Below, piece by piece: positions 1 through 64,000 of a stretch of 64,000 nucleotides of DNA. Positions within the stretch are counted from its first letter, which is position 1. The number at the start of each line of letters is the position of its first letter. Position numbers and translations under genes: made by a program. Source of the stretch: Diphasiastrum complanatum (Eukaryota; Streptophyta; Lycopodiopsida; Lycopodiales; Lycopodiaceae); NCBI GenBank assembly GCA_029204225.1, contig CM055108.1, positions 47,474,815 to 47,538,814 on the forward strand. The letters run 5' to 3'. Under the pieces are notes generated by a model that was not told where the DNA came from, did no database searches, and saw nothing but the letters and a program-made list of their open reading frames with translations.

Positions 1-625
1 GTGACATATCATCAATAAAGGTCATGAAATAGAAGGCTTTTCCTAAGGACATGGTCCTCATGGGCCCGCATAAATTTGTGTGGATTAAATCTAGGATGTT
101 CTTTGCTCTTGCAACACCCCCTTTATTGAACTTCTCTCGATGCTGCTTCCCATATATACAAGATTCGCACATCGATTTCAAGTGATCTTCTATGGTAGGC
201 AGTCTTGTTACCATCTCCAATTTTCTCATCAAACTGAGGCTTCCCAAGTTCAAGTGACCAAGCCTCTTGTGCCACAACTCAGTTTGCGAAGGAACGGATG
301 ATACAAGTCCATGTTGCCCCTTGATTGTAGCATTCAACCTGTACAATTTTGTATTGGACTCTCTTACTCCATTCACAATAACTTTGAACTTTTGGTTCGC
401 ATCCTTCACAAAGCAAGGATCATGGGCGAATTCTACTTTCAACTTTTGATCAGTAATGACTCCAACAGAAAGTAGATTTTTCTTCAAACCTGGTACGTAA
501 AGTACCTCCCTGATCATACTGCTTTTGCCATCAAGCAGTTGGATTGAAATTGTGCCTATCCCCTTGATCATGCACACCTCACCATTTGCTTGTGAAACAG
601 ATGTTCCATTATCCAACACCTTCAA
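1..625 (-). pseudogene. Ty1/copia pol fragment (protease end, GAG-pre-integrase, integrase), copy 1
   Basis: This is the duplicate of 4686-5310. Reading leftward it contains the protease-proximal segment, the GAG-pre-integrase zinc motif (LWHKRLGHLN, then CESCIYGKQ) and the start of the integrase core, which runs off the window at position 1. The copy is identical to the second one here. See the entry at 4468-5310 for the catalytic-site defects. Confidence 0.9.
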
Positions 626-634
626 ACTACTGAA

Positions 635-1149
635 CTAATTCTTGTTACCTGTCATGTGTCTTGTGGCTCTTGAGTCAATATACTGTGCTTGATCATCTTG
701 ATTAGATGACAATGCAGATATGAAGACGCTAGAGTCTTCAATCTCACCCTTATCGACAAGGTTACCTGCTTGTTTTGGTTTCCCCTTGCCTTGTTCCGCC
801 AGGAATTTGCGACATTCACTCTTCCAATGGCCCTTTTTACCACAATGGAAGCACTCGTCTTTCTTCTTAGTTTTGCTAGAAGATCCCTCATCCTCCTGAG
901 ACTTGGCAAATTGCTGCTTAGACTTCTTCTTGCCCTTGCCCTTGCCTTGTTTTTGGCGTGTCGCAAGTGCCTGATCGTCAGTATTTTGACGTCTAGCTTT
1001 TACCATTTCTCGTCGTTGCTCTTCCTGCATCAAGATTCCTATGAGCTCGTCAAAGGTTGGAAATCTTTCTCTTGATGCTATTCCACTCACAAACATCTAA
1101 TAGGATTCTGCAATGCCGCATAATGCATTATGCACCAGCTCCACATCAC
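635..1149 (-). pseudogene. Ty1/copia gag C-terminal half and protease start, copy 1 (inverted)
   Basis: The minus frame encodes the second half of a copia Gag. It has the segment FDELIGILMQEEQRRE, a basic lysine-rich stretch, one zinc knuckle (CFHCGKKGHWKSEC) and the protease active-site region, where the usual Asp-Ser-Gly reads Asp-Ser-Arg (DSRATRHMT). A TAG at 1097-1099 interrupts the frame just upstream of the Met at 1096. The coding frame continues rightward to about 1149 (DVELVHNALCG) and stops there abruptly. The matching Gag N-terminus lies on the other strand at 2959-3405. Confidence 0.9.
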
Positions 1150-1308
1150 GTTTTTCAAAAAATTGGCTATCTAAGTTTGTGATTCCTGTAGGTATTACAT
1201 TAGTAGACGTAGAACCAAACTTGGTTTTATCTGACCCTAGATCAATGATCAATAAACGTGCAGGAAGAATCATAAAATAGAAAAATATTCATTCACCAAG
1301 GAGACAAC

Positions 1309-1639
1309 TGTGGGCTTAATTTCCAATAGAAGCTTTGAAAAGGTAAATTGACCATGAATGCCAACATTGACCCAGTTAGAATTAAAGTTAGAATCACTGT
1401 GTTACGATACTGTGGGTCCTATCAGTGGATAAGGATCGGTTGGCCTCGCCACGAGGCAAGTCGACGGGACACGCATCCCGCCAACGGCAACCTGGATCAT
1501 GCATGGGTTGCCTGAGTGAACAACTATATGTATAGTGTAATTTCATTTTGAGAAATACAGTTGCTATGTGAGCTTGCTGAGGAGAGTGATTTTCTGTCTG
1601 TGTTACTATGTAGCATGATCTGTGTTCCTGTGCAAAGCA
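1309..1639 (+). repeat. copia 5' LTR, copy 1
   Basis: A 331-bp candidate LTR starts TGTGGGCTTAATT, just after a purine stretch (AAGGAGA), and ends AAGCA, about 10 bp before the primer-binding site. A TATA-like element (CTATATGTAT) lies at 1523-1532. The exact ends are inferred from TG…CA and from the position of the PBS. It is identical to 5994-6324, but both belong to the duplicated unit, so that identity dates the duplication and not the insertion. Confidence 0.7.
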
Positions 1640-1649
1640 AATTCTAAGT

Positions 1650-1661
1650 TGGTATCAGAGC
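1650..1661 (+). other. primer-binding site (initiator tRNA-Met), copy 1
   Basis: TGGTATCAGAGC is the standard plant copia minus-strand primer site complementary to the 3' end of initiator tRNA-Met. It fixes the plus orientation of this LTR and leader relative to the inverted pol on the minus strand. Confidence 0.92.
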
Positions 1662-2958
1662 CATACAGGGAGTGTACACAGTAAAGTGTCGCCGTTGAAG
1701 AGAGCTTCGGGAGAACTGTCGTCTGAGAGTTCGGGGTTTTACGGCGGGGTGAAGACGGAAAGAGAAGCACTGGTGCACGGTTTTTAATTTATAGAGGCTT
1801 GCTAAGCTTAGCAGAGGGATAATTAGCCTGTGCATAGCTTCAGACAGGGAAAAATTTGGTGAAAAATTGACAATTTTGAAGCCAGCTGAAAATTGAAACC
1901 GGACTTGGGGTTACGATTTTTATACATAACTGGTGATTTCTTCGTTGTTTGTGCACCGTTTTGGATGCCGTAAGGACAGAAAGGAAGCTAATCACACTGT
2001 CAATCAGCCATGGAGAGATTCTGAGGTTTATGTCAGAGATTTGTCTCCAGACAGTTAACCTAGCATATTTGCGGTAAAAAGGTGAAAAAGCCACTTTGTC
2101 AAGTTGAGCTAAAATCACCGTTTCTCCACGGAATTTCCTGACTGAACACTCTACAGTCATGGATTCAGTAGGGCGACCCTGCTCCAGGCCTTAGATCGTG
2201 CTCAAAACGATACATGAGAGCTTAATCTGATAGTTTTCAGAGAAGGGAGGCACGGTAGCAGGCAGGGAGGTCGCGGGCTGTTCACGCACCCAACGCGATG
2301 AACAACTTAGTGTTTTGAAGACCATAGCGTATGTAGGAGTTTGGTTTGATGCCCAGATGCACTTTGAACCTTTAAATAAGGTGTCAAATGAATCAACGGT
2401 CCAGAATCTGTGATGGGAGAGAAATTTGAACCACAAGATTTGGTTCAGCCATTGGATGAGCTTTGAACAAGGCCCTGAAGAATTGAAGTGCATTATAGCC
2501 TTCAACTTCATTCAAAATTTTCATACTGAAAGTTGAGCTGGGTCCCTTCACAAGTGGAGAGTGATGTTTCTTCAAAGTGAAGAAACAGTTCAAAAGCTAG
2601 AAAGTCCCTATTTTTGGGTCCTTTGCCCGTTTTGACCCAAACGAAAGGCTATAACCTCCAAACGAAGGGCACTCGGACTGTACCTGCAAGTACGGTACAG
2701 CAAAACAGAGTGGCTGCAGTGGAGAAAGTGTTCGGAGTATGCCAGAAGTAGTTTCACCATTCCACTGGGCACGTTGTTGGGAGTTGATGACTGAGTGCAT
2801 TTCGGAAGGCGACGCCGATTTGGCTTTCAAATTGGTGGAAAAGCAGCGAGTGGCCTGGTAAGAAAAAAAGTGCAGGTCATTACTTTCAACTTCTAACATC
2901 ACTGTTGGCCTCGACATACTGTTCTTAGCCTAAGGCAGAAGTTTTAGGCAGTTTTGCG
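1662..2958 (+). other. copia untranslated leader, copy 1
   Basis: About 1.3 kb lies between the PBS and the gag ATG. I see no convincing coding sequence; the open frames here are scattered and short. All 11 differences between the two duplication copies fall in this leader (2066, 2256, 2280, 2285, 2295, 2334, 2565, 2625, 2678, 2732, 2845). Confidence 0.75.
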
Positions 2959-3405
2959 ATGGCAAACATGGGAGAGTCCATTTTGAGTGAAAGTAGCAAA
3001 TTGGACGGGATTTCCAACTATGCAGTGTGGAAATTCAAAATGAAAAACATACTGATGGAGAAAGATGTGTGGGAAGTCGTCACAGGTGATGAGAGAAGGC
3101 CGCCAAATGAAGCAGACATCAAAGTGTTCGACAAAAAGATGAGGAAAGCTTTGACCTTCATTAACTTGTCAGTGAAGGATCACATCATTACCCACATTTG
3201 TGATGCTATTACACCCAGACAGGCATGGGATGTGCTAAAGGAGCAGTTCGAGACGTCAAATCCGTCAAGAATCATGTTTCTGAAGTCAAAGTTGAATAGT
3301 GCCCGCATGGAACAAAGAGAGCACATTCAGACATACATGACCAGAATCAAGACAATGAGAGATGAACTGCATTCTATTGGAGAGCGCATCTCCAGCAAAG
3401 GGTAA
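2959..3405 (+). pseudogene. Ty1/copia gag N-terminal half, copy 1
   Basis: A 148-codon frame starts at ATGGCAAACATGGGAGAG. It encodes the UBN2-type N-terminal part of copia Gag: NYAVWKFKMKNIL, a central AWDVLKEQFE, then MTRIKTMRDELHSIGE. It ends after ISSKG with a TAA supplied by non-element DNA. A normal Gag would continue directly into the zinc-knuckle half, which is found inverted at 635-1149. The frame is open in both copies and identical between them. Confidence 0.9.
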
Positions 3406-3861
3406 CCAATTCTATCATAATTTCAAGTTCAGATGTTAAGTTTAATAAATCGAAGTCATTGAAGACTTGGCCATCTTCAAGGACTTCCGCAAACTTGCAT
3501 TTAGAACAAGTTTGCAGATTTACATTACTTTTTCAACAGTTTGCAGAAATACACTAAGTGTTGCATAGTTCACATTTTTTGCACTTTTCCAAAAACTACG
3601 ACACTTGCCTTCGACTTCTTGCGTTCAATTATTTTTGAAGAAGTCAACTTTTTCGCAGTTCAAAAGTTTAACTATTTTCAACATCTTCGGCTTTTTTGCG
3701 TTTTCACGCAAAATGTGAGAGAGAAAAGAAGGTCCTCTATTTTCAAGGATTGAACTGTTAAAGGCACCTTCGCCTTATTTTTAAGGGCACCTTCAGCTTT
3801 TTCACATTTTTTTGGATATGTTGTCGATAGTACTCGGCGCCAAAGAAGATCATAATCTCTC
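3406..3861. other. non-element locus DNA carried in the duplicated unit, copy 1
   Basis: This AT-rich sequence has repeated TTCAAGGACTT/GACTTCTTGCG-like wording and no recognisable domain. The same stretch in copy 2 (8091-8546) continues without a break into 8547-9075. It is therefore original flank of the element and not part of it. Confidence 0.6.
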
Positions 3862-4501
3862 ATGGTACATCCTTCTCCTTGCGTTTGTCACCTGCAATTT
3901 CAATCCTTCTTGCACCAAAAGGTTTGTCCCTACCTCTCCAACCTGTTTCTTGAGGTTGAGTAGTAGTATCTTGAGATGTATCCTCATGTTCATCACTCGG
4001 AAAGTCAATGAATGGATCATCATCAGGTGGTATCCTCATTATACCATTTTTCCTACTGGATGTGTCTATCTTCTCAGCATCTTCATCTTCATACATCTTC
4101 GATTCATCAAAGATAACATCTCGACTTATATGGATTTTGTTTTCGACTGGATCAAAACATCTGTAGCCCTTCACGCGATCATCATATCCTAGGAATATGC
4201 ACTTGATAGCTTTTACATCAAGTTTACATCTCTCTTCCTTAGGAATATGTACAAAGGCCTTACATCCAAAGATTCGCAAGTGGTTCACCTTTGGCTTCTT
4301 CTTTGTGAATGCTTCCTCAGGTGTTATTTTTGGTATGGCAATGGTAGGACTTCTATTTTGAAGATAGACTGCCGTGCTACATGCTTCTGACCAAAATTTT
4401 TTTGGTAATCTCATCTCAACTAGCATAGATCTGGCACTTTCCACAATCGTACGATTTTTGCGCTCAGCTACACCATTGAGAGCAGGAGTATGAGCTTGCA
4501 T
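3860..4501 (-). pseudogene. Ty1/copia integrase C-terminal half, copy 2
   Basis: The frame runs from HTPALNGVAERKNRT, which holds the catalytic Glu of the integrase core, through SEACSTAVYLQNR and the FGCKAF and IFLGYDDRVKGYRCFDP motifs to the acidic linker before reverse transcriptase. It is cut at the duplication junction, and its stop codon (3860-3862) is made by that junction. Reverse transcriptase and RNase H are absent from the unit. A one-base frameshift separates it from the upstream frame ending at 4468. Confidence 0.92.
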
Positions 4502-5310
4502 AATTGTCTTTTAATCCCACATTGATCACAAAGATCATTGAAGTCATTAGACTTATACTCACCTCCACTATGTGATCTTAGGACTTTGATCTTCTTACCT
4601 GTCTGATTTTTGACCAAGTTTTTGAAGTTCTTGAAGTTATCAAAAGCATCTGATTTCTTCTTCAAGAAATAGATCCACGTCTTACGTGACATATCATCAA
4701 TAAAGGTCATGAAATAGAAGGCTTTTCCTAAGGACATGGTCCTCATGGGCCCGCATAAATTTGTGTGGATTAAATCTAGGATGTTCTTTGCTCTTGCAAC
4801 ACCCCCTTTATTGAACTTCTCTCGATGCTGCTTCCCATATATACAAGATTCGCACATCGATTTCAAGTGATCTTCTATGGTAGGCAGTCTTGTTACCATC
4901 TCCAATTTTCTCATCAAACTGAGGCTTCCCAAGTTCAAGTGACCAAGCCTCTTGTGCCACAACTCAGTTTGCGAAGGAACGGATGATACAAGTCCATGTT
5001 GCCCCTTGATTGTAGCATTCAACCTGTACAATTTTGTATTGGACTCTCTTACTCCATTCACAATAACTTTGAACTTTTGGTTCGCATCCTTCACAAAGCA
5101 AGGATCATGGGCGAATTCTACTTTCAACTTTTGATCAGTAATGACTCCAACAGAAAGTAGATTTTTCTTCAAACCTGGTACGTAAAGTACCTCCCTGATC
5201 ATACTGCTTTTGCCATCAAGCAGTTGGATTGAAATTGTGCCTATCCCCTTGATCATGCACACCTCACCATTTGCTTGTGAAACAGATGTTCCATTATCCA
5301 ACACCTTCAA
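4468..5310 (-). pseudogene. Ty1/copia protease end, GAG-pre-integrase and integrase N-terminal half, copy 2
   Basis: This 280-codon frame holds the protease-proximal IREVLYVPGLKKNLLSVG, the GAG-pre-integrase zinc motif (LWHKRLGHLN … CESCIYGKQ) and the start of the integrase core. Two catalytic positions are altered. The first Asp is Asn (HTNLCGPM for the usual HTDLCGPM), and the second Asp is His (LRSHSGGEY for LRSDxGGEY). The enzyme could not have been active. The frame joins gag upstream through one TAG (5314-5319 region) and is frameshifted into 3860-4501. Confidence 0.92.
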
Positions 5311-5319
5311 ACTACTGAA

Positions 5320-5834
5320 CTAATTCTTGTTACCTGTCATGTGTCTTGTGGCTCTTGAGTCAATATACTGTGCTTGATCATCTTGATTAGATGACAATGC
5401 AGATATGAAGACGCTAGAGTCTTCAATCTCACCCTTATCGACAAGGTTACCTGCTTGTTTTGGTTTCCCCTTGCCTTGTTCCGCCAGGAATTTGCGACAT
5501 TCACTCTTCCAATGGCCCTTTTTACCACAATGGAAGCACTCGTCTTTCTTCTTAGTTTTGCTAGAAGATCCCTCATCCTCCTGAGACTTGGCAAATTGCT
5601 GCTTAGACTTCTTCTTGCCCTTGCCCTTGCCTTGTTTTTGGCGTGTCGCAAGTGCCTGATCGTCAGTATTTTGACGTCTAGCTTTTACCATTTCTCGTCG
5701 TTGCTCTTCCTGCATCAAGATTCCTATGAGCTCGTCAAAGGTTGGAAATCTTTCTCTTGATGCTATTCCACTCACAAACATCTAATAGGATTCTGCAATG
5801 CCGCATAATGCATTATGCACCAGCTCCACATCAC
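5320..5834 (-). pseudogene. Ty1/copia gag C-terminal half and protease start, copy 2 (inverted)
   Basis: This is an exact duplicate of 635-1149. It has a Lys-rich stretch, the zinc knuckle CFHCGKKGHWKSEC and the protease motif with DSR in place of DSG. A TAG at 5782-5784 falls where Gln would fit. Gag coding ends at about 5834, where the inversion breakpoint is placed. Confidence 0.9.
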
Positions 5835-5993
5835 GTTTTTCAAAAAATTGGCTATCTAAGTTTGTGATTCCTGTAGGTATTACATTAGTAGACGTAGAAC
5901 CAAACTTGGTTTTATCTGACCCTAGATCAATGATCAATAAACGTGCAGGAAGAATCATAAAATAGAAAAATATTCATTCACCAAGGAGACAAC

Positions 5994-6324
5994 TGTGGGC
6001 TTAATTTCCAATAGAAGCTTTGAAAAGGTAAATTGACCATGAATGCCAACATTGACCCAGTTAGAATTAAAGTTAGAATCACTGTGTTACGATACTGTGG
6101 GTCCTATCAGTGGATAAGGATCGGTTGGCCTCGCCACGAGGCAAGTCGACGGGACACGCATCCCGCCAACGGCAACCTGGATCATGCATGGGTTGCCTGA
6201 GTGAACAACTATATGTATAGTGTAATTTCATTTTGAGAAATACAGTTGCTATGTGAGCTTGCTGAGGAGAGTGATTTTCTGTCTGTGTTACTATGTAGCA
6301 TGATCTGTGTTCCTGTGCAAAGCA
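5994..6324 (+). repeat. copia 5' LTR, copy 2
   Basis: Identical to 1309-1639. The TATA-like element is at 6208-6217. No 3' LTR of this element is visible in the window; its reverse transcriptase end would lie to the left of position 1. Confidence 0.7.
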
Positions 6325-6334
6325 AATTCTAAGT

Positions 6335-6346
6335 TGGTATCAGAGC
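6335..6346 (+). other. primer-binding site (initiator tRNA-Met), copy 2
   Basis: TGGTATCAGAGC, a duplicate of 1650-1661. Confidence 0.92.
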
Positions 6347-7643
6347 CATACAGGGAGTGTACACAGTAAAGTGTCGCCGTTGAAGAGAGCTTCGGGAGAA
6401 CTGTCGTCTGAGAGTTCGGGGTTTTACGGCGGGGTGAAGACGGAAAGAGAAGCACTGGTGCACGGTTTTTAATTTATAGAGGCTTGCTAAGCTTAGCAGA
6501 GGGATAATTAGCCTGTGCATAGCTTCAGACAGGGAAAAATTTGGTGAAAAATTGACAATTTTGAAGCCAGCTGAAAATTGAAACCGGACTTGGGGTTACG
6601 ATTTTTATACATAACTGGTGATTTCTTCGTTGTTTGTGCACCGTTTTGGATGCCGTAAGGACAGAAAGGAAGCTAATCACACTGTCAATCAGCCATGGAG
6701 AGATTCTGAGGTTTATGTCAGAGATTTGTCTCCAGACAGTTAACCTAGCAGATTTGCGGTAAAAAGGTGAAAAAGCCACTTTGTCAAGTTGAGCTAAAAT
6801 CACCGTTTCTCCACGGAATTTCCTGACTGAACACTCTACAGTCATGGATTCAGTAGGGCGACCCTGCTCCAGGCCTTAGATCGTGCTCAAAACGATACAT
6901 GAGAGCTTAATCTGATAGTTTTCAGAGAAGGGAGGCACGGCAGCAGGCAGGGAGGTCGCGGGCTATTCATGCACCCAACACGATGAACAACTTAGTGTTT
7001 TGAAGACCATAGCGTATGCAGGAGTTTGGTTTGATGCCCAGATGCACTTTGAACCTTTAAATAAGGTGTCAAATGAATCAACGGTCCAGAATCTGTGATG
7101 GGAGAGAAATTTGAACCACAAGATTTGGTTCAGCCATTGGATGAGCTTTGAACAAGGCCCTGAAGAATTGAAGTGCATTATAGCCTTCAACTTCATTCAA
7201 AATTTTCATACTGAAAGTTGAGCTGGGTCCCTTCACAAGTGGAGAGTGAAGTTTCTTCAAAGTGAAGAAACAGTTCAAAAGCTAGAAAGTCCCTATTTTT
7301 GGGTCCTTTTCCCGTTTTGACCCAAACGAAAGGCTATAACCTCCAAACGAAGGGCACTCGGAATGTACCTGCAAGTACGGTACAGCAAAACAGAGTGGCT
7401 GCAGTGGAGAAAGTGTCCGGAGTATGCCAGAAGTAGTTTCACCATTCCACTGGGCACGTTGTTGGGAGTTGATGACTGAGTGCATTTCGGAAGGCGACGC
7501 CGATTTGGCTTTCAAATTGGTGGAAAAGCGGCGAGTGGCCTGGTAAGAAAAAAAGTGCAGGTCATTACTTTCAACTTCTAACATCACTGTTGGCCTCGAC
7601 ATACTGTTCTTAGCCTAAGGCAGAAGTTTTAGGCAGTTTTGCG
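6347..7643 (+). other. copia untranslated leader, copy 2
   Basis: This is the counterpart of 1662-2958. It holds every substitution that I could find between the two duplication copies, in a 780-bp stretch (6751-7530). Confidence 0.75.
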
Positions 7644-8090
7644 ATGGCAAACATGGGAGAGTCCATTTTGAGTGAAAGTAGCAAATTGGACGGGATTTCC
7701 AACTATGCAGTGTGGAAATTCAAAATGAAAAACATACTGATGGAGAAAGATGTGTGGGAAGTCGTCACAGGTGATGAGAGAAGGCCGCCAAATGAAGCAG
7801 ACATCAAAGTGTTCGACAAAAAGATGAGGAAAGCTTTGACCTTCATTAACTTGTCAGTGAAGGATCACATCATTACCCACATTTGTGATGCTATTACACC
7901 CAGACAGGCATGGGATGTGCTAAAGGAGCAGTTCGAGACGTCAAATCCGTCAAGAATCATGTTTCTGAAGTCAAAGTTGAATAGTGCCCGCATGGAACAA
8001 AGAGAGCACATTCAGACATACATGACCAGAATCAAGACAATGAGAGATGAACTGCATTCTATTGGAGAGCGCATCTCCAGCAAAGGGTAA
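7644..8090 (+). pseudogene. Ty1/copia gag N-terminal half, copy 2
   Basis: Identical 148-codon frame to 2959-3405 (UBN2-type Gag). It ends after ISSKG where locus DNA begins. Confidence 0.9.
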
Positions 8091-9075
8091 CCAATTCTAT
8101 CATAATTTCAAGTTCAGATGTTAAGTTTAATAAATCGAAGTCATTGAAGACTTGGCCATCTTCAAGGACTTCCGCAAACTTGCATTTAGAACAAGTTTGC
8201 AGATTTACATTACTTTTTCAACAGTTTGCAGAAATACACTAAGTGTTGCATAGTTCACATTTTTTGCACTTTTCCAAAAACTACGACACTTGCCTTCGAC
8301 TTCTTGCGTTCAATTATTTTTGAAGAAGTCAACTTTTTCGCAGTTCAAAAGTTTAACTATTTTCAACATCTTCGGCTTTTTTGCGTTTTCACGCAAAATG
8401 TGAGAGAGAAAAGAAGGTCCTCTATTTTCAAGGATTGAACTGTTAAAGGCACCTTCGCCTTATTTTTAAGGGCACCTTCAGCTTTTTCACATTTTTTTGG
8501 ATATGTTGTCGATAGTACTCGGCGCCAAAGAAGATCATAATCTCTCCATCGTGTTGCATGAAAAAAAAAGACTTTATTTGTGTTTTCCAATGTCCAACGC
8601 CAATATTCACATTCAGACCATCCATTCGAACAACAACATGTTGTCCTCGGTCATAAACATCACCATCAAAAAATATCTTTTTCGAAGCGGTAACCTATTC
8701 AAAGAGGCCATCTCATTCACTTACGTTCCAAAAATGTTTGGCATATTTCAATTCCTCTTTTGAAGTCGGACGAAACTGTTTTCTTTTCTTGGTGATAGCA
8801 ATCCCCTTGGTTTTAAGCAACTCTTTGCATGGTGTTTCACAATTATTTGCAATGCATTGCTTCCATAGATTCCTTGCTTGTGACACTGATGACACCTCTA
8901 AGATACACTGTGTATGCATAGGAAACATGTTGAAGCTTCCTCACCATGGGGTGCATAACCATCAAGAAAAACAAGACAATTATGGAGATAATTATGCATC
9001 CTATGCTTTGGCATAAGACCATCCACATCTTGCTGACAATTCTGGAAAACCTTTGCAAACAACTTTCCTGCAAAA
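8091..9075 (-). pseudogene. unrecognised decayed minus-strand coding region
   Basis: Minus-strand frames here read like protein, broken by stops and frameshifts. From the right they are LMPKHRMHNYLHN at about 9000, then ELLKTKGIAITKKRK near 8800, then FFDGDVYDRGQHVVVRMDG and IGVGHWKTQIKSFFF near 8600. They run across the duplication edge at 8546. I do not recognise a family. The wording (an 'H-W-K-x-QI' strip near the C-terminus) would suit a transposon-encoded protein, but that is a guess. Confidence 0.3.
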
Positions 9076-9239
9076 AAATGGGAATAAGTTATCTCAAAGC
9101 ATGGTGGTAGCTCGTGGATCTACTAGTATCATTGTACTCCTCATTTTGGATCTAATTGATTTGGTGATTGTGTGGATTTTGAGTGTCATTGAGTTTCTAG
9201 CTTTCTCTCTCTACCTGAGGAGAGCAGCTTGTTTTTACT

Positions 9240-9435
9240 TAGAATAATTTTTGAATACTTCCCACACGTGTGAGTGAGAGTTGGATGTGATTGAATGCAT
9301 GTAGTAGTGTGTTTTTGCCATAGGATCAAAGATAGATCTTGAATCTCAATCTAGTCTTGATCTTGGTGCATCTACACACCTTAGGAGATCACAAGTACAT
9401 GTTGTGGACAATCCACACGTGTGAAATCAACACAA
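9240..9435 (+). repeat. LTR fragment related to the copia LTR at 49150-49924
   Basis: The stretch ATCTTGAATCTCAATCTAG … GACAATCCACACGTGTGAA resembles the reverse complement of 49140-49310 (…CTAGATCTTGATACTGAATC … GTTCCCCACACGTGTGAAC). I see no PBS or coding region attached, so it reads as a solo or truncated LTR. No alignment was run. Confidence 0.4.
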
Positions 9436-9444
9436 ATTTGGAGT

Positions 9445-9588
9445 ACTATTGGGGTTAAGCAGGGATGCTCTCTCTCACCAGTTCTCTTTGGATTGTATAT
9501 TGACGAACTAGAGCAGGTCATCTCTCAGTGTAGTGGGGACGGTTGTCGGCTTGGAGACATTCCGATTGTCATCTAGCTTAATGTCTTG
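9445..9588 (+). pseudogene. non-LTR (LINE-type) reverse transcriptase fragment
   Basis: The plus frame reads GVKQGCSLSPVLFGLYIDEL followed by EQVISQ. This is the conserved GxxQG-PLSPxLF…Y-I-D-E-L block of LINE reverse transcriptases, just before the YADD motif. It then meets TAG. Only about 45 residues survive, and the flanks on both sides are unrelated. Confidence 0.75.
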
Positions 9589-9639
9589 GACTCAAGATCC
9601 CTCTACTTTCGTCATTTAATAGAAATTTTGGGTGATCAT

Positions 9640-10060
9640 GTCCAAAATCAAGTTGTCTTGCACCAGACAATCATAGCTCAATTTTCTTGCTTTCTTCCAC
9701 TTCCTTGTCTCACCAAATTCCTCATCTTGATCAATCGTATGACCATCCATATGATTATGCTGAGCATGTTCCCAAGTGGATTAAGGTTTTTCATGCTTTG
9801 AATCAAGTATTGGGATGAATTAAATTGTTCCTTCCTTCTCATGTTCCACCACATGTGGTGTGTGATCATCATCAAAGATCACATCCCGAATAATGATCCT
9901 ATTCATGCTTGTAAGATCATATAGTCTATAAGCTTTCTATTCCTCATTGTATCCTAAGAAGATACACTTTCTTGAGTTTTCATCTAAATTTTGACTATCA
10001 TCCTTGGGAACATGTACATAGGTTGTACAACCAAACACATAGCTTGCTCTAGCTCTCTTC
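9640..10060 (-). pseudogene. Ty1/copia integrase-to-RT linker fragment
   Basis: On the minus strand the frame runs VFGCTTYVHVPKDD, then KCIFLGYNEE (stop) KAYRLYD, then RDVIFDDDHTPHVVEHEKEG. This is the standard end of the copia integrase region, where FLGY…KGYR and SRDVIFDE motifs are found. One TAG sits where Gln fits. Both ends are truncated. Confidence 0.8.
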
Positions 10061-10179
10061 CAATTGTTGTTCACATGGATCATACTCTAGTTGCTCTAGC
10101 TTGCTCTAGCTTGCTTTGACTCTCCTCCAATTGATGTTCACATGGAGCCATACTCACTTTAGTCCCTTTGCCAAGGATC

Positions 10180-11170
10180 GAATCAAAATAGTTAAGCAAT
10201 TGGTATGGATGTATGTTGTACTATGAATGCTTGGGTGCCACAAGCTAGTCATCCCTGTGGTAACTTTTGTGCCACCTCTAGTTCAAATGGTTTGATTAGT
10301 CTTTCACCCCCATACCTGAGTCTATATTACTCAAATTTGATGCCTAACGTGTGATTTTGGTCATTTCTCAATGTTCAGAAAAAAGAGTAATGATACTTCT
10401 ACTTGGATTCCCAACATGTGATTTTAATCTTTATGGCTCCACATAATGGACGAGTGATCAAACTTGGTATATTAAGATTGCTTTTGTTTGATCCCTTGCA
10501 GATGATAGATAACTAAAAAATGATGTGTTCAAATCAACACAACTCAATTTTGACCATTATCATTAGAGATTGTTCCTAAAGAGATCAAAATAGTGCAATC
10601 TTGAGCTTACACATATGAGAAAGTACAAATTTGATGCCTTTCACTCAAGATAGCCGAGACTCGATGCCTAGCATGTGATTTCAGTCCTAATCACTCGACA
10701 TAGTTGATAGATTGTTCAAACTTAATCTGTCTCAAATTTAGAACAGTTAGGTTTTGAGTTTCATCTGGGCTCATTGATGTAATTGGGCCCTACACCCAAA
10801 ATGACTCAAATTTCATGTTTATCACTCGAGATAGCTCAAACTTGATGTCTACCACTTGAGATAGCTCTGTTGTGATGTCTGTGACTTGAGATAGCTCAAT
10901 TTTGGATAAATATTGAATTCTTGAACATTTAAAGGCATTTAGCTAACTCAAAGTTCATGATTATGATTCAAAATAGCTCAAAATTGATGCCTAAGATGTG
11001 ATTTTGGTAATTATGGCTCAATAAATCAAATTGGAGGCCCAATATGTGATTTTGGTCTTTATGGCTCCACGCATTGCGTGATCAAACTTGATCAATCCCA
11101 ATGTAGTGGCCCATCTCTACTCTCCAAATTTTTGAGCTCCCAATTGAGTGGCTGAATGCAAATGAGTAAA
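10180..11170. repeat. degenerate short-motif repeat region, left
   Basis: Variants of 'ACTCAAATTTGATGCCTAACATGTGATTTTGGTC' (quoted here as ACTCAAATTTGATG and CATGTGATTTTGGTC) and of CACTTGAGATAGCTCAAA recur about every 60-150 bp. The same wording returns in direct orientation at 20700-21240. I see no coding potential in it. Confidence 0.6.
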
Positions 11171-11259
11171 CTTGAACCTTGGCCTATTCCCTTTCAATCC
11201 AAGAGACTCATCAACTCACCTAGAGAGAGATATGGTCAATTATATGGAGAGCAATAGAG

Positions 11260-11300
11260 CATTAGAGGAGTTCTTAATATCAAAAAGACCCTTTGTAAAG
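11260..11300 (+). repeat. left arm of a ~40-bp inverted repeat bounding the 9.3-kb gene block
   Basis: The arm reads CATTAGAGGAG, then AATATCAAAAAGACCCTTT. It matches the reverse complement of 20588-20627 with only a few differences. It lies just outside gene A, at the inner edge of the degenerate repeat. I could not define a clean target-site duplication. Confidence 0.5.
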
Positions 11301-11724
11301 ATACTTTTATTTTTTTCTTTAGTTTCGACCATCACCAGGCCCAATCAAAATGCACAGATTTGAAATCTACGTAACGTAGTTCAAATTAACTAAAAAATAA
11401 AAATGCAATATAGAAAACTTTGAAATTTGTGTCCGGGCAGCATGGACGTATCCCATTGGTTTCTTTTTCCTGCCCGACACGTGCTAATTTGCCTGATGTC
11501 AATATCTCAAGTTAAATTTATTTTACTATGCTGGTTAGTGTAATGAAATTTTCTAACTATACTAGTTACAATTATAGAAATATAGTATGTACAGTTACAT
11601 AAAATATGGTATACGCAGTAACTGTGACTATGTTGGCATTCACATTAGATTAAATGTGATACGAAAAATTAAAATCAAGTAACATATCAGAGAGATTTTT
11701 GGCGCCCAAGCTTTGAAAATAGCA
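11301..11724. other. left subterminal non-coding DNA
   Basis: AT-rich with no coding frame. It contains GCCCGACACGTGCTAA at about 11475-11490, a CACGTG palindrome like those in the spacer at 14995-15824. No other structure seen. Confidence 0.4.
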
Positions 11725-13096
11725 ATGGCGAGGACACCCAGATCTACAATCGATTCTGTGATTCTTTACAATGAGAAAGATGAAGCTGATAACTGGAAGC
11801 CAACAAAATATACGAAGAACTCATGGCTATTGCTGCATCCATCATCAAAGGGCAATTTTTGACAAAAGAAAAGAGCAAAAATGACTTACAAATCTTATTG
11901 GAAAGCAAAAATTTTGGAGTTTAAGACTACCCCGGGAGGTCAATCAATATCAGAAGTCTTAGTGCAACATGTATATATGCATTCAAGAATCAAAGTACAT
12001 GATATCAATCCTCATGATCATAAAAAATGTAATTGTAAGTATATCAAAACATATGCACTCTACAGCAATCATAGGTGATTTCCTTTATTGATGCTCTTTA
12101 GATTATGATTTAAATGCTTCAACATTGTTTTTTTATTTCAGATTTATATCCATCATGCATAAGTGAATGGGAGCCGCACAATCACTTGCAGGAATATTAG
12201 ATGTGATTCACTCTGATGTTGGAAAGCTACAATACAAAGAAAGAAGTTCAAAGGAACTTGCAGATTGTGGTATCTGTTTTTATGAATCTTTATATACGCC
12301 ACAAACAGATGAAGGTTTTGGCAAGCTCGAAGCAATTCCATTGTCTAGTTTTCAAAGTGATGAGTGGCCTACTCCTGACAGCATTGTTTCTAAATCCTTG
12401 AGATGCAAGCTACTCATTGATATTAAAAATGCTATGAAGATAAGCACAGGCTCGAAAATTGTTCGCCTAAGTTGGTTTATCTCATTGCATACATTTGCTG
12501 ATTTTTTCTTGAGTGCTAGTGTTCGTAGGACACCAACTTTATTTGTTTGCAAGGATTTATCATATGAGACTTTGTCAGATCTCATGGATCAAGGCTGGGA
12601 TAGTAAAACAAATAATGACATAGAATGCATGATTAAAAAGTCCTCAATGATCTTTCATTATCATATCAAAAAGCAAATGCTCAGTCTCACATCTAGCTAC
12701 CAAAGATACAAGAAAATTGAAGGTACATGGCTACCACTGGATCAAGACTTTGAACTAAATGGTCACACAAACCCAATGGAGATAAGTATTATCTACAATG
12801 CGGAATATTTGACTATGGTTGAGGTGGAAGAGCACTGGAAGCTTGATTTTATCAGAACAGAGCTCATGCTATTACAAACCAATCTACCAACATATTTCAG
12901 ATTTATCATCAACGGAAGACTCGTAAGTACTTTATGTTTATTGCCATTTCAAAATAGAACAAAATAATAGAAAATGTCATCATTTACAATCGCACATTCA
13001 GTAATATTTGCCATGTCACAGATGCGAAAAAGACAGGAGTTGATAACGTGCTGCAAAGATCTACCTACAACAATCACCATTGTGGGAGAACAATAG
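11725..13096 (+). pseudogene. gene A: spliced gene of unknown function in the 9.3-kb block
   Basis: Proposed exon 1 is 11725-12034, starting MARTPRSTIDSVILYNE. It has one in-frame TGA near codon 46 and ends at a strong donor (GTAAGTAT). Exon 2 is 12142-12922, preceded by TTTTTTTATTTCAG; its open frame from 12167 has 252 codons. The donor after NGRL is GTAAGTAC. Exon 3 is 13022-13096, in phase, and ends at TAG. Exon 1 and exon 2 do not share frame as drawn, so there is a frameshift or an unseen splice. No domain is recognised. Its 3' end converges on gene B 196 bp away. Confidence 0.55.
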
Positions 13097-13292
13097 TTTT
13101 AAATAAACTTTAGTAAAAATCTATGCATACACCCTTTCATTCAATAAATGAAAGCCCAAGTTGGGCATCTATACATGTATTTTGTGCTCCCAAATTCATA
13201 AACTGGAGCAGCATTTGATATATCAATGTATATTTTTCTATGAAGTCTATACATGTATTTTTGTTTTATGCTTATCTATATTTTTTCTGATC

Positions 13293-14994
13293 TTAATTTA
13301 GTACAACTACATCCTTTGCACCATCATCAATAACGGGAGGCTGAAGCCTTGCCCGAGCCAGTATACTCAAGATAATTTCTTGTCTAAAAGTGTAAACTGC
13401 AAAATAGAACATTCATGTATTAGTAATGGCCAATAACATCACTAGAATAGAAAACTAATCATGATTCCAAAATAAGAATAAACAGAATTTATTACCTTAG
13501 AAATATCACCATTTTGTTGAAGGATGAACCACTCAAAAAACAGCTTGGCATTGTACAATGTGTATCACCCACAACTGAATGAATTATTTTGCTGGGGTGA
13601 CTGCAAAATAATTCAGCACACAAGAAATTAATTATGAAACAGAATGAATTAGATTGAGAATTTTTCATTAGAATACTGATTTCAAAATGCTATTAAGAAA
13701 GAAGAGTTTACCTCCAAGCTGACGATCTGCCAGTCTACGGAATGAGAAACGTCTGTAGGAATATATTTACTTAGATATGGAATGAATATATCTACATCCT
13801 TATGCATATTTCTCGCCGAATTCATCTTGACACGAGAGCATTTAATAATATTATTTATAGATATCTTAATAGAGATCAAGTTTAAACTCCAGTGGTCATT
13901 GCAAAATAAGATTAAAAGTACTTTAGCGGCAATTCTGAGAACTATTTAAATTGAAAATGTCAATGTTAATGCATAAAATAGGAAGAAGCACTTAATATAT
14001 CTTACTTGGTATGATAAGGAATGACCAGATACTTTGTTGCTGGTGTGAATCCACTTGTCAGGCACTATGACAATGTGTCATTATTCTCCTTGAAGGCCTG
14101 GAGCATAAAGTTACTCAGCACCAACAACTCATTTGATGAATCTCTTGCAATGTCAAATTGCAAGAGTGTCAACCCGGACTCTATCACAAGATCACTGATA
14201 GAAGCTCGTCTGTCTTTGAGATCCAGACAATCTAGAACTCTAAAATTAATACTAAAATCAAGTTCTTCTAGTCTAAAACAAAAAGGAGTACCAATTGTAT
14301 CTATAGCATCCGATATGTCTTTCTCAAATTTAAGATAATCATCTGAATCTATATATGTATAGAAATTGGGAGGAGGAGGAGGAGGAGGAGGTGGAAGTGT
14401 AGTATCTACAGCAATATTAGGAGTATCCAATACAGAGGTAGCTATATTTACAACATTATCAACAACAACATTATCTACAATGGATTCTGGGATAGGCTTC
14501 ACTTTCTTGGGAGCATGCTTGGGGGTTGTCTGCTTTCTAGGACGCTTCGTAGGAAGATGAGTCCTATCTACAAGAGTTGGTCTACGAGCAGCAAGCTGGG
14601 ATACATGTAACCTACAGTACCTATCCCTCATTCTGATCATAAGGTGAAAATCCTTTGGCATTATGGTAACCCTCTTGGTATAGATGGCAAGCAAAAAAGA
14701 ATCCTAAAAAAAAAGGTTAATATAGTCTTTAGCAGTCTCCTGAAGGCACTGAAGAGCACTCGGTGTGAATCTAACGTGCTGTCTGAGATCATTTTTTGTT
14801 ATGTTCCGGATAGCACGGTAGAATGGAGCTCTTGGGATCAACAGAGCTGTTGACCTCTGATACTTGCGTATCTCAGAGAGCCACCTGCTGCGGTTGTGCA
14901 TTCTAGGTCTAGCAGGGGGTGTGATGGCAACCGCAGGAGATGAGGATGAGCCAAGAGAGAAGAAGTCTCTCCTTGTCTGCTTTCTCCTATCCAT
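13293..14994 (-). pseudogene. gene B: histone H3/CENH3-like fold joined to an Ulp1 (C48)-like domain
   Basis: Proposed exons are 14994-14006, 13934-13712, 13600-13496 and 13396 to about 13293, about 470 codons. Junctions 1-3 keep frame with GT-AG introns; the frame of the last exon is uncertain. Residues 41-125 are a histone H3 fold: EIRKYQRST, LLIPRAPF, then KRVTIMPKDF. LLIP, a lengthened loop 1, DS before αC-type LLAI and KDF recall CENH3. Then come a basic Pro/Lys linker, Pro9 (about 201-209) and an Ulp1-like region: YLVIPYH, CNDHW (His about 344) and PQQNNSFSCG (Gln 407-408, Cys 414). The Asp normally near +17 from His reads Lys. In-frame stops: TAG 14704-14706, TAG 14065-14067, TGA 13565-13567. 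The histone assignment is firm, the protease likely, and the fusion as one protein is inferred from splicing. Confidence 0.72.
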
Positions 14995-15824
14995 GGGCGT
15001 GAACTATGTGATAGCGGACTTATGCATGAAGGTTAGGATGAGAAGGAAGGGATGATAAAGGACTCGCAGAGGACCGCTATGTATGGACAGAATGTACGGT
15101 ATATCAGACCTATGCAAGCCGATTATCAGAGAGAATGATTAGATTTGAGGAAAGACGCACAAGTGCGATATGGGATGACACGTAGGAAGACGTATCGGAC
15201 CTGTGCGCATGGAAGGTAGTAGGAAGAATTTTGATCGTGAAGGGCACACACAAATGTGATATACGGAGCGAAAAAAAAAGTGAAAAAGATTCATTGAAAT
15301 TTGTGATTTTATATCGGGGTTCGCACGTGCGAAAGAACGTCCTATCAATGTGTGAGAGTTGTACAGACAAATGCGAGAGCAACACGTGTCACTCTGTCAC
15401 ACTACACGTGTGGGATTTGTACGATCGAATGCGAGCGCGACACATGTTTATAAGCACTCGAATAAACACACGACACGTGCTAGGTGTCATTTCACACGTG
15501 TGCAGGTGTCATCTCACACATGCCTATGCCTGTTGTCGAATTGAAAGTAGACACATGTCATAAGTCCGTTGACCACATGTGCAAAAATTTAGTATAAATG
15601 GCATGGAAACCAAATAATTTTTTACCTTTTGCGTTCTCAAAATTCATGACATATCGCTTTCGTGCACGCTCATTTCTGTCCGTTTGCTTGCAAGTATACC
15701 TACTCGCGCACAAGTGCGATATTCTGTATTTGTCTACCGTACATATCCATCTTCTGCGTCATTTTGATTGTTAGTTTTGGTTCAGTTCTCCCGTGCACAC
15801 AAGTGCGATATTCACGCTACTGCC
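14995..15824. promoter_or_regulatory. divergent spacer between genes B and C, rich in CACGTG/CACATG palindromes
   Basis: This 830-bp spacer separates two divergently read genes. It carries many E-box/G-box-like palindromes: GCACAAGTGCGATAT-type words near 15160, 15705 and 15795, a variant at 15248, TCGCACGTGCGAAA near 15320, and ACACGTGT/ACACATGT words near 15390, 15410, 15445, 15475, 15495, 15520, 15550 and 15575. The density suggests a shared control region or a protein-binding array. No TATA box is clear, apart from TATAAATGG near 15593 ahead of gene C. Confidence 0.5.
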
Positions 15825-17344
15825 ATGGTTTCTTCCTCATCATCCTCACGAGAATCATGCTTGAGTTCATTTCTGAGTGAATTTGGGATTACTGAAAATC
15901 TGGACTACTTCCACAGCCTATTCAGGCCATATCTACATGTTTTCAGGACTGCACAACCAAATTCTGACGTATTTTATGAACATTATGTCAGATTCAGAGA
16001 TATACTTAGCAAGCTTGTTTTCTCCATAGGTCAACTCCAGTACATGCATTATACTGATCTTGTTCATTTCTTCCCAACTTTTAGACATAGACCGGATAGA
16101 ATGTTCACCAAATTGTTTGATCTTTTCAAAAGTAGTACTATGTGTCCGTATTGCAACAAGAAATGTCGATTGGTTGAATATCAGAGTGGTTTCGTATTTT
16201 TTTTGTTAGTTCAGATCCCAGATGATGATGAGTTTCATGTTGTTGACCCTCCTTTTGCACCCTCGTCTATTCAGTCAGCCATTAAGGATATCAGTCACTT
16301 TCGTATTGACACTCCTGATAAAGAAAGTGACTTCATTGATTTAAATACTGATGTTCTCCGGGATTCTTTCATTGGCCAAAATACATCTGATGATGAATCC
16401 AAATCTATGGAGGACTCGGAATGTCTTTTCAATTTGCTTGTATATTATATTAATGACGATGTATATTTTACTACTGCTGATTTATGTAAATTTTTTGACT
16501 ATCGTGAGGACGAGGTTCTATGCTTATTATCCGGCACAATTTTCAAATTCTCCGACTTTGTAGATTTTGAGACAGATGACGACCTTGTTGCTGGTATTGA
16601 TTTTGATGATGAGGAGGGTCTTATGACCGGTGAAGAATGTCTGAATAAGACTTTATCAAATATAGCTGAGGATGGGCAAGGCAGACCATCCGATGAAGAA
16701 TTCATGACATTTCAATCCCAGATGGGCTTCCCTTGTCCATCATTAATGCATTTCACTGATGATTCCACTTCAGTACGTGGTCATTATATTGATCATCCTG
16801 ATCTGGTTGCTGCTGATGATGAAGAATGTGTAACTGTTTAATCTTCCTTGCATTTGAATATTTTCAATCAGTAAATGTGTTTTTGCTAACATATTTCCTA
16901 TTGCAGGATGCTCTCATAATAGATGATTTTGCTACGAGATGAGGTGGTTTCAGACAACACGCATCCTCATTCCAGGGGGACAATGGACTGGGCCACTATC
17001 TTTGGCATTTCTTGAAGAGTGAGATTTGTATTGCTCATTCCAAGCTGAGCCCAGTCAGGGAGAGTCTTATAATGGCAATTAAAGCTTTATCATCCTATTT
17101 AGGAGGACATAAATCTGTTAAGACAAATAAGATCATTTTTGTCAAAAGATCTTATGTTTTGAACATTTTAGGCTTTACTGATGGGAATGTTCCTTTAAGG
17201 AGCTCCCATTATTCATTGTATTCCACTTATATTGAGCTTAGTGGAAATAAGGATAATGCACATCTATTAGATGCATACGCTAGCAGAGAATTTCTTCATG
17301 ACAATACTACCATAGAATCCGATACAAGATCTGATGATGAATAG
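15825..17344 (+). pseudogene. gene C: acidic spliced protein of unknown function in the 9.3-kb block
   Basis: The likely start is ATG 15825 (MVSSSSSSRESC), 19 codons inside the longer open frame. The frame is open to 16841, with a CPYCNKKC zinc-ribbon-like motif about 105 residues in and an acidic second half. A likely intron lies between GAATGT|GTAACTG at about 16831 and ATTGCAG at 16907. Splicing it continues the frame into DALIIDDFATR, one TGA, then a 130-codon stretch ending at 17344 (TRSDDE). The TGA may be Arg CGA decayed. I recognise no family. Its 3' end converges on gene D. Confidence 0.55.
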
Positions 17345-17456
17345 TTGACACTTTGTATAATACAATTAATACATTTACATTGGGTATTGCTCCTCTCTTG
17401 TTCAATGAATTTGCAAAGCAATTCTGAACATGTCATGATGATCTTCTACTCAGCAA

Positions 17457-19971
17457 TCATCTAATTTTCTCTTCATGTATGAACTTGCATGCTTTTCTAA
17501 ACTTGTTGTATTGTGTGGACTTTGTTATATGTCGAATCTTAACTTTGCGGTAGAACCACTGAAACAATTGACAAATGTAGTTTCGTTTTTCATTGGTTCC
17601 TCCATGTTGTGTATTTCGATGAAATGCTGCTCGTGCTTGCCAGTGTGACTTCTCCATCCCTTGTGATGACCATACACTCAAGCCTCCATATGTATTTGCA
17701 AAAACTGTTGTATGATCTCTTAGTATGTGCTGCATATGTCAAAATCATAATGTTAGTCTTATGTTTAGATCTAAATATATATGAAAATTTGAAAGCATTT
17801 TGAAAATTTTATACTAACCATGTAATGAGATGTGATCTTCTCCCCATGCTTTTGATATTGCATTAACAAACTCGACACAAGTCCTTTGGACAACTTTCTT
17901 ATCAATATCAGAGTATTTTTCTTTTCTTAAAATAACAATCATACTATCAAGCTTTTTCCATACATCAACTTTTAGTACTCTGGTTTTGCCGTCTTTCTCG
18001 AAGTCCTGAGTGGCAGCAATAATATCTGTCCAGACTGAGTGTTGAATATTAGAAGCCTTACCAGTATTGATAGAAAACGATGTGCTTTTGCTCCTCCTAT
18101 GCTTGGCTTAGTTGGCATGTTCCCATTCTTTCCTGAAAGCTTTTTCATCTTTTTGAATTTTGACATGTCCTTTATGGAGTCCTGCTTTTGATAAGATATC
18201 TTCTAATTGAGAGATAGCTTCCTTTTCTAATGATGCTGGCTTAGTATTCCCAGCAAAAACTATATGAAGATAAATGATCTTTTCTATTAATCTAACTTCT
18301 GCATGAAGAGTGCAAACATGCACATTTTTTAAGGGGATAGGTAGCACATGCTTCCAATTTGGATCTGCATATTCTTGAGTAATTCATGTACTCTTAGTTA
18401 CATCTTTTGCCATTTTCATGTAGTACAAACAACGGTGTTTTGATGTAGCACCGTGAGAGACATTATACATACATTTCAATGTTTTCAAATCACCTGCTAA
18501 GTGCCATTCAACATTGAAGTCTCCAACTCCTGGAACATTGAGAAGTCCGCCATCCATATGGTCCTTGATGATCCTAGGATAAGATGTCCTTGAGAATATC
18601 CATGATAATATATCATGATCCTCTTTTAGCACTCTTCCAAAAAAATTAATCAGACTTAATTTACAATGTATTAATACTATTCAACGAATGTAATGTAATA
18701 ATGAGGCTAGTTACCTGAAACGCTGCCAACCACCATATATCATTTTCTGACTGGACACTGAATCTGAAATCTTCTTGGTTCTCTGTTTGTGATAGAGCAC
18801 CATTCATGAGAGTTATACTAACCCTCTCCATCTTCTGTCCTTTCACAATTTCTGACTCATCTAACTTAAGTACTATGATTATTTTGCCAATCACCTTTTC
18901 ATAGGTTATATCATAGAATGTGACGATGTATCTCAGCAAGTAATTTAGATCAACAAATAAATTGTTTGATGAATTATAGAATATCGATCTTCCATCAGTT
19001 TCATACACCTCCTCAATATGAAATGGAGTTCTAGTGATCTTACGCATACCTATGTTTAATGTATCCCTCTCTTTCTTCGAGTGGTATGTCCTAGGGATTG
19101 GGACTTTTCTAATTTGAACTTGCTTAAAAGCTTCTCTAATTAGTTTAAATATTGTTGCATATGCTTCACTACTAATACCTGCAAAATCACAAGCACCTTG
19201 AACTATAGTCTTATCTAAAATATTTTGAATGTCCACCATCAAAGACTCTGCTATTTTACACTTTACATTTGAAATCTTATTGTTCATCATGATACGCTCA
19301 GTGTATTTGCAAGTCAATATTGTGCCCAATGACATTCCTAGTGAAGCATTGTCTTTAATATTCTGAGGAGTACTAATGCAGATCTGCAAATAAAACAGAT
19401 AGTTAACAAAAAATCACCATAGCTGAAATTAAATCCAAATGTCATTGAAAAACTTACAAAATATAGAATATGCTTACTTGAATACACAGATCCTTCTATT
19501 TCGATAACCTCCTTTTGAAAGCGCTTGAATATCCTTGCAACTTTGTCGCTTTCGCTTCTTACTTTCAGCCTTCTTCTATACCAAATCCACATCCTTTAGT
19601 AATTGTAAGTTTTCAATACGAATAGATTGTAAGACTGATTGCATTTGCTCTAGTTCTGATTTGATATTGACTGCTATCTTCTATAATAATTCATTATTTT
19701 TTTTAAGTTGTTCATTTTCTTCTAACGTCTTTTGGAGATGACAATCTCTATTCTGACAATAAGAGGATATCCGAATTAACTCACCTTCTAAAAAGTGAAC
19801 TTTATTCATATAAAGTTGTTTTCCATGGTTTTGCAATCTTTCACAATATCCTAGTAATCCACTATGCCCATTGCATATCCATGTAACTAAATGAGTTACT
19901 GAAGAGAATGTGGGATGTGTCAAAGTGCTTGGATCTTGTGGATATAATGTTCCATCTGTCCACAAATCCAC
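17457..19971 (-). pseudogene. gene D: multi-exon transposase-like gene in the 9.3-kb block
   Basis: Approximate exons: 19971-19478 (Cys-rich start, coiled coil, KKAESKKRKR basic patch), 19383-18715, about 18632-17822 and 17735-17457, about 750 codons in all. Donors GTAAGC (19477) and GTAACT (18714) and acceptor TTTGCAG (19384) are clear; the others are not. Distinctive segments in order are KIIIVLKLDESEIVKGQKM, FNVEWHLAGDLKTLK … GATSKHRCLYY, VCTLHAEVRLIEKI and VWSSQGMEKSHWQARAAFHR. This layout (Asp strand, 'W-x-L-x-x-DLK', His-rich helix, 'S-Q-G-x-E') looks like an uncharacterised transposon-encoded protein, but I cannot name the superfamily. In-frame stops: TAG 19681-19683, TAG 19576-19578, TGA about 18380, TAA about 18106. 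Confidence 0.55.
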
Positions 19972-20587
19972 GTTTTTCTTTCCTTATGCCCTGTAACGAG
20001 AACGATCTTCAGCAAAATATTTGAACTCCTTTGCCTCCTCTTCTCAGCAAAGGTGCCAAATCAACAGGGATATCCACATGTAGATGATATAATGTCATCA
20101 TCAAAAAAATAATAGAGTAATCAGTTGCATCAAAGTACTATGACCAGATTCTATGAAGCAAAACAAAATACTCATCTTTGATTATATTATATACTATGTA
20201 CAATCAATCCAATCTCCATTGCTTGTATGCTTGATTCAAATTTGGAAATTCCGCTCATTTTTTCATTCCAATAGGTAGTTGGCGCTCATATTTCCATTCT
20301 CGTGGAAGGAATGCATATGTAAACATTTTGCAATTTTTCCTAATTCGAATTTGGGGATGGCAGTCATATTCTAGATCCAGTGAAAATATTGCCCTTTTCG
20401 TACCAATGGAGGGAATATTTTTGAATTTAGTCAAGTTATACTGCAAACTATTAACAGTTCTTAACTATGACTATAGACACTGTGGTTAGATCATTGGGAG
20501 TTGGGGAGGCCTTGGGAGTGGTGTGGGCAAGCAAATAAACAATATTGTTTTATTTATTTTGATATTTTTGTATATCCTACATGGCAT
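19972..20587. other. right subterminal non-coding DNA of the 9.3-kb block
   Basis: AT-rich and no supported gene. It would hold the promoter of gene D. No clear TATA box or repeat array like that at 14995-15824 was seen. Confidence 0.35.
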
Positions 20588-20627
20588 TCCTTAAAGGGTC
20601 TTTTTGATATTGAGATCTCCTCTAATG
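20588..20627 (-). repeat. right arm of the ~40-bp inverted repeat
   Basis: AAAGGGTCTTTTTGATATT … CTCCTCTAATG is the reverse complement of the arm at 11260-11300, with a few mismatches. The arms are 9.3 kb apart and enclose genes A to D. Confidence 0.5.
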
Positions 20628-20649
20628 AGAGGAAGGGAGGTATATAAAG

Positions 20650-21240
20650 AGATCTTTAAAAAATTGACATATAGTACAAGTTAGTCTCCAACTACTGAAC
20701 ATGGCTATACTACAAGTTAGTCTCTAACTACTTAACATGGCTCATCAAGTGATCAAACTTAATCGATCTCAATTTTCAAGAATTTAGATTGCTTGAGTTC
20801 TATCTCTCATTGATGTAATAGGTTCCTATCACTTGAGATAGCTCATACTAACATCTGCTAAAAATAGGCCAATTACCTCTTCAGATTCTATTTGAACATC
20901 TACCAAACAATACTCTAATTCAAACTATGACAATGAATAATGGGTCAATTGAGACCACTCAAGTTTGGTCCATATTGCTCAAGAATGATGAAGGTTGAAC
21001 AATTTTGAGATTAGGATCACATATCTCGAATTTCATCCACAACTCAAAATAGCTCAAATTTAATGTGTAGCATGTAATTTTGACTTTTATCAATTTACAT
21101 GGCTCAATTTTAGTCATTTTTGAGACCAATATGCTTGAGTTTCCTTAAATTTAATCCCTTCTTGACAAAGCTGACTCCTATCACATGAGATAGCTAAAAT
21201 TCAATGCATACAAGATTCACCTAATTTCATTTACTCTTGA
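20650..21240. repeat. degenerate short-motif repeat region, right
   Basis: The words match the left region in direct orientation: GATCAAACTTAATC, CATTGATGTAAT and CACTTGAGATAGCTCA here, against similar words at 10700-10880. There is also a local doublet ACAAGTTAGTCTC(C/T)AACTACT at about 20675 and 20715. Non-coding. Confidence 0.5.
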
Positions 21241-21283
21241 GTGGTGTGTACTCTTAGATTAGATCACCCAGTAACCACAACAT

Positions 21284-21940
21284 AGATTGTTGATGCCTCT
21301 TGGTACAACACATCCTTTATGTCCATCTTCAATATATACCACATTATAGATTGTAGAAGTTTTTTGCATCCTTGGCATGTGGTTGTTTTATGTCAAGCTT
21401 AAGTATAAACCACAATATGGATCGTTGATGCTTCGTTGTACAACATGTCTTCAATGTGTCGCTACTTTTTGTCGAGCTTCAATATGAAAAACAGTATGGA
21501 TCGCTAATGCTTCTTGGTACAACTTCTTGGAGCAACACATCTTTGATGTGTTGCTACTTTATGTTGAGCTTCAATGTAGACCACATTATAGATTACACAT
21601 GTTTCTTACATCTTTGGCATGTTGTTGCTTTATGTCGAGCTTCGGTATAAACCATAGTATGGATTGTTGATGTCTCCTTGTACAACACATCTTCGATGTG
21701 TCGCTACTTTTTGTCAAGCCTCAATATGAACCACAGTGTGGATTGTTGATGCTTTTGGGTACAACACATCTCTGGTGTGTTGTCACTATATGTCAAGCTT
21801 CGGTATAAACCATAGTATGGATTGTTGATGCCTCCTTGTACAACACGCCTTCGATGTGTTGCTATTTTTTGTCGAGCTTCAATATGAACCACAATATGGA
21901 TTGCTGATGCTTCTGGGTACAATGTGTCTTTGATGCCTTA
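21284..21940. repeat. minisatellite, ~79-bp unit, about 8-9 diverged copies
   Basis: The unit core is GATTGTTGATGCTTC … GTACAACACATC … GATGTGTTGCTAC … GAGCTTCAATATGAACCAC. Starts fall near 21290, 21424, 21503, 21666, 21744, 21824 and 21903, with two more diverged units between. Neighbouring starts are 78-80 bp apart. Alternate units look more alike (TATAAACCATAGTATGG against TATGAACCACA), suggesting a ~158-bp higher-order pair. Confidence 0.8.
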
Positions 21941-22409
21941 ACAAGGGCCATCATTTGTTTTCATATCTTGAGTGATCTATCATTTGTTTCATCCTGAAGG
22001 CCGCCATTTGTATTCATATCCTGAGAGCCATCATCAGATGCCAAATTGCTTGATCGCACTTGATGGGCATTAAGTATGGTCAAACCATGGACAAATAGGT
22101 ACATGCTCCCATGTGACCCAATTGTTTTGGGTATAGAAGAGAGGGTGAATGATGGGAAATGCTCAAGACAACAATCATACACTTATAACTGAGCCTTGGG
22201 TGATGGACGAATTCACCAGCTTGTGAAATCACAAAGCTATGCAGTGAATAAAAACCTTCATTTGCTTGTTTTTTGTATGTGCATGTGTGTGTCTATGCGG
22301 TGGTGGTGGTGGTGGTCGGGGGGGCGGGGTAGCTAGGGCAATAGATGTAAATTTTATTACTGACTTTGTGACTTGACTTTGTCATGTGTTCATTTATTAC
22401 TCCAATGTG

Positions 22410-22411
<2 letters not shown>

Positions 22412-22506
<95 letters not shown>
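22412..22506. repeat. (CT)n microsatellite, about 47 repeats
   Basis: An uninterrupted CT/GA run of about 95 bp that ends exactly where the gypsy reverse transcriptase fragment begins. A short (GGT)n/(G)n stretch lies at 22298-22330. The open frames made of repeating Arg-Glu or Ser-Leu here are products of the repeat. Confidence 0.97.
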
Positions 22507-22507
<1 letters not shown>

Positions 22508-22508
<1 letters not shown>

Positions 22509-24541
22509 AGTGTCAAGATACTTGTTTATCGCTCCACCCAGAAAAATGTTTTTTGGTATGAATGAATGAATTTTACTTGGACACAAAATATCAAATAGAG
22601 GAATAGAGGTCGATAAAGCTAAAGTTGAGCTTATAAAGAACCTCCTGATACCAACAAATCTACGTGAACTAGGAGCTTTCTTAGGACATGTTGGCTACTA
22701 TTGGAGATTTATCCAAAATCATGCCTCTATTGTTGCCGCTCTTACACATCTACTTAAAAAACAAGTGGAATACTTATAGACGAACAAACAGTAGAAAGCA
22801 TTCGAAGAACTTAACCAGAGGTTGATCAATGCTCCTATTCTGAGACCACCAAACTGGGCTATTCTATTTCATAGTTATGTTGATGTTTCTGCATTCGCTA
22901 TTGGCATTTGTTTGAGCCAGAAGGACGATCAAAAGAAAGAACATCCCATATACTATGCAAGTCGACAGCTAAGTGTCTCGGAGAAGAATTATTCGGCCAC
23001 AGAAAGGGAAGCACTCGGAGTGATTTTTATTGTTAAAAAATTTCGGCATTATTTGTTGGAATATGCTTTCAGTTTTCATGTTGATCACTATGCTCTAAAG
23101 TATCTCGTGAACAAACTAGATTTATCAAGATGAATTGCTCGATGGGTTCTACTTCTGCAAGAATTCACTTATCAAGTAGAATTTTGCCAAGGAAAATATC
23201 ATACGAATGTTGATTATTTATCGCGACTCAGCACGGGAAAAATTGAAAAACCAATTAATGATGATTTTTCAGACAAAAAGTTATTCCAAATTTCATCTAC
23301 TAATGCATTATATTCTGATATCATTACCTATCTTAAGGATCAGATATATCCGAATGGATATGATTTGGAGAAAAAGACAGTTTTTCAATATAAGATAGCA
23401 CCTTATACTATTATTAACAATGTCCTATACAAGCTTGGTGCTAATCATCAAATAAGAAGATGTCTCGAAACTGAAGATATTAAAAAGGTTGTACAAGCCT
23501 ACCATTCAGAAGATGCTGGTAGACACTTTGCTTTAAAGAACACTGTTAATAAACTATTGACTGCCAACTACTAGTGGCCAACTATGTTTAAGGATGTATC
23601 AAATTATATACGATCGTGTGATCCATGCTAGAGATCTGGAAAGCCAACAAAACCAATGAATTGGTCATTGACACCAATCCTGCCTCTTGCACCATTTGAA
23701 AAGTGGGGGATGACTTTGTTGGTCCTAGCAAGCTTGTGACTTGACACACCAAGTATCGTTATATTATTGTTGCGACAGATTATGCCACGAAAAAATGTAG
23801 AAGCAGAAGCGACGAAACGAAACGATGCGAAAACTGTCGTAGCGTTCTTATTCAAATCTATAATCACAAAATATGATTGTCCTCTCGAATTAGTAATTGA
23901 TCGTGGTACACATTTTTTAAATGACACAATACGGCTGCTGACAACGTATTTTCTGATTAAACATAGAAAAATAACTCTTTATAATCCAAAAGAAAACAGG
24001 TTGACTGAGAGATCAAATGGAATGCTTTGCAAGATCCTGAATAAAATTACTATTGCACATGCGAATGATTGGGATCAAAAATTACCTTCAGTTCTCTGGG
24101 CTTATGGAAATACAAAGAAGATCACGACGAAGCAAACACCATATTTTCTCACTTATGGTATGCATCCTATCTTACCTATTGAATTCGAGGTGCCAACTTT
24201 TCGTATACAAGCTCTACAAACAGATGCAGAATGTATTAACGACTATTGAAGAACTATCTGAAGCTCGTTGGAACTCACAAAAACTAACGGAGCAAATCCA
24301 AGAACAACGAAAGAAAAAATATGATAGCCATATTAGGAAAAGTGATCTTAAAACTGATGAATTTGCACTGATCTATGATAGTCGACATCAAAAGTTCCTT
24401 GGAAAACTTCATATGAGATGGCTCAGACCTTATATAGTTATTGAGGTGTTCGAGAATGGTTCTGTTCAACTACAATCCCTTGAAGGCGAACTATTACCGA
24501 CTCGAATTAACGGGTCCAGGCTCAAGAAATATTATCTTTGA
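22508..24541 (+). pseudogene. Ty3/gypsy pol relic: end of reverse transcriptase, RNase H, integrase
   Basis: The frame starts just after the CT run at CQDTCLSLHPEKC (RT thumb). It passes FLGHVGYYWRFI, the RNase H block (YVDVSAFAIG … PIYYASRQLS … EREALGVIF), the integrase zinc finger (AYHSEDAGRHF … CDPC), the integrase core (VIDRGTHF, LTERSNGM) and the C-terminal RLKKYYL, ending with a stop at 24539-24541. It is broken by stops at 22777, 22792, near 23131, 23572 and 23629 and by frameshifts near 23708, 23795 and 24245. All five stops can be read as single C-to-T or G-to-A changes of Trp, Gln or Arg codons. Confidence 0.92.
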
Positions 24542-25130
24542 CCATTTTTTCTATCTCGTATCTTCTCTAGAATTTTTCATAAATTTTCTACCACTTTCTA
24601 GCATTATTTTTCTAGCTTCTTTTTTCAATTTTTCGAGAAATTTTCTAGCATTTTTCTTCAATTATTTCGAGAATTTTTTATACTATATTTTATTTCCGAT
24701 AATTTTTCGAGAATCTTTCCAGCATATTTTTTAGAATCTTTTGAAAATCTCTCGACCGACCTTTTGTATTCATCTATTAAAGATGATGGCCACGTGGTCA
24801 TCATTATTCACACGTGTGTGTTTTTTTTCTATTATTAATTTTTCACAAATGGTCTTACCACCATTAAGACTGTCTGTCAAATCATATTATGAAACTATGA
24901 GCCATGCACGCCATTAATAAAGGAAGTGACAAATGTCATGGCATCATGACACGTCATCATCCTCTCCACACTTCCACTGCATAACATAGTCATTTCTTAT
25001 TTTCCTCCTCACACTTTCTTCTTGTATTTTTTATGCTTTCTTACTTTTACTTGTGATCACTATCTTTGCGATCAAGCCATCTATCACAAACTGTTGTGAT
25101 CTTTGGAGCTTTCGTCTGTTATTCGACCAA
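24542..25130. other. non-coding 3' region after gypsy pol
   Basis: T-rich, with a loosely repeated word TTTCGAGAATTTT/TCTAGCATTTTTC between 24560 and 24760, and CCACGTGG and CACACGTGTGTG near 24790-24820. No LTR boundary could be fixed. Confidence 0.4.
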
Positions 25131-25592
25131 ATGGCTTCAGGATCAAGCTCTACTATTACTTGGAAAGCACGTGCAGGAATCCGGTTGGCATCAATCTAGT
25201 CTCTTATGGATCAATGCAAGTTGGGAAGCTTGAAAGTGAAACCTTCAGTCATTCTGTCTGAAGTCAAAACTGAGTTTGTTTATTCCATCCACTCAGTATT
25301 TAAAACAGATTTTAAAGTTCATGTGCGAGGCAAGTTCTTCACCATTTCAGAAGAACTGTTCTCCATTGCTTTGGGATTACCACTCGATGGTAATAATATT
25401 TCTACAAGCAGAGATGTGGTAGACGAAAATACATACTTCTTGAGCAACTACTTTGTACCCATCAAGGGCTACAAAATTTCTATGATAAAGGATGCCATGT
25501 TGAAACTATTTTGTAAATATGCCAATCAAGTTATCTTTTTGATAGATGCGGATGCTATCATTTCGGTGCAGAATTTTTTGGATATTTATTAG
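25131..25592 (+). pseudogene. extra ORF downstream of gypsy pol (plant-transposon-protein-like)
   Basis: The frame runs from ATG 25131 (MASGSSSTITWKARAG) with one TAG at 25197-25199 and is then open to 25592. It includes VHVRGKFFTISEELFSIALG-LPLDG. The pattern 'RG…F-S/T-…LGLP' resembles the putative plant transposon protein domain often found in extra ORFs of plant retroelements. The resemblance is by eye only. It follows the gypsy pol above in the same orientation, so it may be that element's additional ORF. Confidence 0.45.
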
Positions 25593-26570
25593 ATGCACTA
25601 GCTAGCAATCCTGTATGTTTTGGAATCATCGCCTACAAGGCATTTTTGAGGTGGATTAAGCACCAAAAATTTTTGGCAATAGGAGCGCACGTTTCGCGCC
25701 TATGCGAGCATTTTGGGATCTGAAGCGAGTAGCAGAAAAGTCTGCTGATGGGAAGGCTGTTGCTAACAACACTAGTCGACCTATCTAGTCTCCTGACCAC
25801 ACCTACCACAACCACCACAACAGCAGTTGCACCACCAATCCATCTAATCAGTCTAGCATCGAGGAGATGAAGTTAGTTGTCACGCGTAGATTCGTTCCCA
25901 TGAGAGCGAGATAGTATAGTTCATATTTCAGCATGAATGGACGATCCAAATCTAACTCTAATATCCATTAACCCTAAGCATTAACACTACATCCATTAAT
26001 ACTAGATCCACAATGAAGATAGCTTATTCTTTCTCTCTCTCTCTTTTTCTCTTATAAAAAGTATAAAAACACGCAATCGCAATAACAATCAAATCTAACA
26101 ATTAGCAAAACTCAGTAAAAGCATGAGAGATGGAGGAAAAGTGATAGAGAGCAAGGACATTCATAAATCCATTTCACAAGAGAACCAATCTTCTTTATTG
26201 AAATGAAGAAATGTACATGTGTAGGAACTCAAGTTGGTCCCTTTTTATAGTAGAGAGGAGGACCCTGGCCTCTGAATCCTACTGGTCCATTTTTGCCTCC
26301 CTAATTATTCAAATTTAAAAAAGAGTGGGAACCATCCAAACTGGAGGGAAACCCAACTTTATTCACTAACTTGACATTTAGGCCCCGCGACATTAAAAGT
26401 CCCGCAAAAAGGCCTAAAGTCCTTTTATTGATTTGTAACTAATCAAATAACTATGTGATCATCGGGTTGGACTTACACACGGATCACTTATTAACTAAAG
26501 TTAGGGTTGCCTTGGGATCCGCAAACCCTCCACCAATATCCCCCACCAAAATTGGTGGTGGTCCCACGAC
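25593..26570 (-). repeat. probable LTR / 3' end of the minus-strand gypsy element
   Basis: The right part reads, on the minus strand, a purine tract GGTGGGGGA followed by TATTGG…, then a TATA-like CTATAAAAAGGGACC (about 26241-26255) and AATAAAGAAGATTGG (about 26190). That order suits a PPT followed by an LTR with promoter and poly(A) signal. No second LTR or TSD was found. I see nothing convincing in 25593-25900. Confidence 0.35.
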
Positions 26571-26585
26571 ACCTACGAGATGCAG

Positions 26586-27207
26586 TTATTGTGGGCTTTT
26601 ATTTGCTTCACATCGAATCTCCAAAAACACTCTTGAACCAGTTATGTGTTCCATAGGTGCCTTGGCTATCTTGGCATGAGAATCAACTATCCTATGCAAA
26701 ATCTGGGAAGTAATACATTTTTTTCTGAGGTTGCCAACCATCAAGAAATTGTTCAGGAGCTGAGCAACGGCGTGAATGGCAGGATTAGTAATGGCTTCTA
26801 GAAGGTTGCCATCATTAGTCCAGTGCAGATCATTCGTAATGTCAATATAAGACTTAATAGCCTGTTTGGCTTGCTTATGGTTTGATGAGGCTTGGGTACC
26901 AGATGCTATTCCTATGGCAGCAAGGGCGGCCTCAATCACGTGCACCTTGTGTGTGGCTCCATGGAAAGTAATATAAAACTTGGATTTCTCCTCCTTCCAA
27001 GTACTGAAGACAAGAGTGATAAAATCCATGTTTATTCTCCCTGAGAAGGCTCTCTCATGAATACTCATTGCAGTAAGCAGAGGCTCCGCAAGGGTCATCC
27101 ATTGAGTGATCATGCTTGTGCTAGGAAAGATCATGGTATCCGTTGCAGATGGGACATCACGATGGATAGTATAACGTGGCGACTAAGACATATCAATGGA
27201 AGACATG
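26586..27207 (-). pseudogene. extra ORF of unknown function at the 3' side of a gypsy element
   Basis: The frame opens at ATG 27207 (MSSIDMS), meets one TAG, and is then open to 26586, about 205 codons. It has no domain I recognise. It lies between the gypsy integrase C-terminus (27968-28160) and the putative PPT/LTR, in the same orientation, so it is probably an additional ORF of that element. Confidence 0.45.
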
Positions 27208-27967
27208 ATGGCAAGAAATGAAAAGTAACAGACGTGAGAGTATATCAGAAATAGTACAAAAAGTTTTGAAAATTTTGGTCGCTAGAAAAATTGGCAAGAG
27301 CTTCGCTAGCACAAGTGAGGAATGAATCGAATTTAGCCAACTTATAGGTGATTTTGGGGGATCCATTACACTGAATACTAGTTTGGCTGATCAGTTCTGA
27401 ACAAAAATTTGCAGGCTTGCTTAGTGCTATGAAAATAGGCTATAAAAATCTCGACGAAGGTTTTTGAGGTGCAAAAGCCATCCGACGAACGTTTTTCAAG
27501 GTTGGCGAAGGATGAACCTTCGCCCAAGTACTGTCATAAATGCAACTTCTCAAGATCTGAACCTATAGCCAATCTAATTTTGACATTTTAATACCATCTA
27601 GCATGTCAACGAAAGGTTTCTGAAGAGAGTAAGATGCTCGGCTAAGGTTTCCAAAATGGCATATTGCTGATCATTCGCCTAACTCAAAAGTTTCCCATAC
27701 TGTATAGGCAACAGATGACCTAAACAGTGTTTTTATAATCATTTTCCATCAAAAATTATCTTTTTAAAAATACTTTCCTTCCTCTTTTTCCATTCTGATG
27801 ACTTTTTTAACTTTTGCTCATTAGTCTTTTTTCATTTTTTCTCTTCTCTTTTTTTTAAATTTTTTTTTTTCACTGTCTTTTCCAAACAGAATTAACAATT
27901 AAGTAGTGAAAACAAAAAATTGAAAAACAAATAAAAATAAAAAATCATTTGGATCATGTTTATTGAA
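27208..27967. other. non-coding stretch with GAAGGTT/CGAAGG words
   Basis: No gene seen. Short variants of GACGAAGGTTTTT and GGCGAAGGATGAACC recur between 27460 and 27650, followed by T-rich DNA at 27780-27880. Confidence 0.35.
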
Positions 27968-28160
27968 TTGGCGGAGCAGGCTGTCAAAACTTGCGTAATC
28001 GGTTGCCATTCACAACAGTATCAAACCGTTTTCCATCCAAGTGCTCAAGAATCACTATTCCATAGTTCAGGATTTCCTTTACTTTATACGGGCCTTCACC
28101 AGTAAACTTCAATTTTCTCTTGATCACTACATCATCCAGTGTATACTTCCGGTTCAGTCA
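27968..28160 (-). pseudogene. Ty3/gypsy integrase C-terminal fragment
   Basis: The minus frame reads VVIKRKLKFTGEGPYKV, then ILNYGIVILEHLDG and VVNGNRLRKF, and ends at TGA. This is the beta-barrel tail of gypsy integrase (compare 24400-24541 on the other element). It lies only about 300 bp from gag zinc knuckles of the same orientation, so most of pol is missing between them. Confidence 0.8.
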
Positions 28161-28429
28161 TTTTGAAGGGTTTTTCATGATGATGCAACTGAACATTCAT
28201 ATTTGTATGTGAATTTTTTGGTGACTACAATGGTGAAGGATGAACTTTGGTTGTTGCTCTAGTAGCTTCAAGCTCCTCTTCTTTTTGCAGTTGTTTAATC
28301 CACTGCCTCATATCCTAATATCTTCTTTTTTTTGCATGAAGATTTGGATAGACTCTAGATGTTGTTGGTATATCTGCTAATAGTATAGAATCAGCACGTA
28401 CTAGATCTACTACCGGTTCTTTCTGCTTA

Positions 28430-29100
28430 TGTGCTCTGGTGACCACCATCAAGGGTACACTTGGTTTATTCTAAGCTATTGGTCTTTGCTTGATTTTTAT
28501 CAAATTTACAGGAGCTGTAGCCGGTGGTGGATTCGGTTTTGCTAGACACTCCTTATAGTAATGCCCATAAACACAGTCACGACAGAATGGTACAAATTTT
28601 TTTTTATTTGGACATTTTGCAACTCTGTGATTTTCTCCGCATGCAAAGCATCCAAGTGGTGCTCTGGTCTAGTTTCTAGATGCTTGTTGTTGTGTGGCAG
28701 CATAAATAGCATATTGGTTTGAAGATCCACCTTCTTGATCATTACCATAGTTCCATTGTTCAGGACTTCTGTAAGGTTCTGGTTCCATCAAATTGGCCAA
28801 AGGAATGGGGTGCTTTGGTGGGGCAGGTAAGGCTAACCATTTTGGGTATCCAAGAGCAGATTGTCGAGGTCTAGTTGTCGGATTTCCTCCATAATGTGGT
28901 TTTCAATATCCCATCTGGGCATACCATTGCTGAATTATCCGAGGATTGAAGTTGCAAATAGTTGTCTCATGATCAGGCGAATTACACAAATGGCATGTAT
29001 TGATTTCCATTCGTTTTTTCAATTGAGGACACTCATTCATTGTGTGATTTCTTTTACAAATAGAACACCAAAGGTTTTCCTTGGTAGGAAAAGTCTTTGT
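28430..29100 (-). pseudogene. Ty3/gypsy gag fragment with zinc knuckles
   Basis: Zinc-knuckle-like repeats on the minus strand, from right to left: CxxC with CKRNHTMNEC, then CHLCNSPDHETTIC, GCFACGENHRVAKC and FCRDCVYGHYYKEC. A Pro/Gln-rich linker follows. The frame is broken by several TAG codons and is truncated at about 29100, where plus-strand SET-domain coding begins. Confidence 0.8.
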
Positions 29101-29159
29101 AAACTTCTCAGGTTCTTTGTGTCGTCACCAATGGAGGATGCAAGTATATGGCTTGAATT

Positions 29160-29482
29160 CAAATGCTTGTTCTTTAGAGGAGCAACGCATGCAAGGAGAC
29201 AACATCTCAAGGGCAAATTGTACATACATTGATGGACGTCCAGATGTGCATGGAAACCTTGTTACATATATAAATACTTCCATTGGCCACCCTCTATTGA
29301 CAAATTGTGATTTTGAACAATGCACCAATGGAAAAGAAGAATTTTTTACTAGGAATGTAAAGGGCACTTATGTAATGGTCTATGCCACTAGATCTATTAG
29401 GTTTGGGGAGGAATTGTTCATCAAGTATAGTTTCAACCGTCCTCTACCCAAATGTTTGCAAAAGACAATAAGTCAAATGTGA
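29160..29482 (+). pseudogene. SET-domain C-terminal fragment
   Basis: The frame reads YIDGRPDVHGNLVTYINTS, then NCDFEQC, and then YATRSIRFGEELFIKY before TGA at 29480-29482. These match the SET-domain substrate and AdoMet pocket blocks: 'GN-x-x-R-F-I-N-H-S', a Cys/Asn stretch, then 'R-x-I-x-x-GEEL-x-x-DY'. His of NHS reads Thr and the final Asp-Tyr reads Lys-Tyr. The N-terminal half of the domain is not visible. Its place beside a CACTA transposase suggests capture of a host methyltransferase fragment. Confidence 0.7.
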
Positions 29483-29762
29483 AGATTTAAATTTTATTGA
29501 TATGCAGAGATGTATAATCCATGCATCTTGATTGTATTTGTTTTGTGTCATTAAATATGTCAAATGTTAGGAGCATTATTCGTCATTTGCCTAGATGTTT
29601 ACATAAGATAAGTGAAAGCTAATGAATGAGAAATTCATAAATATGTAAATATGTAGAAGCGTGCAATTCTTTGAGTTCATTGAATGTTAACAAGTTGAAA
29701 AGAAAAATGGTCTAATAGATACATTGGTATGTTCATACTTTTTAAACAAAGAGGTAATTTAT

Positions 29763-29950
29763 ATTCATATGCAACATTTAGATCTATCAAGTATTGGGAG
29801 GAAATATTTATCAAGCATTGTTTCAACCTACTTCATGTTATTTTGGTATATAGGATTCTTCATCCTAATTACCCTCGTAATGGTCGACGTAGACGACGAA
29901 TGCAATACAACGGTCCTCATATAAAGCAATTACCTCGTCGTCTACTCTAG
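29763..29950 (+). pseudogene. second, more decayed copy of the SET-domain tail
   Basis: ATGCAACATTTAGATCTATC … GAGGAAATATTTATCAAGCATTG parallels 29385-29445 (ATGCCACTAGATCTATTAG … GAGGAATTGTTCATCAAGTATAG). The frame YATFRSIKYWEEIFIKHCFN mirrors YATRSIRFGEELFIKYSFN. It continues into an Arg-rich tail (GRRRRRMQYNG). Confidence 0.55.
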
Positions 29951-29961
29951 GCTTAAAAGAG

Positions 29962-31160
29962 ATGATGGAAATTGATGAGCGCATTAATCAAGAGACTAAT
30001 GCATCTGAATCTAGCTCATCTAGATCGACTTCTTCGCAAACAAGTTCCAACGATGAAAATGAGCTTCCAATGAATGATGAATTTGAAGTCATGGGAGACA
30101 TATTGGATGATATGTATGAGAACAATAGTGCAACTAGACACAATGAACAATATGAGGAGGCACTTTTGTCTAAAGAAGAAAAGAAATTGTGAGAAGAATC
30201 AAAGACCGCATTGTATCCTGGAACAAAGACATCTCGTTTTGCGACTTCTCTACTTCTATTAAATCTTCAAGGCAAATATAGATGGAGTGACCAAAGCCTC
30301 ACATCATTATTTGAATAAATTTTTTTTCATCTACTTGTCATTTTTGCTTTGAATCAAAATTTACAATTTGGACATCTAGTGATAATTTTTTTACAATGAC
30401 TTCTTCTGTCATGTACAGACTATTGAAAAACAAAATTCTCCCAGAAGGGAATGTCATGCCTGAGACAAGAGATGAGGCACGAAAGATGTTGTCTAACATC
30501 GGGATGGACTACAAGCAATATCATGCATGTCCAAAAGATTGTATTTTATATCAAGGAAGGTACGAATCACTCAAGAAATGTCCCATTTGTGATACTTCTC
30601 GATATAGAGATAATTTGCAAGGGGCAACCATTCTGTGCAAAGTTTTACAATATTTTCCAATAATTTCATGATTGCAATGTTTATTTCATTGTAAATCTCT
30701 TGCACAACTTATGGACTGGCATTCACACCATACCTCTATGAATGGGATGATGAGGGTACCTTCAAATTCACCTACATGGAAACACATCACAAAGAGTATC
30801 CAAGCTTTGCCAATGAGTCAAGAAATGTGAGATTTGGTCTTGCAACAGATGGTGTGGACCCCTTTGGTGTACGAGCAACTATGTGGTCCATTTGGCATGT
30901 TTGCTTAGTAAATTATAATATTCCTCCCTGGTTGAGTACAAAAAAGGGACACATTGTGTTGGCACTTCTAATTCCTAGCCACCGCAAGGTTAAGAACATG
31001 GCTGTGTATCTTGAGCCGCTTATTGACGAGTTTGAAGATTTGTGAAAGGGGATAAAGGCATATGACATTTCGCATCCCTTACATGAGAGGGAGTTTACAC
31101 TACATGCCATTGTAATGTGGACAATGCATGACTATCCAGGATTAGGTGAATGCTCAGGTA
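29962..31160 (+). pseudogene. CACTA (En/Spm) TNP2-type transposase relic
   Basis: Segments follow the order of the plant TNP2 transposase: an acidic Ser-rich start, ALYPGTKTSRF, LPEGNVMPETRDEARKML, the zinc segment YHACPKDCILY with CPICDTSRY, KVLQYFPIIS, WHSHHTSMNGMMR, RFGLATDGVDPFG, YNIPPWLSTKKG and VYLEPLIDEFEDL … WTMHDYPGLGE. Frameshifts occur near 30190-30420 and 30770. Stops after FPIIS and EDL fit Arg and Trp decay. It ends at about 31160, next to GTAATC, without the C-terminal half. Confidence 0.88.
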
Positions 31161-31334
31161 ATCATTCAAACAATGTCTATCTTGTATACATAGGAGTTTG
31201 TTTACAGTTATATACAACTAGTAATTCCTAACATTTACACGATATACTACAATGGCTATAATTATTCTTTGACATCTACTTTTTTTAATAGTGACTGATA
31301 GTATCCATTTGTTGGGCAGACTTTCAAACGGCTG
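31161..31334. other. AT-rich junction between the CACTA relic and the lipase duplication
   Basis: No gene seen. It may be intron or downstream DNA of the TNP2 gene. Confidence 0.3.
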
Positions 31335-31628
31335 GAAAAGGTATCCTTGCATTATACATGTCATGTGAAAGGTTAACAAGAAAATCCCATAGGGTGAAAG
31401 GTAGGAAATTCCAAGCCTACATGGAAGTACTTGTGCACAAGTGGAGCTAAGTCATGTCTTGCAAAGGCTTGGCAGTTAACTGCATTTGTCCATGTGGGCT
31501 CCTCAGATATGTGCCCGCCAAACCAAAAAAGAGTACCTTCTACTTTCTATTGGCAATATAAGGACAATTTTTTTTTTTCTCTCAAGAAATATAAGGACAA
31601 ATTTTGGCTCTCAGAGATCCCCCCAACA

Positions 31629-31657
31629 CCACACACACACACACACACACACACACC
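31629..31657. repeat. (AC)n microsatellite in the lipase promoter
   Basis: AC repeat about 130 bp upstream of the lipase ATG. Copy 2 (about 56975-57001) has a slightly shorter tract. Confidence 0.9.
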
Positions 31658-31713
31658 CCAAACCAAAAAATAGTATCTTTTAAGGACAAAATTTAAGGGT
31701 GGGATCCTATACC

Positions 31714-31720
31714 TATATAA
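31714..31720 (+). promoter_or_regulatory. TATA box of lipase copy 1
   Basis: TATATAA about 70 bp upstream of the ATG at 31786, a normal plant spacing. It is conserved in copy 2 at 57058-57064. Confidence 0.65.
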
Positions 31721-31785
31721 CATCTCAAAACTACTACTACTACTAACACACCAATCAATCAATCAGGAGAGCAAAGCTGGAGTCA

Positions 31786-34700
31786 ATGGAGCCATATTGG
31801 GCTCGGATTCTTTCTCTTCTTCTATCTGTTCTTCTACACTTGCATGGCTGCTGCTATGCCGATACCTGGGCTGCTATGCCAGTGCATGGGACTGGCAAAT
31901 TGCAGCCTGAAGATGGCATTTGTGCTGCACTCGTTACTCCATATGGCTATTCATGCGAAGAACACACGGTCAGTACTGCAGGTTTCAAAAAAATTATAGA
32001 AGTGAAATCCTGCACAGCTAGTAGCAACCAATGAAGCTTAATGTTTCTGTGATTTTGCAGGTGACGACAACGGATGGATATATTCTTTCAGTTATCGTAT
32101 ACCCCACGGTGTGAATGGGAATAGTCAGTCCTTAGGATCACCTGTTTTTCTGCAGCATGGACTATGCAGGGTACACACGCTACCTTTCTCCATGCTGGAT
32201 AAATAAGGAATAGATGGGATCTATGGGAAGTGGAAGAAATCATGTTTATAATATTGTTTTATTGGTATATATCTAGTGCCGGCTGTAGTTGTGACTACAC
32301 TGAGTACACATACTAGTACCCTACAGAAAAAACTAAATCCGTCAGTTTGCGCGCTTTTCTACAACATGGACCATAGGGTATGTAGGTTGCCTAATTTCTC
32401 GCTAGATAGTATGTTGAATCATAAACGAGAAACAGATTTTGTGTTCAGGGGGTTCAGTGGGCAGTATTCGAGTCTCAAGGCTATATTATTCTATTGGTAT
32501 GTATCTATTAATGCATGAGGTCGTAACTACACATACTACATCAACACAAACCAGTACCAACAACATGTAACGAGAAATAAATTTTGAATCTATGGGGCAC
32601 TAGAAGATTATCATGGTCAAAAGATTATTATGCTATCAGGAGATATCTATTGCTGCGTGCAGTGGTACAATTCACCTGAGACACTCTCGGTATGAAGCTA
32701 TAGCTGCACTGTCGTATCCAGTAGTTCTATACAATTTTGCCAAAGTCAGATGTATTCGCAAACTCCTAGCTTTTGAGGGGATCCCTTCCATGATCTGCAA
32801 TTCCAATGCTACAAAATTATACACTACAAAGATTTGAGAAACTTACAAGAAGAAAATGCACCAATAAAAAACTTTCAAAAAAAAAAAAAACCCCTCGCTC
32901 TAGGACAAAATATTTCGAATCAGGCACAATATACCCACCAAAAATCTAAAGGAACAAAAATGGAAGGAAGATTTTATTACAATGTTATGCCATGCAAGCT
33001 AGTGCACTAGTCTAAGTTCAAAAGTGCATCTCAAAATGTACCATCGTGTGCTTCTGTTTTTCAAAAATGACCATCGTGTGCTCGTGTTTTTCAAGCATGA
33101 CCATCTAGTACTTCTCATACTAGATCAACCAGGTTAACATAAATATTTCTCTGAAGAGTGGCTGGGCAAACTGTAGGCAGGATACCAGTGGCTAGAAAAT
33201 TCACCTCAAGAATCACTTGGATTCGTACTTGCGGATGAGGGCTTCGACGTTTGGGTAGGTAACACTCGAGGCACACGCTGGAGCTCCGGACACATCCAAC
33301 TCTCCGTTAACGATAAGGTAGCCCGTCTTTGATCAGATGAGCTAAGCTTGCATGTTTCTCCTAAGCTGTAACTTGCTAGTCAGTAGCAGCTATCAGCTTT
33401 GGAGTCGTAATGGCTGTTAGAATCTACTTACTGCAGGCATATTGGAACTGGACCGTTGACGAGCTCATGAGCTACGACCTACAGGCGATGCTAGGACTTG
33501 TGCACTCCACAACCGGTCAAAAATCTTATTATATTGGTCATTCACAGGTATCAACTATGCGGATAACGAATTCCAAATTGCTAGAATGTTTTTCTTTAAC
33601 CCCAATTTAGGCTATCTCAGCTGCATTTCTTACATTCTTGTTGGAATTTGAACTGGGCAGGGCTCTCTAATCGCACTCGGAGGACTGGCGCAAGGCACAA
33701 TAACAGAACTTGTGGCATCACTAGTTCTTTTCGCTCCTGTTGCATATCTCAACCAAAGCAAATCCTTCTTTGCAAAGGCTGGTGCCGATTTATACTTTGA
33801 GAAGGTAGCAAAGATTTCCTTCGTTCTATCTCAAACAAGTGGTAGAATTCAGCTTCTAACTCAGGGCACTTATATGCACTGATTGTAACTAATTGCATCC
33901 TTGCAGCTCTTCTCCATTGCAGGCATAACTGAATTCAACCCGACAAGGTAAGTCATTTGTGGAGTTCAATGCTCTCTGATGATATATAGAAATCGAAGTC
34001 CAAAATTAGCTTCCCATGACATGTTGCAGCACAAAAAATAATTGATGGGCATGGAAAAACGTGGATGGTAGAATCGATTTAGACACAACTATACATATAA
34101 TGCAATCAGCTATACACTTAGGACTCTTGACTATACTGAAGCACCCATCACATACACAACCATGAGTTGAGTGATCTAAAATGCAAATCAGAAAATAAGA
34201 ACTATTTTTCACTGGTTCTATTGAGCTGCCACACACTTCTTGTGCTTAATATGATGAATGTAATTCTTCTTCTTTTGGTTTTGCAGTGGAATAGGTGCTG
34301 ACTTTATGGATTTTGTATGTGCAAGAAGCGATTCTCAATGTAAAGCATTTTGGGGCAAAAAATTTGTGGTTAAATACATACGGCTTGGCCCTTTTCCTTA
34401 GAAGATATCATTTGTGGAGGTAGCTATAGCTGGGTGTTTGTTTTCAGCATGATTCTTAGTCACAGCCTATGCCCCAATGGGTGGATCAAGATGTGTTTGC
34501 ATGGGTGGAGAGAGCCCCTCACAAGGGTGAAGTGTTCCAATTTATTACCTCCAAATGGTGAGTTTCACCAAGTGCTAGTATATTGATTGTTTTTCTTATG
34601 GGTGATCCACTCGCTATGCCTTCAATGCTCTTGACAAATTGATCTTCCTCTACGCTTGTGACAAAGTTACTCCCAACCACGTGTAGCCGCCATTGGCATG

Positions 34701-35586
34701 TTTCCCCCAATGAGATGTACTTAATAGTAAGTGGGCATGGGCTAGGAAGGTAAAACATATAAATGTGACTATGTGGCATATCAATTATGCTTAGCTTTTG
34801 CAGTGTAAGTTTCATCTTTGTCAAGTTCTTCTCAATGCATATTTCTATGCTTGTGCAGGGCCTAATTGTTGCATGAACATGACTCGAGTTCCATTTTATC
34901 TCCAATTCGACCCTCAACCCACGTCCACAAAGAACATTATGCATTTTTCTCAATGTAAGTCCTTACCCATCAACTTTTCATACATCTATTGGTAGGAGAA
35001 TAAATTGCTCATAACATGTTAAACAATTGAATGATGGATATAGCACACATAATGTGTCACCAATAAAAAGCTACATGCATGATATTGCAAAGAAATTTAA
35101 ATTGTACATAATCATATTTTTTAATACAACAAAGACGGAAAATAAAAATGTACATAAGCACAACTCGCAATAATTTCAAATACATTTAAAATGGTGTAAT
35201 GCTTTTGACAAGTAGTGGACATATGCAACATCCTCTAACATCATATTGCTTCTATTCCAGTGATCCGAACTGGAACCTTTCAGAAATATGATTATGGCAC
35301 AAGCGGTAATATGGTGGAGTATTTGCAACCTTACCCCCCCACCTATGAACTCTCGAGCATATCTACAGAAATCTCCTTATTTATTCTACATGGAGGACTT
35401 GATCAGTTGGCAGATGCAAATGATGTTCAACGCCTAATTGGTGACCTAAAATGTAAGGTGAAAACAACTTTTGTAGAATCATATGGTCATTCAGATTTTA
35501 TTGTTGGCATGCATGCCTATGAAGATGTTTACCAAGATGTCGTCTCATTTCTAAAGTCACCCAACGGGGTTGGCTCAACTGGTTAG
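31786..35586 (+). pseudogene. acid lipase (triacylglycerol lipase 1/2-like), nine exons, copy 1
   Basis: AB-hydrolase acid lipase, likely secreted or vacuolar; the family hydrolyses acylglycerols or steryl esters. Exons: 31786-31968, 32061-32170, 33177-33317, 33437-33547, 33661-33804, 33907-33947, 34287-34354, 34859-34954, 35261-35586; about 406 codons, the usual length. Exon 1 has a signal peptide (LSLLLSVLLHLHGC). Visible motifs: FLQHGL, FDVWVGNTRGTRW, nucleophile GHSQG (exons 4/5), catalytic Asp in GGLDQLAD and His in YGHSDF (exon 9). Damage: exon 2 lacks one T (GTTATCG against GTTTATCG in copy 2) and shifts frame. The exon-7 donor reads GGGGCAAA against GGGGTAAG in copy 2. A SINE supplies the last seven residues and the stop. 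Confidence 0.85.
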
Positions 35587-35644
35587 CTTGGCATCCAAAG
35601 TTTCTTTGGTCCCAGGTTCGAGCCTCCCCTTGGAAACCAAGAAG
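35560..35644 (+). mobile_element. tRNA-like SINE insertion at the lipase 3' end
   Basis: This 85-bp insert has an A-box-like TGGCTCAACTGGTTAGC and a B box GGTTCGAGCC. It is flanked by a perfect 14-bp target duplication, CATTTCTAAAGTCA, at 35546-35559 and 35645-35658. Without the insert the lipase frame would end Lys-Ser-Ser-Asn-stop. With it the frame ends Lys-Ser-Pro-Asn-Gly-Val-Gly-Ser-Thr-Gly-stop. There is no poly(A) tail. It is short enough to be a tRNA-derived retropseudogene. Confidence 0.85.
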
Positions 35645-35658
35645 CATTTCTAAAGTCA

Positions 35659-37374
35659 AGCAACTAAGCTTTTATGTGATAGAGTTGTTTGATTACATAC
35701 AACTCATAATATGAAGTTCATATTCTTTACAACTATGTCTCTCAAGATAATGGTCCTAATATCTTACTAGATAAATATGCAATCCGATTTGATAAGATTA
35801 TATAGTGGAAGCAATCAAGAATTATAAGAGAGAAGGACTTTGGTTGCTATCATCAACTTTTTATGCATATGTATAGCATCATGTTTGTTCATAACATCCA
35901 CTTGGAAAAACAAATCGTGCTTCTTGGTTATTGTATGTATGCCTTTTGTGGGAGGCTCACTACAACATTCTGGAGGTTTTTCGACCCTATTACTGAGGCT
36001 TTTCTGAAGTCAAAAAGATAATAAAAAGTCCCTGTCTGAAGGCGAGAAGGTTGGGGAGGAGTCTGAACAGGAGTGTAACCAACAGGGGTCTGAATGGGAG
36101 AAAAAATGGGTGGAGTGGCCTGACAAGAGGGAACACGGTGCCATGGAGTCCCCTTTATACGAAAAACGAGGTCTTGGACAATGGGTGCCGAAGACGAAAA
36201 AATGTGAGGGGTGAGTATGGGGGTGCCGGAATACTCAAGTGTGACAAATGCAGGAGTCGTAGTATTAGGTGCCATGCACGCTGCTTCCTAAGTTAGGGTT
36301 TCTCAAAGTAAGGAATTCCTATGACGTGAGGGACATGCTAGACTCGAGGCCGCATGAGGCACGACATTCATCAGTTAGAATTATGTGCATTGGATATACA
36401 GTATTCTTGGATAGAATATTCCTTAGTTAAGGAAGGAGAGTCAATTCTTTGATGATTGTTTCCCAGAGAGCTCAATTGGATAATGAATCATAATGAATTC
36501 GAGAATATAACTGAATCGATATTCAGCAGGACTTTGGGTATCTAGATTGTAATCTAAAGTTTTTGTAGTTGAAGAAGGTTGTCATTTTGTTATGCATTCA
36601 GTCTTTAATTACCAGTGGTTTATAGAACTTGAATCTTGCACTTCAGTTAAAGAATCATGTTTGAAGATTATTTCTAAATCCAATATTTTCTTAGTGGGAA
36701 GATTTTGGAATGATTCTTACGTTTCTTGAGTTATGTTGGACATATACTCCAGCATCCTGTAAATGATTAAGTATGGTTTTGGATTCCAGAAAATTATGAT
36801 TGACGAATCATATGAATCTAAATATTTATGATTGATGAATCATAAATAGATACTTGATTATTGTCAGTGGATTGAGTAAGAATTCATATCAGTGTTTTTG
36901 AATCTCTCTACTCCAGTATTATTGAGAACCTATGGATCTCAAAGACATTCTCACAAGATAAGTATTTTACTCGTGGAGAATTTAATTTATGTAGTGGATA
37001 CTATTCTACTATAGTTTATGGTCTGCAGATGCTTCAGTACAGTTCTTCATTTACTTGGATCTCCAGTTATTATAGGAGACAAACAAGTCTATGAAGATGA
37101 ATGAATGCTATTTTCTTGTACATTTAGCATAAGCTGTCTATTAGACTATTTTTGCATCTAGCAACTGATAGAATGGGAGAGTTGTTCTACAATATTCCTG
37201 CTCTCTTTTCTATTCACGTTCTTCTATCTCCATTGCCTCCATCAGCTTCTACATTAGGCGAAAGTCATATCATTAAAAAAACATTTGTCATTTATAAATT
37301 CATGTGTCATTGCATAAATCATCATTCATAAATGTTGGTAGTTTCCAAATGCATAACATAAGTCTTAGTTATTG
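35659..37374. other. AT-rich intergenic DNA
   Basis: Mostly without coding signal. A 115-codon proline-rich minus frame (36275-35928, MAPNTTTPAF…) may be a scrap of the mobile-element ORF family seen at 40284, but nothing identifies it. The words GATTGACGAATCAT/GATTGATGAATCAT recur near 36800-36845. Confidence 0.35.
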
Positions 37375-40284
37375 TATGTATGCCATGAGCAGCAACCCAA
37401 TTTATCCGCATGCCTTGCCTCTCCAATAACTCGAGAGTAATGCTTGGACATACATATACTCGTCATGGGTGGGAGGCCACCCTATGACAGATTTCAACAT
37501 AAACATTACAATTTGTGACATATCAAAAAAGCATTTTAATTTAGGGTGTGCAAATGAAAACCTCGAATATATAACAATTTGAATTCAATATAAGAGTTTA
37601 TGGTAGACTTACAAAGTGGCCTAAAAATATCCCTCGCCGCCATTGCCCAAGTGAGAAGCCCCCATGATCTCTAGTCGAACTCTGGTTGTCTCTGATCACT
37701 GCGAGGGCATAGTTGGCTTCTCTGTTCTTGTTGGTTGGTACTCTAGCATGTACCATACATACCTGTTGGTGTTGTGAAAGTGAAGGAATGAACAAGGGTA
37801 GAACAAAGAGAGGGGGTTGATACATGTGATCTAGCTCCAATTGAAAGCATTGATCCTGTGTGAAAAATTGATGATGGTGCAAAGGCCTGCTACGAAATGG
37901 AATGGAGGACTCCCAAAAACATCACAGAAATAGCAGAAATCCTTAATCTGGACAAAGCCAGCAAGGACGACAAAAACAAATATATTTCTATTGGCCTTTG
38001 ATGCAATTTGATAAATGTGAATGATGTCGGAATTAGAGAGGGGGGGAGCTGGGAAAGGTAGAGAAAAATAATAGAAAACTAGTCTAATGTGATATTGAAA
38101 AGTGATAGGTAAATTGTCGTCTAGAGCAGTGGAAAACTCTAGAACAAAGGTGAACTGCTTTTTGAGATTTTGCAGTTGGCCTTCCGTTTTCTTGAGTGCA
38201 TGCTCGTCTTCTTGGAACGTGGTGCGTAGGGTGGCCAGCTCGGTGTCCTTTGTTATGAGCACTGCATCATGATGTTTTCGTTGGTCTTGATAGGTATGTA
38301 GCACCTGGACAGAGTGATCCTTGTAGTATTTGACGTGCTTCCGCTGGAGTTTCTGGGCGGCCGATGTCTCTTCTTCTGCCGTTGCCGCCATCTGATTGAG
38401 CATAGCTTGGATGGCCTGCACTTGTTGATTAGCTTGCTGGACTTTTAGCTCCAAGGTCGTCTGTTGGGTGGTGGAGTTGGCCTAGGCTCTCTGCAATTCC
38501 ATCTTTTTCTTATAAACATTTTGTTCCAGTTGGCAGATGTAGTCCTTGAGCGATCTCTCGGTGGCTCTAAGATATTCACGCTCCTACTCTAGTGCGGTCT
38601 GTCTCAGCACCAAATGTTGGCAGTCGGATTGATATGTTTTCTTTGCGGTCTTCTCTTGGTTGAGCTCGGTCTGAAGTTTGGACATGAGCTGTTGGTGTTG
38701 TTCTATTTTCTATAGCTGGCCTGTCAACTGGTGAACTAGTGTCTGGCTCTCAGTCCTCTCTTTTTCTTGCTCTCTTTTCAGCTATACAAACTGATCAGTC
38801 AAGGCTTGCAACATTTGCCCTACCACCAATTGGCCGCAAGATTGCTTAGTAGCTCTTTCAGAGAGCATCTAGCAGAGTTGTTGTTGGAGGCCTGTTAAGT
38901 CAGTCCAACAACCCAGAGCCTGAGTGTCCCATGAGATGGCCGAAGGTGATAGAGCTACGATGGGTAGGGAGAGAGGTGTGGTGACAAAGATGGTGGTGAT
39001 GGGTGGAATAGTGATGGTGCAGATGGTGACGATAACATGGGTGATAATAGAGGTGGCAAGGGCGGCGATAGTGGAAACAACTGCGGGGCGAACGGGAGAT
39101 GAAACAAATGGAATAGTGACAGTAAGAGGGGATGAGGTGGCAATGGCGAGAGTGGTGATTGTAAAAATGGTGGAAATTGCGACAACTATGGAACAGGGGA
39201 AGAATTGGTGGGATGGATGGGGCTATGTATAGGGGATATGATCTGAAGTAGGTGGGGAGGAGTGGATGGGGTTGGTGCGCATTGGGCTAGTGTGTTTGTG
39301 AGTAGATGTCATAGGCGATGATGCAAAGGTGCGAGCGACTGTTGGCCTACCAACAATAGCGTGAGTGGATCTTGTGAGGATAGACTGGCAGATGGAGAGG
39401 AGGGTGTGGACGTCTTAACACCTAGATGCTCGAGGTGAGTGTAGGCAATGATGGTGATGATGCCACCACAGGCGATCCATGAGGGGCACTTGAAAGCAGC
39501 CTGTAACTCCTTTACCAGAAATGAGGCCCAATCATAAACGATATTTGGTCCTTCCATCATTGTCGTCATGATAATGACTTGCTTGGACACGTGGAGGGGA
39601 CAGTGGGAGCTCATGACGATGGTGGTGGACAAAAAATGTATTGCGTCACAGAGATTTGGATTCCTGAGTTGTGAAATCAGGGACCCATCATTGGGTTTTG
39701 TTTTAACATCATGATTATCTGGACAAAAAAACGTGGATACGTCAAATTTGTGAGGGTTCGGGTGGGGCAGGTGGGTGGAGTGTGGAAGAGTTAGAGCTAT
39801 TGAACTTAGCTACGGGTCAAGGGAGACCACATGGTTTTGCCCTTAATAGGTGATGGTGAAATGATTTTTGTCGAAAGTGAAAAAGACTTGCTCGACCAGA
39901 GCAAGGTCCTAGAAGATGGACACTTCCATGTTATGGAGGTCCGCGACAGTCAGGACTGCGAGACAACCGTCGGTATGGAGAGCTGCAATCTCTTGCTCCA
40001 CAGGATGGTGTACCGTGAAGTTGCACGCGTGACAAGAGCAGTAGTTTGGTGAGCAGATCTGGGAGATGTTTCTCCCTCCTCTCGGCTGGGGGACGTGGAT
40101 GAGGTTGGGGAGGAGGACGAGGTGGATCTGGTCTACTGGGACATGGATGGTGAGGTAGCGGTCCGTGAGGACACAGCAGGTTGGAGGAACGACTAGGGCT
40201 AGATGGTGTAGCAGTGCTTCAGGTGATGCAGGCTTTTTGGCCTGATGGAGTGGTAACGTCTGAAAGACGACGTTTCGGTGCCAT
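37375..40284 (-). pseudogene. mobile-element-type ORF with long coiled coil, decayed
   Basis: The minus strand opens at ATG 40284 (MAPKRRLSDVTTPSG), followed by a Pro/Ser-rich start and, near 39500, WASFLVKELQAAF … GGIITIIAY. After a Ser/Thr/Ile-rich stretch comes a heptad-like coiled coil from about 38800 to 38120 (LMSKLQTELNQEK, ELKVQQANQQVQAIQAML, LKKTEGQLQNLKKQF). Stops in the coiled coil are TAG at sites where Gln fits. A tail near 37500-37400 (LELLERQGMRINW) resembles LLKLLERQGVRIDW at 60640-60590. This layout suits a plant retroelement gag-like ORF. The function is not established. Confidence 0.45.
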
Positions 40285-40380
40285 GGATGCAGTCAAGTAT
40301 AGATGTGGATGGGGGTCTGAGGGCGAGTTAAATTGGAGATGGCAAGTAATTGTCAGGTGGTGAGGTATCAACAGTGGAAA

Positions 40381-40690
40381 AGTAATAAAAATGGCGAATA
40401 AGAGAAAATCGGCGAGTATTACAAATGGAGAGTTATAGACATGCGAGTAATAGGCGCGAGTAATTAGCGCGAGTTATAGACAACGAAGTAATGTGGGGTT
40501 GGCAAATAATAAACTGATGGCGAGTAAATACAAATGCGAGTAATGGCAAGTCGACAAGTAAATAAAATGGCGAGTAATGGCAAGTTGACAAGTGATAGCA
40601 AACACGCGAGTAGTAGAGAACTGGTGAGTAATAGGCAAGTGATAAGATGCATTATGGTATAACTCGCCCATATATATAGGGGAATTATAA
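40381..40690 (-). repeat. short-motif repeat (ACTCGCC / GGCGAGTAATA) with TATA-like site
   Basis: GCGAGTAAT, GGCGAGTAA, GCAAGTGATA and GTGAGTAATA variants recur at least 12 times in 300 bp. At the right edge CCCATATATATAGGGG (about 40666-40681) is TATA-like on either strand. On the minus strand it would sit about 390 bp before the ATG at 40284, making the repeat a transcribed leader. Confidence 0.5.
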
Positions 40691-41116
40691 CTCGCCCACT
40701 GTCATTTTTGGAAATCAGTCTAACTTATGCCAAATCATCAATTTTTACACTATGCACAATCCATTTTCCGATTGGCTGCCAGATTTATGAGATTTTTTAA
40801 TCAAAACCTCCCGTTGTTTACTAAAAATGGCAGCTTTGTCAAAAAAGAGAGCCTAACTTGCGTTTCGAGTAGAATTTTTTTGGACAGATTTGGTCATGTG
40901 TTCAGTTATAACAGGGGATAATAATGGCAAGGACGGTGACTGCCAAAAATAACAATAGTGCTTATTACAAACCGTTCCTGGTGCAATTTTACAAGATAAA
41001 TGAGAAATGAAGGGTAGGCCTAGAATTTTTACATAGGATTTTTACAAGAGCAAGGGAAGTGTATACAAGGTGGGATTTTTTAAATATAGGGTTTTGTAGA
41101 CACTTTTGCTAGCTAC
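40691..41116. other. non-coding DNA
   Basis: No gene or repeat that I can support. Confidence 0.3.
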
Positions 41117-43706
41117 CTAACTAAATCCCTATTTATTCCTCGTCTCACACTATCAAAGGTGAAGGTACTGTAGGATTAAGGTTCCAGCATGATCAATTCA
41201 AACTACTGTCAAAAGTCTTGTATGTTCCTAAACTCTCTACAAATCTATTATCAATAAGTAGAATTATAGATTTAGGTCATAAGGTGGAGTTTGAGTCTGA
41301 TCAATGCATAATTATCGATGGGAGTGATAAGTTACACTCGACAAGAGGCATGGATACTTATATAGATTGGCACATTGTTATTCTGATTCTAGTCAAGCCT
41401 TGAAAACTTTTGTTTTTCTCAATAAAGCATTACTATGGCATCATCACTTAGTACACCTGAATTATTCATCTGTTTTGAACATGTCCAGACAATCCCTAGC
41501 ACTTGGTCTTGACTATCCTTCTGGCAAAGTCGATCTCCATGTCTGCCATAGTTGCATCCTTGGAAAGCAAACTAGGATTCCTTTTAGATCGAGTCATAGG
41601 CATGCAGCAAAAGGCTTGTTACATGTTGTTCATTCAGATATATGTGCACCTATGCAAACTCCTTCATTATCTTTATTGACAAATTCTCTAGAAGAAAACT
41701 TGTTTACTTTATTAAGCATAAATCAGAGGCTTTCATCAAGTTCAAACAATTAAAGAGCGTGCTAAAAATCAAACTGGCAAAAGAATCAAAGAACCGAGGT
41801 CCGACAATGGGAGAGAATACATCTCCACCGAATTCAAAGAGTACTGTCTTAACAACAACATTGAGCAACAATACATTACCTCCTATTTGCCTTAGTCAAA
41901 CGGCCTTGCTGAGAGAAAGAACATAACCTTAGTCGAATCGGCAAAGTGCATGTTATCACATGCGACACTTTTGAAGTCCTTATGGGCTGAAACTGTTTCA
42001 ATAGCAACCTATATTCAGAACAGATGTTCTACTAAAGGTCTCTTAGACAAAACACCAATCAAAGTTTGGACAGGCACCAAACCTTCTTTATCGAACTTAT
42101 GAGTTTTTGGATGTAATGCTTATGCATAGATTCCTCATGATCTCATGAAGAAACTCGACTTCTAGAGTATCAAATGTATTTTCATCAGCTATACTACTTC
42201 AGATCAAGCCTACAAGTTGTTCGATCCTATGGAGTCAAAGATATTTACTAGCTGGGATGTCATCTTCATCAAAGATCAGTGTATCGACCTCAAGGGAAAT
42301 GGCAAAGCCCATATAGCCGACTCTTCGGTTTCATCTGACATATTGAACTGCGAGGTTTCTCAGTAGACTATTCCTATTGAAGGTCCAAACTCATCTACTC
42401 TCGACGAACAATGTATCAACGATGAATTCGAAGATGATAATGTCGTAGTTCAGCAACTACAAAATAATGAAAATGATCAACTTCCACTATCACCAAGAAG
42501 ATCGACAAGAGCTACCAGACCACCTATCAGGTATATCGACCCGTCTGCAACCTACCTTGTTCAGAAGCCAACAATTGTCGAAGAGGCACTCAGTCAGCCT
42601 GATTCCAATATCTGGAATGAAGCTATGGATAAAGAGTATTTATCTAATATCAAGAACCAGACATGGACGATTGTCAAATTACCTGCTAGCAGAAATGTAG
42701 TTGATTGCAAATGGATTTTCAAAGTGACGTACAAAGCAAGCAGAAGCATCGACAGAAGAAAACCTCAAGGAAATACATCAAATGGATGTACAGACAGCAT
42801 ATCTCAATGGAGTTATCGAAGAAGACATTTACATGGTGCACCCCGAAGGTAAACATAATCATGTGTGTAAACTCCATAAAGCACTTTATGGCTTGAACCA
42901 ATCTACTCAAGCATGGTTTCAAATGATCAATACTTTCCTTATTGATCAATCTACACACCTAGCTTTTCAGATTTGAATGTTTACTTCAAGATAGTGCAGT
43001 AGTCTTTTATCATTATCACTTTATACGTGGATGACACATTGCTCTTTGGCAACAGTATCGATCTGATGAAAGAAGCTAAGACAATGTTATCTTTTGAATT
43101 CGACATGACCGATCTTGGCGAAGCTCATATCTACCTTGGTATTCAAATCCACAGAGACAGAAATCAAAAGTTTCTCTAGATTACTCAACAGAGGTACATC
43201 TACAATTCGGTAGTCAGTTATAATTTGGATAATTGCAAGTTAGCTCTCTCAACAATGGAACCAGTTCTCAAATTGTCGAAGGACCAGTGTCCCCGAACAA
43301 TCAAAGAGAAGGAATAGATGCGTGAGTATCCTTATCATTCTATAATAGGATCTCTTATGTACGCAATGATCTGTACCCAGCCAGATATAGCTTTTGTAGT
43401 CAGCTCCCTAAGTCAGTTCATGACTAACCTGGTATAATATATTGGAAGGCTCTTATCATAGTTATGAGGTATCTTTGAGCTACTATGGACTTTTTCATTT
43501 TTTATGAAGCAGTTGGCAACGACAAACTCAATTTACTCAGTGGTTATACAAATGCAAGTTGGGCAGGAGATGTAGACACTCGTAAATCCACTTCTGGATT
43601 TACATTCTTCCTCAACAATGGTCCTATTTTCTGGAATAGTCGCAAGCAATCTTCAATAGCTCTATCTTCTACAAAATCAAAGTATATCACAGTCTCACAA
43701 GTATGA
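41117..43706 (+). pseudogene. Ty1/copia pol relic, plus strand (protease end to RNase H)
   Basis: In order: protease end (VLYVPKLSTNLLSISRI), GAG-pre-integrase (LWHHHLVHLN … CHSCILGKQTRI), integrase (HSDICAPM, then SDNGREY after a frameshift, then NGLAERKN), FGCNAY, DVIFIKD, RT N-terminus (WNEAMDKEYLSNIKNQTW), DVQTAYLNGVIEEDIYM, YVDD (about 43027), TQPDIAFVVSSLSQFM and RNase H (GYTNASWAGDVDTRKSTSGF … SKYITVSQ). About eight frameshifts break it. Most stops are TAG at Gln sites. It is truncated in RNase H at 43706, where minus-strand copia begins. Confidence 0.9.
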
Positions 43707-44661
43707 AATGAAGATTACCAAGATCCACCATTTTAAACTCTTTAGACAATGCTATTTTCACTTCTTGTATACCATCATGATCATTTACACTAAGGATAAT
43801 GTCATCTACATACAAAATGAGAATGATAAATTAACCATCATTAAATCTTAAGTACAAAGAAATATCACTAGCACTTACAACAAAATTTTCAGATTTTAAG
43901 AAGGCATTCAACCTAGAGTACCAAGCTCTAGGTGCTTGCTTAAGCTCATAAAGGCTTCTTAGCAAACACACTTTTTCATCTTGATCTTCTTTGATGAAGC
44001 CCTCGGATTGCCTCATGAAGATCTCCTCTTCCAAATAGCCATTGAGAAATATGTTAGTCACATCAAGTTGAAATAGAGGCCAATTGAAAGTAGTTGCAAG
44101 AGAAATGATCAACCTTATGGAAACTAGTCTAGCAACAGGAGCAAAACTTTCGTCAAAGTCTACTCCCTTGGTCTGCAAGAACCCCTTTGCCACTAGCCTT
44201 GCCTTGTATTTGTTGATGCTCCCATATTGGTTGTACTTCAATCTATAGATCCATTTGCACTCAAGTGGTTTTCTTCCATGAGGAAGATCCACAAGCTTCC
44301 ATGTATGACTCTCCATAAGAGCATCATACTCCTTTTGCATGGCATCCCTCCATTCTTGTGACTCCATAGCCTCTTCAAAGCAACTCGGCTCATCAAACAT
44401 AGATGTTAGAAAAGTGTAAGAGGTAAGTGAATGAAGATCTTCCCTTTGTTCACCTTTATCAACATAGGTGAGTGTTGACGGCTCGGCCTTCCTTCTTGTA
44501 GATCTTCTTGGAGCACTCGGGTCTTGAGGTGGATCCTCAAGATCTTGATCACATGTAGGCTCCTCCTCAAATCTTGCAAGATCCTTGACATAAGATGGAT
44601 TAGAAGCACTTTCATTCAACTTGTAGTAGTTACCTTCATCAAATGCAACATCTCTACTCAC
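43707..44661 (-). pseudogene. Ty1/copia reverse transcriptase, minus strand (element 3)
   Basis: The minus frame carries SRDVAFDE, the linker, EWRDAMQKEYDALMESHTW, KARLVAKGF, LDVTNIFLNGYLEEEIFM, ELKQAPRAWYSRL and, past one TAA, LYVDDIILS and MVDLGNLHFIL, where it is cut. RNase H is missing. The cut lies at 43706/43707, back to back with the plus-strand copia. Confidence 0.92.
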
Positions 44662-45271
44662 TAAAATATTTTTAGTGATAGGATTATAGACTCTATATCC
44701 TTTGCTATTTTTAGCACAACCAACAAAAATTCCTTTTATGGATGTAGGATCATCCTTCTTTCTTGTATCTAATGCTTGAAAAACATATCAAGTAGATCCA
44801 AAGATTGTAAGATCTTTGAGATTTGGCTTATTACCAAATAGAGCCTCATAAGATGTTATGCCTCCAATGGGCTTACATGGCAATCTATTACATAAATAAG
44901 TTGCACAAATAATAGCCTCTCCCCAAAAAGACTTAGGTAGAGATGAATCTAGCCTTAAAGCCTTTGCACACTCACAAAGAGTTCTATTCATTCGCTCGCC
45001 TATACCAATTTGTTGAGGACTATAAGTACATGTAAGATCTCTTTTAATACCATTGGATTTACAAAACTCTATCATCTTGGTGGAGATATATACTCTCCAC
45101 CATGATCACTTCTCAATACTTTTACTTTAGCATCAAGTTGATTCTCAACTAGAGTTTTGAACTTTACAAAAGTCTCAAACACTTTATTCATCATTAGTTT
45201 TAAACCCTTCAATGCAAGTATCATTTATCATTATGGAGAAAACACCTTGCTTAAAATGGACATCTAAACCA
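44662..45271 (-). pseudogene. Ty1/copia integrase, minus strand (element 3)
   Basis: Segments are VLRSDHGGEYIS (second catalytic Asp intact), YSPQQIGIGERMNRT (catalytic Glu), CATYLCNRLP and KGIFVGCAKNSKGYRVYNP. GAG-pre-integrase and the first catalytic Asp are lost: the protease region (45240-45290) runs straight into mid-integrase. Confidence 0.88.
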
Positions 45272-46362
45272 TCATCCATCAATTGTCCACATCAATTTTC
45301 CTACACTTAGCAAACTCTTAGTGAGTGTAGGAACATAGAGTACATTTTGAATATCTGCTCTTTTAGAGGATCCAAGACTTAAGGGAATAATTCCCACTCC
45401 ATCTATTCTACATTCTTGATCACTTGGTGTTAGAATAGACTTTTTGCAACCTACAAAAGGTACAAGAGATAAGAAAAAATCCTTTTGAAATGTCATGTGG
45501 GAGCTAGCCCTACTATAAATCCACCATGTGTCATTGGAGTAGCTCTTGGATGTTGATGTAGATGCCATCAAGGATGAATCCACTTCATCCTCATCTTCCT
45601 GAAGGGTGAGGTTGCCTTGCTTGCTCTCTCCTTGTGCATTCTTCTTCTTGTAGCACTCGGATGCAAAGTGCCCATTCTTTCCACAAAAGAAGCACTTGAG
45701 TTTGGCCTTGTTCTTCTTTCCACCTTTAGAGCATGATGCTTGATCATCACTCTTGGTCTCCTTGTGTTGGATCTTCTTCTTGGACTTTGCCTTCCCTTTG
45801 CTTGAGAAGTTGGCCTTCTCTTTTCCATCATGAATCTTCAAAAAATCAATCCTTTGCTTGACATGAAAGATTCTACTCTCCTCGGCCACAAGCAGACTAT
45901 GGAGCTTGTCAATAGAAGGTAAAGAATCATGAATTGCAAAGCTTTGAACTAGATTGGAGAACTCATCTCCAAGACCATTTAAGATGATTTGCACAAGCTC
46001 ATCATCTTTGATACTCTCACTTATGATGGAAAGTTTTTTATTAAGAGATTTTATCCTCAAGACATACTCTTGAGCACTCTCATCACTACCTCTAATGCTT
46101 TGAAGAATTCTATTCCTTAGCATAAGCACTCTAGAGGTATTTTTAGATTTATAAATCCCCTTTAAGGAGTTCCAAGCCTCCTTGGCCGAGGTACAAGATG
46201 CAACTTCCTTTAGAAGTTCATTACTAACATTAAATTTTAGGCAACGTAATGCTAGTCTAGCTCTCTTCTTGTACTTCACTTGATCTTGTCCTCCTTGAGG
46301 CTCTTTCTCATCTCCAACGAAAAGATCATACAAGTCTTGGAGGAAGATAGGCTGGAACTGAA
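45272..46362 (-). pseudogene. Ty1/copia gag and protease, minus strand (element 3)
   Basis: A long open frame of 353 codons covers UBN2-type Gag (AWNSLKGIYKSKNTSRVLML), one zinc knuckle (CFFCGKNGHFASEC) and protease. The catalytic Asp-Ser-Gly reads Tyr-Ser-Arg (WWIYSRASSHMT), so it is inactive. The probable Gag start MGSVPAYLPPRL lies at 46362, one frameshift and a small deletion upstream of MYDLFVGDEK. Confidence 0.9.
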
Positions 46363-47656
46363 CCCATTCTAACTAGTAACAAGTACAACAAATGTACTAT
46401 TCAAAGGCTCTCCCTTCTCTCTTTCTCAAAATTTAGCCACAAAGCTACTCTTTTGAACCTCACAAAACTCAAGAAGCAAGATCTATAATGATCTTAAATC
46501 AAAAAGACTTGGGATATTGAATTCTACACAATCTATTCAATTTAGAAGCTTGGATTTGACTCTTGGAAGTGCCAATGCTTTGCATACTGAAAATTTTAAT
46601 GAGGTGAAGTCCAATTTGAACTTTTGGTCCCTTCAATGAATTTCATTTGAAGATTTTTAATGGGAATTCTTCATAAACCCACTTCAAGCCCATCTAACCA
46701 TGGCTTCTTATCTCATGGCCCACGATGTCCATTGTGCAATCTTGGCCATTGATGCATGTGAGGGTTGATCCTATGGTTTGTCTTGATCTGGCACCTCAAA
46801 CCATTATCCCTGATCCACAGAGCCCCACTTTACGCTATGCACTCCTCGTGGCTAAAAATGCGCGAGTTGCCATGAGCCTCCTCTCTCCTTCTTCACGGCC
46901 ATCTCCTTGCAAGCTCTTCAAAATTAGCTACAATTGTCACTTGTGGACCGATCAGGTTATTTTCTCCCTCCACAGCCAGTCGCGGCCTCCTGGCTATTGC
47001 CTCGTGATGCTAGGGCGCCCAAGATAAGTCTCTGACAACATCAAAATCAGTTTCCATTTGAGAGAGAACTAGATTTTTTGCTCTAAATTCCTAGCTGTGA
47101 GAAGAAGGGATATTTCTTGGACTTTCCTCAGTCTTTTGTTGAACTTCTTCTTGTAGCCTCCTATTTGGTGAGGTCACCCTACCTCCAGCTCAGTAACACA
47201 ATTTACAACTTGTCAATTGGTGTGGTATTGACTGCAAACAAGCAGCATTTTCCAAAAATTCGTCAACACCCCATGAAACTAGAAATTTTCCAACTTTCCT
47301 CCGTTTTCAATCAAATTTGTTCTTTTAAATTGTCATGGCTCTACATCACTACTCTTTGCATTCTCATGCAAGCCCCGCTACACCAAACGGCTATCCACAT
47401 AGTGAATTATGAAGCCACCATCGATGATTTTTGAAACCACCAAAATTGCAAGTTTCTCCATGAATTCTCCCTGGAATTCACCTATGATGATCATTTAGAT
47501 CTCTGATCGAAGGAACTTTGCTGCCACCTACCATCCGGACTGCCGATACCCCCCGTATGGAGTCCTCTCTTTTGAGACGCTTCAAGTGTCGTTATTCCTG
47601 GTGAAAGATGCTATCCCATAGCTCCACCAGATTGTGCATACCTGCATCACCCTGAC
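46363..47656 (-). other. leader of copia element 3
   Basis: About 1.3 kb between the PBS and gag, similar in length to the leader of the first copia element. Short open frames on the plus strand (46725-47027, 47117-47434) have no support as genes. Confidence 0.6.
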
Positions 47657-47668
47657 GCTCTGATACCA
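47657..47668 (-). other. primer-binding site of copia element 3
   Basis: GCTCTGATACCA, the reverse complement of TGGTATCAGAGC. It sets the minus orientation and places the 5' LTR to the right. Confidence 0.9.
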
Positions 47669-48039
47669 TGTTAAAATCCTGTTAGGATCTAGTGCAGTAT
47701 GCAGATCACATCAATTGAATCACCATAGACACTCCTCACGAGCTCTCAAAGATGGCACAACAAAAGCTTTGTATAACAAACTGTACATATAGTGTATTCA
47801 CAAACTGCATGAAAAGACATGTGTCCTAAAATTGGCCTACCACCTGTTGAGCCCAATATGGCCAAATTTGACTGACAAACTCGGGACATGCCCCTGAGTA
47901 TAGCAAGTACATTAAATTTCACTGTACATGCTAACTTTTCCTATGGGTGGCTACTCAGCTAACCCAAGTAGTCGTCTACGGGATCAGTGCCCGATCAATA
48001 TATCCTAATGGGTCACGTCCTGAACACAACTGAATACAA
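47669..48039 (-). repeat. 5' LTR of copia element 3
   Basis: Read on the minus strand it starts about TGTTGTATTCAG and ends CCTAACA or TTTTAACA against the PBS, about 370 bp. A TATA-like ACTATATGTAC lies near 47784-47796, close in wording to the TATA region of the first copia LTR. The outer end is a guess from the TG rule. Confidence 0.6.
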
Positions 48040-48299
48040 CAAATCTAATTGATTGTACAATAATTACAATATCACATTTGAAGCTTACAAAATATAAATC
48101 AGATCAACTCTGATTTCTAATAGATCATATTGTAACAAGTGATATCGATAATATTGATGTAGCACATGATAAATAAATCATACAAAATACTGATGTATTA
48201 CAATTCACTACTCTACTAATAATATGAACTACTCTATTAAATATATTTTATTAATTGGTATGACACAAAAATACATTAAGTGTGGTCACTCTTGATGGC

Positions 48300-48830
48300 A
48301 TTAGCACATGCGGCTTGGAATGGGACATACAAGTCTCATCATTTCATCAACTGTCTGATTTGGTAATCCTGCCATGAACCAAGTCAAGATGCCATGGTCT
48401 GGGATGCTATTAGGATCACAACTACCACATAACCTCTTGAACCATTCAATGTAGTCGCACATTTCTTATCCATGCAGATTCATCCTAATTGAGAAAAAGG
48501 ATAAAAAAGAAGTGGGTGGTCTTAAATCGGGTGATAAACTTGGCTTGCTAGATACCCTAGTTATCACTCTCGTTTTGCTGAAGATTGAAATACCAATCCT
48601 TTATAGTGTCAGTAAGGCACAAGTTAAAGTAACGTAACATGAAATCTTGCGGGTTGTCATCTCCATACTCTCTAAATGCTTGGGTGTAGATTTGCAAAAC
48701 CTATTTGGGATCTCCCTTTTCATCGAATTATGGTAGGTAACATAATCAAGATAGATGGGCATAATATATCTCAACCACACTACTATTGTAAAAATAAAAA
48801 TTTCTTGGGATAATATCAAAGAAAGGTGGA
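48300..48830 (-). pseudogene. Ty3/gypsy gag fragment
   Basis: The minus frame reads FDEKGDPKQVLQIYTQAFREYG (given here in two parts: GDPKQVLQIYTQAF and REYGDDNPQDFML), then CLTDTIKDWYFNLQQNESDN and, further left, WFMAGLPNQTVDEMM. This is the retrotransposon gag core. Stops after SDN and GI are TAG and a later one is TAA, all at Gln-compatible sites. Confidence 0.72.
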
Positions 48831-49149
48831 CATTAGTTCCCACAATAGTACTAGTAACAAATTGAGCAAACGCGGCTTTGAAAAATGCTTATGGGTTCTT
48901 TGTTTGCTACCACATGGCAACATGAAAATGAGCTAAAATTAGTTTAGCTAGATGCCATCAATAACCAACATCAAATTTTGGCCAGTTAAAAATGAAACTT
49001 GGGCATCAAAACCTCATTTGAGACCGTCTGTTTTGAAAAGATCCCAACACCTCAAATGAGGAATAAATTGTGCGTAAAAGCATTGGGTTAATATAATACT
49101 TCATTCAAAATCAAGAAAGCATAAGAACAACAAATAAGAATTGATGAAA
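48831..49149. other. non-coding DNA beside the LTR
   Basis: An inverted pair CCTCATTTGAG … CTCAAATGAGG lies at about 49011-49062. No gene seen. Confidence 0.35.
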
Positions 49150-49924
49150 ATCCAGCAAGTTCACACGTGTGGGGAACAATCCTCAAGTGTGAATGATCTT
49201 GTTAAGCTTTGTGTTTAACACATAAACTGATTCTAGATTCAGTATCAAGATCTAGTTCTAGATTTTATGACCAAAGCACAATCTAGCATGCTAATAATCA
49301 AAGAATGATTGCCTTCAATATCAAAAGAGAAGAAGTACAAGAATTTAATGCATTAGCATAACCTTCTACTCGAGTTAGAGAGAGAAAGAGATAGCAAAAT
49401 TCAAGCAAACAATATGATAGATTGACATGGAATAGCTTCAAAGCTTGGTTCTTCATAAAAAATTATGAGAGAGCTTACACATATTTATGGAGATTGGAGT
49501 AGCTCGAGGTAGAACCATCTCTCTTCTACTTTCATCCACATCTAAAAGTGATAACTAAAGAACTAGTGACATTTGTCACTTTACATGCATGCATTTCTAC
49601 CTACTTTTACCAAGTGTCAAATACTTAACTAAAAATTGTCCAAATCACTATGCATGTGTCCAATACACTTTGTGCATGCCTTGCATGTCACTTTGGATCA
49701 CTTACAATCATTTCATGTGATACGTCACTAGTTACAAGTCCATGATTGACATTTCTATGTCTACATTCTATATGCATGTTGTAGACATGACTAGATATGT
49801 GAAACCATGTAGCTCGAGTTTCCTCTTGGCCAAATTTGGCGTTTGCAATATGAAATATTATATACACAGAAAAAATCTTTTACCAAAGCCTAATGTCAAG
49901 ATAGATGATTTTTCATTTTCAACA
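49150..49924 (-). repeat. 3' LTR of copia element 4
   Basis: On the minus strand the purine tract AGGAGGAG is followed by TGTTGAAAATGAAAAATC (LTR start, 49924). A TATA-like GTGTATATAATA lies near 49853-49864. The LTR extends to about 49150, where GTTCCCCACACGTGTGAAC and TTTTCATCAATTC also occur in the fragment at 52160-52262. Confidence 0.65.
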
Positions 49925-49959
49925 CTCCTCCTAAAAATTATCTATGTTGACTTGAACAT

Positions 49960-52060
49960 GGATCTTGGAATTTATCCAAGATTGGCTCGATGCTTGATGA
50001 AGGAATTTTTGCTTAAAGGTTTGGTGAGCAAATCTGCAATACATGATGAAGTGTCGATGTGCTCCAAGTAGATTTCCCCTCCAATGAGCTTCTCTCTCAT
50101 GAAGTAATGTGCAACCTCGATGTGTTTACTCCTTGCATGGAATATTCGATTGTTGGAAAGGGCTTGTGCTGAAATATTGTCACACATGATCATAGGTAGA
50201 TCATCTTCTTTGATTATCTTTAGCTCCACTAGAAACCCCTTGATCCAAAGCACTTCTTTTGTTGTAGTAGTAAGTGCCTTATATTCAGCTTCACAAGATG
50301 AGAGTGATATGGTATCTTGCTTTTTGGAAAGCCAAGATATTAAATTTCCTCCAAGGTATATGACATATGCACTTGTAGATTTCTGATCTACTTTATCACT
50401 AGCAAAATTCGAGTCAGAATAGCCAACAATAGAAAGATTTTCACTTTTGTATAACAAACCATAATCATAGGTTGAAGATATGTACCTAAGTACCCTTTTG
50501 GCCATTTACCAATGATGAATAGTAGGATTTTGCATAGCTTGGCTCAACTTATGAACACTAAAACTTACATCAGGCCTAGTTATGGTAAGCCAAATTAAGG
50601 AGCCTATAAGTCTCCTAAAAAGAGTGATGTCCATGAAGGATCTTTCATCACCTTTGTTAGTGTCTTTTACATTTTGCTCCATAGGAGTATCAATACTCTT
50701 ACAATCTAGCATATTTTTCAACATTGAAAGAGCGTACTTAGATTGACAAATAAAAGCTTTTTCATTATGGAAGTCAATCTCTAATCCTAAGATATAATGA
50801 ATTTTCCCAAGATCTTGCATCCTGAATTCTCCTCCAAGTGCAATTTTAGTTCCTCAACTAAATTGATACAACTTCCACTTATGATAATATCATAAATTAC
50901 AAGAATGACAATATCACTAGCATAGAACTTGATATACAAGGAAGGATCAAAGTTACTAAGATTGAATCCTAGTGAGATAAGAAAAGTGTTAAGTCGAGAA
51001 TACCACGATCCTGGTGCTTGCTTTAGTCCATAGAAACTTTTGAAGAGCAAGCAAACTTTGGTCTTGTTTTGGATGAACCCAGGAGGTTGTTCCATATAAA
51101 TCTCTTCTTCTAGATATCCATTTAAGAAAGCATTTGAGATATCTAGTTGAAATACTTGCCATTTGAAAAAACAAGCAATAGATATGATGACTCTTATTGA
51201 TACCACCTTTGCAACATGAGCAAAAGTCTCCTCATAATCAAGTCCATACTTGGGCAAAGCCCTTTGCACAAAGTCTCACCTTATACTTGTTGATTGTGCC
51301 ATATTGATTATATTTGACTTGAAAAACCCATATGAGAGCCTCTTAGGCTCGGATCTTTCTCTTAGTGACCTTCTTGGTGAGAAGACTCTAGGTGACTCCT
51401 CCTTAATTCTCGGCCCCATCCCTTCATGATAATCTTCAAGAGAGATAATATGAGAATCTTTGATCTCGGCCTCTTCAAAGATGTATTTTTGACTCTCATG
51501 AAAAATAACATCTCTACTTTCAATTGTAATTGAGGTAGAGGAAACATAAATTCTATATGCCTTCTTGTTGGATGAGTATCCAACCATGATCCCTTTGATT
51601 GAATTTGGATCATCTCTTTTCCTTGTTTCCAAGGGTACATGATCAAAGCAAGCACATCCAAAAACTCTAAGGTGATAAACCTTAGGTTTCTTCTTGAATA
51701 AGACTTCATATGCTGATCATCCTGCAAGTGTATTGTGAGGTAATCTATTGCACAAATAATTTGCACAATTAATTGCTTCTCCCCAATATTCAATAGGCAA
51801 AAAGGCTTCAATTCGGATTGCTTTAGCACATTCACATAGAGATCGATTTTTTCTTTCGGCCGATGTATTCACCTCCCCATCACATCTCAAAGCTTTAACT
51901 TTAAAAGAAAACTGTTTCTCAACATAAGCTTTGAAAATTAGGAAGTGTTCAAACACCATAGCTTTTGAAGAAAGAAGGTACAACCAAGTATATACTGTGA
52001 AGTCATCAATGAAGGTAACAAAACAAGTAGCACCACCAATACTTTTTTTCGTACAATGTC
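49960..52060 (-). pseudogene. Ty1/copia pol relic, minus strand (element 4: integrase, RT, RNase H)
   Basis: Right to left: integrase FVTFIDDFT, a truncated core (RCDGEVNT joined directly to SAERKNRSLCEC, so about 25-30 residues including GGEY are gone), WGEAINCANYLCNRLP, MVGYSSNKKAYRIYV, RT (DYEETFAHVAKVVSIRVI, LDISNAFLNGYLEEEIYM) with the YVDD motif reduced to IYDII, GKIHYILGLEIDF, RNase H (GYSDSNFASD … SSCEAEYKAL) and the tail LLTKPLSKNSFIKHRANLG. Stops are few (TAA after HHW; TGA after TSIR). RNase H is well kept. Confidence 0.92.
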
Positions 52061-52159
52061 AATTCTGATCTGAAAATCTTGATTCTATTCTCTTTGATCC
52101 AAACACTTTTCAAGAAAAGGTAAAGAAAAGTCATAAAAAAACTTTTTTGCTTGAATTGA

Positions 52160-52262
52160 GCTCACAAATTCTTGCACAATCAATGATAATAGCATGCAAT
52201 AATTTTGGCTATGATAACATGATGGAAATCTAGCAAGTTCACATGTGTGGGGAACAATCCTC
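52160..52262 (-). repeat. 5' LTR remnant of copia element 4
   Basis: ATCTAGCAAGTTCACATGTG with TGTGGGGAACAATCCTCA matches the 49165-49195 part of the 3' LTR. The junction at 52262 with gypsy-like plus-strand DNA is abrupt. Confidence 0.5.
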
Positions 52263-53990
52263 ACTCCCATCTTCTATTGATATTGAGACCCCCATCATTC
52301 CGTTGATGATGATAGATCCTATTCCCATATCCTGGTGCCTAGGAGAAATTGTTGTTTCTACAGCCCACGTATTGGAAGATGAAATTCTTTCGGAGAATAG
52401 TGAGGAGATGAGTGACAAACAAGTGCTCAATGATCTCGATAATAAACGCTTTGTGTCTCAATCCATCCCTAAGGAGATCAAGTCACCAGGCCCAATGGCT
52501 CATGTACAACTTACCTCCAAGGTAGTCATGACAGTGACCTGTAGGCCCAAAACCAAAGTCTACCAATGGGAAGTGCTTCCAGATGAAGTTTGCGATGCCA
52601 TCAACAAAGAGTTAATCTGAGAGGCAACCACACCGCCTAAACAAAATGGGCCAAAAAACCTCGATTAAACAAAAGGAAAATAATAGACACAAAACTAACT
52701 GAGCAACAAAAACAAATGCATGCAAAACTTAAACAATGGATCTAACCATTGTCTGAAAGTCAAAAGGCCCATTGAAGCGAAAGAGACCCTATGTATTGAG
52801 AAAGAATTGACGAAGATATTAAAAAGTTGCTTGATGTTAGCTTCATTTATGAAGTACAACATACAAAGTGGGTATCACCCATAGTCGTGGTGCCTGAGAA
52901 AATGGCAAACTTCGTATTTGCGTCGATCTCAAGAATCTTAATGTGGTTATTTAAAAAGTCCATTTCCCTTTGACTCTAACCACACAAATCCTCGAGGAAA
53001 TGGCAGGAGCTGAAGGTTTCAACTTCCCTAATCGGAGTAGACTAATCTTATTAGTACTCACAGAAAACATCAACCACAAGCTGAAGAAGAAGAGAGACTG
53101 CAAGAAGCTACGCTTCATAAGTTGGAAACTGAGATAACAATGGGGGTGGGCGCCCATCTACTCTTATAGAGGCTGTCCACAATCAAAGCAAAAACTATCC
53201 TACTACAATAGCAATTGAAATGCTAAATATGAAATCTTAATAGTATAGAAATCTATGGATTCGGTGGATATTTTTTGGTCCTAATAGCTCCAGAAGATAG
53301 GCACAAAATGGCATTCACAACAAAATATGGTATTTATGACTACAATGTAATGCCTTTTGGCTTGCGCAATGCCCCATCCACCTTCCAATGCGTCATGCAA
53401 ATGGCGTTTCAAGATTTGCTACACCAGAAATTCGAGATTTATCTTGACGATCTGGGAGTGCATTCTTTGGCAGATAAACACCTCGAAGCATTAGAAAAGA
53501 TCTTCATTTGTTGTCATAGGTTTGGAATATCACTAAACACTGAGAAATGTCAAATCTGGGTCACCCATGGGGTTGTGCTCGAACATATCATATCCAAGGA
53601 TGGTATTTTTGTTGATCCTTAAAAAATTAAGGTTATAGTTGAGATGCCCCTCCCTGCCAACATGAAAGAAGTATACGTCTTCTTAGGCCACACAGACTAC
53701 TACCGCATCTTTATAATTGACTATTCCGGCAAGGCACGACTCGTTTATTTGGTTGTGGTTGACCCTAGATGGACCGAAAAGCGTATCAAATCCTTTATGG
53801 AACTCAAGATAGCTCTTACAACCGCACCAATACTCCGTTCCCCTAATTATACCAAGGAATTCCATGTGCATATTGATGCCAATAAGTACGCCATTGGAGG
53901 TATCTTAGCACACCCATCCTTGTTTAAAGATACATTTGCTATTATAAAAACTTGCGATGTTTGCCAATGAGCCAAAAAGATAGCTAAGGC
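52263..53990 (+). pseudogene. Ty3/gypsy relic, plus strand (pre-RT segment, RT, RNase H start, integrase zinc scrap)
   Basis: The open frame to 52620 has no clear domain and is probably the region before RT. From about 52780, RT segments are LRICVDLKNLNVV, PEDRHKMAFTTKYGIYDY, VMPFGLRNAPSTFQ and YLDD (about 53443), then FLGHTDYYR and an RNase H start (HVHIDANKYAIGGILA). The frame then passes directly into LFKDTF … KTCDVCQ, the end of the integrase zinc finger, so most of RNase H is deleted in frame. About 220 bp of unrelated DNA (about 53035-53255) splits RT. Confidence 0.88.
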
Positions 53991-56317
53991 TGACTTCACG
54001 TCTTTCACCTCAATTATAAAAGGCAAAGCTTTTAGTCATTGCCCATCACTGCTCAGTAGGGCATATATAATCTGCCCACTCACGATTCTACATACCATCG
54101 CTGGCCAGAGGAGAGATCTTCCTCTCTACACATGCTTGAATGCAATACACATAATGCACCCACTCTTCAAGCGTGCTCATTTCCCCTCAAACGCGGCTCA
54201 ATGTTGTCTACCCAACATACTATCCTACGTATAGTAGGGTAGCTCTTTAGATAAATTGGTATGGAGAAGTATGTCATGATAGACCACAACGATGAGCTAC
54301 TATACCTTTCTCATTCCACTTTTCAGCGATGAGCTCTCTTGATGTTTTTCAAGTGTATGATTTTTATCAGAATGAGCACTTGAGATAAGTATATGTCATA
54401 ACTATACCTGCTATTATATCTGGCTTTCAACAGCATAGCAGCAAGGTTGCATGAGTTTTAGCTTTATATCATCGGTTTCCAGCATACAAAAAGAAAAGGT
54501 ACGATCCCTACTACCTTAATTGTTACCATGCAAGAGTTATACTGTTAAGAATGCTTTGAGAATGGTTCTACAAGATAGTATCGATTACAGCTATCGTGTG
54601 CATTAATATGTAATGCTATACATAGACTTGCATACGGACGTCGACGGTTCTCAATGGCACTCAAAAGCTTATATGGCCAGTTCACAGGAATCACTTGCGT
54701 CGACCATTCAGGTTGCTGTTTCTCACATATTTTGGTGCTGCTCTACGATAGAAGCTTCAAAATCGAGTACGTTGAATGCTTAAGAGAATGTCTGCTATAA
54801 TACTCACGGAAAAATGCTTGACGAGTACCACCCTCATCTATAGCATGCTTGAACGTAGCATACTTAACTAAATTTCTCTACAGTAATAACAATCGTCGTC
54901 ATAGAAGGCATAAATAAAGGCTTTTGTTTATGAAAATGAGTATTGTGCTTGACTGCATATTAAATCACAATCAAGCTTCAAAAGTTCATCCAATAAGTCA
55001 CGAGTACTGCACATTAGTTGATTACAGATAGGAATTTCGGTATGGCATGGATTTGCCCCAAATTTCATGTGCTAGTCCAAGCTACTTATACGTTAGTAGT
55101 TTGCACTGTATTTTACTGCGCTTTTCTAAAAATGCATAATAGTGTACTTGTTCAAACAAAGGATAGGAACCTAAACCATAAGACAGTATGGCACTCGCCC
55201 TGATATGGTATCGATATGGTTTGGCCTATCACTTTAAATAACTGTCAATAAGGGAAGATCGGACTATAGAAAACTTTTTCTACACCGCAAGCTGATTAGT
55301 TGAGCTTAACGTATTTTGTACATGGATAACAACTGACATTCAGTGTTGACACCTGTCTTCCTCACTATGCTAACTTGTGCAGTTTTGTTGAATTAATTGG
55401 CAGATCATGAGGCTTGCATGCATGCCTACAATGCTAGTAGATGAACTTGTGAAAAATTATGTCAACCCTTCAAATTTTAAAATAACATTTATACTGGTAA
55501 TGTGAGGATTACTTGGGTGGTGCTCTTTTTCTACATTACTTTGATATCATAGTGCATAGAAAGGTTCTCATTAAATCTTAAATAAAATTTGCACATCCAT
55601 TACCAACTTTAGTTCTAACCATTACATTATGGCAAGTTGCTTCTTACTTGGTCATGGCAATGTCATATAGAAGTGATGAGTATGAAGAACTCGTTACTAG
55701 ACTTCTAGTCTATATGTCATAACATTGCATATATAATTATATCTATTGGACCATAAAATGGGCCATCAATTTTGTGTGATTTATTGATATACCTTTCTCT
55801 AATCTAACTTCATATGGACTTAAAAATGCCTTTTGGATTGACATTTTTAATCATTTTAACTTGATTATTGTTACCAATGAAATATTGTAGACTAGGACCG
55901 GTGACTCATATGACACGCTACATATAAATAATTATATTCATAACAACTAACCATTGTGTAACTATATTGTCCACCATGGCATTAAATCTAGGTGAAGATT
56001 TATTGAATTGAAATTTATTTTGTAAGCCTTGCCTTTTTCAAAGGCAAGATAATGTGCTCATCAATGATGTTTGTAAACAAGTCATTGTTGTACTTCACTA
56101 TCCACTATAAACCACTGGCACTGTTTAATAACAATAATTACGTTGCACAAATTTCTTGAATTATCAATCCACGGATTGTGCACCAAGAATTGGTCTTTCA
56201 GTCTCTCCTATTTGCCATGTCTAGGCTCTTCGTCATGCACGACCAGCTCCTCCTCTCATAGAACTCCCAATATCTACCAGTTTTCCAAATTTTAGGGTAG
56301 AAGTGGCCAAATGCACA

Positions 56318-56411
56318 ACCTCAAAATATCACATGTCGTCACAATTTGACATAGATGCATCATGTGACAGGAATGTGCCATGTTGACGTCACCAGTGAGA
56401 TATTTTGAGGT
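56318..56411. repeat. hairpin with 13-bp perfect stem
   Basis: ACCTCAAAATATC (56318-56330) pairs with GATATTTTGAGGT (56399-56411) across a 68-nt loop. Confidence 0.7.
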
Positions 56412-56490
56412 GCACATGTGTGGAATGTCATGAGCACTCAAGTGACAATGGCATGGAAGGAGGCTTGGTATTTGCAAGCTTCAATGCACT

Positions 56491-56548
56491 AGTTTGCCTT
56501 TCAAAGAAACGCACAAATTTCAAAAGCATGTCATTTGAAAGGCAAACT
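56491..56548. repeat. hairpin with 15-bp perfect stem
   Basis: AGTTTGCCTTTCAAA (56491-56505) pairs with TTTGAAAGGCAAACT (56534-56548) across a 28-nt loop. TTTGAAAGG also recurs at 56554-56575 and at 56682-56690, the start of the lipase duplication. Confidence 0.8.
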
Positions 56549-56684
56549 TAAAAATTGCCCTTCTATTTGAAAGGTAACTTCAAAAAATCAAATGTCATGT
56601 TAGTTTGAAAATTTTAAACTCTATTGTGAATTATAGCACGAATATATTGTATAATTGGTTGAAAGTTTCGAACTTATTTTATTT

Positions 56685-59600
56685 GAAAGGTATCCTTGCA
56701 TTATACATGTCATGTGAAAGGTTAACAAGAAAATCCCATAGGGTGAAAGGTAGGAAATTCTAAGCCTACATGGAAGTACTTGTGCACAAGTGGAGCTAAG
56801 TCATGTCTTGCAAAGGCTTGGCAGTTAACTGCATTTGTCCATGTGGGCTCCTCAGATATGTGCCCGCGAAACCAAAAAAGAGTACCTTCTACTTTCTATT
56901 GGCAATATAAGGACAATTTTTTTTTTTCTCTCAAGAAGTATAAGGACAAATTTTGGCTCTCAGAGATCCCCCCAACACCACACACACACACACACACACA
57001 CCCCAACCAAAAAATAGTATCTTTTAAGGACAACATTTAAGGGTGGGATCCTATACCTATATAACATCTCAAAACTACTACTACTACTACTAACACACCA
57101 ATCAATCAATCAGGAGAGCAAAGCTGGAGTCAATGGAGCCATATTGGGCTCGGATTCTTTCTCTTCTTCTATCTGTTCTTCTACACTTGCATGGCTGCTG
57201 CTATGCCGATACCTGGGCTGCTATGCCAGTGCATGGGACTGGCAAATTGCAGCCTGAAGATGGCATTTGTGCTGCACTCGTTACTCCATATGGCTATTCA
57301 TGCGAAGAACACACGGTCAGTACTGCAAGTTTCAAAAGAATTATAAAAGTGAAATCCTGCACAACTAGTAGCAACCAGTGAAGCTTAATGTTTCTGTGAT
57401 TTTGCAGGTGACGACAACGGATGGATATATTCTTTCAGTTTATCGTATACCCCACGGTGTGAATGGGAATAGTCAGTCCTTAGGATCACCTGTTTTTCTG
57501 CAGCATGGACTATGCGGGGTACACACGCTACCTTTCTCCATGCCGGATCATAAATAAGGAATAGATGGGATCTAAGGGAAGTAGAAGAAATCATGTTTAT
57601 AATATTGTTTTATTGGTATATATCTAGTGCCGGCTGTAGTTGTGACTACACTCAGTACACATACTAGTACCCTACAGAAAAAACTAAATCCTTCAGTTTG
57701 CGCGCTTTTCTACAACATGGACCACAGGGTATGTAGGTTGCCTAATTTCTCGCTAGATAGTATGTTACATAAACGAGAAACAGATTTTGTGTTCAGTGGG
57801 CAGTATTCGAGTCTCAAGGCTATCTATTGGTATGTATCTATTAATGCATGAGGTCGTAACTACACATACTACATCAACACAAACCAATACCAACATCATG
57901 GTTAAACGAGAAATAAATTTTGAATCTATGGGGCACTAGAAGATTATCATGGTCAAAAGATTATTATGCTATCAGGAGACATCTATTGCTGCGTGCAGTG
58001 GTACAATTCACCTGAGACACTCTCGGTATGAAGCTATAGCTGCACTGTCGTATCCAGTAGTTCTATACAATTTTGCCAAAGTCAGATGTATTCGCAAACT
58101 CCTAGCTTTTGAGGGGATCCCTTCCATGATCTGCAATTCCAATGCTACAAAATTATACACTACAAAGATTTGAGAAACTTACAAGAAGAAAATGCACCAA
58201 TAAAAAACTTTCAAAAAAAAAAAAACCCTCGCTCTAGGACAAAATATTTCGAATCAGGCACAATATACCCACCAAAAATCTAAAGGAACAAAAATGGAAG
58301 GAAGATTTTATTACAATGTTATGCCATGCAAGCTAGTGCACTAGTCTAAGTTCAAAAGTGCATCTCAAAATGTACCATCGTGTGCTTCTGTTTTTCAAAA
58401 ATGACCATCGTGTGCTCGTGTTTTTCAAGCATGACCATCTAGTACTTCTCATACTAGATCAACCAGGTTAACATAAATATTTCTCTGAAGAGTGGCTGGG
58501 CAAACTGTAGGCAGGATACCAGTGGCTAGAAAATTCACCTCAAGAATCACTTGGATTCGTACTTGCGGATGAGGGCTTCGACGTTTGGGTAGGTAACACT
58601 CGAGGCACACGCTGGAGCTCCGGACACATCCAACTCTCCGTTAACGATAAGGTAGCCCGTCGTTGATCAGATGAGCTAAGCTTGCATGTTTCTCCTAAGC
58701 TGTAACTTGCTAGTCAGTAGCAGCTATCAGCTTTGGAGTCGTAATGGCTGTTAGAATCTACTTACTGCAGGCATATTGGAACTGGACCGTTGACGAGCTC
58801 ATGAGCTACGACCTACAGGCGATGCTAGGACTTGTGCACTCCACAACCGGTCAAAAATCTTATTATATTGGTCATTCACAGGTATCAACTATGCGGATAA
58901 CGAATTCCAAATTGCTAGAATGTTTTTCTTTAACCCCAATTTAGGCTATCTCAGCTGCATTTCTTACATTCTTGTTGGAATTTGAACTGGGCAGGGCTCT
59001 CTAATCGCACTCGGAGCACTGGCGCAAGGCACAATAACAGAACTTGTGGCATCACTAGTTCTTTTCGCTCCTGTTGCATATCTCAACCAAAGCAAATCCT
59101 TCTTTGCAAAGGCTGGTGCCGATTTATACTTTGAGAAGGTAGCAAAGATTTCCTTCGTTCTATCTCAAACAAGTGGTAGAATTCAGCTTCTAACTCAGGG
59201 CACTTATATGCACTGATTGTAACTAATTGCATCCTTGCAGCTCTTCTCCATTGCAGGCATAACTGAATTCAACCCGACAAGGTAAGTCATTTGTGGAGTT
59301 CAATGCTCTCTGATGATATATAGAAATCGAAGTCCAAAATTAGCTTCCCATGACATGTTGCAGCACAAAAAATAATTGATGGGCATGGAAAAACGTGGAT
59401 GGTAGAATCGATTTAGACACAACTATACATATAATGCAATCAGCTATACACTTAGGACTCTTGACTATACTGAAGCACCCATCACATACACAACCATGAG
59501 TTGAGTGATCTAAAATGCAAATCAGAAAATAAGAACTATTTTTCACTGGTTCTATTGAGCTGCCACACACTTCTTGTGCTTAATATGATGAATGTAATTC

Positions 59601-60432
59601 TTCTTCTTTTGGTTTTGCAGTGGAATAGGTGCTGACTTTATGAATTTTGTATGTGCAAGAAGCGATTCTCTATGTAAAGCATTTTGGGGTAAGAAATATG
59701 TGGTTAAATACATACGGCTTGGCCCTTTTCCTTAGAAGATATCATTTGTGGAGGTAGCTATAGCTGGGTGTTTGTTTTCAGCATGATTCTTAGTCACAGC
59801 CTATGCCCCAATGGGTGGATCAAGATGTGTTTGCATGGGTGGAGAGAGCCCCTCACAAGGGTGAAGTGTTCCAATTTATTACCTCCAAATGGTGAGTTTC
59901 ACCAATTGCTAGTATATTGATTGTTTTTCTTATGGGTGATCCACTCGCTATGCCTTCAATGCTCTTGACAAATTGATCTTCCTCTACGCTTGTGACAAAG
60001 TTACTCCCAACCACGTGTAGCCGCCATTGGCATGTTTCCCTCAATGAGATGTACTTGATAGTAAGTGGGCATGGGCTAGGAAGGTAAAACATATAAATGT
60101 GACTATGTGGCATACCAATTATGCTTAGCTTTTGCAGTGTAAGTTTCATCTTTGTCAAGTTCTTCTCAATGCATATTTCTATGCTTGTGCATGGCCTAAT
60201 TGTTGCATGAACATGACTCGAGTTCCATTTTATCTCCAATTCGACCCTCAACCCACGTCCACAAAGAACATTATGCATTTTTCTCAATGTAAGTCCTTAC
60301 CCATCAACTTTTCATACATCTATTGGTAGGAGAATAAATTGCTCATAACATGTTAAACAATTGAATGATGGATATAGCACACATAATGTGTCACCAATAA
60401 AAAGCTACATGCATGATATTGAAAGAAATTTA
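56685..60432. repeat. segmental duplication, copy 2 (truncated lipase region)
   Basis: Direct repeat of 31335-35100. It ends after GAAAGAAATTTA at about 60432, where unrelated DNA begins (CGTCGGACTC), before the last lipase exon. Confidence 0.95.
57133..60288 (+). pseudogene. acid lipase copy 2, 3'-truncated
   Basis: Exons 1-8 as in copy 1: 57133-57315, 57408-57518, 58511-58651, 58771-58881, 58995-59138, 59241-59281, 59621-59688, 60193-60288. Exon 2 is in frame (VYRIPHGVNGN … FLQHGLCG) and the exon-7 donor is intact (GGGGTAAG). The exon-8 acceptor has changed from TGTGCAG to TGTGCAT. Exon 9, with the catalytic Asp and His, is absent. The nucleophile segment GHSQG is present. The promoter TATA box is at 57058-57064. 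A transcript is possible, but an active enzyme is not expected. Confidence 0.85.
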
Positions 60433-60502
60433 CGTCGGACTCATGTGACTACGATGCATGGCATTGGGACTGCGATACATGCATCCAATGAAGATGAGTA
60501 AG

Positions 60503-61592
60503 TTATTTGAGAAATGTGGTTAGAGTGAAAGTCAGACCACATGAATGTAGTGAAGTTAAAATATATCTTGAAGCCATATATACCTCAAAATATCCATCCC
60601 AATCAATTCTCACTCCTTGTCTCTCCAATAATTTGAGTAATGATTGCATGTTGTTGGAATATGCATACTTATACTCTTCCTTCTTGGGAGACCGCTTTAC
60701 GGTAGATTTTTGCATGAATCGACATAATTGTGATTATAATTTTAACACATACGCAAGTAATCTGGGGTAGTCCAAGAAGGTTAGCAAAATAAAATTTGAA
60801 TTTTGATAGTGTCAAATTCAACATATGGGTGGGGAGACTTACAAAATGGGCATTGTTATATACCATAACGATACGCCCTTCAGTGATGGCCTCGCAAGGG
60901 ACATGACGCAGGTCTGGCGTTGATAGCTCTACATCAGTTAAGATTTGGACACCATGCAGCTTCCATAATAGTTTGTCATTTAGAGTATGTACTTCAGACA
61001 CTATATATAATTGGAAGTGTCTGTAGTTATTGCCGGAATAAGTTTGTTGGTGATCAAAGATATAAAAAGCTTCAAGTAGAGTGCTGAACTGAACCTGCAT
61101 CTGTTTTTCGCAATCCCATAAATAATGTAGGTAATGAGGTATAGTAGCACCATAAAAGTGATTGATACATTGAGTGGCTTGACTCTACGAGACTGGAGCA
61201 TGAAAAAAATTAGATAGAGCACTACACTGATAGAAATTGTTCTTCACAGACCCATAATGATTTTTGATAACAATACATACATTGTAGAGACCATAGAGCT
61301 TTGTTGAGACTTCCACAAGAAGTCGAGTCAATATGGTTTAGACGATAACTCTCCTTCTCCAGCCTCATAGGCAGCATCTTCACAGATCATGTTTTGTTGA
61401 TTCTGCAAATGCATAATCTTCATTAACATTTATAGGGCCTCTCAAAACAAAAGACAGATTTTGTAATACACATGGTAGACGAACTGCCAAGGTACATAAA
61501 TGAAGTTTGAGCTTTGGCTTATCTTCTGTAAGAGAATCTATGAAATATGCTGAGAGAAAAGAGGCTATAAGATATTGCTGAGAGTCCTCCAT
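60503..61592 (-). pseudogene. unknown spliced minus-strand ORF
   Basis: From right to left: MEDSQQYLIASFLSAYFIDS (61592) to 61400, a possible exon AAYEAGEGELSSKPY near 61380-61330, a 143-codon frame (61100-60669) with VHTLNDKLLWKLHGVQIL and HVPCEAITEGRIVMVYNN, then SPKKEEYKYAYSNNMQSLLK with LLERQGVRIDWDGYFEVYMA (60715-60503). The last part resembles minus-strand coding at 37500-37400. I recognise no family; a mobile-element origin is likely because it recurs. Confidence 0.35.
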
Positions 61593-62620
61593 GCTGCCAT
61601 TATGATGTAACTAATTGTAAAGGAATTTTCGAAAAGTATTGTGAATTTTGACACTTAAAATTCCACATCATTGCTTTTGCACATAAGTATAAATCGAAAT
61701 AACCTACTTCTTTGAACTAGATAGCAGAGTTTTGGCTTGACAAATAACACTCTTATTGGCTATGCTCCATGGCAACGACGCCAAAAATAAGCATATGCCA
61801 TAATATACTTATCTTAAAAGTAAGGATATGTAGTATAAAATATTGTCGCTCCTCAAAGAGTCTGCTTAATGTTGTGATTTTAGATGTTTTTAACTCATTT
61901 AATGTTCTTGGATTAAAATTTGGTTGTCAACAGACATTCGATGTATCGGCGACCAGTATCACTGGTTAAGATATGGTTTCAAACATACAAAAACAATTGA
62001 TGCCGACAATTCTCCTATCGAACATGTTTCATTGTTGATTAGTGTATCTGACTTATCGGCCAGACCGATTTTTCGATCTATGCACCTAATTAAGTTTGTC
62101 CGACAAACATAGTTTTGTTGCATCAGTAAAACCGACGGAGAGAAACTTACAAATGTCTCAACACAATCTAAATGTAGTCCAACAATATGTCCTCAACAAC
62201 GGATTGTCGCTCATTCAAGAGAAGGATCGACCACAGATTTAGTCTGCACGAGTTTCCATATGCAAGATTCAAAGTATCGATTCACAACAACACAGAGCAT
62301 GCTTTAGAACATGTAAGAACAAATATATGTCAGTGTAATGAAACGGTGATTCTGAATGTTGTCATCATGATTAAGTTCCAGACAATCGATTATTCAATCA
62401 CATAGACAATCAAATAACCAATGCATTTTAAGACAACTTTAGCAGTAAATTTACGGTGGCACACTTACGACAATATCAAGGCTAAGGAAAGGAATGGTGT
62501 TAAAGGATTAAATTTATGTCAACAGCAAAGATCCCTTGAGCTTCCAGATCAATTATCTTTAAGAGGCTTCTACATGTTCCGCTTTTCACTAATTGGTGTT
62601 GGAAAAAGTATAATCCTTTA
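61593..62620. other. non-coding DNA
   Basis: Short open frames only, none with protein-like wording. No repeat structure stands out. Confidence 0.35.
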
Positions 62621-62621
62621 G

Positions 62622-62666
62622 CACCATTACTATATCTAAACTTTAACACCATTACTATATCTAAAC
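62622..62666. repeat. tandem 25-bp doublet
   Basis: CACCATTACTATATCTAAAC occurs at 62622-62641 and again at 62647-62666, separated by TTTAA. Confidence 0.85.
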
Positions 62667-64000
62667 AAGCGAAATATCATGGAAATATTCTTTTCATAGG
62701 TGAAATGTAGTTTTAAGCAATAGTTTGAATTTTGGTCAAACAGCCTAAATTTTTAGCCTATATTTAGCCCTTAACCCTTGCTCACCCTATGTGGTAACCC
62801 AAGGTAAAAGTGCCACATAGGATTGATTAGCACTAAACTAATTATCATTAACAAACTTGTTCAAGCAAGGAAGAGGTCTTTTTTGAGTCGAAAAAGGGCT
62901 CTCATGTTGACATGGTACAAGACGTGCGTAGGGTGCTAAGATTATAAGTTGATAAAAGTGAGAGTGTCGAGGGACAAATTGTCCAAAGACAAAACCCTAA
63001 ACCCCCTATTGATGATCCTTGCACTAGAACCTAATTTCCCTATCCCCTTTTAATAGCTTAATCATTTCCTCTTCACGAAAGAGTCAAGAAAACCATTCCA
63101 TATATGTTCATTTTTTATCATTGCAAAGAATGGAGAATGTATAAGACTACATGCCTTAGCAAGCTTAATCAAAGAAAGGAATCTATATTTGGTGACAATT
63201 TGATTGGATTTTCTACTAAAGACTCCATTAGCATATTTTGTCCTATAAGAATTCTATTTTTAGCTTAGCATCTCTTCTCTTATAGAAATTATTTTTTGCC
63301 TTAGTGCATTGTGTAGACTTGTAAACATTTCTAGTAAAAAAAGGTATGCTTATAGGATTTTCCCTACATGTTAGGGCCCCTTGACTGGAAAATCAATCCT
63401 CAACTATGCTATTAGGGAAGAGTAAGATGTTAAAGCCCACTAAGTGTTAAGTCAACCTTCAACGATGCTATTTTGGAGAGTGAGGGTGGTTAAGTGAACT
63501 ACAATCAATGCTCATAACAAGGATTCATAGAAGAAAAACATTGATGGCTAGATGCTCACAAGTCAAAAAAAAACAAAAAACAAAAATAACCAATAAAAAG
63601 TATTGTAGGATACTCATCATAAATTTAGAATACATATTCCTTTACATGATTTGAGAGTTCAAGATGGATGGAGTTGTGGGACTACTTTTTTTTTTCTCTT
63701 GTACCACTATGCTATTTACTAAAAATGAGCTTTGATCTTAGGGAGAGGTGAGGAAATTTTCACCAACATATCACTTATTGGGTGATGCCTGGGAGTCCAT
63801 AACCATTAGGGAAAATATGGGCTCAAAATGGGCCCTTTAAGAAATTTGACTTTAGAGAGAGGTTACGTAGAGAGAGAATATAAGCCAGTATCATTTGGTT
63901 GCCGTTTTCCGAGTTTCCAGTTTTTCTCGACGTCTAACTATTGTGGTTAACTTCAAATGGTAATAACTTATCTCCATGGTAATAACTTCAAATTAATTAG
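62667..64000. other. AT-rich non-coding DNA to the window end
   Basis: No gene seen. A 9-bp hairpin (CCTATGTGG 62786-62794 with CCACATAGG 62813-62821) is present. GGGCCCCTTGACTGGAAAATC near 63381 and variants of TCAACTATGCTATTAGGGA/TCAACGATGCTATTTTGGA near 63401 and 63457 hint at an old repeat. Confidence 0.35.

Follow-up and report, generated by a model that had tools for sequence, protein, structure and literature searches.

A histone H3-like fold fused to a C48/Ulp1-like domain in a high-copy DNA transposon of Diphasiastrum complanatum

The transposon and its genes

The window analysed here (the whole stretch of 64,000 nucleotides from the Diphasiastrum complanatum genome) contains a complete DNA transposon of 9368 bp at positions 11260..20627, referred to below as family 1, the limits of which were set by copy ends, by both terminal inverted repeats (TIRs) and by the empty sites of other copies. 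The left TIR (11260..11294, plus strand; 35 bp, beginning CATTAGAGGAG) is present in the window and in other copies, and the right TIR (20593..20627, minus strand) is its inverted copy. In full, the 35-bp inverted repeat reads CATTAGAGGAGTTCTCAATATCAAAAAGACCCTTT and is found inverted again at 20627; the termini of family 1 are CATTAG..CTAATG. In alignments, the left end coincides with base 11260 in copies L017, L018, L024, L026, L027 and L028, and lies 8 bases outside it in L014. A search for the 35-mer with up to three mismatches gave at least 2378 matches in the genome (1154 + 1224) and none for a reversed control. Between the TIRs lie gene A (plus strand), the H3-C48 gene that is the subject of this report (minus), gene B (plus) and gene T (minus). 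The mobile-element setting suggested in the first-pass annotation was thus borne out, and the locus holds a gene of a high-copy TIR DNA transposon in a decayed copy.

Insertion of this element leaves no target-site duplication (TSD). No flank of fixed length was held in common among eight copies examined with both ends (the window copy, L017, L026, L028 and the L040, L042, L044 and L046 pairs), the short matches being AGAG (window copy) and TCA (L042). The pairs L048/L049 (flanks inverted) and L050/L051 (105 kb apart) were set aside from this comparison. When the flanks of L028 were joined (400 bases), 39 of the 40 places listed matched over all 400 bases and one over bases 1-393; many of these empty-site places span 401 genome bases, and the four that were aligned are gap-free throughout. 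Similarly, 28 of the 40 listed matches to the joined L044/L045 flanks cover query bases 8-190 in exactly 183 genome bases, and some others are of different length as judged from their match coordinates. The gap-free empty sites thus indicate that insertion adds the element only, with a 0-bp TSD.

Gene A (11725..13096, plus strand) probably has three exons. In copy L028, its Pfam matches are all below threshold, one to a TnsA-like N-terminus (E 0.0067) and one to a BAH domain at near full length (E 0.049); a BAH-like chromatin reader in gene A would suit the element. By eye, the C-terminus of gene A looked ubiquitin-like, but neither Pfam nor PDB bore this out and the idea was discarded. Gene B (15825..17344, plus strand) has two or more exons, is acidic and contains a CPYC motif. 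Gene T (17457..20040, minus strand, upstream limit approximate) is transposase-like and is broken in the window copy. Its candidate catalytic residues are two Asp, in KLDE and AGDLK, and a Glu in QGMEKSH; in sequence alignment, the Asp blocks are identical between family 1 and a second family described below, where the Glu block also recurs.

At first pass it had been noted that Ulp1-like genes are known passengers of plant MULE and CACTA elements. Pfam searches of the six read-through frames of 9001-18002 and of the T pieces matched no MULE, Vandal or CACTA transposase domain, and the T pieces matched no hAT transposase domain either. With no domain match and no TSD, including the 8-bp TSD of hAT elements, membership of MULE, CACTA or hAT was rejected. 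A viral source was also rejected, as no relative was found in viral contigs with the histone as query or with the T alignment.

The H3-C48 gene and gene B have a common 5' region (15158..15811, plus strand), in which the 14-mer CACAAGTGCGATAT occurs four times, at 15158, 15249, 15709 and 15798. The whole window has five matches to this 14-mer, against a mean of 0.51 in shuffled sequences, none of 100 shuffles reaching five. Four other family-1 copies have 5-7 matches each, and the 12 loci of the second family have none. The repeat could, as a guess, be a recognition site.

Several further features of the window lie outside the transposon. Direct repeats of about 3.76 kb at 31337-35099 and 56686-60432, 98.1% identical and with starts 25 kb apart, have Copia-like remains between them. 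Their ends are AAAGG...TTTA and not TG..CA, on which ground plain LTRs were rejected; a giant LTR element is uncertain. The stretches 1-3861 and 4686-8546 are 99.7% identical and contain Copia-like gag and pol frames, and a SET-domain remnant lies at 29207-29428 on the plus strand (23.7 bits against a Pfam cut-off of 22.4).

Structure of the H3-C48 gene

The H3-C48 gene (14994-13293, minus strand) starts with an ATG at 14994 and has four exons, all on the minus strand. Exon A (14006..14994) encodes an H3-like tail, the histone fold (14626..14916, residues 27-123), a basic and poly-Pro linker and the first part of the C48 domain. Exon B (13712..13934) carries the C48 His block, which reads NDHW in the window copy and SDHW in open copies, exon C (13496..13600) carries the Gln/Cys block PQQNNSFSCG, and exon D (13293..13396) encodes the C-terminus. 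The three introns are all GT-AG and agree in phase, in keeping with the earlier claim that the frame is preserved across them.

The first-pass annotation had read the gene as a fusion of an H3/CENH3-like fold with an Ulp1-like protease domain, to be checked against the Pfam models PF00125 and PF02902. With in-frame stops read as X, the histone region of the window copy scores 91.4 bits with PF00125 (E 6.7e-26, cut-off 26.4), and the spliced C48 region scores 32.6 bits with PF02902 (E 9.4e-8, cut-off 20.7). Both domains are also significant in two intact copies, L017 (Histone 97.2 bits, 1.1e-27; C48 35.0 bits, 1.7e-8) and L028 (Histone 94.2 bits, 9.1e-27; C48 32.6 bits, 9.5e-8), and the fusion therefore stands. 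In PDB, phmmer matched H3 chains with E values from 3e-20 upward and yeast Ulp1 with an E value of 4e-4. The near-exact H3 blocks noted earlier were likewise recovered as EIRKYQ, in alpha-N, and KRVTIMPKD.

The window copy contains three in-frame stops, two in exon A (in the histone fold and in the first C48 part) and one in exon C beside the Cys, together with a 31-nt deletion in exon D. Other copies are open at these positions, exon A being open in L017, L028 and L056; the stops and the deletion thus make the window copy a pseudogene. An intron over the first stop was considered and rejected, since the H3 alignment is unbroken across the stop and the codon is a sense codon in other copies. 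The fusion of histone and C48 is independent of the introns, since a single open frame (14065-14703, 212 codons) runs from the last part of the histone fold through the linker into the beginning of the C48 domain. The C48 start alone is too diverged in the window copy for a Pfam score. In the product of the H3-C48 gene, a basic proline-rich linker joins an H3-derived histone to a C48/Ulp1-like domain of the cysteine peptidase type. As to identity and setting alone, that is, a transposon gene for an H3-derived histone fused to a C48/Ulp1-like domain, we regard the assignment as close to certain.

In L017 and L028, the C48 profile match covers only positions about 82-205 of 217. The active-site blocks DHW (His), PQQ (Gln) and CG (Cys) are present in L017, L028 and L056; the C48 region was aligned with yeast Ulp1. 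It had been remarked at first pass that the Asp of the triad appeared replaced, and indeed no Asp was found at the usual distance after the His, the nearest candidate being an Asn-Ser further on. Since this Asp is missing, activity is uncertain. The domain may be active via another residue, weakly active, or a binding module.

Copies in the genome and a second family

The genome searched comprises 1.7447 Gb in 5176 contigs, and all copy counts given here are lower bounds. Its retroelements and its H3, which has Tyr41, are plant-like. The Pfam histone model gave at least 153 matches, made up of 13 host H3 places (164-165 bits) and 140 weaker ones, in a search that scored 150 of 6325 first-look candidates. 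A 106-residue query from the C48 start in exon A matched at all 150 places scored among 3731 first-look candidates, and 17 of these have an open frame of at least 330 amino acids with a stop-free match. Some of the 17 resemble duplicated contigs, and in L018, one of them, a stop interrupts the histone close to its beginning; the figure is thus no count of intact genes. The joint histone-C48 open reading frame recurs in many copies within the D. complanatum genome.

Twenty stretches taken from the histone matches, mostly picked for long open frames, sort into two families, with eight loci in family 1, to which the window belongs, and 12 in family 2 (L009-L013, L015, L019-L023 and L025). Spliced with the introns of the window copy, the family-1 coding sequence is fully open in three of 12 copies, namely L017 and L028 (482 codons) and L056 (485 codons). 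These 12 include the window copy, L018 counted twice, and L056 and L057, which were selected for long frames; in L057 the C48 part is disrupted. Copy L018 has two histone exons, the second of which lies inside the C48 region.

Family 2 has termini beginning CATTAGGGCCC. Its H3 gene encodes the tail ARTKQTARD, an SR-rich and poly-Pro stretch and an H3 fold ending RRERN. The gene order in L025 is A, H3, B, T as in family 1, but with H3 and B turned round. None of the 12 family-2 loci matches the C48 domain, and the protease is thus not a universal part of the lineage. Gene A of family 1 matches 11 of the 12 loci at 27-34% identity (weighted mean 30), and the second part of gene B matches 10 (31-38%, mean 32), its first part matching none. 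Two T pieces match eight and nine of the 12 loci (means 33 and 38%, the Glu block up to 52%), several family-2 loci ending short of the T end. Between the families, the T core is 46% identical in the one pair compared and the H3 fold 43-53% (mean 48; nine family-1 by 12 family-2 copies). Judged from these alignments, conservation of the histone exceeds that of A and B and roughly equals that of the T core, so that the histone is not singled out.

Synonymous and non-synonymous changes in exon A were compared in seven of 10 aligned copies (21 pairs), with L014, L018b and L027 excluded because they were broken or short and L024 trimmed to its first 320 codons. Mean dN/dS was 0.19 for the fold, 0.35 for the tail, 0.39 for the first C48 part and 0.65 for the linker. 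For pairs from different subfamilies, the fold gave dS 0.53 and dN 0.04 in L017/L024 (binomial p for synonymous excess 1.4e-9, this and the following values being based on rounded counts) and dS 0.42 and dN 0.07 in L017/L026 (p 9.5e-6). Exons B-D, compared in three copies only, gave dS 0.25 and dN 0.07 in L017/L026 (p 1.3e-4). The synonymous excess in the first C48 part has p 0.011, and the linker shows no clear selection (p 0.2). The same-subfamily pair L017/L028 looks neutral in the fold (dS 0.03, dN 0.05, p 0.82), as is expected where copies decay after insertion. This pattern of substitution shows purifying selection on the histone fold and the C48 exons. Kept in two diverged families and under purifying selection, the histone is, on the evidence of these comparisons, an old gene of the transposon lineage.

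The histone tail and fold

After the initial Met, the host H3 tail reads ARTKQTARKS, that of family 1 DRRKQTRRDF and that of family 2 ARTKQTARDP. K4 is present in 12 of 12 copies of each family. Position 9 is D in 11 family-1 copies and G in one, and D in 10 family-2 copies and G in two; K9 is replaced by D or G, and is never Lys, in all 24 copies compared. Neither of the ARKS motifs is present in family 1. In L017 and L056, K4 is the sole lysine before the fold, and L028 has one more at position 2. With an Asp at the K9 position and no ARKS motifs, such a tail could not receive H3K9 methylation. Family 2 has an extra in-frame ATG four codons upstream (MSEEM), and translation from this first ATG may put MSEE before the H3-like tail and spoil its mimicry.

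The first-pass annotation had labelled the histone CENH3-like on account of its LLIP motif, a longer loop 1 and KDF. The motifs LLIP.APF and PKDF are indeed CENH3-like, and loop 1 is one residue longer than that of H3 in family 1, but it is not longer in family 2. In CENH3, loop 1 is longer than in H3 by about two residues, and it is two longer in the CENH3 sequences used for comparison. Across nine family-1 folds, identity to host H3 is 53-59% (mean 55.8), compared with 48-55% to Arabidopsis CENH3 (mean 50.9) and 50-56% to maize CENH3 (mean 53.1). The folds are thus slightly nearer to host H3, by a small margin; the CENH3 label is not supported, and a CENH3 origin was set aside as unlikely.

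Proposed function and alternatives

Histone H3 marks hold transposons down. Here, a histone gene is mobile, multicopy, fused and selected, and its tail is altered alike in two families. On this observed base, we propose that the H3-C48 protein is a self-made, anti-silencing nucleosome component for the element, a reading of identity and function together to which we give a probability of roughly 0.45. The protein would act in chromatin on behalf of the element, and its histone part would enter nucleosomes together with host H4. Its tail, with the K4-like site kept, Asp for K9 and no ARKS in family 1, would take no H3K9 methylation. Silencing-resistant chromatin might then form on or near the element, which would be kept active, and the fused Ulp1-like domain could act on silencing proteins close by, stripping them of SUMO or of a SUMO-like mark. 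Such anti-silencing would work like that of VANC and KIU in Vandal transposons, as a likeness without homology.

A broader reading, which we offer only tentatively, is that the two families represent a new plant DNA transposon superfamily with CATTAG..CTAATG termini, no TSD and its own transposase-like gene. A self-encoded H3 variant with the K4 activation site kept and the K9 silencing site lost would be a core gene of this superfamily, joined in one branch to a SUMO-protease-like domain, and would build silencing-proof nucleosomes.

Other explanations were weighed against the proposed anti-silencing role. The histone might serve as a transposition factor that, with the products of A, B and T, packages or bends the element or the target DNA during transposition, insertion without a TSD being the product. 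The retention of A, H3, B and T together in two families, the lack of a TSD at the insertions and the similar likeness of histone fold and T core between families would all suit such a factor. However, the tail change common to both families, with K4 kept and K9 turned to D, points to chromatin marks and not to packaging, and it is hard to see what the C48 domain would do in strand transfer; we consider this explanation unlikely. Somewhat less likely again is a decoy, a poison histone that occupies and blocks the host's chaperones or methyltransferases for H3 and is itself not deposited on the element. Very numerous element copies and an H3-like tail with an altered K9 on an intact-looking fold are what a decoy would call for, yet the whole conserved fold would be needless in a peptide decoy, and the C48 fusion would be left unexplained.

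A chance capture of a host H3 and a host Ulp1 fragment by transduplication would make the gene a mere passenger. Capture of H3 is known in a fungal hAT element (PMC6710886) and capture of Ulp1 in plant MULEs (PMC13317346), and nine of the 12 family-1 copies are broken. Against this stand the purifying selection on the fold and the C48 exons, the introns and open frames retained in scattered copies, and an H3 gene common to two families that have diverged to about 30% identity in their A proteins. A passenger therefore appears improbable, more so than a decoy.

It had further been suggested at first pass that the histone directs the element to centromeric chromatin. The 98 C48-bearing copies that lie on contigs of known length (15 contigs; the other 52 of the 150 places were not used) show an even distribution (KS p = 0.59), and both insertions for which empty sites were identified are in repeats. 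On C1, the one contig with a complete list of exact TIR matches, exact TIRs are concentrated at 65-66.7 Mb and at 95-100.6 Mb (80 sites; KS p 6e-7). A search with maize CENH3 did not find a host CENH3, its matches being 13 host H3 places (70-71%) and a further 137, unsorted, at 57% or less. Despite the CENH3-like LLIP.APF and PKDF, the small identity margin toward H3 and the TIR clusters on C1, targeting of centromeres by a CENH3-like histone is thus very improbable and was rejected, given the even spread of the C48-bearing copies, the two insertions in repeats, the somewhat closer likeness to host H3 and the lack of a host CENH3 in that search.

If the proposed anti-silencing role is true, an H3 of the lineage's own, altered at K9 in both families and in one branch joined to a deSUMOylase-like domain, would let the transposons bypass silencing directly. 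Whether selfish DNA can supply its own nucleosomes is thereby opened to test.

Comparison with known systems

To our knowledge, this would be the first histone that a mobile element carries as a gene under selection and not as a dead passenger. Searches of open-licence PMC full text found no report of a histone-C48 fusion, and none of a selected histone gene in a transposon. What is already known is H3 in a fungal hAT element and Ulp1 in plant MULEs; neither is known to have the histone-C48 combination.

In Pseudocercospora fijiensis and related fungi, a hAT transposon has captured histone H3 (Dhillon et al., 2019; PMC6710886). Like the present element, the fungal one is a DNA transposon, about 9.5 kb long, and its H3-like sequence is found in hundreds of copies (PMC6710886). 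It differs in that the sequence is a retrocopy of host H3, mostly of the third exon, with copies inactivated by RIP, in an element with a hAT domain and an 8-bp TSD (PMC6710886). In contrast, the H3 described here is strongly diverged, selected, intact in some copies and fused to C48, and its transposon has neither a hAT match nor a TSD.

The KIU and VANC genes of Vandal transposons, which are non-TIR MULEs, are similar in being accessory genes of plant transposons with a transduplicated Ulp1 domain (PMC13317346). VANC genes that carry Ulp1 direct the hypomethylation of the family to which they belong (PMC13317346). An anti-silencing role is reported for KIU and VANC (PMC13317346) and proposed here. 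The Vandal genes have a VANC part in place of a histone and are carried on MULEs without TIRs (PMC13317346), whereas the present element has 35-bp TIRs, a 0-bp TSD and no match to a MULE transposase.

Other transposons are known to carry their own genes for chromatin or DNA modification. The fungal TET/JBP DNA transposons and the oomycete SET elements share this trait (PMC12730594). Unlike the H3-C48 element, they encode mark-changing enzymes and no histone, and they belong to other transposase groups and have TSDs (PMC12730594). The Spy group of PHIS transposons resembles the present element as a TIR element that inserts without a TSD (PMC4482050). Spy prefers AAATTT as its target (PMC4482050); no such motif was seen at the family-1 junctions examined, and the T pieces gave no Pfam match to a PHIS DDE domain.

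Finally, CENH3/CENP-A proteins share with the transposon histone an H3-type fold, LLIP.APF and a diverged tail. The transposon histone differs from them in being slightly nearer to H3, in its fusion to a C48 domain and in being carried on a transposon.
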